From positions 1 to 38,547 of the forward strand of contig NZ_JACJQG010000085.1 in assembly GCF_014696435.1 (NCBI RefSeq): a stretch of 38,547 bases of DNA, written 5' to 3'. This stretch comes from Calothrix anomala FACHB-343. Its GTDB lineage: Bacteria > Cyanobacteriota > Cyanobacteriia > Cyanobacteriales > Nostocaceae. The notes under the pieces were generated by a model, which was not told the origin of the DNA, did not search any database, and worked only from the letters and a program-made list of their open reading frames with translations. A program made the position numbers and the translations under genes. Positions 1 through 38,547 of the stretch are shown here, in pieces (position 1 is the first letter of the stretch; each line of letters begins with the position of its first letter).

Positions 1-17
1 ATTAACAATTTATTGGG

Positions 18-75
18 GTGAGAAAGCGATTGTTATCGGCAACTGCTTTCTCACACTTAAAATGATTATCATTTT
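18..75. repeat. Perfect hairpin and Fur-box-like palindrome at the left edge
   Basis: A 10-bp perfect inverted repeat (GTGAGAAAGC at 18-27, GCTTTCTCAC at 45-54) is followed at 59-75 by AAAATGA-TTA-TCATTTT, a palindrome resembling a Fur/Zur-type operator. Both lie just before the point where WD40 coding similarity begins abruptly (about 109), so they may belong to whatever truncated that gene. No function is demonstrated. Confidence 0.35.
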
Positions 76-108
76 AATTACTGTATATTTTATTCTCTGG
101 AAGTCCCT

Positions 109-738
109 TATGACAAGACCATAAAATTGTGGGATGTAGAGACGAGAAAAGAAATTACCTCCCTAACTGGACATCAATACATAGTTAGCAGAGTCGTATT
201 TAGTCCCGACGGCAAAACCTTAGCTTCTGCAAGTTGGGACAAGACCATAAAATTGTGGGATGTGAGGACGAGAAAAGAAATTACCTCCCTGACTGGACAT
301 CGAGGTTGGGTCAGCAGCGTCGTGTTTAGTCCTGACGGCAAAACTTTAGCTTCTGCGAGTGGGGACAGCACCATAAAATTGTGGAATCTAAAGACAGGAA
401 AAGAAATTACCTCTCTAACTGGGCATCAATATATAGTTAGTAGCGTTGTGTTTAGTCCCGACGGCAAAACCTTAGCTTCTGCTAGTTCAGACAACACCAT
501 AAAATTGTGGGATGTAGAGACGAGAAAAGAAATTACCTCCCTGACTGGACATCAAGGTTCAGTCAACAGCGTCGTATTTAGTCCCGACGGCAAAACCTTA
601 GCTTCTGCTAGTGACGACAAAACCATAAAATTATGGAGTTTGGATTTAGATGATTTACTAGCACAGGGCTGCAACTATTTAAACGATTATCTCGCCACCC
701 GCGATAAGTTGCGCCAGGAGATTTGTCCGAATAAATGA
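109..738 (+). pseudogene. 5'-truncated WD40-repeat protein gene
   Basis: The reading frame encodes four WD40 repeats plus the tail of a fifth, each of about 42 residues with GH...SPDGKTLASAS...IKLW signatures, and ends in a C-terminal tail (LDDLLAQGC...) typical of cyanobacterial WD-repeat proteins. WD40 repeats form beta-propellers for protein binding. At the DNA level the repeats are nearly identical with a strict 126-bp period; the ATAAAATTGT motif recurs near 121, 247 and 373. Similarity starts mid-repeat at the YDKTIKLW stretch, while the in-frame sequence upstream (61-108) does not look like a WD repeat and has no ATG, so the gene has lost its 5' end. A functional propeller usually has 7 or more repeats, so this is read as a remnant of host chromosome beside the phage. 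A very short expressed product from an alternative start cannot be excluded. Confidence 0.75.
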
Positions 739-1320
739 GATAACTTTCAAGAAACACGGATCTGCCACCAATTCAATTCGGACAATTACCCATCCCCAAG
801 TCGCATCGCGTATCGATTGATGTAAAAATTGGCAAATTGCGATCCGCCTATCTCTATAATCCGAAGCCCCCGGCATTGAGTTGAGTGGGGTTGATACGAG
901 CGAAAACTTGCTAGCGATGGCACTGCGATCGCCAACTACTCTGGTTAAACTGGCAATACAGTTTAGGTTATTGTTCGCAATATTCTCACTGGTTAGGAGG
1001 ATCTTCTAATACTCCAGTAGTTACTCAGAAAAGATGGATAGCTGAAAGTCCCTATCCCATACCAGCATGAACCGCTTCTGCTCCATTTTAAAAAAATCCG
1101 GCGCTTTCCTGCTTTCTTTGCTTGATTGGACTCGCGGCAAGCTTATCCTTCCAATTTGGACTAGTGGCAAGGTTATGGTTCCAAAATGTCGATTGCATCC
1201 AAAATTAGCTGATGCAAGAATGAGGGTTCTAGTGTTGTTGACGGCAAAGTTATGGTTCCAGTAGCGGCAAGCTTATGGGTAAAGGCACAGTATGTCAAGC
1301 GCGATCAATAAATTTTTGTA
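739..1320. other. Host-like intergenic region without a convincing gene
   Basis: About 580 bp with visibly higher GC than the phage DNA to the right. It contains one HIP1 octamer (925-932) and several GCGATC motifs, as in many cyanobacterial chromosomes. The short open frames here have no recognisable protein features and run through the iterated repeats at 1134-1279. No RNA gene or terminator is apparent. Confidence 0.6.
1134..1279. repeat. Degenerate iterated repeats (GGCAAGSTTATGGTTCCA type)
   Basis: Four related copies lie at 1134-1153, 1162-1183, 1240-1260 and 1262-1279, sharing a core close to GCGGCAAGCTTATGGTTCCA. The first two are the longest and share TTGGACT upstream, giving a roughly 28-bp unit repeated in tandem. 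They could be decayed ends of an insertion sequence, a MITE, or a host intergenic repeat family. No transposase lies nearby. Confidence 0.5.
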
Positions 1321-1361
1321 CGGATAGCGATCAAAAGTGAGCTAGTTGAGTTATGCTAATA

Positions 1362-1571
1362 TAGTTACTCCTTTGCCCTAGTGGCTACTTTGTTGGCTAC
1401 TAAAAAGCTAAAAGTAAGGTAAAATAAATAAAAAGTTAGTACTGGCGGCATAGCCAAGTGGTAAGGCAGAGGTCTGCAAAGGATAACTGAGGGTAAACTA
1501 TAACGTAATAATAAGGGTTTCAGTCTCTATAAAATAAGCTATTAACCAATTTAGCTACTCAACTGGCTACT
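1362..1571. other. Phage attachment-site-like region (att) centred on a tRNA-Cys half
   Basis: The tRNA-Cys 5' half (1444-1480) is bracketed by paired direct repeats in one orientation. Upstream, TGGCTACT lies at 1382-1389 and 1394-1401; downstream, TAGCTACT lies at 1552-1559 and TGGCTACT at 1564-1571. Both pairs have a 12-bp period and both sit about 70-75 bp from the end of the anticodon loop; a weaker copy, TAGTTACT, is at 1362-1369. Paired repeats either side of a tRNA-derived core is how arm-type and core-type sites of a tyrosine-recombinase attP are laid out. No integrase is encoded in the window, so the assignment is structural. Whether this is attP, attL or a host tRNA locus is unresolved. 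Confidence 0.6.
1444..1480 (+). tRNA. tRNA-Cys(GCA), 5' half only
   Basis: The sequence gives an acceptor strand GGCGGCA, a D-arm GCC...GGC with loop AAGTGGTAA, a 5' anticodon strand GAGGT and an anticodon loop CTGCAAA with anticodon GCA, as in cyanobacterial tRNA-Cys. Immediately after the loop (position 38 in tRNA numbering) the expected ACCTC-like strand, T-arm and acceptor 3' strand are absent and AT-rich phage-like sequence begins. No matching 3' half was found elsewhere in the window. It is therefore a partial gene, most simply the recombination core of an integrating element. As written it cannot fold into a tRNA. Confidence 0.7.
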
Positions 1572-1636
1572 AGAATTTTAACCCATTTAGCTTCATAGAT
1601 CTAAGTAATAAGTCATTTAACAAAGTGTAAAGGTAT

Positions 1637-1669
1637 ATAGGTAGTGTATAGTTTACTAACACTACCTAT
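1637..1669 (-). terminator. Hairpin downstream of the 85-aa minus-strand gene
   Basis: An 11-bp perfect inverted repeat (ATAGGTAGTGT at 1637-1647, ACACTACCTAT at 1659-1669) has an 11-nt loop and lies about 35 bp past the stop of the minus-strand gene. The T-tract after the stem is weak, so termination is likely but not certain. It separates the gene from the att region. Confidence 0.45.
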
Positions 1670-1703
1670 CTAATTAATTAATATCTAAAGAGATATTCAA
1701 ATA

Positions 1704-1961
1704 TTAATTAAAAGGTTTATCTTCTTCCTCCTCCTCATTAAAGAAAATAGAATAAATATTTTCTTTTAAAGTATCAAACTCTTCTTTAGATATTGCACCT
1801 TGAATACTAGAAAGAAAACCATCTGCATTAGAAATAGCATAGTCAATTGCAGTATTCTCTTCAGGAAAACCTACATTAATATCTAACTTTCTATTAGGAT
1901 CATCGTTAATTGATATAGAAAACCTAACAAAAGTTGTAGGAACATTTAGTGTGAATTCCAT
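1704..1961 (-). CDS. Small acidic hypothetical protein (85 aa)
   Basis: The product is not recognised. It is an 85-residue acidic protein with an alternating N-terminal stretch that looks like beta strands (roughly residues 1-30), a helical middle, and a tail with five consecutive Glu (EEEEEDKPFN). The ATG at 1961 has a good ribosome binding site (AAGGAG, 9 nt upstream). It is the first phage-like gene inside the att region and is transcribed toward it. An operator-like palindrome (1990-2008) lies about 30 bp upstream of the start. That position would suit an excision or lysogeny regulator, but no helix-turn-helix is evident, so this is only inference. Confidence 0.6.
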   Translation of the reverse strand: MEFTLNVPTTFVRFSISINDDPNRKLDINVGFPEENTAIDYAISNADGFLSSIQGAISKEEFDTLKENIYSIFFNEEEEEDKPFN

Positions 1962-2276
1962 AGTTATTTACTCCTTATATATAGTTGATATGACTATGAG
2001 TTAGTCATGTTTCCCATCCTAGAGATGAGAATTTAAATTTGACATTTAGTAATTACCGTACCTAAGGGTTCGGTTGTTTCTACTTTGAGGGGGTATGTGT
2101 AAAACTAAACATCTACAAATAAACCAGGGAATTAAACCTCCTTGGTTTTTTATTTATTACTCTTGGTACAATTACTTAAACCTATAATATTTAATTCATG
2201 GGCACAGTAATTATCATGAGGTCATGACAGTTTGTTATTACTTAAGATGTATTAGGTAATAATAAAATGAAATTAT
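1962..2276. promoter_or_regulatory. Divergent intergenic region with operator-like palindromes
   Basis: This 315-bp gap separates a minus-strand and a plus-strand gene. It holds a palindrome ATGACTATGAGTTAGTCAT (1990-2008, 7-bp arms), a plus-strand terminator-like hairpin (2121-2151), a TATAAT box at 2183-2188 with only a weak -35, and a 7-bp inverted repeat TTATTAC/GTAATAA (2235-2241, 2256-2262) just before the start at 2277. The arrangement suggests divergent regulated promoters; no start site can be fixed from sequence alone. Confidence 0.4.
2121..2151 (+). terminator. Terminator-like hairpin with T-tract in the divergent region
   Basis: A stem (AAACCAGG pairing with CCTTGGTTT, one bulged T) is followed by a run of six T. 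It points rightward although no plus-strand gene precedes it, so it would end an unannotated short RNA or insulate the gene at 2277. Confidence 0.4.
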
Positions 2277-2576
2277 ATGACTCAACGTAAAGTCAGAGCA
2301 GACATAATAAGAGAATTCTTACCACAAGCTTGTAAGGATATAGTACTTCTTGCAATAGTCTGTGACTTATTAATAATTACTATTACTTCAATGATCTTTT
2401 ACCAAGTGTTATACACAGTGGTAATATTTGCTATTCCTTTAATAGGACTAAAAGATGTCTTACTAGACTGTACTGTTTATGTAACTTTATGTACCCCAGT
2501 AGGCTGGGTTAAGAAATTAACTATAGGTGGCTCTATACTATTCGCTTTAATGTGGCTGGCAGTAGAAGTTGAATAA
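2277..2576 (+). CDS. Small membrane protein (99 aa)
   Basis: The family is not recognised. After a basic N-terminus (about residues 1-20) the protein has two or three hydrophobic helices: approximately 22-45, 46-60 and 78-97, with a Cys-containing stretch (LDCTVYVTLCTP) between the last two. This suggests an inner-membrane protein. There is no Shine-Dalgarno-like sequence before the ATG at 2277, but a 7-bp inverted repeat lies just upstream. It is followed by another small membrane gene (2674-3045). Phages often encode such proteins for lysis or superinfection exclusion, but nothing specific supports either role. Confidence 0.55.
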   Translation: MTQRKVRADIIREFLPQACKDIVLLAIVCDLLIITITSMIFYQVLYTVVIFAIPLIGLKDVLLDCTVYVTLCTPVGWVKKLTIGGSILFALMWLAVEVE

Positions 2577-2673
2577 CTAGTAGTCATATGTAGATAAACA
2601 GAATAAGTAAATATCCTGTTATCAGAAATTATTAAGCTAAGTTAGGAAAGAATAAGAATTAGAGTTGCTTCTT

Positions 2674-3045
2674 ATGTCTAAAGAGAATGTATTAAAGTTT
2701 ATTAGCTTAATGAAATATAATGACAAGCTAGCTAATAAAACCAGACATATGCCAGTGAGTAAGATAGTTAAGTTAGCTAAAAAGATGGGGTATAACTTTA
2801 GTGAGGAAGAGTTTAGTGACTTAACTGGACACAAGGAAAAGGAAGACTGGCGCATAGACTTTTTCTTTACTTGTTATAATGCTTTTTCTCCTCTTATGGT
2901 TACGCTTTATTTATTGAAAGCGCTCGATAATTTAATTAACAACAACCCTTATTCTTTTCTTGTGAATATATTTATATGCTTCATTATTATAATATGTCCT
3001 TACATTTTAAAATTACTTATACATCTTTACAAATACATTAGTTAA
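2674..3045 (+). CDS. Nif11-domain protein with two C-terminal membrane helices
   Basis: Residues 1-48 match the Nif11-like leader domain: SKENVLKFISLM, then KIVKLAKKMGYNFSEEEF, the helix-helix pattern with the GY-x-F(S/T)-x-E-E signature. Nif11 domains are common in cyanobacteria, mostly as leader peptides of modified peptides (nitrile-hydratase-related and Nif11 precursors). Here no Gly-Gly cleavage motif or short core follows. Instead come a charged linker and two hydrophobic segments (about residues 66-84 and 92-115), so it is more likely a membrane-anchored Nif11 protein than a RiPP precursor. An in-frame TTG at 2665 exists; the ATG at 2674 fits the domain start better. It converges with the minus-strand cluster. 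Confidence 0.6.
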   Translation: MSKENVLKFISLMKYNDKLANKTRHMPVSKIVKLAKKMGYNFSEEEFSDLTGHKEKEDWRIDFFFTCYNAFSPLMVTLYLLKALDNLINNNPYSFLVNIFICFIIIICPYILKLLIHLYKYIS

Positions 3046-3142
3046 TAAACTGTACTTTGAATTACTCCTTATTTTGTAAGAGAAGGAATAGGAGCGATCG
3101 CATAATAGGTATACAGGATATTAAGTGAGTTTTTTTTTTTTT

Positions 3143-3348
3143 TAGCCCCTTAGTTTACCAATAAGTAAATATGGTTAAGTTTAGGAGAGTGAGTGAGAGA
3201 GGAGAGGTAGGTGTAGGAGAATTAGGGAGAAGAAGAAGTTGAGGAAGGACTAAACCTACATGGTACGTATATATAGACATAAAAAAATGGCCAGGAACCA
3301 TACTGTGTATAGCTCCTGGCCATTTGAGGTAGTGTACAAAAACTGTCC
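3143..3348 (-). repeat. Mirrored noncoding element, left copy (L)
   Basis: Read on the minus strand, this element starts five bases after the polymerase stop codon. It contains, in order, GGACAGTTTTTGTACAC (3348-3332), a terminator hairpin, TACGTACCATGTAGGT (3269-3254), a pyrimidine-rich tract (3250-3181) and a 24-nt block ending in CTAAGGGGCTA (3166-3143). The same three blocks, in the same order, occur on the plus strand at 33962-34198 right after the other gene cluster. The first two blocks are identical in both copies and the third differs at one position. A run of 14 T (3130-3143) abuts the end. No coding potential is seen. Confidence 0.85.
3281..3325 (-). terminator. Rho-independent terminator of the polymerase gene
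   Basis: A 12-bp perfect stem (3285-3296 with 3314-3325, core ATGGCCAGGA/TCCTGGCCAT) has a 17-nt loop. On the minus strand it is followed by seven T. It ends the leftward cluster about 30 bp past the polymerase stop. It sits inside element L, but the right copy of the element has no equivalent hairpin. Confidence 0.85.
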
Positions 3349-3352
3349 ACTT

Positions 3353-4795
3353 TTATAATTGTTCTACTTCTAGATAAGTAATTATTCCTAGTTGATCAGC
3401 TCTCTCTTGTACTAATTGCTGTATCTTTCTAATGTTTCTTTCTCTTCTAGCCTCACGTTTGAAGCTAACACTAAACCCATCATGTTGCCACACTGTAATT
3501 AAGAAGTCATCTGTCTTACTAGCTAGCTCTATAACAGGCAGTAACAGGTACATCTCTACAGCTTGGGCCTCTTGAGCTAGCATACTTCTAATTGCTCTTA
3601 ACTTCTCCTTAGCCTTACCTTCGGGCACCTTAATTTCCTTACCAAAGATAGTCTTAACACTGCCACTCGCTAACATTTCTTTCATCTTTTTATTCCTAGC
3701 TTCATGCAAAGCTTTAATAATTGGATGACTTAGAAAGTGTTTAGCATCTCCCTTAATTCCATATCTCTGTAAGCTAGCATTCATTCTCTTAACTAAGTTA
3801 CTGATACTCATTCCATATATGAGACCATACAAAGACTCCTTAAACACTTCTCTTTTAGCTCCCTCATACCACTTCCTGTTATTTACCTTAAGGTCTTCAG
3901 CATCCATTCCAAAGTGTTTAAACAATTCATTCCATATTTTACCCTTAGCTGCTAGAAAGTCCTGCACCTCAGGTATATCCCATAGAACTGCAACAATAGA
4001 TAGTTGACTATTATTCAGATCCATTTCCCACCAACCCTTAGTTAATATCTTTCTAACATCCTTCATTAACATAGGGATACTAAGGTTAGCAGGGAATATT
4101 CTTGATGTATTACCTTGCCAGCTAGGTTTATAGTAAGCCTTTAGTTCATCTCTAATATTCTGTAGTGTAATTAGCTGACTCTCTCTTACAAGCTCATCAT
4201 CTATATCCATTACATAAGCTAGAGCATTCTTCCAATTCTCTGAATAAACTCCCTCTTTCTCATACACCAACTTGGTAACTAAATTAGTTGGCAACTCATT
4301 CATGTACTCCAATATAGGTTTAGCTTCAGGAGCAGCAAAGTTAAATGTTATTCTCGCTTCCTGTTCCATCAACAACTTATCTCTATCCTTACTTCTTCTG
4401 CTGTACTTTAAACCTGTGTCTATGTAAACTCTGTCATCACTCATACTATAAACCTCGGTGTCTATAAGAGCTTGAATATGAGGAGGAAACTTAAATATAA
4501 TAGTTCTTGCTTTACTCTCAGTAAAGGCATAGTCAGTCCAGGTAAACTCTTCACCTAAGACCTCTCTCATTCTTTCTAATAGTGTTAGTCCGCAGTAATT
4601 ATTACCATATAAAGCAGGTAACTTACGCTCTATTCTAGCTAATGTCTCTTGATCTACTAAAGGTCTAAGAGTAATAGCTTCTTTAATACCCCATGCCATG
4701 TAAGCTAACAGTCTCCATAGATCTTCATTATCAGCAAGACCTGGATATTCATTACTAATAGCATCTCTAATTTGTTTGTTAATGGTTTTCTTCAT
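3353..4795 (-). CDS. Compact DNA polymerase A-family protein
   Basis: The C-terminal half carries the three family-A palm/fingers motifs: motif A around D259 (MDLNNSQLSIVA), motif B K314...YG (KREVFKESLYGLIYG) and motif C QHDG at 437-440. It would extend DNA during phage replication. At 480 residues it is much shorter than T7 gp5 or bacterial Pol I, and the N-terminal 250 residues show no recognisable 3'-5' exonuclease motifs. Two substitutions stand out: the family's motif-A Glu is Gln, and motif C is HDG rather than HDE, although the catalytic aspartates D259 and D439 remain. It is the last gene of the leftward cluster and is followed by a strong terminator. The ATG at 4795 has only a weak AAAGG upstream. 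A role in repair or plasmid-type replication is possible. Confidence 0.85.
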   Translation of the reverse strand: MKKTINKQIRDAISNEYPGLADNEDLWRLLAYMAWGIKEAITLRPLVDQETLARIERKLPALYGNNYCGLTLLERMREVLGEEFTWTDYAFTESKARTIIFKFPPHIQALIDTEVYSMSDDRVYIDTGLKYSRRSKDRDKLLMEQEARITFNFAAPEAKPILEYMNELPTNLVTKLVYEKEGVYSENWKNALAYVMDIDDELVRESQLITLQNIRDELKAYYKPSWQGNTSRIFPANLSIPMLMKDVRKILTKGWWEMDLNNSQLSIVAVLWDIPEVQDFLAAKGKIWNELFKHFGMDAEDLKVNNRKWYEGAKREVFKESLYGLIYGMSISNLVKRMNASLQRYGIKGDAKHFLSHPIIKALHEARNKKMKEMLASGSVKTIFGKEIKVPEGKAKEKLRAIRSMLAQEAQAVEMYLLLPVIELASKTDDFLITVWQHDGFSVSFKREARRERNIRKIQQLVQERADQLGIITYLEVEQL

Positions 4796-4899
4796 AACAC
4801 AATACTGCCTTTAAATTAATTTGATATTGGTGCCTACCTCCTACTATCAATATGTGTTACATTAATAATAAGCATTAATAGATAGGAAGTATGACTTGT

Positions 4900-4923
4900 T
4901 TATTTCTTCGTTAATGTTTTCAT
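4900..4923 (-). CDS. Possible 7-codon leader ORF (MKTLTKK) upstream of the polymerase
   Basis: ATG at 4923 opens a 7-codon frame ending in TAA, about 100 bp before the polymerase start. Its surroundings (ACTAAAACTATGAAAACATTAACG) closely match the 5' end of the J-domain gene starting at 8843. It is either a leader peptide or the decayed start of a duplicated gene. No evidence of expression. Confidence 0.25.
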   Translation of the reverse strand: MKTLTKK

Positions 4924-4935
4924 AGTTTTAGTTTT

Positions 4936-4966
4936 AAGGAAGGGAGTAATTAACCCTTCCTTTTTT
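4936..4966 (+). terminator. Hairpin with T6 tract between small gene and polymerase
   Basis: Perfect 9-bp stem AAGGAAGGG (4936-4944) / CCCTTCCTT (4954-4962), followed on the plus strand by T to 4966. No plus-strand gene precedes it, so it would stop antisense transcription; on the minus strand it would be a 5'-leader hairpin upstream of the polymerase. Confidence 0.55.
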
Positions 4967-5012
4967 CATTCTTATTTAAAGATAGCAAATTAATTAGATG
5001 ATGTTAATTAAA

Positions 5013-5033
5013 AAGCCCCTCATTCAGGGGCTT
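5013..5033 (-). terminator. Terminator of the 50-aa gene
   Basis: Perfect 8-bp stem AAGCCCCT/AGGGGCTT with a 5-nt loop. On the minus strand it is followed by a T-rich tail (CTTTTTAATTAA). The stop codon of the 50-aa gene lies at the stem-loop boundary, so translation ends inside the terminator. A related AAAAAGCCCC(C)TCA sequence recurs at 7686 and 10131. Confidence 0.75.
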
Positions 5034-5172
5034 GTTCTTTATCTAACTCATCTAACTCATCTAAGGTTTTACTAATATGCTCTGTATCTTTAATAATTCC
5101 TTTCATATTATTTAATTGTGTTGCTTGGTGTATTAATAAACCTAAAGTTACCAAGCTAATTATTGTTCCCAT
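5020..5172 (-). CDS. Small membrane-anchored protein (50 aa)
   Basis: A 50-residue frame from ATG at 5172 encodes an N-terminal hydrophobic segment (IISLVTLGLLI, residues 4-14) followed by a polar helix ending in a short DELDELDKE acidic repeat. An AAGGA ribosome binding site lies about 10 nt before the ATG, and the gene ends exactly at a strong intrinsic terminator, which together make it a believable gene despite its size. The topology (one N-terminal helix, charged tail) resembles small phage membrane proteins or an Rz/spanin-like or anti-holin subunit, but no family is recognised. It sits between the papain-like gene and the polymerase in the leftward cluster. Confidence 0.6.
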   Translation of the reverse strand: MGTIISLVTLGLLIHQATQLNNMKGIIKDTEHISKTLDELDELDKEQAPE

Positions 5173-5246
5173 TTAAATTAATTCCTTTATTATTAACTGT
5201 ATATATAGTACACAGAATTTATATGTATAAGGTAGGCATCTCTCAT

Positions 5247-5786
5247 TTATACAAGTAATATAAATTCATCTAACTCCCTTGAATTTGAGATATAAAGCCT
5301 TCCAAATTGGTAAGATGACATAACATACTTAAGTAAGTTTAAAGGGGTTATTAAAGGCATTATAGACCCCTCTAATTGAATGTTTAAGTTACAAAGTCTA
5401 GCAATAAATTGAGTACATACAGGTTCTTTATTACCTAAACCTAAAGCTATTCTATAAAACTCCTTCCACTCTAATTTTTTATTCTCAAACTCAGCTAACC
5501 TTTCATAGAAACCATCAACCATATCCTTACTTGGATGAAAGTAATATATAAAGTCATCAGTCTGTAATAGTCTTGGTAATATAACTTGATCAGCCTCCTT
5601 AACAAAGTATCCATTAAAGGTAGACTCATAATAAACACCATCAAACCATAAGGCAGTATGAGTATATCTATACCCCTTATCCCTCATGACATATCTCTGC
5701 CATAAGCTTATTAGCTTTGCTTTAATATCCTTCTTATCAGGCTGACTTATTATTAAAGCTGCTGTATACTTTGTAATGTTGTCCAT
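5247..5786 (-). CDS. Permuted papain-like (YiiX/LRAT-type) hydrolase candidate
   Basis: The protein has the order expected for circularly permuted NlpC/P60-like enzymes: a His in a beta-strand context (YTHTALWFDGVYYES, H43), then a downstream Cys at the start of a helix (EPVCTQFIARLC, C124). In such families His precedes Cys and the enzymes are amidases, thioesterases or peptidases. An acidic or polar partner cannot be assigned by eye. There is no signal peptide or membrane segment. The start overlaps the upstream gene by 34 bp, so the two are probably translationally coupled. With no classical endolysin in the window it is a candidate lysis or host-modification enzyme; that role is inference. 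Confidence 0.45.
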   Translation of the reverse strand: MDNITKYTAALIISQPDKKDIKAKLISLWQRYVMRDKGYRYTHTALWFDGVYYESTFNGYFVKEADQVILPRLLQTDDFIYYFHPSKDMVDGFYERLAEFENKKLEWKEFYRIALGLGNKEPVCTQFIARLCNLNIQLEGSIMPLITPLNLLKYVMSSYQFGRLYISNSRELDEFILLV

Positions 5787-6388
5787 GACTGCTCTAATTC
5801 TCTTTTATTTATTAATAACTGTGACCAATGGTTAACAAATTCTCTAAAAGTATTTAATGTATTAGGCTTAGGTGTCCCTTTCCTTTTAGACAACCATACA
5901 GCTTCTATATTGTTATAAGTAATTGGTATCCCTGTACTTTTTAACTCCTTACTTATTACTTCTAGCTGCCTTAATTGACTAACTAAACCAGAAGCATTAA
6001 ATAAATTTTTTAAATTTGTATATTCTATTTTTATATTATATTTATCTCTTAAGGTTAAGTAGAATAATACATCAGGCAGTATATATCTCCACTTAGCTAT
6101 TAACCAAGGGCCAGATCTATCAGAATATTCTCTACTGTATTGTATAAATAGGGTGACTATATCTATCACCCTCTCAGTCTTCTCATTATCAGTAAATTGT
6201 TCTGCCTTAAAATACTTTCTTAATAATTTGTTCTGGAAATTACATAATAAAGTAAAGTATTCTTCACTTATTCTTTTTTTACTGTCTTTACTATACTCTT
6301 CTATTAATACTGGCAGTCTATTATGAGTATATTCTTTATCTAACTTTCTAGGTTTAAGAATTTTATTTAATTTATATTCATTCATCAT
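5753..6388 (-). CDS. Hypothetical protein (211 aa)
   Basis: The protein is not recognised. It is a 211-residue, basic, mostly helical soluble protein with a Lys/Arg-rich N-terminus (KLNKILKPRKLDKEY) and a C-terminal segment rich in Trp and Gln (SWTTLQSIQQL). It starts with ATGATG at 6388, 12 bp after the nuclease-like gene, and overlaps the papain-like gene downstream by 34 bp, so it belongs to the same leftward operon. Basic character and position among replication-type genes would suit a nucleic-acid-binding protein, but no motif proves this. Confidence 0.6.
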   Translation of the reverse strand: MMNEYKLNKILKPRKLDKEYTHNRLPVLIEEYSKDSKKRISEEYFTLLCNFQNKLLRKYFKAEQFTDNEKTERVIDIVTLFIQYSREYSDRSGPWLIAKWRYILPDVLFYLTLRDKYNIKIEYTNLKNLFNASGLVSQLRQLEVISKELKSTGIPITYNNIEAVWLSKRKGTPKPNTLNTFREFVNHWSQLLINKRELEQSWTTLQSIQQL

Positions 6389-6400
6389 TACTAAATACCC

Positions 6401-6979
6401 TTACTTGTAATATTTATCTAGATAGTCTAGTAAATTCTCTACAGAACAGTACTCAGTTAGGGTAATAACATCTAGCTTCTTACCTAACTTATGTTCCTTA
6501 ATAGTTTCAAAGTTTAAGAAACCTAAAGCTGTATCTTTATGTCTGTGATACCTTTGACTCTCTTTAATATCCTTAGTTAACTGAGTAGTAAAGTCCCATC
6601 CTTTATTCTTTACATGCTCAACTACTCTAGGTTTATTAATTACCCACAGCTCTACATATATTTCATTGAAACTTATGTAGTAATAATTAGTTGACTTACC
6701 ATTTATAAACCAGGAGGTCTTCCATTTGCCCCCATCAAGTACTAATAACTCAAAGCCAGGTCTATTCTTCCTACTATAGCTATGACTAATTGCCTTAATA
6801 GAACAAGGAATATCATTAACATATATATCTATGTCTTGTTCTATATTCTCCTCTACTGTTGACTCAATTACTCTACTACCAAGTAAATTAAGCCATTTCT
6901 TAACTGCTTCCTCAGCAAGTAAACCAAATTGTTTACTACTTACAAACTGTTCCTTAGGTTTTAAGGTTTCAGTGTACAT
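6401..6979 (-). CDS. PD-(D/E)xK nuclease-like protein
   Basis: The N-terminal half resembles the PD-(D/E)xK fold: a helix with acidic residues (FGLLAEEAVKKWL, E23/E24), then a strand pair QDIDIYVNDIPCSIKAI with D49/D51 and the SIK triad ending at K62. The spacing of Asp to xxK fits Holliday-junction-resolvase or restriction-endonuclease-like enzymes. The rest (70-192) has aromatic-rich strands and a helical tail without a familiar domain. It could act on branched or host DNA during replication, as T7 gp3 does, although it is not an obvious gp3 homologue. ATG at 6979 with AAAGG 8-12 nt upstream. It is preceded by a hairpin (7031-7061) that separates it from the 181-aa gene. Confidence 0.45.
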   Translation of the reverse strand: MYTETLKPKEQFVSSKQFGLLAEEAVKKWLNLLGSRVIESTVEENIEQDIDIYVNDIPCSIKAISHSYSRKNRPGFELLVLDGGKWKTSWFINGKSTNYYYISFNEIYVELWVINKPRVVEHVKNKGWDFTTQLTKDIKESQRYHRHKDTALGFLNFETIKEHKLGKKLDVITLTEYCSVENLLDYLDKYYK

Positions 6980-7030
6980 TTCTATTACCTTTCTATTTGT
7001 TATAAGTTGTTTTTATTTAAGCAATAAAAT

Positions 7031-7061
7031 GAGGGAGTATAGTAGGACTTAATACTCCCTC
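7031..7061 (-). terminator. Hairpin between the 181-aa gene and the nuclease-like gene
   Basis: Perfect 10-bp stem GAGGGAGTAT (7031-7040) / ATACTCCCTC (7052-7061). The minus-strand tail is ATTTTATT, so it may attenuate rather than fully stop leftward transcription before the nuclease-like gene. Confidence 0.6.
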
Positions 7062-7084
7062 AATTAATGGTTTTATATATTTAG

Positions 7085-7630
7085 TTAGTCTATTAATTCA
7101 TCAACTAGAAAGAAGTAATAACTAAGAGCATCGTCATAACCACTAAAGCGTCTGACTCTATCCTTAACTTTCCAGTGACTTTGATAAGCTACCCAGAATA
7201 GACCATCAATAGAGCACATATAAACGGCCCCATAATTATCTTCATCATATTCAATAGGATATATATCTTCCCCTCTATACCTATAACTAAGTTCAACACT
7301 AGGTAATACCTCTTCCCAGCACTCAACTCTTATTAACTTATCTGTATCTAGAAAGTCATAAGAAGTGACCACATTAATTAACTTACCTGTCCTATCTTGA
7401 TAGAAAATATAGTCGGGCACTTCTTCAATAGCTTTACCTTCACTACTAAATAGGTAATACACCCCTTCCACATAGTCTACAAACCTAATTAATTCATTAG
7501 TAAGATCAGGAAGTAATGTACCCCTACCTAAACCCTTATGTCTGCTCTTATCTTTATGTTTATTAGGTAGATAAGCATTACCACTACTTAAATATAGTTT
7601 GTCTAGCTTTTTAATTAGCTGTTTATTCAT
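7085..7630 (-). CDS. Hypothetical protein (181 aa)
   Basis: The protein is not recognised. It has a Lys-rich N-terminus with a KHKDKSRHKGLGRG basic stretch (about residues 24-37), then a region of alternating hydrophobic and aromatic residues that looks like beta sheet with many Tyr and acidic residues (RYRGEDIYPIEYDEDNYG). No membrane segment or catalytic motif is apparent. ATG at 7630 is preceded by AGGAATAG. It lies between a J-domain gene and the nuclease-like gene and is followed by a hairpin. Small fold-type proteins of unknown function are normal in the early cluster of cyanobacterial podoviruses. Confidence 0.6.
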   Translation of the reverse strand: MNKQLIKKLDKLYLSSGNAYLPNKHKDKSRHKGLGRGTLLPDLTNELIRFVDYVEGVYYLFSSEGKAIEEVPDYIFYQDRTGKLINVVTSYDFLDTDKLIRVECWEEVLPSVELSYRYRGEDIYPIEYDEDNYGAVYMCSIDGLFWVAYQSHWKVKDRVRRFSGYDDALSYYFFLVDELID

Positions 7631-7671
7631 ATGCTATTCCTATTAATTAGTCTTATAAGTAACCCCCTAAA

Positions 7672-7710
7672 TGAGGGAACTTAAAAAGCCCCCTCATTTA
7701 TATAAATGAT
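7672..7710 (-). repeat. Inverted repeat between J-domain gene and 181-aa gene
   Basis: AAATGAGGG and CCCTCATTT form a 9-bp stem around the recurring AAAAAGCCCCC motif (the loop, not the tail, holds the T-run on the minus strand). It is read as a processing or attenuating hairpin after the J-domain gene rather than a clear terminator. Confidence 0.4.
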
Positions 7711-8843
7711 ATATACTTCTTAACCTTATCCCTAATAGACTCTACCTTCTGCCTAATAGACTTACATCTATCACTTTTATCGTAGTAGTCTCTAAGTTTC
7801 TTATAGAGAGGGTTGAGTAGCCCATAGATAGCCTCTATTCCAATGACAAGACATACTATTAAGTATTCCATAACTATTTGGTGACCAGGTTGTTGCTCAT
7901 TTACCCCTTCAGAAGGCTCTATATAAGCCTCCTTAGTAGGTTGGTCAGTATCTATGTCAGAGTAGGTTATATGCTCCTCTATAGCTTCATTAGAGGCTTC
8001 TGTTTGGATACTTTCAGAGTAGTTGTATTGAAAGGGTAATATGGCATCATTAAACCAGTCTATTTCTATACCTATATCCCCCTCTTTTGTACTTAGACTC
8101 ATAGGTAAGTATAGTACTTTATCTACATATTCAGTACACTCATTGTCTATATATATACTTTCATTTTCATATTGCATTTCAATTTCCCAGGGGTTTTGTA
8201 TGTATATTCCACATACTTCTATTTTAGTGTTATTATTTATACTTACATTGTCAAGTTCTATATCTTTTACTTCTAATGGATACTCTTCTCTAAGTTCATA
8301 GTATGCTTTCCAACAGACCCCTATATAATATTCATCTTTAAGCTTGCTTAATAACTCCCTAATATATTCATCATCTACACTTCCAAATACATCTTCATCA
8401 AGTATTCTATTTAGTTCTCTGATAGCTATATCTTCCTCATCCTCAGACTCTTCTTCATAAGGGTCATAAGAACAATATTCATATACAATATCTGCAAACT
8501 CTTCATAGATACTTGTATAACCTTTCTCTATAAAGTTAAGAGTATCTTCATATGCCTCATTTATCTTAATAAATATTCCTGCATCACCTGTACCTGGAAC
8601 ATCAGGGTGATATATATTAGATAGTCTTCTATATTCCTTCTTAAGTTCATTTATTTCATAGATATCTTCAAAGATATTTAGCATATCTAGCTTAGGTATT
8701 CTTCTTTCATATTTAACTATCGACACTACCTGTAAGCTTTCATATGCTTTCTCCCAGGTAATATTCTTTCTGAGATCTCCAAACAATTCTTTGACTTCTT
8801 CTTTGGAGAGTTGAGCTAATACTTTTTCTTTAATGTTTTTCAT
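7698..8843 (-). CDS. J-domain (DnaJ-like) membrane-anchored protein
   Basis: Residues about 55-105 are a J domain: ELKKEYRRLSNIYHPDVPGTGDA...INEAYEDTL, with the HPD motif at 79-81 that activates the DnaK/Hsp70 ATPase. The N-terminal 30 residues (SKEEVKELFGDLRKNITW) are shared with the second J-domain protein encoded at 9017. A long acidic middle (EEESEDEEDIA) follows, then a membrane helix (about 324-343) and a basic tail. A membrane-tethered J-protein would recruit host DnaK to a membrane site; phages such as lambda use DnaJ/DnaK in replication, but the role here is inference. ATG at 8843 is preceded by repeated ACTAAA. A sigma70-type promoter is visible at 8926-8953. Confidence 0.8.
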   Translation of the reverse strand: MKNIKEKVLAQLSKEEVKELFGDLRKNITWEKAYESLQVVSIVKYERRIPKLDMLNIFEDIYEINELKKEYRRLSNIYHPDVPGTGDAGIFIKINEAYEDTLNFIEKGYTSIYEEFADIVYEYCSYDPYEEESEDEEDIAIRELNRILDEDVFGSVDDEYIRELLSKLKDEYYIGVCWKAYYELREEYPLEVKDIELDNVSINNNTKIEVCGIYIQNPWEIEMQYENESIYIDNECTEYVDKVLYLPMSLSTKEGDIGIEIDWFNDAILPFQYNYSESIQTEASNEAIEEHITYSDIDTDQPTKEAYIEPSEGVNEQQPGHQIVMEYLIVCLVIGIEAIYGLLNPLYKKLRDYYDKSDRCKSIRQKVESIRDKVKKYISFI

Positions 8844-8909
8844 AGTTTTAGTTTTAGTTTTAGTATTTTATAGATAGGTTATTCACCTATGTTTTTAATA
8901 TATAGAAAT

Positions 8910-8953
8910 AATTAGACGTTGTATACTTATAGTTTTCAATTAGACGTTGTCAA
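8910..8953 (-). promoter_or_regulatory. Promoter of the J-domain gene with two operator-like repeats
   Basis: On the minus strand TTGACA (8953-8948) and TATAAG (8931-8926) are 16 bp apart. A 13-bp direct repeat, ACAACGTCTAATT on the minus strand, lies at 8950-8938 (overlapping the -35) and 8922-8910 (just past the -10), 28 bp apart, so both copies would be on one DNA face or nearly so. This is the layout of a two-site repressor or activator. Transcription would start near 8919, giving a leader of about 75 nt. Confidence 0.6.
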
Positions 8954-8958
8954 GAGAA

Positions 8959-8982
8959 AAGGGGCCCGACAGTAAGCCCCTT
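8959..8982 (-). terminator. Terminator of the second J-domain gene
   Basis: Stem AAGGGGC (8959-8965) / GCCCCTT (8976-8982) with a 10-nt loop. On the minus strand the tail reads TTTTCTC and runs directly into the -35 box of the next promoter, so one transcript ends where the next begins. Confidence 0.65.
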
Positions 8983-9016
8983 CCCTCATCTTTATTCAGC
9001 CTCATATATTACCTTA

Positions 9017-9769
9017 TTAAAATTCACCTACAGCAATTAATGACTCATAAAATATTGTTAACCTATCAAATATCCTCGCATCACCTGTACCTGGAACATC
9101 TGGATGATATATCTTACATAACTTTCTATACTCCCTCTTAATATCTTCAACTTTAGCTGTATTACCATCTAACCCAAGTACCTGCCACATATAACTGTAC
9201 TTAAATATATCTACACCATTAATAACTCCATATCCTTCTGCATTCTCTTCACCTGGCACTATACCTATATATCTTCTATAAATTACCTTCCAACTTTCAT
9301 TATCCCTTAAGTTAATATCTAGTCCATCAACTGCCATTTTAAACCTCTTATTCTCTCTCAACTGTTTAGTACTCTTCACTTTAAATAACTTATATATCTC
9401 TCTTTTTATCTTACTAATATCTTCCTTCTTATCTGTCTTCTTAACTTCTACCTTCTTATTCTCTACCTTTTTCTCACCTGTATATAGAACTATACTCAAT
9501 ACCTCATCTACCACATGGGAACTAGTGGTACTCATACTTTTAATATGAGACATAGCAGCTTGCCAAGTTGACTTCTTACGCAAGTCTCCAAATTGAGCTC
9601 TAACGTTGTCCTTAGAGGAGTACTGGAGAACGTACTCTTTTAACTCTTTCATCTTCATCTCAGTCTTAGCGGTCTTAGTTTTCATAGTCTTAGTCTTCAT
9701 AGTTTTATTGTTAGCAGTCTTATTAGTCTTAGTAGTCTTCATAGTCGTTTCCTTAGTTTTAGTTTTCAT
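9017..9769 (-). CDS. J-domain protein with repetitive Lys/Thr N-terminus
   Basis: The C-terminal 55 residues are a J domain (DIKREYRKLCKIYHPDVPGTGDARIF), HPD motif near residues 222-224. The N-terminus is a low-complexity MKTKTK...MKTKT repeat followed by the same SKDNVRAQFGDLRKKSTW segment as in the J-domain protein at 7698. The two genes also share a 23-bp identical stretch around the HPD codons (8581-8603 and 9078-9100), so they are paralogues with the J domain at opposite ends. A start at ATG 9769 is chosen because AAGGAGATAAGGA lies upstream and the context matches the start of the paralogue; a GTG at 9829 would add 20 residues. It is the first gene of the leftward cluster, next to the divergent control region. 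Confidence 0.75.
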   Translation of the reverse strand: MKTKTKETTMKTTKTNKTANNKTMKTKTMKTKTAKTEMKMKELKEYVLQYSSKDNVRAQFGDLRKKSTWQAAMSHIKSMSTTSSHVVDEVLSIVLYTGEKKVENKKVEVKKTDKKEDISKIKREIYKLFKVKSTKQLRENKRFKMAVDGLDINLRDNESWKVIYRRYIGIVPGEENAEGYGVINGVDIFKYSYMWQVLGLDGNTAKVEDIKREYRKLCKIYHPDVPGTGDARIFDRLTIFYESLIAVGEF

Positions 9770-9841
9770 AGTTTTAATATCCTTATCTCCTTGTTCATTT
9801 ATATATAAAGCAGTCTGTTTCTCATCCACCCCTACGCGCTA

Positions 9842-9921
9842 TCACCTACTGTCACTAGGTGAGGAGGACTCATAGGTTTTATCCAGGCCCCCACTTCAGA
9901 GCTCCGAGCCTCACCTCCTGG
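9842..9921. ncRNA. Structured, GC-richer leader with alternative hairpins
   Basis: TCACCTA (9842-9848) pairs with TAGGTGA (9856-9862) over a 7-nt loop. AGGTGAGG (9857-9864) can instead pair with CCTCACCT (9909-9916), and CCAGG (9883-9887) with CCTGG (9917-9921). A second CTAGGTG copy lies at 9931-9937. The alternatives exclude each other, as in leader switches. It is upstream of the minus-strand J-domain gene; no known riboswitch is recognised. Confidence 0.35.
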
Positions 9922-10002
9922 TTAGTATGACTAGGTGTCACTCCTTGGAAGGTTCTACGGTTTAGGCTTTTTGAAACTATTCAATTTTCTATAATTTACT
10001 TT

Positions 10003-10106
10003 TATCAAAATACTTAGATGCGGTCAAAGTTTTATGTATTTATTGTTATCTTTATTTCCTTAATTTCTATAATTATAATGTATCAAATTTTGTAGATGCG
10101 GTCAAA
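10003..10106. repeat. 26-bp direct repeat pair with TTTGACCGCATCTA core
   Basis: Two copies 78 bp apart (10003-10028, 10081-10106) share TATCAAA, a variable spacer, and AGATGCGGTCAAA exactly. On the minus strand this reads TTTGACCGCATCTA...TTTGATA, in which TTTGAC resembles a -35 box and the GATA-containing end lies at -10 distance (16-17 bp). The length and strict conservation would also fit a phage RNA polymerase promoter or replication iterons. The motif was not seen elsewhere in the window. Confidence 0.6.
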
Positions 10107-10224
10107 AATACTGACCCAATTGGGCCCCCTAAAAAGCCCCCTCAGCCTGCCTATAAGTTAATTAATAAGGGGGATAACTAATATGTATTAAGTTATATAA
10201 GCACCTACAAAATACGTGCATCAA

Positions 10225-10308
10225 CTCCCGTCGATGATGGGAGCATGAAATTCTGCGAATTTATGAGCAGCTTCTACTCATTCTTCGTAGAAGAATTAGC
10301 ATGAAATT
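10225..10308 (+). ncRNA. Structured leader of the virion gene cluster
   Basis: CTCCC/GGGAG (10225-10229, 10239-10243) forms a hairpin. Downstream, CTTCTAC/GTAGAAG (10271-10277, 10287-10293) competes with ATTCTTC/GAAGAAT (10280-10286, 10290-10296). GCATGAAATT occurs twice (10243-10252, 10299-10308). Three tiny frames are linked through ATGA overlaps: 10234-10248, 10245-10304 (19 codons) and 10301 onward. This could be a leader-peptide or processing region; function unknown. Confidence 0.3.
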
Positions 10309-10423
10309 TATATATATCTGACGAGTTCTCTTTTACAGAACAGGTTACTTACTTAATATAAATTTGAACATAAAGGTTTATGCCTTTAGTCTTAAAAACA
10401 AACATAAATACTAAGTTTAAATT

Positions 10424-10762
10424 ATGAATACCAATACAAAAGAAAGTTTAAATGGAACCGTGTCCCACCAATATATAAAAGAAATAGATGATGATAAACC
10501 AACTATTAACTGGTCTAATTGGTTAGGTGTAGGAATAGGTGTAGTTGGTCTATTAACAGGCTTTATTAGCACCACTATTGTTAACCAACAAAAGATAGCT
10601 GTATTAGAAGAGAAGGTACAGAAACTATCTGCATTAGAAGCAAAAGTAGAAAATGTAAGTGTTCTCCAGCAAAAGGTGCAGGCATTAACAGATACAGTTA
10701 ATGAGCTACGTATAGATATCAAAGAAATGAATAAAGAGTTAAGTAAACGCAATGGAAAGTAA
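10424..10762 (+). CDS. Membrane protein with long coiled coil (112 aa)
   Basis: The sequence has a polar N-terminus (1-30), one Gly-rich membrane helix (WLGVGIGVVGLLTGFISTTIV, roughly 33-53), and a heptad-type coiled coil to the end (LEEKVQKLSALEAKVENVSVLQQKV...). It is the first gene of the rightward cluster. One membrane helix plus a periplasmic or cytoplasmic coiled coil suits a holin- or spanin-like lysis protein, and gene position near terL would not contradict that, but no family is recognised and a structural role is possible. The stop overlaps the next start by 11 bp, implying translational coupling. Confidence 0.65.
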   Translation: MNTNTKESLNGTVSHQYIKEIDDDKPTINWSNWLGVGIGVVGLLTGFISTTIVNQQKIAVLEEKVQKLSALEAKVENVSVLQQKVQALTDTVNELRIDIKEMNKELSKRNGK

Positions 10763-10997
10763 TTTTGATATCCTAATGAGCTTCTATGGAGGAGAAGAAG
10801 GTTTTGAGAAGGCTTTAATACCTGATCCTAATAGTGAGCTACTTAAGTCCCAGAAGCAAGACTTAGATGCCTCTATAGCCCTAGCTAAACAGATAGCTAT
10901 GAAAGAGAGAGATAGAAAAAGACTAGAAGGATCTAAGAAAGGTGCTTTAGTTTCTACTCAAAAGAGAATGGAGAAAAGTGCAAATGGGAAGAAGTAG
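10752..10997 (+). CDS. Small hypothetical protein (81 aa)
   Basis: An 81-residue protein with an acidic N-terminal half (FYGGEEGFEKALIPDPNSELL) and a Lys/Arg-rich C-terminus (KERDRKRLEGSKKG). It is not recognised. Size, charge distribution and position ahead of terL would allow a small terminase-like or DNA-binding role, but no helix-turn-helix is evident. It overlaps both neighbours (11 bp upstream, 14 bp downstream), so it is part of a tightly coupled operon. Confidence 0.6.
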   Translation: MESNFDILMSFYGGEEGFEKALIPDPNSELLKSQKQDLDASIALAKQIAMKERDRKRLEGSKKGALVSTQKRMEKSANGKK

Positions 10998-11505
10998 TCC
11001 CCAAGTAGTTTATGTGCCTCAACCTTCTGCTGATATTGAAGCAGCTAGGAGACAACAAGAGGCAGCAGCATTAGCCTTACAACAACAGCAAGCTGCATAT
11101 AAACAACAATACGATCAACAACTAAGTTCACTACAAGAAGCTTATAACAAACAGACTGGTTTGTTATCCTCTCAGCTAACACAACAGCAAGAGTATTATG
11201 ACTCCCTAAGAAAACAAATGGAAGCTCAGTTACTAGCTGAACAAACAGCTAAACAACAACAAGCTAACCAGTTAAAAGCTATGACAGATGCTCAAGCTCA
11301 ACAAACAAAGATACAGCAAGAGCAAGCTTATAAAAACTCTATGCTAGCTGATAATACACAGAAAGATAACAGTAATAAGTTCTTATCCTTGTTACAAGAT
11401 AATGTGTTATCAAACAGCTACATAAATAATACGTCTTCTCTAAAGGGTTCCCCTAGAACCAATATCAATAGAAAAGACTCATCTTATTCATTACTAAGAA
11501 GATAA
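10984..11505 (+). CDS. Gln-rich coiled-coil protein
   Basis: After a short MGRSSPQVVYVPQPS segment the protein is a long Ala/Gln-rich coiled coil (about residues 18-118), ending in a Ser/Asn-rich tail. The composition resembles the N-terminal part of the internal virion protein encoded at 21050. No enzymatic motif. It may be a virion or scaffolding component. ATG at 10984 is preferred over the in-frame GTG at 10978 because a GGAG lies about 10 nt upstream; it overlaps the previous gene by 14 bp. Confidence 0.6.
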   Translation: MGRSSPQVVYVPQPSADIEAARRQQEAAALALQQQQAAYKQQYDQQLSSLQEAYNKQTGLLSSQLTQQQEYYDSLRKQMEAQLLAEQTAKQQQANQLKAMTDAQAQQTKIQQEQAYKNSMLADNTQKDNSNKFLSLLQDNVLSNSYINNTSSLKGSPRTNINRKDSSYSLLRR

Positions 11506-11519
11506 TTTAATTTTTTAAT

Positions 11520-11780
11520 ATGGCAGTAACATTTCCCTCAATAACAGTCACAATGACTAATGCTGAATTTGCCTTAATGAATGAAGGTTCAGCAGCTCCT
11601 ACTATTGCATCTAATGGTTCCTTTGGTGGTTTTGAGTCTGGAGCTATTACAGCTTCTAGTGCTGATGGAACTACTACAGTTACTCTTAACTCTGGTTATA
11701 GAACTGATGCTAATATTCGTTTGCTAGCTCAACGTATTCGCAGAGCAGACCAAGCATATAACTTAACCTTTACACCTTAA
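11520..11780 (+). CDS. Small hypothetical protein, possibly structural (86 aa)
   Basis: An 86-residue protein dominated by Thr/Ser/Ala beta-strand-like sequence (TFPSITVTMTNAEF..., TTTVTLNSGY), ending in a more basic helical segment (NIRLLAQRIRRADQAYNL). It is not recognised. Such compact beta proteins in late phage operons are often head decoration or fibre-tip proteins, which is inference. ATG follows an AT-rich gap of 14 bp; terL starts within 13 bp of its stop. Confidence 0.55.
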   Translation: MAVTFPSITVTMTNAEFALMNEGSAAPTIASNGSFGGFESGAITASSADGTTTVTLNSGYRTDANIRLLAQRIRRADQAYNLTFTP

Positions 11781-11792
11781 TTAGTGAAGGTT

Positions 11793-13490
11793 ATGAAGCC
11801 AGTTAATACTAATAATACTAGTGAGGTAAAACCTAAACATCTTGAATTCCATTTAAAGAAAGTAAAAGCTCTTGAAGATATATGGACTTTTGCAGACATT
11901 ATTAATTTTAAAGGAGGTTCTCAAGCATTTAGCATTATTCATAAGAAGTTAGCTGGCTTTATAACCTCTCCCCAAACTTCTAAAGTCTGTAAGAGTGGAA
12001 AGGTTTATAACAATAGACGTTTAGTGCAAATGCCTAGAGGACATTTAAAGTCTACTGTATGCTCTGTACTTTATGTTCTATGGAGAATATACCGCAACCC
12101 TAATATCAGAATTCTCTTTGGTACAAACCTTAAAGAATTATCTGAAGCTTTCATTAGAGAGCTTAGACAATATCTAGAAGACCCAGAACTTCAAACTAGT
12201 ATATGGAATGCAAGACCTCACATTCATGGCAGACTTATTCCTCAATTAGATGGAATGGGTAGAAACTCTAGAAGAACTAAAGCCACTAGTGATACAGAAG
12301 CATTAGATAGAAAGCTTAAGTGGACTACTACAGCTATCCAAGTAATTAGAACAGAGAAGCATAAAGAGCCAACTGTACTAGCTACATCTGCAGGCACTAG
12401 AACTACTGGTCATCACTACGACTTACTTATACTTGATGACATTGTTGACTTCTCTAATACCTCCACTCTACCTAAAATGGATGCCTTATATGAATGGGCA
12501 CAGGATATGGAAAGTGTCCTTAACCAGTCTAGAGAAGTCACTTATGGTCAAGTTGCTAGGAAGAAGTATACAGAGTATGTAGGTGATGAGGTAGTTATCT
12601 TAGGTACTAGATACACCAAAGGTGACTACTATGAATACCTCGAGCAAAACCTTAAGGATCTTGAATATAAGTTCTTTAAGAGAAATATATATGTTAATGG
12701 TCTAGATAACTCTAATGGTTATATATGGCCTGAGAAGTTTAATGACTTAGTAGTTGCAAGACTTAAGAAGCGCTTAACAACTAGAAGATGGTCTAGCCAA
12801 TACCTTAATAAAGTACTAGAAGAGTCTGAGCGATCGCTTAATAGAGATCTTATCAAGTACTTTTATACTAATAATGTTTCTATAGTTGATAACTTAGTTC
12901 ATATTAATTTTACTGGTGAGATCAAACCAAGAAGAATAAGACCTTATTTAGTAATAGACCCAGCTATATCACAGAGAAATACTGCTGATAACACCTCAAT
13001 TACTGTAGGTGGAATTGATGAAAACTTAAATGTTTATATTCTTGATGCCAAGATAGGAAGGTATACCCCTTCTGAGACTACAGAACATATATTTAATTTA
13101 TGTAATAAGTGGAAGTTATTCTCAATTTACCTAGAAGTAAATGGTGTAGGTGCAGCATTACCTGAAACTATTAGACAACACTTTAGAGCTAAGAAGAAGA
13201 CTATTGTTATTAAAGAATTTAGGATGCAGGGTGAGAAGAAGACTCGTATAGAAACCTGCATTCAGCCCTTATTGCATAATAGTCAGCTTTACCTTAGTGA
13301 CTATTTAGCACCTAATGAAATAATAGCAGCAGAGTTTGAAGCATTCCCTTCTGTAAGAGGTAAGGATGACTTCCTAGATACTATCTCCATGCTTTATAGG
13401 TTTGCACATCCTACAGTTAATTATCCAAATAGAAATAAACTTCCTAGACCCCGTTTAGCTGTTAATAGCAGATGGGGAGGAGTTAGATAA
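11793..13490 (+). CDS. terL: Terminase large subunit
   Basis: This is the ATP-driven motor that packages phage DNA and the nuclease that cuts it. The N-terminal ATPase shows a Walker A variant MPRGHLKST (residues about 80-88) and a Walker B strand LLILDDI (D215/D216). The C-terminal RNase-H-like nuclease shows VIDPAIS (D389) followed by SITVGGIDENLNVYILD, and a late acidic motif KDDFLDT (near 525). Length (565 aa) is normal for T7-like phages. ATG at 11793 is chosen over the GTG at 11784; neither has good RBS spacing. Unlike T7, where gp19 follows the tail genes, terL here precedes the portal. No small terminase was recognised beside it. Confidence 0.92.
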   Translation: MKPVNTNNTSEVKPKHLEFHLKKVKALEDIWTFADIINFKGGSQAFSIIHKKLAGFITSPQTSKVCKSGKVYNNRRLVQMPRGHLKSTVCSVLYVLWRIYRNPNIRILFGTNLKELSEAFIRELRQYLEDPELQTSIWNARPHIHGRLIPQLDGMGRNSRRTKATSDTEALDRKLKWTTTAIQVIRTEKHKEPTVLATSAGTRTTGHHYDLLILDDIVDFSNTSTLPKMDALYEWAQDMESVLNQSREVTYGQVARKKYTEYVGDEVVILGTRYTKGDYYEYLEQNLKDLEYKFFKRNIYVNGLDNSNGYIWPEKFNDLVVARLKKRLTTRRWSSQYLNKVLEESERSLNRDLIKYFYTNNVSIVDNLVHINFTGEIKPRRIRPYLVIDPAISQRNTADNTSITVGGIDENLNVYILDAKIGRYTPSETTEHIFNLCNKWKLFSIYLEVNGVGAALPETIRQHFRAKKKTIVIKEFRMQGEKKTRIETCIQPLLHNSQLYLSDYLAPNEIIAAEFEAFPSVRGKDDFLDTISMLYRFAHPTVNYPNRNKLPRPRLAVNSRWGGVR

Positions 13491-13523
13491 GTTACTTAAC
13501 TTATAAATAAATTTATTAATTAA

Positions 13524-15509
13524 ATGAATATTAATTCTAAAAACTTTATAACTACTAAAACAGGAGAGGAATTACCTATTAACTTAGGTGAGTCTATAGC
13601 TGAGTATGTTAACTCCAGATATACTTCCTTCTCTACCTCTAGAAAGAATATAGAGGATGTATGGATGGAAGCGTGGTCTCTTTATGTTGGTAGTCCTCAA
13701 GCTGTCTCCTATCAAAGACAGCAAGTAATTAACTCAGTAGGTATTACTAATATTGACTGGAGACATAGGTTAAATACAGGTAAGGCATTTGAGGTAGTAG
13801 AAACAGTACATGGTTATTTAATGGGTGCCTTATTCCCTAATAATGACTGGTTTAATTTAATTCCCGCTACTTCTGGTTATGCTCAACTAGCTCGCATAGT
13901 TAGAAAGTATATGAGTAATAAGTTATGGGAAGCCAAGTTTACTACTCACTTTAATACCTTTCTCAGGCAGTTATTAATAACAGGTACTAGTATATTAGCT
14001 CTTCCTTGGAGATATGAAGCAAGACCCCATAAGAAGAATGTTAAGGTTGAGTATCCTAATGAAGAGAAGTGGACAGTAGTAGAAGAAACTAGGGTCATAC
14101 AAAATAGACCTGACTTTGAAACTCTAGATATATTTGACTGTTACATAGATCCAATATCTCCTGCCCCTAATGAAGGAGACTTTATTAGGAGAATAGTCAA
14201 GAGTAGAGCAGAAGTAATTCAATGCATTCAACAAGGTTATTACTCTGATATAACTCCCTATGATATTTGCTGTTTATCTCCTTATGGTGATATAGATCCT
14301 CAAACTAGAAAAGATACCCTTAAAAGGTTTCAAGGAGTAGATACACCTCATGAATATAGTTTCCATGACAATATTGAGGTTATTGAATTCTGGGGAGACA
14401 TACACGTTGATGGTATTTCTTATCATGATGTGTGTGCTACTGTAATTGGTGATACATTAGTTAGGTTTGAACCTAACCCTTACTGGGGTGGTAAACCTTT
14501 TGTTATTGGTTCATGCTTTGAAACTAGACATACTCCTTATTCAATTGGAGTTCTTCAACCCTCATTAGGCCTCATTCATCAACTTAATTCTATTACTAAC
14601 CAAAGGCTAGATAACCTTGAATTAGCAGTAGATGAAATGTGGACACTTAAACAAGACTCAGTAATAAGACCTGAAGATGTTTGGACTGAGCCAGGTAAAG
14701 TATTCCTAGTAGAAGATCATAATGACCTAATGCCTATTCAAAGAGGTGGTAGAGACTTTGTAGTCTCCTATCAAGAAGCATCAGTATTAGAGCAGTCTAT
14801 TGATAAGAACTCAGGCACAGGTAACTTAATTTCTGCTAATGCTGCTAGGTCAGGTGAGAGAGTAACAGCAGCAGAGATACAAGCAGTTAGGGATGCTGGT
14901 GGTAATAGACTCTCTAACCTTCATAAACATATAGAAGCTACATCATTAATAGAAATATTAAAAAGAGTCTATCGCTCTCTCCAACAGTTTGTTAAGGAGC
15001 CAGAGATAGTTAGAGTATCAGGCATGAAACCTGGTGAATTTAATTATTTCAAAGTAGGTGCTAACCAATTAGCCTATGACTTTACCCTCAGGCCAATAGG
15101 TGCAGACCACGTTACTGATAGTACTAAATACCTCAAAGACAGAATGGACTTTATTCAGCTAGTCTCTCAAATACCTCAAATGGCACAGAGAATAGACTTT
15201 GATAACCTTCTGTATGACATTGTTCAACACTTTGGGTTTGATGATCCTGATAGCTACATTAAAGTTCAAGAACAACCACAAACACCTGAGATGACAGATC
15301 CATCTCAAATGAGTCAACAACCTTCTGCCCCTACTTCAATAGAAGAGCAGCTAGCTCAAATAGGTGGAGAACCACTTAAACAAGCTTACTTAGCTAATAT
15401 GGCAGCCGATGGGGGTCAGTCATTCTTACAAAATACCTATGGTATAGATACTTCACAACTAAATAACAATGAGCAACCAATTAACCCAGGACAACCAATT
15501 ACCTACTGA
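13524..15509 (+). CDS. Portal (head-tail connector) protein
   Basis: A 661-residue protein in the portal position between terL and scaffold, with T7 gp8-type features: early helical region with FSTSRKNIEDVWMEAWSLYVG, clip/wing segments with WRHRLNTGKAFEVVETVHGYL, and SGERVTAAEIQAVRDAGG near residue 455, a conserved stretch of podovirus connectors, followed by a disordered Pro/Gln-rich tail. A dodecamer of this protein forms the DNA channel at the capsid vertex and docks the tail. It is longer than T7 gp8 (536 aa), mainly in the C-terminal tail. The AT-rich leader (13491-13523) lacks a Shine-Dalgarno sequence. Its end overlaps the scaffold gene by 41 bp. Confidence 0.88.
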   Translation: MNINSKNFITTKTGEELPINLGESIAEYVNSRYTSFSTSRKNIEDVWMEAWSLYVGSPQAVSYQRQQVINSVGITNIDWRHRLNTGKAFEVVETVHGYLMGALFPNNDWFNLIPATSGYAQLARIVRKYMSNKLWEAKFTTHFNTFLRQLLITGTSILALPWRYEARPHKKNVKVEYPNEEKWTVVEETRVIQNRPDFETLDIFDCYIDPISPAPNEGDFIRRIVKSRAEVIQCIQQGYYSDITPYDICCLSPYGDIDPQTRKDTLKRFQGVDTPHEYSFHDNIEVIEFWGDIHVDGISYHDVCATVIGDTLVRFEPNPYWGGKPFVIGSCFETRHTPYSIGVLQPSLGLIHQLNSITNQRLDNLELAVDEMWTLKQDSVIRPEDVWTEPGKVFLVEDHNDLMPIQRGGRDFVVSYQEASVLEQSIDKNSGTGNLISANAARSGERVTAAEIQAVRDAGGNRLSNLHKHIEATSLIEILKRVYRSLQQFVKEPEIVRVSGMKPGEFNYFKVGANQLAYDFTLRPIGADHVTDSTKYLKDRMDFIQLVSQIPQMAQRIDFDNLLYDIVQHFGFDDPDSYIKVQEQPQTPEMTDPSQMSQQPSAPTSIEEQLAQIGGEPLKQAYLANMAADGGQSFLQNTYGIDTSQLNNNEQPINPGQPITY

Positions 15510-16140
15510 AGAAACACAGGTAGTTAGACCACTAGAACCCTCTAGAGCTACTCTATATTCACCAGATATTGAACCTGTTGAAGACCTTCAAGAAGATAAT
15601 TACATTGATGAACAACCTCAAGACTTATCTTATTTAGACCTACCTCAGGAAATTAATAATGTTAATGAACCTCCTCAATACAGTACTCCTGAATTTAAAC
15701 AGTTTAATGAACAGTTTAAACAATATGCAGGAGTTGACTTTAAAGAAGCTGTAAATATGGTTCAAGAGTTACAAGCTTTTAAACAACAGCAAACAGTTAA
15801 TTCCCAATTAAATACCCTTAAACAAGAATGGGGAGTTGATGATAAAGAAGTAACTCAGAGACTTGAATTAATAAGAGAAAGGTTTGTTAAATATCCTCCT
15901 CAACTACAAGCCCAATTAGATAACCCTGAAGGGGCTAAACTCATTTGGGCAAAGCTAGAACAAGAAAGACAAGTAAGTTCAGTACCTCAATTAGATAGAG
16001 GAAGAAGAACTACTCCAGGTAGTAATACTAAATACTTATTCTCTAAGTCACAAATTGACAAGATGAGTGACTCTGAATATAGACAAAATGCAAACAAAAT
16101 TATGTATGCATATGCTAACGGGTTAGTTTCTAATAACTAA
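15469..16140 (+). CDS. Scaffolding protein
   Basis: A 223-residue acidic, Gln/Pro-rich protein with low-complexity N-terminus (EPVEDLQEDNYIDEQPQDL) and a helical C-terminal half (EFKQFNEQFKQYAGVDF..., EWGVDDKEVTQRLELI). Composition and position directly between portal and major capsid protein are those of T7 gp9-type scaffolds, which direct procapsid assembly and leave before packaging is finished. The start lies inside the portal gene (41-bp overlap), and no later Met is available before residue 97, so the overlap looks real. Confidence 0.8.
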   Translation: MSNQLTQDNQLPTEETQVVRPLEPSRATLYSPDIEPVEDLQEDNYIDEQPQDLSYLDLPQEINNVNEPPQYSTPEFKQFNEQFKQYAGVDFKEAVNMVQELQAFKQQQTVNSQLNTLKQEWGVDDKEVTQRLELIRERFVKYPPQLQAQLDNPEGAKLIWAKLEQERQVSSVPQLDRGRRTTPGSNTKYLFSKSQIDKMSDSEYRQNANKIMYAYANGLVSNN

Positions 16141-16187
16141 CTTTATTTTTTTAACTTTTATATAGCTAAATAATTATATAAACATAT

Positions 16188-17261
16188 ATGCCTTTTTCAA
16201 ATACTAATAACTCAACCTATAACCTGCAAGGGCAGCTTAGAGGTTCTGCTGTAACTAAAACCCGTGCAGATGCTTTTATACCTGAAGTCTGGACTGGTGA
16301 AGTAAAAAGAGCTTTAGATCAAAAGCTTGTTGCTTCTAAGTATGTAAAGATGCTTCCTGTTAGTGGGAAGAAAGGTGATCGCTTCCACATCCCTAATATT
16401 GGTAGAGCTGCTGTTTATGACAAGTTACCTGAGACCCCAGTAACCTTACAAAGCAGGCAGGAGTCTGACTGGTTTATAGATATAGATAAATATAAAGAAA
16501 GTTCTTTTACTATTGAAGACATCGTAGGAGTTCAAGCTGCTTATGAACTACGTTCTGAGTACACAAGAGAAGCTGGTTATGCTCTAGCTAGAGGTCTAGA
16601 TGCAGATGTTCTAGCTCTACGTGCTGCTCTTCAAGGTTATAACTCTCAGTCTCAAGTTATCTATAACACTGCTGATGGTACTCTATCTGGTAATAGTGCT
16701 CCTCTTAACTACCAAGCTTTACTAACAGCTAAAGTAATTCTAGATAGAGCAGATGTACCTGAAGAAGATAGAGTTCTACTTGTATCTCCTACCCAATACA
16801 ACCAACTCTTAGCAGTAGATAAGTTCATCTCTATGGACTACTCTAAGGGTATGCCTGTAGTTAGTGGAGTAGTAGGTACTATCTTTGGTGTACCTGTAAT
16901 TATGACTTCTCAAATTGGACAGAATGGTACTACTACTTATAGCAATGGTGATGGTAATATTGTGCCTTCTCCAGGTGTAACAGGTTCTCCATTCCTACCT
17001 ACTCAAGATACTTGGTCAACTCTACCTACAGCATTTACTGGTTCTAACACTGGTGCTGCTGCTCAAGTTCATACTGCTATTCTCTGCCAAAGAGACTGGG
17101 CTGTACTAGCTAAACAAATGGAACCTAAAGTAGAAAGTGGTAGGGAAATACAACTTCAGTCTGATGTTTTAGTTAACACTCAGCTTTATGGAGCTAAGTT
17201 GTATAGGCCTGGTAATGCAGTTATCCTGCATACCAATGCTGTTCTCCCCGCTATTAGTTAA
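16188..17261 (+). CDS. Major capsid protein
   Basis: A 357-residue HK97-fold capsid protein of the T7 gp10 type: FIPEVWTGEVKRALDQKLVAS at the N-arm/E-loop start, then KGDRFHIPNIGRAAVYDKL, a central helix with REAGYALARGLDADVLALR, and VLLVSPTQYNQLLAVDKFISMDYSKG, which is characteristic of podovirus capsid proteins. About 415 copies would form the shell. The 47-bp AT-rich leader contains TTTATATAG- and TATATAA-like boxes but no SD. A strong terminator follows (17286-17325), as in T7 after gene 10. No programmed frameshift extension was identified. Confidence 0.9.
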   Translation: MPFSNTNNSTYNLQGQLRGSAVTKTRADAFIPEVWTGEVKRALDQKLVASKYVKMLPVSGKKGDRFHIPNIGRAAVYDKLPETPVTLQSRQESDWFIDIDKYKESSFTIEDIVGVQAAYELRSEYTREAGYALARGLDADVLALRAALQGYNSQSQVIYNTADGTLSGNSAPLNYQALLTAKVILDRADVPEEDRVLLVSPTQYNQLLAVDKFISMDYSKGMPVVSGVVGTIFGVPVIMTSQIGQNGTTTYSNGDGNIVPSPGVTGSPFLPTQDTWSTLPTAFTGSNTGAAAQVHTAILCQRDWAVLAKQMEPKVESGREIQLQSDVLVNTQLYGAKLYRPGNAVILHTNAVLPAIS

Positions 17262-17285
17262 TAATTAACTTAATTCAATAACTTT

Positions 17286-17325
17286 AATAAGGCTACTGGT
17301 AGTAATATCAGAAGCCTTATTTTTT
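17286..17325 (+). terminator. Rho-independent terminator after the capsid gene
   Basis: A 9-bp stem (AATAAGGCT 17286-17294, AGCCTTATT 17313-17321) with an 18-nt loop and a T-tract ending at 17325, immediately before the next ATG at 17326. Position matches T7 Tphi after gene 10, where partial termination keeps capsid mRNA abundant relative to tail mRNA. Confidence 0.85.
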
Positions 17326-17976
17326 ATGGAATATAGCAATACTACACATATACAAATTTTAAATAAAGTAATAGAGAATATAGGGGAGAGAAGAGTTACA
17401 TCCCTTAATACAGCAATAGCTAGAAAGGCACAGGAAGCTCTTAAGGACTCCTTACTAGATATTGCATCTGCACATGACTGGGAGTGGACTAAAGACTCTA
17501 TATTAGCTCTTAGCTGGGCTAATGAAACTGCAGAACTAGGTGAGACTCAAAGAATACATTCTGTGTCTTATGGTTCTTCCTCTGAAGGCTATAGGGAGCT
17601 TGTTTATATTGATCCCATATCATTTGATAGACGACCTCTCTTAACAGGATATCCTCAGTTTTATACTTACTCTACCTATAACAAGGTAAGAATTAACCCT
17701 TATCCAAACACACCAGAAGAGCAGAGTAAGTATCGCTTTTATGTGACTAGAGAATTAACTGCTCCTGTATCAGAGACAGACCTTATTCCTATACCTGAAA
17801 GACTATTACCCCTACTAGTATTTAGAGCTTGTCATTACCTGGCTGTGTCTCATTTAGATGATGCTCAGGCAGCTCAACTATGGGCAAAACAGTATGACAT
17901 TTTACTAAATAAAGTAAGAGCAAGGGAAAGAGGTCAGTCTCACAGACAAGTCAATATGTTTAGACTAAGGGGTTAA
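17326..17976 (+). CDS. Tail tubular protein A (gp11-like)
   Basis: A 216-residue protein with the N-terminal gp11 signature ILNKVIENIGERRVTSLN, then a helix-rich region with AHDWEWTK and a C-terminal LLVFRACHYLA/AQLWAKQYDILLNKVRA helix pair. In T7, gp11 forms a dodecamer ring joining portal to the tail nozzle. The ATG lies directly after the capsid terminator, so it depends on read-through or a new promoter. The next gene starts 1 bp after its stop. Confidence 0.85.
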   Translation: MEYSNTTHIQILNKVIENIGERRVTSLNTAIARKAQEALKDSLLDIASAHDWEWTKDSILALSWANETAELGETQRIHSVSYGSSSEGYRELVYIDPISFDRRPLLTGYPQFYTYSTYNKVRINPYPNTPEEQSKYRFYVTRELTAPVSETDLIPIPERLLPLLVFRACHYLAVSHLDDAQAAQLWAKQYDILLNKVRARERGQSHRQVNMFRLRG

Positions 17977-17977
17977 T

Positions 17978-20900
17978 ATGGATAGCTTTGAGAGAAATAT
18001 AAATACTAATGAGCAAGCTCAGGAGCAGAGTATTCAGTCCCAGAACTTTGGTGGACTAAATACTACTGCATCACCTCTTAATACCCCTTATGAAGATAGT
18101 CCTTATCTCTTAAACACTATAGTAGATATATCAGGTAATGTTCATAAGAGAAAAGGTACAAGACTACTCTATAGGTCAGTAGTAGAGAGTTATGGTAATT
18201 ACATTACTGGTTTTACTACAGGCTTAAATTACAACTTAGTTGTATGTAAGAGAGGTACAGACCTCTTATTATTTGAGGTACTTAACGATGTAGTTAGCTT
18301 AGTAATGACTAAAGCTAATGTATGGGATAACTCAGCTAAGGATATTAAACCATCCACTACATCTACTAGTGAAGTAGAACCTAGACTTATTATGTGTACT
18401 GGAGTCAATAAACCAGTACAGTTATTATTTACAGAACAGCAAGCTATACAAACATCAACTAGCACATCTATAGCTTTTACTAATGCCGCTAGGTTTATTA
18501 ATGCCTCCTCATCTAACTGCCTAGTGTTTGTTAATAGAGTAAAAGCAACAGGTGTTACATTCTCTTACTCCTCAGGTACTCTTACTCTATCTAACCTACC
18601 TAATACAGTTAATGGGGACGTTATTGATATTGTTCTTATTACCTGGCAATGGTGGGCTGAGGCTCAAGCATGGAAAGGTGATAGGTTCTTTAAGTCAACT
18701 AGTAGGTTTAACTCTACTGCCACTGATCAGAATGTTAAAGTACCTGACTCATTAATTACTGACTTAAGTAATAGAAGAATACAAGCAGGGGAATATAATC
18801 TTATTCCTTATAAGAATAGTAAAAGAGCTGTAGGTGCTGCTTATACTAAGTCATCTACTAGGCAACCATCAACAGCAGATGAATTTGCATTTGGTGATGG
18901 TTCTATTTATGTTTACAACACTAATAACCAAGTTAACCCTTCCCCTTATTACCTAACATTTGGTGCTCTTCAGTCTCCTAGTGATGCATCAACTGTTTAT
19001 ATCAATAGAAGAAGAGACTGTAAGTTTAATAATAATACTGCCTTACAAGCACAATACTTTGATGTTTATGTAGATAACTCTAAGAGCAGTGTTGTGTATT
19101 CCTCCTCTGATCCTAGTGATGCAGTATATGGAAGTTGTTACGCTTTTAATGATGATACAGGTACTCTAGGAACATCTAACTCATCTCTAGTACATGGTAT
19201 TACCTTTGAGGCATATAACTTAGGTATAGCTGCAACATCTACTATAGAAGTTGCTAATAACCAAATAAAACATATAGGATCATCTGCTGTTAATACTCTA
19301 TTCAATTACAATGATGGTTCCTATGTAATGGTTTATGGGTTAGGTAATACAGCAGACTATAATAATGGGTTTTATCCTTCTGTAGTTTCTATCTACCAGA
19401 ACAGACTAGTATTCAGTGGGTTTACTCATAGACCCTTAACTATTTTATTCTCTAATATTGATGACTCTGTAGTACCTTCTAAGTACTATATGTCATTCTC
19501 TATTACTGATGACTCTCAATTAATTACAGATGCATTTGATGTAGTAATTAATAGCAGACCAGATGATAGAGTAGTGGCATTAGTTGAATGGCAAGCTTCT
19601 TTATTTGTACTTACTAGATATGCTTGCTTTAGACTTACAGGAGGTAACCAACCCCTATCACCTTCATCTAGGTTTGTTAACTTTGTATCTAATACTGGGA
19701 TAGTAAATGCTAACTGTTGGGCTAGAACCGACTTCTCCGTTCTCTACTTATCTGATACAGGTTTATATGACCTAACACCTCTAGTAGAAAATGGTGAGTA
19801 TCAAGTAAGAGAAAGAAGTATAAAGATAAGAGATAAGTTTGGTTTAACTAAAGACCCGCTTTATGAGGAATTACCCTGGGTTAGATATGACTCATCTAAT
19901 AGGTTAGTTTATGTAGGTTATCCTGCCCCATCTGAGATATATACAACTAGATACTTATACGTCTACAACACATTTAGAGAGTCATGGACTGAGTTTAATA
20001 CTCCTACTGGTTTTAATATCTGGTCTGCTTCTGAGTATGTAGATAGAACTAAAGGAACTCAGTTTGGTTGTGTATGTTGTTCTATTAGGAATAACAGTAG
20101 AGTACCACAAGACTTTATTCTGTTAAGGTTTAACGATGTCTATTATTTAGACTTCGTTCAACAGAAGATACATAATGGTACTAGTTATTACTGTACTCCT
20201 AGACCCTCAGTTACTCATACAGTCTCATATAACCAGAGAAGATATGGAGCTAATTATGCTCTAACTAACCAAGTAAATGCCTTTACCACTTTCCCTATAA
20301 CAGAGGTAGAAGACTTAACTGTGATAGCAACTCTACCTACTACTGAAGCTAAAACTCTAGTATGGAAGACTGACTATCTAAAGGAAGAAAGCGGTTATAT
20401 TTATCTGCTTAAACCCCTACCAGATAACACAGTACTTAGTATTTATCTAGGTGGTCAGATACCTAAAAGCCATCTTGTAGTTTATGTAAATAACCTAAAG
20501 ATAGAGTCACCTACTCCTAGTAATAATTCATTCACCTTATCTATTAATAATGGTGACCAAGTTGTGTATGGAAATGTTTACCTTACAGCTTATGCTACTC
20601 CTACCTTCCTATGGAATAACATGGCTAACCTAAAACGTACACAACACGCTTATCTCTTCTTTGATAACAGAGAGGGTATATTAGTTTATGATGCAGCTTC
20701 AGCAATAAATGGACAAGATAGTAATACTATTACAGAGAGATATGTTCTTCCTATTAATGCCAACCTAACTGTCACTTATAACAACCAATTAGATGGCTCT
20801 ACCTCCTATGACATATTTGGCTTTAGAGATATTTATTGGGATGATGCTGTATTTGATATAACTACTCCTACAGACCAAGCAATACCTTATCAAATACTTA

Positions 20901-21031
20901 AGTTCCCTATTACTGGTATAGGAGTCTCTTATCAAATAATGGTATGGAATTATTCAGAGGAATTCTTTAAGCTTTCAGGCTACCAGATAGTAGCAAAGAT
21001 GAAAGGTCGTAGATGGACATCAAAATATTAA
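17978..21031 (+). CDS. Tail tubular protein B (nozzle, gp12-like)
   Basis: A 1017-residue protein opening with FGGLNTTASPLNTPYEDSPY, the hallmark start of podovirus nozzle proteins, and continuing as beta-propeller-type sequence with SVVSIYQNRLVFSGFTHRP and DAFDVVINSRPDDRV midway. In T7, six copies form the nozzle that carries the fibres and guides DNA. It is longer than T7 gp12 (794 aa), with extra beta domains in the C-terminal third. SD AAGGGG lies 7 nt before the ATG. Translationally coupled to the gp11-like gene. Confidence 0.88.
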   Translation: MDSFERNINTNEQAQEQSIQSQNFGGLNTTASPLNTPYEDSPYLLNTIVDISGNVHKRKGTRLLYRSVVESYGNYITGFTTGLNYNLVVCKRGTDLLLFEVLNDVVSLVMTKANVWDNSAKDIKPSTTSTSEVEPRLIMCTGVNKPVQLLFTEQQAIQTSTSTSIAFTNAARFINASSSNCLVFVNRVKATGVTFSYSSGTLTLSNLPNTVNGDVIDIVLITWQWWAEAQAWKGDRFFKSTSRFNSTATDQNVKVPDSLITDLSNRRIQAGEYNLIPYKNSKRAVGAAYTKSSTRQPSTADEFAFGDGSIYVYNTNNQVNPSPYYLTFGALQSPSDASTVYINRRRDCKFNNNTALQAQYFDVYVDNSKSSVVYSSSDPSDAVYGSCYAFNDDTGTLGTSNSSLVHGITFEAYNLGIAATSTIEVANNQIKHIGSSAVNTLFNYNDGSYVMVYGLGNTADYNNGFYPSVVSIYQNRLVFSGFTHRPLTILFSNIDDSVVPSKYYMSFSITDDSQLITDAFDVVINSRPDDRVVALVEWQASLFVLTRYACFRLTGGNQPLSPSSRFVNFVSNTGIVNANCWARTDFSVLYLSDTGLYDLTPLVENGEYQVRERSIKIRDKFGLTKDPLYEELPWVRYDSSNRLVYVGYPAPSEIYTTRYLYVYNTFRESWTEFNTPTGFNIWSASEYVDRTKGTQFGCVCCSIRNNSRVPQDFILLRFNDVYYLDFVQQKIHNGTSYYCTPRPSVTHTVSYNQRRYGANYALTNQVNAFTTFPITEVEDLTVIATLPTTEAKTLVWKTDYLKEESGYIYLLKPLPDNTVLSIYLGGQIPKSHLVVYVNNLKIESPTPSNNSFTLSINNGDQVVYGNVYLTAYATPTFLWNNMANLKRTQHAYLFFDNREGILVYDAASAINGQDSNTITERYVLPINANLTVTYNNQLDGSTSYDIFGFRDIYWDDAVFDITTPTDQAIPYQILKFPITGIGVSYQIMVWNYSEEFFKLSGYQIVAKMKGRRWTSKY

Positions 21032-21049
21032 TTAAAGGAATTAAATAGT

Positions 21050-22405
21050 ATGGGTGCCAGCGTAGGGGCCGTTATAGGAGGAGTATCTCTTATATCAGGC
21101 ATAGCATCACAGAAGAAACAGGAGTCAGCTCAAAGAGCACAGATAGCAGCACAACAACAAGCTGCTGCTAATAATGCTGCTCTAAGACAAATAGAAATAG
21201 ATAAAGCTAAGGACTATGCTAACTATCAAAATGCAATGAACTCCTTAGCTAGACAGCAACAATATCAAACACAGAGAGCAACTCTATTAACCCAACAGTC
21301 AGTAGAGAAGATACAAGAAGCTCAGGCTAGGTTTAATAATGAAGCAGCATTAACAGCTAATAAAACAAACCTAGCTAGAAATGAAGCTCAGTTAAAACAA
21401 CAAGAAGCTCAAACTAATGTTGACTATCAAAAGCAACTACAGCAATTATCACAATACCTAAGTCAGAATAGTCAACAAGCCCAGCAGAATTACACCAAGC
21501 AGGGTGAACTATTAACCCAAGGTGAAGCAAGAAGAGCAGCTCAAGAAGCTTTCTATGCTGCTGCTGGAATAGGTCAGCGATCGCAGTCCTCACAAGCTCA
21601 AACTAATTATGACTTTATGAAGGATGCAAGTACTTACCTACAAGCTCTACAGGAAACTAAGGCAGGTCAGGAAGTAGCTAAGTTAATGTCTGAAGCTATT
21701 ACTTCTCAAAGCCAAGCTGAGAGAGACCTTAAGTTATTAGAGGTAAGTAAATTACTAGGTGATGTAGAAAGACAATATCAGCAGATAGGTCTTCAATATG
21801 ACATGACTAATAAGAGTATAGATAATACCCTCAAACAGAATGCTAACTCTAGAGATATAGCTATGCAGACTATGGAGATGGCTAATGCTCAAGCTATTAA
21901 TAATGAGAAGGTTAATACTATAGGTGCTGAAGCTGGTTATGACTTACAGAGTGCAGCTAATAATGCAAGTCTAATGAGCAGTATGTCTGCACTACAGGCT
22001 CAACAACAAGCTATACCAGGTGGCTTTCTATCTTATCTAAATATGGGGCTTAATGCTTATAACACCTTTAGACCTTATATAGATAACTCTACTAGTCAAG
22101 CTAAGAAAGCTATGGAAGTTAATGCTGGTTTACTTGGTGGAGTTAATGGAGTGAGTCAAGCTGCATTAGTAGATAGGTTAAGAGACTATAGAGATATTAC
22201 ACAGGGACAGACTAATTTAAAAAATGAATTAAGAAATGCCACTTATTTAAACAATGCAAGTAATGGTTTATCTAATGATATAAATACCCCTTATGGAGGC
22301 TTATTAAGTACTCCTTGGTACAGCCCTTTTGGAAATAGTAATAATACCTCTAATGGTTTACAAGCTGATGGATCTTATGAATGGAAAGCACCAGGAGTGC
22401 AATAA
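21050..22405 (+). CDS. Internal virion protein B-like (gp14 position)
   Basis: A 451-residue protein beginning MGASVGAVIGGVSLISGIAS, a Gly-rich hydrophobic segment (about residues 4-20), followed by a long Gln/Ala-rich coiled coil (20-250) and an Asn-rich C-terminal region. This matches T7 gp14-type proteins: core proteins ejected first to make a pore in the outer membrane. AAGGA lies 11 nt before the ATG. The stop (TAA) overlaps the next start (ATG) by one base. Confidence 0.75.
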   Translation: MGASVGAVIGGVSLISGIASQKKQESAQRAQIAAQQQAAANNAALRQIEIDKAKDYANYQNAMNSLARQQQYQTQRATLLTQQSVEKIQEAQARFNNEAALTANKTNLARNEAQLKQQEAQTNVDYQKQLQQLSQYLSQNSQQAQQNYTKQGELLTQGEARRAAQEAFYAAAGIGQRSQSSQAQTNYDFMKDASTYLQALQETKAGQEVAKLMSEAITSQSQAERDLKLLEVSKLLGDVERQYQQIGLQYDMTNKSIDNTLKQNANSRDIAMQTMEMANAQAINNEKVNTIGAEAGYDLQSAANNASLMSSMSALQAQQQAIPGGFLSYLNMGLNAYNTFRPYIDNSTSQAKKAMEVNAGLLGGVNGVSQAALVDRLRDYRDITQGQTNLKNELRNATYLNNASNGLSNDINTPYGGLLSTPWYSPFGNSNNTSNGLQADGSYEWKAPGVQ

Positions 22406-25400
22406 TGATAGAACTAGTAGGAACAGATAATACTTTACAAGATAACTCACAACAAAACCTTAACTTAGCTAATAACACATTAACTAACAGTCTCCAACAG
22501 AATGCACAGCTATTACAGAATGACCAGCAAAGGTTAACTCAGAATATAGAAGCATTGAGACAACAGAACCAAGCTAAGTTAGGTTCTGATATGGCAATAG
22601 CTCAAGCAGAAGGTAACCCTAATAATGGGTTTACTGGTTTACTTAGTGGACTAGCTCAAGCTGGTTTACAGTACCTTGACTATAGTAAGAAGAAAGAATT
22701 AAGCGACTATCAAATAAAAGTTGATGAAGCTGTAATACAGAAGAAAGAATTAGCAGCTAAACAAGCAGCTCAACAAGATGCTAAAGAAGCTGCCGTAACT
22801 CAAGCCTTAGGAGATATACACACTAAATATCTAGCTGGTGGTTTCAAGGAAGGAGGTCTACTAGTAGGAGCTATAAATTATAGAAATGAGGCTTTTGATG
22901 TATTAGAAAAAAGTGGGCTTACTCCAGAACAAGTAACTAAATTTAGTAATGTTATCTATCAAAACGTTAAGACTCAACTAGATAGTGATAATACTAGAAT
23001 AACTGAGCAGACTGACAAGATAGAAAAGAATAGAACTAGTACTATTCTCAGTGGTAAGTTAATTGAAATATCTCCTGAAATATCTAAAATAAAAGCTAAC
23101 CCTACAGCAGATATAAACCCTACTCTTGAGCAATTATCTACCAAAATTAATGGGATACTTACTGACCCAAATATAAACTTATCAGACTCCGACAAGTATA
23201 CACTTATTTCTAGTTTATGGGATGAGGTTCAGAAGGCAGTAGGAGAAAACCAGAGTGCCAGAGCGCAAATTGTAGCTCAATTAGAAGGGGCTAGGAAATA
23301 CACTATAGAAGCTTCTCAAATTACTGCTAGGTATAAGTCTAAGTTAGGCACACAAGAAGAAATACCTCGCTCAGTATATGAATATCAATTATTTGAAGCT
23401 AGAAGAAGAAATGGTCTACCAGCTACCCTAAATGACCCTGACCCTTTCCAAGCTCAAAAGGACTATAGAACTGCTCAAGAATTATCACAAGCTTTAGAAC
23501 AAGGTCAGATAGATGAAATTAGTCAGGAAGTTAATAATATAGGAACTACTAATGAACAAGTAGGGGCATTAACTCTACTGTTCATGAATAATAGGTCAGT
23601 ATTAGAGCAGTATAAAAATGACCCAATTCGCTCTAAGATACCCGGTGTAAGAGCAGCAATAAGTCTAGCAGAGGAACATGATAGAGACTTTGATAGGTTA
23701 TCTAAAATACCTGGAGAAAAGGCCGACTTAAATTTAACTATTGCTAAAGTTCAGCAGAATGATACTGAATGGTTAATTGTTCAAAGTAAAAAAGGTGGGG
23801 TATTTGGAGAACTATTTGGAGGTATTAATAAAGAAGATGTGACACAATGGAATGCAGCTAGAAGCAGATATCTAGAAGCAGCAAATGCTAAGTTAAGAAC
23901 CTTAGATGAAGAGGCAGAACGTATTAGGTCTAAATACCAACCTTATGGTTTAGATAAACCTCCAGAAGCACTTAAGAAAGAAGGGCCTAAAAGAATAGAA
24001 GCAGTTCAAACTTATATTAATACGCAAGCACAAGCGGCTCAAAAGAGAGCCCAGGAAAGTAGAAACACTAGGTTAGGAATACAAGGAAATTTTAATGCTG
24101 GTCAGGGTGAAGGGATAAATTCTGACTATGTAATTCAAGATCCCGACACTGGAAGTATAATGTTTAACTCCAGCACACTAACTAATATCAATGCTTTCTT
24201 AACTGTAAGTACTCCATTCTCTAATGATGTTACTGGTGGCTCTGCTAGGTCTAAAATTATCCTTCCATTTCCCGCAGGTACTAAGAATATTGCACTTACT
24301 AGAAGGGACTATAGGGAGAAGCGTCCTACACATATTCATGCAGGTGAAGATATTGTAGTACCTTCTGGTACTCCTATTACTTTCTATATGCAAGGTAGAG
24401 TAGTCCAAAAGAAGTTTGATAAGAATGGGTATGGTTGGTATGTAACCATCAAAGGTGCTGATGGACCTTACCATAGGTTTGCTCACCTCAGCTCTACTAA
24501 TGTTGAGGTTGGTGATGTAGTTGCCCCAGGTAATACTATTGCTTTAAGTGGTAATACAGGACGATCTAGCGGAGCGCATCTGCATTGGGAGATAAGAACC
24601 AATGATGGGTTTAAGGAACAAGGAACTATTGACCCTATTGAGTATATGTCTTCACAGTCTGTAGTTGTATCTAATACTAAAAGACCTACTGGAGATACTA
24701 CTAATGCAACTTATAAGGGAGGCAACCAGCCTAGAGTTCCTAATAATGCAACCCAATTAGCGGGTGGTTTTTATATCCATAATGGAAGACTGGGTAGAAT
24801 TAACCAGCCAGATAGACCCTTAACCGATGCTAATAAAACATTCACCCCCCAGAACCCTGCTAAGACTGGATATCAGTCCAGCATGGCTCCTCAACAAGAT
24901 ATGAGTGATACTCATGGCTATGCTTACTTAGCTAACAATGCTGCTATGAGAGAAGCTATTAATAAAGGTGCTAAAGAGTTAGGTATACCAGGAGCAGTTC
25001 TAGCTGACATTATCAATAATGAAACTAGCTTTAGTCCTAGTAAGATGCAGTCGGCTCATGGTGCTGGTGGTCAATATGTAGGAATTATGGGTTTTGGGCA
25101 GGATGCATTAGATGATATATCTGCTCAATTTAAGATGCCAAGAATTACCATACATCAATTAATGAAGCTTCCCCCAGAGAAGCAAGTACCTTGGATGGTT
25201 AAGTACTTCCAACTCTCTTATGTTAAACCTCATGTTCAGGGTAAAGGTGCAGAGTATTATGCTGCTGCTGTATTAGGTGGATGGTCTTTAGCTAGAGACT
25301 TAGCTAAGGATAAAAATAAGGCACTTAATAGAAGAGATAGTTATGGGACAACCTTAAGGGAATATCTCAATAGAATGGGTAAACCTGTAGGTAGAAAATG

Positions 25401-25530
25401 GCAGTCTAGTGCTGTAAGAATAGAACGTTTAATAGCTACAACTCATACTGGCTACCATGAAGGATGTAAAGTATGTGAACAATTAAGACGTTCTGATAGC
25501 TTTGTCCCCCACATATCTCAGTTTGCATAA
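22405..25530 (+). CDS. Ejection protein with M23 peptidase and lytic transglycosylase domains
   Basis: The 1041-residue protein starts with coiled-coil sequence (1-560), then has an M23/LysM-type metallopeptidase domain (about 635-745) with HAGED (H645/D649), a FAHLSS strand and the HLHWEIR motif (H725/H727): the zinc ligands of LytM-type endopeptidases. A lytic transglycosylase-like domain follows (about 855-985) with IINNETSFSP (E873) and a GIMGFGQDALDD stretch. Together they would cut both peptide cross-links and glycan strands during DNA ejection, the gp16-type role in T7. The ATG at 22405 is chosen over 22381 because AGGAG lies 8 nt upstream and the TAATG junction couples it to the previous gene. 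Confidence 0.85.
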   Translation: MIELVGTDNTLQDNSQQNLNLANNTLTNSLQQNAQLLQNDQQRLTQNIEALRQQNQAKLGSDMAIAQAEGNPNNGFTGLLSGLAQAGLQYLDYSKKKELSDYQIKVDEAVIQKKELAAKQAAQQDAKEAAVTQALGDIHTKYLAGGFKEGGLLVGAINYRNEAFDVLEKSGLTPEQVTKFSNVIYQNVKTQLDSDNTRITEQTDKIEKNRTSTILSGKLIEISPEISKIKANPTADINPTLEQLSTKINGILTDPNINLSDSDKYTLISSLWDEVQKAVGENQSARAQIVAQLEGARKYTIEASQITARYKSKLGTQEEIPRSVYEYQLFEARRRNGLPATLNDPDPFQAQKDYRTAQELSQALEQGQIDEISQEVNNIGTTNEQVGALTLLFMNNRSVLEQYKNDPIRSKIPGVRAAISLAEEHDRDFDRLSKIPGEKADLNLTIAKVQQNDTEWLIVQSKKGGVFGELFGGINKEDVTQWNAARSRYLEAANAKLRTLDEEAERIRSKYQPYGLDKPPEALKKEGPKRIEAVQTYINTQAQAAQKRAQESRNTRLGIQGNFNAGQGEGINSDYVIQDPDTGSIMFNSSTLTNINAFLTVSTPFSNDVTGGSARSKIILPFPAGTKNIALTRRDYREKRPTHIHAGEDIVVPSGTPITFYMQGRVVQKKFDKNGYGWYVTIKGADGPYHRFAHLSSTNVEVGDVVAPGNTIALSGNTGRSSGAHLHWEIRTNDGFKEQGTIDPIEYMSSQSVVVSNTKRPTGDTTNATYKGGNQPRVPNNATQLAGGFYIHNGRLGRINQPDRPLTDANKTFTPQNPAKTGYQSSMAPQQDMSDTHGYAYLANNAAMREAINKGAKELGIPGAVLADIINNETSFSPSKMQSAHGAGGQYVGIMGFGQDALDDISAQFKMPRITIHQLMKLPPEKQVPWMVKYFQLSYVKPHVQGKGAEYYAAAVLGGWSLARDLAKDKNKALNRRDSYGTTLREYLNRMGKPVGRKWQSSAVRIERLIATTHTGYHEGCKVCEQLRRSDSFVPHISQFA

Positions 25531-28500
25531 TGAGTATTATTCAAGACTTTCAAGAAGGGAATAACCCTAAGAATAAAGACAATTTAAAAGTACCTAATAT
25601 AAAGACTCCATTACCTCAATTACAACCTCAGAGTGTGGAACAACAATTAGGTCAAACACCATTAACTAGTACTACTAACATAGTTCCACCCAACAAGCAG
25701 CTACCTGTATTACCTAATAACTCACCTGATAACTATTACAGTGAGACACCTATATCTCAGACTGATAATGTAGATCCTGCCCCCACAGCAGGAGAGAGTA
25801 TCACTACTGAAACTAATACTGAGTCAGATACAACAAGCTCCCCCTCTACCAACAATAGTCAAAGCACTCCCCCAACAACAAGTACCTTTAACCTACCAGG
25901 AGAAATACAGCCCACATCTGCCCCTGTACTATCTGGGGAAACTTATGGGAGTGTTGATAGTGCTGTATCTAAAGACTATAGAGAAGAATTAATTAGACAA
26001 GGAAAGATAAACCAAGCAGTAGTCGATGAGAATGAATTGACTAATAATTATATTCCAACTCTGTATATACCTACCCCTAATTACTCTAGTCAATGGAAAG
26101 CGGGTTATAGCAGAATATCTAACTTTGCTAACTCAGTTTCTACTGCTGCTAATATTCAAGCCCTTCCTCAAACTAGAACTGATCCAAGACAGTATAGACC
26201 TGATAGTACTAAACCATTAGGGGCTAATTCTTCTTACTATAACCAGCCTAATAATACTTATGGGCCTGTAGATACTAGACAATTATTACCAGGAACTAAT
26301 GTAGGGAATAACCCATTTCTATATTTTATTAATTTACTTGGTTCAGTTCCTATGGGTGGTGCTGCTGAAGTTAAAAAGAATATAGATAATGGTTTAAAAA
26401 GTATCCCTTTAATAGGTAATGCTCTATACAACTTAAATAACCTTCCTAACTGGACAGTTAGACAGTTATTTAATTACACTCCTACAAATGTTAATGACCT
26501 TAAACCTAAGAATGCTGCTGATCTAGCAGGGCAGACTGGTAATATTATTAACTCTGCGAGTGGTGGTTTACCTGGGTTAGTAGGAGGAATAGTTAATGCT
26601 CTAGCCATGAAGACGGCAGAGAATGCTATTAAAGGTAATAGACCTAACTATAGTCCTACTGCTAATGGTTTATTAGACCCAGACCTTAAATATAAGGGTA
26701 ATTATTTATTAGATGTATTTAAAGGTGCTGGTTATTCCTTCAGTGACTATGAGTATAATACTCAAGGAGTTAAAAACCCTATAGGTCTTAAGGCAGGTAG
26801 AGACCCTGGTAATGCTGGTATAGAATATACTAACCCATTAACTTACGTAGGCTTACTACTTGATGTAGGTATGCCTGATGCTACTGATGCTATTAAACCA
26901 ATATACTCATTAGCTAAGAAGATGGGTATTATTAAAGCTCCTAGTAAAGTACCTATTAAAGCACCAGAGAAAATAGTACAAGCACCTAAGCCAGAGCCTA
27001 AACCTTATACTCCTATTCCTCCTGAGAGTGCATTAGTTAAAGTTACTCCTCTTAATATTCCTAAGAAAGTTAACCCACCTAGTCCTATTAACCCTACTCT
27101 CATTACTCCATATAGAGGGCCAACTCCTAGTCCTCTTAAGGTTCCTAATATACCTATTAATAAAACATTTAACTTAGGTGAGGCTAAAGCTAATGAGGCA
27201 ATGAGTATACTTAATAGTGCCAGAGCCTCCTTAAATAATAATAAACCCCTAGAAACTGCTCAGAAGTTAAGGGAGTTTGGTAACAGTTATAAAGGTTATG
27301 GACTACAAGCAGATGCTAGAAACATAATAGGTTTAATAAGGAATGGAGAATATAGTAAAGCTAGAGAAGCCCTTAATTCACTTAATGCCAGCATTGACCA
27401 ATATAGTATTAGAACTCCTAAGCTAGCTTCTAACTCTGTAGAAGTAAGTACTAAGTTAAATGAAGTATCTGTTAGCCTGAATAGTAATAATATCAGTGGA
27501 GCATTGACAGCTATTCAGGGTATACCTGAGTCTGGTAAGTTAGCCAGGTTTCTTAAGAAGGGAGATATTCAAGCTTCCAAGGTTGAGTTAAATAAACTAA
27601 CTACACAAATTAATGAAGCTCAAAGAATAACTCAAGAAGCTGATGGGGTAATTACTATTGATGTTACTCCTATAGGCAGCTCAGTTGTTCCTAATAAACC
27701 TACTAAAGTATTACTAATTAATAGTGAAGGAACATTAGTTAAGAGAACAACTGAGTTAGTTCCTGAAGTAGAAGCCATTAAGTTAATAATAGGTAGAGAT
27801 GTAGAAGTACCTGTTATTAAACTAAATGACTTAGGAAGGTTAAAAGAAGTTGTAAATGAATTACCTCCTAGCCCTGTTAAAGGTTTATTACCTGAGAGTA
27901 ATGTGACGACCTCTGCTGTAGAAGGGGTTGTTAATAAAACACCACTACAGAATGTTGTAGATGACTTAGAAACTAAAGCCCTAACTCCAACATCAGTAGA
28001 GACTAAAGCTCCATCTCCAGCACCAGAATTAGTTAGTCCCTCTATACCTCTTAAAGTAGAAAAGGAAGCAGACTTAGTTAGAGAAACATCAGAACTTATT
28101 AGACTACAAAATAAACCTAATATAAGACCTGCCAAGATAGAAGCTCAAAAGGATGTAGTAGAGACACTTAAAAAAGAAGTAGAAACTATTAGTAATACTC
28201 CTGAACCTAAGACTAAAGTTTTACCTGCGATCGCATTAAAAGGAGAATTAACTGTATCTGAGGCAGCTAAATTATTATCTAACAATATACCTGGTACTCA
28301 GATAGGTGAAGAAGTAGTTAAACAAGCTAAGAGAACTAAAGACCAAGTATTAGCTTTAATGAGAGTAGTACCTGCTCCAGATGGTAAACCTATTATCAGT
28401 AGTGCTTATAGAGGAATACTTAAGGATAAGGTAAGAATACAAAGATGGACTGATGTTAAGAAGATATTAGAAGCTAGAGGAATACAAGACCCTGTATATT

Positions 28501-30668
28501 ACAGACTGTTCTCTGAGAATGGGGCACCTATTGATATAGCTGCTTTATCTGATCCTAACTTTAGAATAGTTGTTGATCCCCCTAAGGCTTACAAGGCACA
28601 GAAAGAAGTGGTAGTAGATAACTCTCGCTATGCTTCTGTAATTGAGGGAGGTGATACTGTACTTACTCAAAAGTCTACACAGACAATAAATACATCAGTT
28701 AAACAGTCATTCCTACCTGGGTATGAGAAACCTAGAATTAAAGCTAAAGCTAGTAATAATAAAATAAATTATCTTACTGACAATAAAGCTAAGGGTGAAT
28801 TAAAGAGAGTACTTGTCAGTGAAATAGATAATGCATGGAAAGAGAAGAAGATAGGTGCTGATGGTATTGGTTCTGTTAAAAAGAAATATGAGGAAGCTTT
28901 ACTAAAAATAGCTAATACAGATGAACCAGTAACTATACCTCAAATATCTGTAGGCTCTGATGGTCAAGTTAAATTCCTTAAGGGGGCTAATGAGTTTGCT
29001 GTACTCAGAGATAGTGGTGTAACTGAAATACCAGTTATGATGACTGGTACTGGATATTGGAAAGGTACTGAGTTAAATAAAACCAGAGCTATTAATGAGT
29101 TAAAAAGGGAACAGAAAAGACTACAGAAGGCACTAAATAGTACAGATGATCCAGCTAAGGTAGAAGACATTCTAGCTAGGTTAGAGGAAATAACTGATCA
29201 ACTTAATAACCCTGATGTTAAGAACCCGGCTGTCCTAAAAGAACTACAAAATGAAATAATACCTGATAACCAAATAGGTAAGAGTCAACCAGTAGTAGAA
29301 GCAACTGCTATAAAACTGGAAGCTGAAAGAGACTTAGAGGAAATTAGTGATGTAGTTAATAAACTTGAATATGAGTTAGGTCAGCAAGAATTAGCCCTTA
29401 GTGAGTCTGTAAGAATAATAGAGAATACTGCTGATATAGGTAGAAAGTCTATAAGTGAGGCAGATATAATTTCTCCTCAAGTTATAGAAGATATAGCTAC
29501 TAATTACAACTCTAAAGAAATAGTACTAGAAGCTATTAAGAATATAGAACCTAGAGATAAGAAGGGCCTTAATAATTTAATTAAAAGGGCACAAGAATTA
29601 TTTAAGACTAAAGCAGGTGATGATGCTGCATTACTTGATAACTTTAACGAGGAGTTAGATAGCACTCTTCGTCCACTTAGAGAAGCTATTGACTCACTAA
29701 GAGAAGGAGAAAAGCTAGATGTATTTAAATATGATGAGGTCATTGACTCACTAGCAGACTCTCCTATTAACTCTAAACCTTTCTATCATGGCTCTAGTGT
29801 TGTTAACTGGTCTCCTAACTATGACCCAATTAGTACAGGCAGTAATGCTGAATGGGGTCAAGGTTTATATTTAAGTACTGATCCAGAAAGAGCTAGTCAC
29901 TTTGCTAAAGCAACAGTAGGAGAAAACTTACCTTACATAGAAGACAGAAACTTTGGTACTCCTAAAGTATATGAACTTAAACCTAACTTAGATAATGTAA
30001 TAGATGTTAATGAACCAGCTAGTAAAACAGTTAAGAAGTTATTTGTTAACTCCCTACAGTCTGTAGTTGGTAAAGGAACAGAAGCTTCTAAACGTTTTGT
30101 ACAAATAGTTAAAAGAAATACTGACACTATAACTGTTAGTGAGTTATATGGGGCTATTGAGAGGGCATTAGTTAAGTCTGGTGATAACTCAGAAGCAACA
30201 CTATCTAATGTTAAAAGACAAGTTAATTACTCACTAAGAGAAGCAGGGTTTGATGGTTTAAGTGACGGTAATACTCTTAATGTACTTGATACTTCTAAAG
30301 TACAGGTTATTAATACACAAGCTCTAGATAATGTTGATGAGATAGGATCTGCGATCGCAAGACATAATGCTGACTCAATGACTGCCTTAGATAACCCTAA
30401 TATCCCATCTGCTCAAGTTAACCACATGGAGTCTGGTGTTAGGCTTCAGTCTCAATTAAGAGAAGATACTATTAATAAACTTAAAGAAGCTAGACAGAAG
30501 CAAGTTGAAGCTATTAGTAATTTAGATGAAGCAGATACAGAACTTACTGAATTAGCTCAGAGAGAAAAAGAAGTTAATAGGCTACAGCAATTAGAGAAAG
30601 ACCAGAAAGAAATGGAAAGACTTGATAGAGAACTTAGTAAACCTAACGATAACCCTTGTGAATTCTAA
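25530..30668 (+). CDS. Giant ejection protein with ADP-ribosyltransferase-like domain
   Basis: At 1712 residues this is the largest gene. The N-terminal part (1-200) is Pro/Thr/Ser-rich and disordered. The middle is helical and Pro-linked repeats. Residues about 1415-1600 resemble the ADP-ribosyltransferase-like domains found in phage 'polyvalent' proteins: FYHGSS (H1420), NAEWGQGLYLSTDPERASHFA, then REAGFDGLSDGN...LDTSKVQVINT, which in the family position the NAD ring and close the fold. A polyvalent ART injected with the genome could modify host targets early. It starts within the previous stop (TAATG). The catalytic Glu cannot be assigned confidently by eye. Confidence 0.75.
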   Translation: MSIIQDFQEGNNPKNKDNLKVPNIKTPLPQLQPQSVEQQLGQTPLTSTTNIVPPNKQLPVLPNNSPDNYYSETPISQTDNVDPAPTAGESITTETNTESDTTSSPSTNNSQSTPPTTSTFNLPGEIQPTSAPVLSGETYGSVDSAVSKDYREELIRQGKINQAVVDENELTNNYIPTLYIPTPNYSSQWKAGYSRISNFANSVSTAANIQALPQTRTDPRQYRPDSTKPLGANSSYYNQPNNTYGPVDTRQLLPGTNVGNNPFLYFINLLGSVPMGGAAEVKKNIDNGLKSIPLIGNALYNLNNLPNWTVRQLFNYTPTNVNDLKPKNAADLAGQTGNIINSASGGLPGLVGGIVNALAMKTAENAIKGNRPNYSPTANGLLDPDLKYKGNYLLDVFKGAGYSFSDYEYNTQGVKNPIGLKAGRDPGNAGIEYTNPLTYVGLLLDVGMPDATDAIKPIYSLAKKMGIIKAPSKVPIKAPEKIVQAPKPEPKPYTPIPPESALVKVTPLNIPKKVNPPSPINPTLITPYRGPTPSPLKVPNIPINKTFNLGEAKANEAMSILNSARASLNNNKPLETAQKLREFGNSYKGYGLQADARNIIGLIRNGEYSKAREALNSLNASIDQYSIRTPKLASNSVEVSTKLNEVSVSLNSNNISGALTAIQGIPESGKLARFLKKGDIQASKVELNKLTTQINEAQRITQEADGVITIDVTPIGSSVVPNKPTKVLLINSEGTLVKRTTELVPEVEAIKLIIGRDVEVPVIKLNDLGRLKEVVNELPPSPVKGLLPESNVTTSAVEGVVNKTPLQNVVDDLETKALTPTSVETKAPSPAPELVSPSIPLKVEKEADLVRETSELIRLQNKPNIRPAKIEAQKDVVETLKKEVETISNTPEPKTKVLPAIALKGELTVSEAAKLLSNNIPGTQIGEEVVKQAKRTKDQVLALMRVVPAPDGKPIISSAYRGILKDKVRIQRWTDVKKILEARGIQDPVYYRLFSENGAPIDIAALSDPNFRIVVDPPKAYKAQKEVVVDNSRYASVIEGGDTVLTQKSTQTINTSVKQSFLPGYEKPRIKAKASNNKINYLTDNKAKGELKRVLVSEIDNAWKEKKIGADGIGSVKKKYEEALLKIANTDEPVTIPQISVGSDGQVKFLKGANEFAVLRDSGVTEIPVMMTGTGYWKGTELNKTRAINELKREQKRLQKALNSTDDPAKVEDILARLEEITDQLNNPDVKNPAVLKELQNEIIPDNQIGKSQPVVEATAIKLEAERDLEEISDVVNKLEYELGQQELALSESVRIIENTADIGRKSISEADIISPQVIEDIATNYNSKEIVLEAIKNIEPRDKKGLNNLIKRAQELFKTKAGDDAALLDNFNEELDSTLRPLREAIDSLREGEKLDVFKYDEVIDSLADSPINSKPFYHGSSVVNWSPNYDPISTGSNAEWGQGLYLSTDPERASHFAKATVGENLPYIEDRNFGTPKVYELKPNLDNVIDVNEPASKTVKKLFVNSLQSVVGKGTEASKRFVQIVKRNTDTITVSELYGAIERALVKSGDNSEATLSNVKRQVNYSLREAGFDGLSDGNTLNVLDTSKVQVINTQALDNVDEIGSAIARHNADSMTALDNPNIPSAQVNHMESGVRLQSQLREDTINKLKEARQKQVEAISNLDEADTELTELAQREKEVNRLQQLEKDQKEMERLDRELSKPNDNPCEF

Positions 30669-30678
30669 GGAAGTGTAA

Positions 30679-33600
30679 ATGTCTAATATTTGTAATAACA
30701 ACCCAACAGAACTAGAAAGAGAGAAGTATAACTTTAATACTAAAGAAGGTAGGGAGAAGATAGCTAAAGCTGTAGAGGAAACTCACAGAAGAAATGAGAT
30801 GCTAGCTAGACTTCCTAATAACGCTGAAGAAGCTCAAGCCCTTAAAGAAGCTAGAGAGATAGCTAAGAAGGAAGAGATATGGCAGCAAAGAGTTGGGGAA
30901 GTTGTCTCAATAGATCCAAGCCAGTCCTATAAAATACAGACCTTCTTAGCTGTTGAATTAGGGGCTTTAAGGAAGTTTGATCTATTCAACCCTAGTCTAG
31001 AATATTCTATTGCTGGTGAAGTTAAAAAGACTCTGGTTAATGCTAAGAGAAGCGCTAGAAGTACAGTTAGTGCTGCTACTGCTTATACTTCTTCTGAACG
31101 TATTAGTAAACTAAGGGGTTTTATACACGCTAACTTTGGTGAAAAGTTATCATCAGTAGAAATTAGAGAATTAATGGTAGATGTTCTAGAGATAGGTAAT
31201 ATCCCTAAACGTAATACTCTTTATGGTGATACAGATGGGGTCAAAATATTTAATGAAATTAGGTATGACAGGTTTGTAAATAAATGGAAAGCTAAGGGTT
31301 TAGATGAATGGAGTCTAACTCTCATTAAAGGGCAAGCTAGTAATGTTAGTACTACCTTTACTGAAGCTAACTTAGCTGCTAAAGCTGTTGGTTATGATGT
31401 AGAACAGTTAGCTAACCTGGGTTACTTTCCTCACATTTATAAGAAAGATGCTCTAGAGAAAATAGGTGAAGCTAAGGCAGCAGCAGAAGGAATAAGTCCT
31501 AAAGTAAGTAGTAGAACCAAAGTAGTAAGTGTTGATAAAGCTGAGTTTGGTTCTAAGTTTGAGACTATAAGAAACACTAACCATTATGTACCTGCTCATC
31601 TTGATGTGGTTTCTGAGTTACTAGGTGTACCTAGAGATGATCTAGCTAGGATGATAACCAATGGTGAAGAGTGGAATGAATTACTAAAGAAAGTTCCAGC
31701 AAGTACTTTAGATACTTTAGTAGATAGTGGTGTAATTCAGCAAATACCTATGTCTATGTCTGAGATAATAACTACCTTGAATAAAGAATATAGTTTAGGT
31801 TTTGGGAGTTTAGATGAATTATTTATTACCGACCCTCAACAAGCATTAAATAAGGTTAGCAGAGATATAGAGAAAGCTACACAAAACTGGTCAATGACTC
31901 AGACTGTATTCTCTGGTGAAGCTATTAAACAAGGATGGGCTATTACAGGAGCAGACTTTGCTAACTTAGCAGATAAGAATAAAAAGAACTTTATCAACTT
32001 TGCTGAGGCTTTTAAGGTTGATGAGAAGGATGCAATTAATATACTTAATAAGTTCTTTACTCCTGAACAGCAAGCAGCTATGCAGGGAATGTATGTACAT
32101 AAAACAGTTGCTCGCAACCTAGCTGCTCAATTAGAGATATCCTCCTCTGCCGCTCATTTATCTAATGTTTCTAGATATGTTACTTGGTGGGGTAAATACT
32201 TAAAAGGTAGTGCATTACTAGGTAGTAATATACAATTTATTACTAGAAACTTAATGGATGGAATGATATCTCTAGTGGCTGCAGGAGGTCACCTACATGA
32301 CTTAGTACAAGGGTTTGCTTTTACTGCTGCTAGACGTATGAATAAACTCAGTATAATAGATAATACTAAGGTATTTAGAGTAGTAGGTAATAAGAAATAT
32401 ACTAAGTTAAAGTTTGCTCAAGAAGTATGGGCAAGACTAGATAACAGTATTCCTGGTATAGATAAACATTCTGGTATTAATTGGGGAGCATCTCTCAGTT
32501 ATATAAAGAGATACTCAGATGTATTTAAAGACCCAGTAGTAGCTAAAGAGTTAGGCAGTGACTTTCTTAGAACTCTACAAGAAGTAGCTAAACATCCTGG
32601 TAAGTCAGCTAGTAATACCTTCTTTAAGACAGTGGGTACATTAGCTGAGATATCCAGCTTTGTGGATGAGTGGATGAAATTTACTGTTGCTTTATCTGTT
32701 GCTAAGAGGAATACATGGGGTGGCTTACCTGATGTATTGGAGAATGTAGTTAGTTTAAATTTAAAAAGACCTGATATAAATAGCTTTGAAGAATTAGATA
32801 GATGGATAGGTGAATACTTCCCATCTACTGATATGGCAGGTACTTTGACTAAGAAGGTAGATCAGTATGTTATACCTTTCTTTACCTGGAGAGCTTTTAG
32901 TTTAGGCTCAACTATAAGAATGGCAATGAGAAACCCTCAAAGGTTCTTAGCATATCAAAGACTTAGCTCATTATTTAACCAAGCTAATGGAATAAATGAA
33001 ATACCTGAGGTTGGTTTAAATGAATATGAGAATGATGAGCCAATGGTTCTTAAGAGAAGAGACCCTAATACTGGTCACATCATGGTAATGTTTCCTTCTA
33101 ATTATGACAGAACAAGTGATACTTTATCCTTTGTAGATATAGCGGGTAAACATATTCAAAGGGCATTAGGTTTCTATCCAGGCACTAGCACAGAACAAAG
33201 AAAGCAAGCTATGGGTGAAACTGACTGGACTGATGCTGCTAGAGCTTTCTTTGGTAGTACTTATTATGATGATCTTGTTTATAGTATTACAGGTAGGGAT
33301 AAGTTCACAGGTGAGAAGATAGATAATAATAGACAGAATACCTTCCTAGGCTTGCCTGTACCTAAAGCAGCACAAGGAATAGTAACTACCCTAATACCAT
33401 TACTGGATGTAATTAATAGAACTAACCCAGGAGATGTATTTGGTAGAAGAGAGATAACAGACTCTAAGGGTAATGTAATAGTACCTGGTAAACCTAGCTG
33501 GGCAGGCTATTCAAGAACTGATAAGGATGCTGCTAAATTAGCTTGGGAGAAGGGAACTAATTCAGAAAAAGTAGATATGTTACTAGGTAAAAAATATAGG

Positions 33601-33942
33601 TCTATAGATACTAAGAAGAATGTACAGCAAGCCTTTACCAGTATCATGATAGACCTAAGTGAGATGCAGAAGAGATGGCAGAAGGAGTCATTATACTTAT
33701 CAGCTAATAGAGATAAAATTCCACCTAATGAGTTTAAAGCAAGGGAAGCTAAGTTAAATAAACTATCTGATACCCTAAACCAAACTGCTATGGATGCTAG
33801 AAGGATAGCAGCATACATGATCATGAATGACATTCCACCTTCTCAGGTATATAGAGAACAGCTTAAGCAAAAGATAGTAGAAGGTAATTTACCAATAGTA
33901 GGTCAAGAAGAATTACAGAGAGTAATTCAGGAAGGACAGTAG
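30679..33942 (+). CDS. Large internal virion/ejection protein (C-terminal module)
   Basis: A 1087-residue protein with helix-rich sequence throughout and a conserved-looking C-terminal third (WMKFTVALSVAKRN, FFTWRAFS near residue 734, MRNPQRFLAYQRL, KRRDPNTGHIMVMFPSNYD) similar in style to the large polyvalent-protein-associated regions of phage and mobile-element giant proteins. It is probably ejected with the previous two to build the trans-envelope channel. No enzymatic motif is obvious. SD AAGGAAG lies 6 nt before the ATG. Element R starts 20 bp after its stop. Confidence 0.65.
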   Translation: MSNICNNNPTELEREKYNFNTKEGREKIAKAVEETHRRNEMLARLPNNAEEAQALKEAREIAKKEEIWQQRVGEVVSIDPSQSYKIQTFLAVELGALRKFDLFNPSLEYSIAGEVKKTLVNAKRSARSTVSAATAYTSSERISKLRGFIHANFGEKLSSVEIRELMVDVLEIGNIPKRNTLYGDTDGVKIFNEIRYDRFVNKWKAKGLDEWSLTLIKGQASNVSTTFTEANLAAKAVGYDVEQLANLGYFPHIYKKDALEKIGEAKAAAEGISPKVSSRTKVVSVDKAEFGSKFETIRNTNHYVPAHLDVVSELLGVPRDDLARMITNGEEWNELLKKVPASTLDTLVDSGVIQQIPMSMSEIITTLNKEYSLGFGSLDELFITDPQQALNKVSRDIEKATQNWSMTQTVFSGEAIKQGWAITGADFANLADKNKKNFINFAEAFKVDEKDAINILNKFFTPEQQAAMQGMYVHKTVARNLAAQLEISSSAAHLSNVSRYVTWWGKYLKGSALLGSNIQFITRNLMDGMISLVAAGGHLHDLVQGFAFTAARRMNKLSIIDNTKVFRVVGNKKYTKLKFAQEVWARLDNSIPGIDKHSGINWGASLSYIKRYSDVFKDPVVAKELGSDFLRTLQEVAKHPGKSASNTFFKTVGTLAEISSFVDEWMKFTVALSVAKRNTWGGLPDVLENVVSLNLKRPDINSFEELDRWIGEYFPSTDMAGTLTKKVDQYVIPFFTWRAFSLGSTIRMAMRNPQRFLAYQRLSSLFNQANGINEIPEVGLNEYENDEPMVLKRRDPNTGHIMVMFPSNYDRTSDTLSFVDIAGKHIQRALGFYPGTSTEQRKQAMGETDWTDAARAFFGSTYYDDLVYSITGRDKFTGEKIDNNRQNTFLGLPVPKAAQGIVTTLIPLLDVINRTNPGDVFGRREITDSKGNVIVPGKPSWAGYSRTDKDAAKLAWEKGTNSEKVDMLLGKKYRSIDTKKNVQQAFTSIMIDLSEMQKRWQKESLYLSANRDKIPPNEFKAREAKLNKLSDTLNQTAMDARRIAAYMIMNDIPPSQVYREQLKQKIVEGNLPIVGQEELQRVIQEGQ

Positions 33943-33961
33943 AAGCTGTAATGAAGAATTT

Positions 33962-34198
33962 GGACAGTTTTTGTACACCCTAAAATGACTGAAAGCCTTA
34001 TCAAATAAGAGTTATAGAAATATATAGTACGTACCATGTAGGTATAACTCTCCCTCCCTCCCTTCTCCCTCCCTCTCCCTCTCCCTACCCTCTCCCTCTC
34101 CCTACCCTCTCCCTCTCCCTCTCCCTACCCTCTCCTATCCTGCGTTCTATCCTTATTGTTTAACTTTACATTTAACTTATTGGTTAACTAAGGGGCTA
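33962..34198 (+). repeat. Mirrored noncoding element, right copy (R)
   Basis: On the plus strand this contains GGACAGTTTTTGTACAC (33962-33978), TACGTACCATGTAGGT (34028-34043), a long C/T tract (34048-34140) and a 24-nt block ending in CTAAGGGGCTA (34175-34198). The same blocks in the same order form element L at 3143-3348 on the minus strand. R follows the last gene of the virion cluster and precedes the tail fibres. It lacks the strong hairpin that L has between blocks one and two. Confidence 0.85.
34048..34140 (+). repeat. C/T microsatellite-like tract with G-quadruplex potential on the opposite strand
   Basis: More than 85 nt of CCCTCT/CCCTAC repeats, nearly pure pyrimidine, with single A at 34087, 34104, 34127 and 34137. 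The minus strand therefore carries many GGG runs separated by 3-4 nt, which fits G-quadruplex formation. The equivalent tract in L (3181-3250) is shorter and has fewer GGG runs. Confidence 0.7.
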
Positions 34199-34228
34199 CA
34201 TAAATTTATAGATAAATATTTGATACAT

Positions 34229-35188
34229 ATGAATTCAGAATTATTAATGCAACTGTATGGCACAGATGGTTTTGATAGAAAGCCAGATGCCATAAACTTT
34301 AATTTATTAAATAAGAAGCTATCTGAAGACTTAGGTAAATATGGTGGAGTAGTTACCACTGACACCTCTACAGTCACAGGCAGCTTTAGTGTTATTCAAA
34401 TACTAAATGATACTGTCTTTAGTAGTATTACTGTTGATGGAGTATCAGGTGCTTTAACTGGGTACACAATACCAGCAGGCCAAACTATTTATGGTGATAT
34501 AACTACCTATAAATTAACTAGTGGTAAAGTATTAGCTTATAAGTCAAGTGATACTCCTATTACTACTACACCTACTCTTGCACTTGATGGTTATACAAAT
34601 GTAGTATTTGCTTATTCTCTTACTAAGTTATTCTCTGACTATACAGGCCCTTGTATTAGAGTACGTAGAAGCTCTGATAATGCCCAGCAAGATATCTATT
34701 TTGATAGCAATGGTCAATTAGACATTACATCTCTATTAGACTTTGTAGGCTCATCTAATGGTTTTATAACTGTATACTATGACCAGTCTCCTAACAATAG
34801 GAATGCATCTCAGGTTGATACATCTCTACAACCTCAGATAATTACTTCTGGTAAGTTTGATAGCAGAGGTATTTCATTTACCAATGGCTCTCTATTTATT
34901 GATACTTCCTGGTTAGCTAGTGACTTTACTCTATTGGTTAAGGAAAGAGCTACTAGTATTAGTACAAACAATAACTTTATACAAAACTCTACATCTATAT
35001 CTAATAAGAATATTATTCTTGGGTATGCTGATGCTAATACTATTTCAGCAACTCAGTTTGATAGTACATTAACCTACGATAACCCCTCAGTTAACTTCCC
35101 TGTTAATACTTCAAGGGTATGGGTAGGTACTTGTACAACAAGTACTAAGAAAGTTTATTTAAATGGCAACCAGGTAGCTACAACTTAA
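34229..35188 (+). CDS. Tail fibre with LamG/arabinofuranosidase-B-like domain, cut short
   Basis: The N-terminal 125 residues are Thr/Ser-rich fibre sequence. From about residue 127 to the end (319) the sequence resembles the AbfB-catalytic/LamG-type beta-sandwich: YSLTKLFSDYTGPCIRVRRSS, ITVYYDQSPNNRNASQ, then TRVWVGTCTTSTKKVYLNGNQVATT. The domain stops at NQVATT with two adjacent stop codons; the remaining strands (NYNGSLIIGGSS...SGYIDTVIGF...) occur at the end of the next gene's product. The protein is therefore missing its last strands unless a split partner supplies them. ATG at 34229 is chosen over the in-frame TTG at 34220. A role in host attachment is inferred. Confidence 0.7.
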   Translation: MNSELLMQLYGTDGFDRKPDAINFNLLNKKLSEDLGKYGGVVTTDTSTVTGSFSVIQILNDTVFSSITVDGVSGALTGYTIPAGQTIYGDITTYKLTSGKVLAYKSSDTPITTTPTLALDGYTNVVFAYSLTKLFSDYTGPCIRVRRSSDNAQQDIYFDSNGQLDITSLLDFVGSSNGFITVYYDQSPNNRNASQVDTSLQPQIITSGKFDSRGISFTNGSLFIDTSWLASDFTLLVKERATSISTNNNFIQNSTSISNKNIILGYADANTISATQFDSTLTYDNPSVNFPVNTSRVWVGTCTTSTKKVYLNGNQVATT

Positions 35189-36345
35189 TAATTAATATGA
35201 CAATATTTAGAACTATTGGAAATAAAATATACGCTCCTAACTGGTCAGAGTTTATACCTAGAGGGTTTAACGTAGCTGGTTATAACTTTCCTTACTTTAC
35301 TCAGAAGATAGGCACAGTAACTATTGCAGGTACTCCTAGAACATTTACAGGATATATACCTGATGCTGTTACCTATATCCAAGCTTGGGGAGTTAATACA
35401 GTTAGAGTATGTGCTGACTTATTTAACCTAACCTCAAGAGGTGGTGACTTTAGAGCTGACAAGATGGCAGCAATTAATGAAGCTGTCACAGCTATAACAG
35501 GAGCAGGCATGGTATGTATCCTTGACTATGCTCACTTTATAGATAACTCTGCTGCTGGTAAGTTACTTACAGATACTACATTCCCTACACTACAGCAAGT
35601 AATTGATATGGGAGTAACACTAGCTAACCTATATAAGAATAACCCTTATGTCTGGCTAGAACCTGTTAATGAACCTGGTGGAGTTAACCCATCCAGTGAA
35701 TTAAATGCCTGGACTTATATGTACCAGAAATACATTAAAGCTATTAGGGATACAGGTGCTCAGAATATTATTGTCTGTAATGACTTATTCTTTGGACAAG
35801 GTGGAGCTAGTTATAACGCTAACGTAGTTCCTACTACATCTAGTGGAATATTAAGTAGAGGTCAGAACTTACTATCTTTTAGAGATCCTGATAATAGTAA
35901 TACTCCTGTAATTAAATATGACAATATTCTCTTTGGTATACACGTATATGAAACATGGGGGGAAGACTCTAAACATAACCAAGAAGCTTATAACAATAAA
36001 CTCAGGGACTATGTAACTAGAGTTCATGCTTTAGGTTTACCAATATATTTTGGTGAATTTGGATATGACAATGCAGGCAACTCTATAGAAAGAGCTACCC
36101 AAGCAGCATATGCAGTAAGTAGAGAGAAGAGAGTAGGAGCATTACATTGGAGTTGGTATGGTGATAGTCCTCACTCTAACCAAGGTCTTGTTAACGCTGT
36201 AGTAGTTAGTGGACAGACTATGTATGGTGGATATCTAATAGATAGACTTGATGGAACTAAACCTACTAACTTAAGAACTACCACTAGACATAATGGTAAT
36301 GACTTCTGGGAATGGAATAAAGAAGTAGCTGCTTATAATTACAAC
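35174..36345 (+). repeat. Imperfect direct repeats flanking the GH5 insertion
   Basis: The left junction (GTAGCTACAACTTAATAATT at 35174) and right junction (GTAGCTGCTTATAATTAC at 36325) are degenerate copies of the same sequence. The left encodes VATT then stop; the right encodes VAAYNY and leads into the missing LamG strands. They bracket about 1.15 kb containing the GH5 gene, as expected if that block was inserted by recombination at this point. Confidence 0.6.
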
Positions 36346-36558
36346 GGTAGTTTAATTATTGGTGGATCAAGTCCTAATTACTCAGGATATATAGATACTG
36401 TTATAGGTTTTGATACTGCTTTATCTGCTGACTCAATATCTACCCTATCTTCCTCAGTTAACAGTACTAATATTCCATCTCAGTCAGTTGGTTTACTAAT
36501 GGAAGATGGTGACTTCTTCCTAATGGAAGATAACAGTTCATTTTTACAAGAAGAATAA
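35197..36558 (+). CDS. GH5-family glycoside hydrolase fused to the C-terminal strands of a LamG domain
   Basis: Residues about 1-345 have the GH5 (clan A, TIM-barrel) signatures: PRGFNVAG, WGVNTVRV, the acid/base motif LEPVNEP (E159), HVYETWG, the nucleophile motif IYFGEFGYD (E287) and ALHWSWYGD. GH5 enzymes cleave beta-1,4-linked cellulose, mannan or related glycans, here presumably host sheath or exopolysaccharide. Residues 379-425 (YNYNGSLIIGGSS...SGYIDTVIGFDTALSADSI) are the final strands of a LamG domain and match the break point in the upstream gene. The tail carries LLMEDGDFFLMEDNSS. The gene starts 8 bp after the previous stop, in another frame, with no SD. Virion-borne depolymerase activity is inference. 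Confidence 0.8.
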   Translation: MTIFRTIGNKIYAPNWSEFIPRGFNVAGYNFPYFTQKIGTVTIAGTPRTFTGYIPDAVTYIQAWGVNTVRVCADLFNLTSRGGDFRADKMAAINEAVTAITGAGMVCILDYAHFIDNSAAGKLLTDTTFPTLQQVIDMGVTLANLYKNNPYVWLEPVNEPGGVNPSSELNAWTYMYQKYIKAIRDTGAQNIIVCNDLFFGQGGASYNANVVPTTSSGILSRGQNLLSFRDPDNSNTPVIKYDNILFGIHVYETWGEDSKHNQEAYNNKLRDYVTRVHALGLPIYFGEFGYDNAGNSIERATQAAYAVSREKRVGALHWSWYGDSPHSNQGLVNAVVVSGQTMYGGYLIDRLDGTKPTNLRTTTRHNGNDFWEWNKEVAAYNYNGSLIIGGSSPNYSGYIDTVIGFDTALSADSISTLSSSVNSTNIPSQSVGLLMEDGDFFLMEDNSSFLQEE

Positions 36559-36580
36559 ACTTATATAAATTAAAAATAAT

Positions 36581-37678
36581 ATGGCCTCACAGAAAATAAC
36601 AGATAGTACCTCACTCTTAGGTATTCAATTAGATAGAGCTAATGATGTTCTACCTATTGTAGATGTAAGTGCAGGTACTTCAGGTAATAAAAAAATAACA
36701 CCTAACGATCTATTCACAGGTACTCCTGCTACTAGCTCTAGAGCTGGCTCAATGACTGCTGTAGATAAAGCTAAGTTAGATGCAATTAATACTGATCTAA
36801 TAGTTAACACTAACTCCAGTCAAATTATCACAGGTCAGAAGACACTAACCTCCTTTAACTTCTCTAGAAGTGCTAATAAGTTAATTGCTCCTGCTGCTAA
36901 CACTACTCTTGTTTATGGTAGAGACTTTGCCACTAGAGTACGTCCTGTAATGCAAGCTCCTGATGGCAGAGAATGGTTAATACAAGCTGGAATGGGTAGA
37001 AACCATGTATGTATTTTATATCCATCTAATGGCAGTACTGCTCCTGATACACATGGAATGTATGTTACTAACCAAGGTACTATTTCTCACCCCAGCCCAA
37101 CAGATGACCTAGTACCCTACATGACTAACTATGCTACTGCTGCTACTGGTGAAGCTAGAGCAGGGTCTAGTGCTAATGCTCGTATTTATTGTAGAGGAAG
37201 TAATGCCAACGGGTTTGGTGGTTTCTCTTACTTTGCTCGCTTATACTTCCCTGATGCTTCTTATACAAATTGCAGAATACTTATTGGTCTCAATGGTTTA
37301 GATGCTATATGGAGTGATGGTAGTGCTACAGCAACAAGTGATATAGCTGGTAACTATGCTGCATTCCAATACAGTACTTCTAGAGGTGATACTACTTGGA
37401 TGTTTGTAACTAAGGATGGTACTACTCAGAATGTTGTGCCTATAGTTGGTGCTACATTTACTCCTCAAAAGATGTATGACTTCTACATTGAATGTCCTAG
37501 AGCAGGTACTTCAATTGGATACAGAATAGATAACCTAACAGATGGTTTAAGTTATTCAGGATCTACTTCTAATAACCTTCCTACTGCTAATGCTTATATG
37601 AACAATGGTTTTCAGTTAAGAACAACTGACAACGTAGCTAGAAATATAAGAATGTACCGTATGTATACAGAGCAGTAA
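36581..37678 (+). CDS. Tail fibre protein with beta-sandwich C-terminus
   Basis: A 365-residue protein opening with KITDSTSLLGIQLDRANDVLPI and SSRAGSMTAVDKAKLDAIN, a linker motif seen in many phage fibres before the shaft, followed by a beta-rich C-terminal domain (WLIQAGMGRNHVCILYPS, SYFARLYFPD, NIRMYRMYTEQ at the end). It looks like a fibre or receptor-binding component in the same operon as the GH5 protein. No enzyme motif is visible. A hairpin (37681-37702) follows the stop. Confidence 0.7.
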   Translation: MASQKITDSTSLLGIQLDRANDVLPIVDVSAGTSGNKKITPNDLFTGTPATSSRAGSMTAVDKAKLDAINTDLIVNTNSSQIITGQKTLTSFNFSRSANKLIAPAANTTLVYGRDFATRVRPVMQAPDGREWLIQAGMGRNHVCILYPSNGSTAPDTHGMYVTNQGTISHPSPTDDLVPYMTNYATAATGEARAGSSANARIYCRGSNANGFGGFSYFARLYFPDASYTNCRILIGLNGLDAIWSDGSATATSDIAGNYAAFQYSTSRGDTTWMFVTKDGTTQNVVPIVGATFTPQKMYDFYIECPRAGTSIGYRIDNLTDGLSYSGSTSNNLPTANAYMNNGFQLRTTDNVARNIRMYRMYTEQ

Positions 37679-37680
37679 TA

Positions 37681-37702
37681 AAGGGGAGAATATTCTCCCC
37701 TT
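37681..37702. terminator. Perfect 22-bp palindrome between fibre genes
   Basis: A fully self-complementary sequence centred at 37691/37692 with outer CCCC/GGGG and inner GAATATTC. It has no T-tract, so it may be a pause/processing hairpin, or a dyad-symmetric protein site, rather than a terminator. Confidence 0.5.
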
Positions 37703-37728
37703 ACTAACCCTTAATATATTAATTTAAT

Positions 37729-38484
37729 ATGTCAACAGCATTTGTAACAGTGACTAGGTCAGGTACTAATTTTGTAATAGATGTCACTGCAGCTAATTTA
37801 TTAACTGACTTATCTATAAAAGACTTTGTAGTATTTCATGATGGGGTTAGTGTCAGCAATAGTTCCTATACTAAAACTACTCCCACTACTCTTACATATA
37901 CAGGTACATCTATACCTAGTACAGTAATTCAAGTAAGAAGAAAGACACCTAATAGTGTTGTTCAAACAGTTAGCTATGGTTCTAAGTTCTCTAGTTCTCT
38001 ATGGAACTCTGAGATGGATAGAAGTATTAGACGCTTTGAGGAATATGATCTTAATATTAGTCCTCAATATAGTGATATAGAAGCATTAGGTAATTTAACT
38101 GTAAGAGGTAACTCAACTGTAGAAGGTAATAGTTATATTAAGTTCTGGAAGAAAGTTAGTATACCTACTAATGTTCTTAATGACTTTATTAATTTTGTTA
38201 TACCTTTACATCAAAGATATACCTCTACTGCTCTTGAGCAAAATTACTGTATTGGTAATTTATTTCTTAGTAGAGGTGCTTCTGTTGCTTATAACAGAAG
38301 TGTTGTATTACATATTAATACTGCTTCAGCTTATACATCAAATACAGGGGGCTTAATAGTAACTCAAGGGCCTGAGCTTCCTTATACTTTTGACCTAGCA
38401 ACCTTTACTTATCAAGGCACTGAATGGATAGGTATTAGATCAGAAATGTTGAATCTCGATACAAAACTTTACATATTTGGTTAG
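37729..38484 (+). CDS. T7 gp17-type tail fibre N-terminal (adaptor) protein
   Basis: A 251-residue protein beginning FVTVTRSGTNFVIDVTAANL, with KDFVVFHDGVSVSNSSY and IQVRRKTPNSVVQTVSYGS, the pattern of the T7 tail-fibre N-terminal domain (Phage_T7_tail) that anchors fibres to the nozzle. A C-terminal beta-rich part (130-251) would extend as a short shaft. It lies last in the fibre cluster, after the enzymatic and sandwich-domain proteins; in most T7-like phages the anchoring domain is at the N-terminus of the main fibre, so the fibre here seems to be assembled from several polypeptides. Only 63 bp follow before the window ends, without a recognisable terminator. Confidence 0.75.
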   Translation: MSTAFVTVTRSGTNFVIDVTAANLLTDLSIKDFVVFHDGVSVSNSSYTKTTPTTLTYTGTSIPSTVIQVRRKTPNSVVQTVSYGSKFSSSLWNSEMDRSIRRFEEYDLNISPQYSDIEALGNLTVRGNSTVEGNSYIKFWKKVSIPTNVLNDFINFVIPLHQRYTSTALEQNYCIGNLFLSRGASVAYNRSVVLHINTASAYTSNTGGLIVTQGPELPYTFDLATFTYQGTEWIGIRSEMLNLDTKLYIFG

Positions 38485-38547
38485 AGTAATTCTAAAAAGC
38501 CTAAAATAGTCAACATAACATCATCTCCTCAAGCCAATGAACATAAC

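What the first reader, a model, noticed from the sequence alone, without database searches (positions are those of the whole stretch)
34229..36558. GH5 hydrolase gene inserted into a LamG domain of a tail fibre, leaving the domain split between two proteins
The fibre gene at 34229 stops in the middle of a LamG/AbfB-type domain (NQVATT, then two stop codons). The strands needed to finish that domain (YNYNGSLIIGGSS...SGYIDTVIGF) are at the C-terminus of the next gene, right after a complete GH5 domain. The left junction GTAGCTACAACTTAATAATT and the right junction GTAGCTGCTTATAATTAC are degenerate copies of each other, and removing the DNA between them restores one continuous LamG frame (...NQVA-AYNYNGS...). 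That points to an insertion of about 1.15 kb that brought in a hydrolase while keeping both halves of the host domain, possibly as a noncovalently reassembled split domain.
Basis: partly seen in the sequence, partly recalled or inferred. Interest (0 to 1): 0.88.

Follow-up and report, generated by a model that had tools for sequence, protein, structure and literature searches.

The report
Phage fibre domain shared between genes
In a small group of viruses of filamentous cyanobacteria, one sugar-binding type of fold seems to be encoded in two pieces, most of it at the end of one structural gene and the rest at the end of the neighbouring enzyme gene, which suggests that the enzyme is held on the virus by completing its partner's fold.

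Summary
ORF1 (34229-35188) ends inside a PF09206 (AbfB-type, concanavalin-like) domain: it fills positions 2-207 of a 263-position profile of 83 intact phage homologues. The C-terminus of the GH5 gene (35197-36558) matches positions 218-258. That second match is modest: 4 of 2000 shuffles are as good, and not every one of the five tails shows it.

New: this is no one-off insertion. The arrangement occurs in 5 of 5 distinct loci found, apparently in phages of two tail types, with ORF1 identities of 45-63% among four of them. A GH5 gene with a tail follows 6-9 nt after each ORF1, and tandem stops end ORF1 in 4 of 5. None of 82 closed frames of fetched relatives stops there, and a viral-contig scan for the tail returns only the same five contigs.

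The claimed junction copies are chance (433 of 2495 random pairs as good). No empty-site relative was found, so 'insertion' stays inferred.

Most likely the two proteins reassemble one domain and so tether the hydrolase to the virion.

The parts
34229..35188 (+). ORF1: structural protein; N-terminal part plus an incomplete AbfB-type/LamG-like domain
   Evidence: ORF; PF09206 E 1.6e-7; phrog_10356 virion structural protein E 2.6e-13
34313..34543 (+). ORF1 residues 29-105: homologous to the C-terminal part of a separate upstream gene (ORF0) in the other four split loci
   Evidence: blastp 37-40%, E 2e-16 to 3e-13 in 4 of 4
34592..35185 (+). ORF1 residues 122-319: first part of the split domain (positions 2-207 of 263)
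   Evidence: hmmsearch with the intact-family profile, 147 bits
35186..35191 (+). two tandem stop codons ending ORF1; tandem stops also in 3 of the 4 other loci
35197..36558 (+). GH5 protein, 453 aa; its ATG lies 8 nt after the first stop, in another reading frame
   Evidence: PF00150 E 1.5e-33; five-locus alignment A5
35362..36162 (+). GH5 (cellulase) domain as matched by Pfam, residues 56-322; NEP at residues 158-160 and GEFG at 286-289
   Evidence: barrel predicted with low to moderate confidence
36349..36465 (+). GH5 residues 385-423: tail matching the missing last part of the split domain (positions 218-258 of 263)
   Evidence: modest
36487..36555 (+). C-terminal repeats of the type LLMEDGDFFLMEDNS (LREDG-like repeats in the other loci)
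36581..37678 (+). ORF3, next gene of the shared cassette (51% to the Calothrix locus)
   Evidence: phrog_13925 E 1.7e-18
37729..38484 (+). ORF4, tail fibre protein with the N-terminal part of phrog_22682; a neighbour, not part of the split
   Evidence: phrog_22682 residues 1-109, E 2.8e-47

Best explanation
A concanavalin-like (AbfB-type) domain of a phage structural protein is permanently encoded in two pieces. ORF1 makes about four fifths of it; the neighbouring GH5 hydrolase carries the last fifth (the stretches around LIIGGS and GYIDTVIGF and a short helix) as a C-terminal tail. The two proteins are translated one after the other from adjacent genes, and the tail completes the ORF1 domain without a covalent bond, so that the reassembled domain is the socket that holds the enzyme on the virion, where it would cut host surface polysaccharide. 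Shown: the incomplete domain, the recurrence of the arrangement in five loci, the co-occurrence of the two pieces. Supported modestly: that the tail is the missing piece. Inferred: physical complementation, presence of both in the virion, substrate, and the role in adsorption.
For: Four ORF1s end at profile positions 205-207 of 263, the fifth at 206; the window and L002 tails match 218-258 and 218-260. hhalign of four tails puts them on 219-258, P 0.018. Window tail: 4 of 2000 shuffles as good; summed over five tails, none of 2000 summed shuffles is as good (28.6 against at most 27.5). The best hit of the five-tail profile falls in the C-terminal register in 26 of 74 intact domains that gave a hit (83 given), reached by 1 of 200 column shuffles. 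Same arrangement in 5 of 5 distinct loci; gap 6-9 nt, tandem stops in 4 of 5. 82 of 82 closed frames of fetched relatives run past the split point, as do 8 of 8 further ones. A viral-contig scan for the tail returns only the same five contigs. Closest pair (L017, L111): ORF1 dN 0.11, dS 1.07; tail dN 0.22, dS saturated. The tail has no confident fold in the GH5 chain alone. Precedent: split phage enzymes that reassemble (PMC2988022, passages).
Against: The tail match is modest. In one search the L017 and L008 tails gave no match to the end of the profile, the L002 tail scored as well on positions 104-152, and hhalign gave a probability of only 2.6. In one search L008 is like its shuffles (884 of 2000 as good; 163 of 316 GH5 windows as good). 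In one search blastp put only the best hits of the window tail at the C-termini (E 0.04-0.06); the other tails scattered. In one search the mean score itself is ordinary (70 of 200 shuffles as high). The tails have T where intact members have a nearly invariant E. For window against L002 the tail has dN 0.73 and dS 0.85, close to no constraint. Low pLDDT of the tail may reflect only the five-row alignment. No complex was modelled. Two of the five loci lie in one genome and few hosts are involved, so they are not five origins.
Confidence: 0.55

Rival explanations
1. ORF1 is a shortened but self-sufficient domain, and the tail on GH5 is a leftover or a separate docking peptide that binds something else in the virion.
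For: Single-tail matches to the intact family are weak; the family's conserved E is absent from the tails; the tail of window against L002 shows little constraint.
Against: The tail keeps invariant residues in five loci, sits beside an ORF1 that lacks just that part in every contig that the scan returned, and 82 of 82 closed frames keep the part.
Confidence: 0.24
2. The tail is not a piece of that domain at all; the resemblance is chance and GH5 simply has its own C-terminal extension, perhaps another way to attach to the virion.
For: L008 tail scores like its shuffles; no tail has a Pfam hit up to E 10 other than one unrelated hit of the L008 tail; mean score in the positional test is ordinary.
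Against: Positional test: 1 of 200 column shuffles; window tail: 4 of 2000; the register goes on where ORF1 stops.
Confidence: 0.15
3. The two frames are joined after all, by stop readthrough, frameshifting or splicing, to give one chain with GH5 inside the domain.
For: ORF1 and GH5 share the reading frame in 4 of 5 loci (L008, L002, L017, L111), from the gaps seen.
Against: Tandem stops in 4 of 5 and a different frame in the window; no Rfam match, introns included, in 33500-38547 at E up to 1; each GH5 frame has its own ATG.
Confidence: 0.05
4. Sequencing or assembly error broke one gene.
For: None found.
Against: Same arrangement in separately assembled genomes and contigs.
Confidence: 0.01

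Closest known systems
Split phage genes that reassemble, e.g. NrdA of Aeromonas phage Aeh1 split by the homing endonuclease gene mobE (PMC2988022, passages read)
   Same: A coding region is divided by another gene and the two polypeptides form, or are thought to form, the original fold without a covalent bond.
   Different: There the intruder is a mobile nuclease gene lying between the pieces. Here it is a hydrolase whose frame runs on into the second piece, so reassembly would also tether the enzyme; no mobile element was seen.
Conserved-peptide docking of second receptor-binding proteins in Klebsiella phages of the KP32 and KP34 groups (PMC6872550, 12 passages read)
   Same: A second, enzyme-bearing tail protein is attached to the first through a short conserved segment.
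   Different: There the peptide is N-terminal and is modelled to dock on a T4gp10-like domain. Here the segment is C-terminal and resembles the missing end of the partner's own domain.
AbfB / PF09206 domain (solved structures such as 1wd3 and 6sxr) and its many intact phage versions
   Same: ORF1 and the intact phage domains share the family motif; the profile of A8 hits 1wd3 at E 3.3e-8, over profile positions 7-75 only.
   Different: The intact members hold the fold in one chain; here it is in two.
Donor-strand complementation of pili and engineered split domains such as SpyTag (recalled, no call)
   Same: A strand from another chain completes a beta sandwich.
   Different: Not homologous; here both parts would derive from one natural phage domain and carry an enzyme.

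Membership tests
PF09206 ArabFuran-catal (AbfB-type domain) | Profile match above the curated cut-off | tested here: met
   ORF1 31.1 bits against cut-off 25
PF09206 ArabFuran-catal (AbfB-type domain) | Whole domain in one chain | tested here: not met
   ORF1 covers positions 2-207 of 263 of the intact phage profile
PF09206 ArabFuran-catal (AbfB-type domain) | Arabinofuranosidase activity and catalytic residues | not tested
   Catalytic residues were not mapped; most likely a binding module (inference)
Glycoside hydrolase family 5 | Family profile and the two catalytic glutamates | tested here: met
   PF00150 E 1.5e-33; NEP at 154-158 and GEFG at 283-288 in 5 of 5; that these hold the catalytic glutamates is recalled
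Glycoside hydrolase family 5 | Activity on a polysaccharide | not testable with these tools
   Best solved-structure hits of the GH5 profile are beta-mannanases, best E 1.9e-9, with endoglucanases below
Genes-in-pieces (split gene with functional reassembly) | Two adjacent genes whose products align to consecutive parts of one intact homologue | tested here: met
   First piece clear, second modest and not for every tail
Genes-in-pieces (split gene with functional reassembly) | Products bind and function together | not testable with these tools
   No two-chain prediction available; single-chain model of GH5 only
Genes-in-pieces (split gene with functional reassembly) | Mobile nuclease or intron at the split | tested here: not met
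   Only GH5 lies there; no Rfam match; no nuclease family hit for ORF1, GH5 or ORF3 nor for ORF0, ORF1, GH5 or ORF3 of L017 in PHROGs
Conserved-peptide docking of receptor-binding proteins | T4gp10-like docking domain with N-terminal peptide on the second protein | tested here: not met
   No such hit for ORF1 or GH5 in Pfam, PHROGs or NCBIfam at the thresholds used; T4gp10 itself was not compared

The most novel reading that the evidence does not exclude
Phages use a naturally split lectin-like domain as a plug and socket: the half-domain on the virion is the socket and the C-terminal tail of a separately made hydrolase is the plug, an inherited way of mounting an enzyme on a virion by completing its partner's fold, moved as a cassette between phages with different tail types.
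Probability: 0.47. Interest if true: 0.8.

Novelty: new variant of a known kind. Interest (0 to 1): 0.6.

Why it matters
The split phage genes described in the paper passages that I saw look like damage that the protein tolerates. Here the split is kept across five diverged loci, with an enzyme on the second piece each time, which turns it into a possible assembly principle: a virion part recruits an enzyme by sharing one fold. If shown, it would be a natural, non-covalent counterpart to engineered split-domain tags and a directly testable way in which phages of filamentous cyanobacteria mount a hydrolase.

Tried and rejected
Insertion scar at the junctions: rejected as chance. Intron or other RNA element: no Rfam match in 33500-38547 up to E 1. 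Assembly error: made very unlikely by recurrence. Close uninterrupted relative of the cassette (an 'empty site'): sought with ORF0 and ORF3 in viral contigs (three loci each, on contigs already known or since found to be split), ORF3 in 243 genomes of the order, GH5 in 59, 386, 9 and 218 genomes and the half-domain in 386. These genome sets overlap and were samples. They gave the window, G000:C98 and G004, besides a distant GH5 in G038 that matches the catalytic part only; a distant GH5 of the own genome (L009) likewise matches the catalytic part only. The genome-contig scan gave one relative, Calothrix membranacea FACHB-236, also split. Named phages: half-domain relatives in 19 of 50,697 records, each under 60% identity; GH5 in 1 record per query, weak; plasmids 1 of 72,556, weak.

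Rows dropped: the 83-domain set is the 75 frames with 180-229 residues after the motif, plus 8 from named phages and first-round loci. Left out were 6 copies running off a contig, 7 copies followed by more sequence, Bolt007 (241 residues after the motif), L005 (motif variant) and Eileen (no motif match). The 80 loci are the best of 579 by match to a whole-domain query, so they lean towards intact domains. YN00 gave a value for only one comparison; NG86 is used. A first script took a wrong sequence as the window and a second stopped with an error; both were redone.

Papers: eight searches showed listings of 15, 15, 10, 8, 10, 0, 10 and 0 papers, in some cases out of many more; no listed title or abstract start describes a fibre domain split between two genes. 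Passages only were seen of PMC2988022 and PMC6872550; PMC6293099 was searched for three terms with no occurrence. Most subscription papers are not in that library.

Full report
What is there. The window is a whole 38.5 kb contig (G000:C129) of a 9.24 Mb genome. A genome of the same genus (G004) carries a stretch identical to Calothrix membranacea FACHB-236 contig66, a nostocalean cyanobacterium, so the host of the window is of that kind (inference). The contig carries terminase, head-tail adaptor, scaffold, major head and tail genes and looks like a podovirus-type phage or prophage (inference). Its right end holds ORF1 (34229-35188), GH5 (35197-36558), ORF3 (36581-37678) and a tail fibre gene (37729-38484). 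ORF1 itself matches a PHROG of virion structural proteins filed under head and packaging, so 'fibre' is a label from its neighbours.

The first piece. ORF1 residues 124-199 match PF09206. I fetched 80 viral loci with the domain, the best of 579 confirmed relatives. They hold 88 motif copies; 6 run off a contig. Of the 82 with a stop, 75 have 180-229 residues after the motif and 7 more than that. The five ORF1s have 136 or 137. A profile of 83 intact domains has 263 positions; ORF1 of the window matches 2-207 with 147 bits, the ORF1s of L002, L017 and L008 end at 206, 206 and 205 and that of L111 at 206. The domain is cut at the same place each time, a few residues after YLNG or YLDG. The A8 profile also hits solved AbfB structures, e.g. 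1wd3 at E 3.3e-8, in the N-terminal part; all 64 members of A8 hit PF09206 and 7 hit Laminin_G_3, which places the fold in the concanavalin-like group.

The second piece. After the GH5 barrel comes a tail, SLIIGGSSPNYSGYIDTVIGFDTALSADSISTLSSSVN in the window. In the profile it falls on 218-258, just after the point where ORF1 ends; the L002 tail falls on 218-260 but scores as well on 104-152; the L017 and L008 tails gave no match there. hhalign of four tails gives 219-258 with P 0.018 and a probability of 2.6. blastp puts the best three hits of the window tail at C-termini of intact domains (E 0.04-0.06), while the other tails scatter. Against the last 58 profile positions, 4 of 2000 shuffles of the window tail are as good, 46 for L002, 126 for L111, 152 for L017 and 884 for L008; the sum over five (28.6) exceeds the best of 2000 summed shuffles (27.5). 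Of 316 windows of the GH5 catalytic parts, 0 score as high as the window, L002 or L111 tail, 3 as high as L017 and 163 as high as L008. In a positional test with a register set by me (22-45 residues from the end), the five-tail profile has its best hit there in 26 of 74 intact domains with a hit (83 given); 1 of 200 column shuffles reaches that, mean 6.7, but the mean score is ordinary (70 of 200 as high). So the homology is likely but rests on modest numbers. Against it too: intact members have a nearly invariant E where the tails have T.

It is not one event in one phage. The same pair occurs in L008 (G000:C98, second copy in the same genome; identical proteins in IMGVR 2909559933), L002 (IMGVR 2767802765), L017 (Calothrix FACHB-236; L011 lies within it; the proteins listed for IMGVR 2920031645 look the same) and L111 (IMGVR 2775506876). 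ORF1 identities are 45-63%, GH5 catalytic parts 57-83% and tails 38-58% among window, L008, L002 and L017; L111 ORF1 is 81% to L017. The gap from stop to start is 8, 9, 9, 6 and 6 nt for window, L008, L002, L017 and L111; two stops in a row end ORF1 in all but L002; the frame is shared except in the window. By NG86, dN is 0.11-0.53 for ORF1 with dS 1.07-3.47, and 0.22-0.73 for the tail (42 codons) with dS 0.85 to saturated. ORF1 is clearly conserved. The tail is conserved in most pairs; window against L002 (0.73 and 0.85) is not far from neutral.

Mutual presence. A scan of viral contigs with the five ORF1 half-domains returned 13 loci: the five split contigs and 8 others, in all of which the frame runs past the split point. 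A scan with the tails returned five loci, the same five contigs. A crude motif scan found no GH5-like frame in the other 88 loci looked at. Neither piece was seen without the other in these scans, which find fairly close relatives only.

The cassette moves. Neighbours in L017 are a tail protein, a gene with tail fibre matches, a tail collar protein and an integrase, and L002 has baseplate-like genes (by eye), so these look like contractile-tail prophages (inference); the window does not. ORF3 is shared too (51% window to L017). In the window, ORF1 begins with a part homologous to the C-terminus of a separate upstream gene (ORF0) of the other four loci (37-40%, E 2e-16 to 3e-13). A gene fusion at that border suggests that ORF0 and ORF1 products work together (inference).

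Junctions. The same test gives 285 of 1500 for the window and 110 to 1174 of 1500 for the other four loci. There is no evidence of a target-site duplication.

Structure. AlphaFold2 on GH5 with five rows: mean pLDDT 57 for the best of five models (38-46 for the others), pTM 0.65; a barrel-like run of strands and helices to about residue 318 with some weak stretches; residues 319-409 and 418-453 under 50; a helix at 411-423. This agrees with a tail that needs a partner, and equally with a shallow alignment. The planned model of an intact homologue and the fold search could not be run.

How it most likely works. ORF1, attached to the virion through its N-terminal part, presents an open sandwich. 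GH5, made right after it, inserts its tail and closes the fold. The enzyme is thereby mounted on the virion, where it would thin the polysaccharide sheath of the filament. The anatomy supports the first step; binding, location and substrate are inference.

Noticed in passing
L128, frame from about 3917 (464 aa): An AbfB-type domain with a stretch of about 180 residues inserted in frame between ISNFIGTQ and RVRTWYDQSGN, i.e. an insertion within one chain at another place of the same fold.
   Followed up: no
34313-34543: The N-terminal part of ORF1 corresponds to a separate gene (ORF0) in the other four split loci; here it is fused.
   Followed up: partly
36487-36555, and C-termini of GH5 in L002, L008, L017, L111: Short repeats of the type LLREDGxYLLREDxS, two copies by pattern in the window and four to seven elsewhere; the GH5 proteins of window and L017 have no PHROGs match.
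   Followed up: no
34040-34145: A pyrimidine-rich tract of CTCCCT-like repeats just upstream of ORF1, between two structural genes.
   Followed up: no
25530-30668, residues 1408-1710: The 1712-residue protein ends in a part similar to phage families called ParB-like nuclease and RNA polymerase ADP-ribosylase; perhaps an injected enzyme.
   Followed up: no
22381-25530, residues about 499-1048: A 1049-residue protein in the structural gene region with a peptidase/endolysin-type domain.
   Followed up: no
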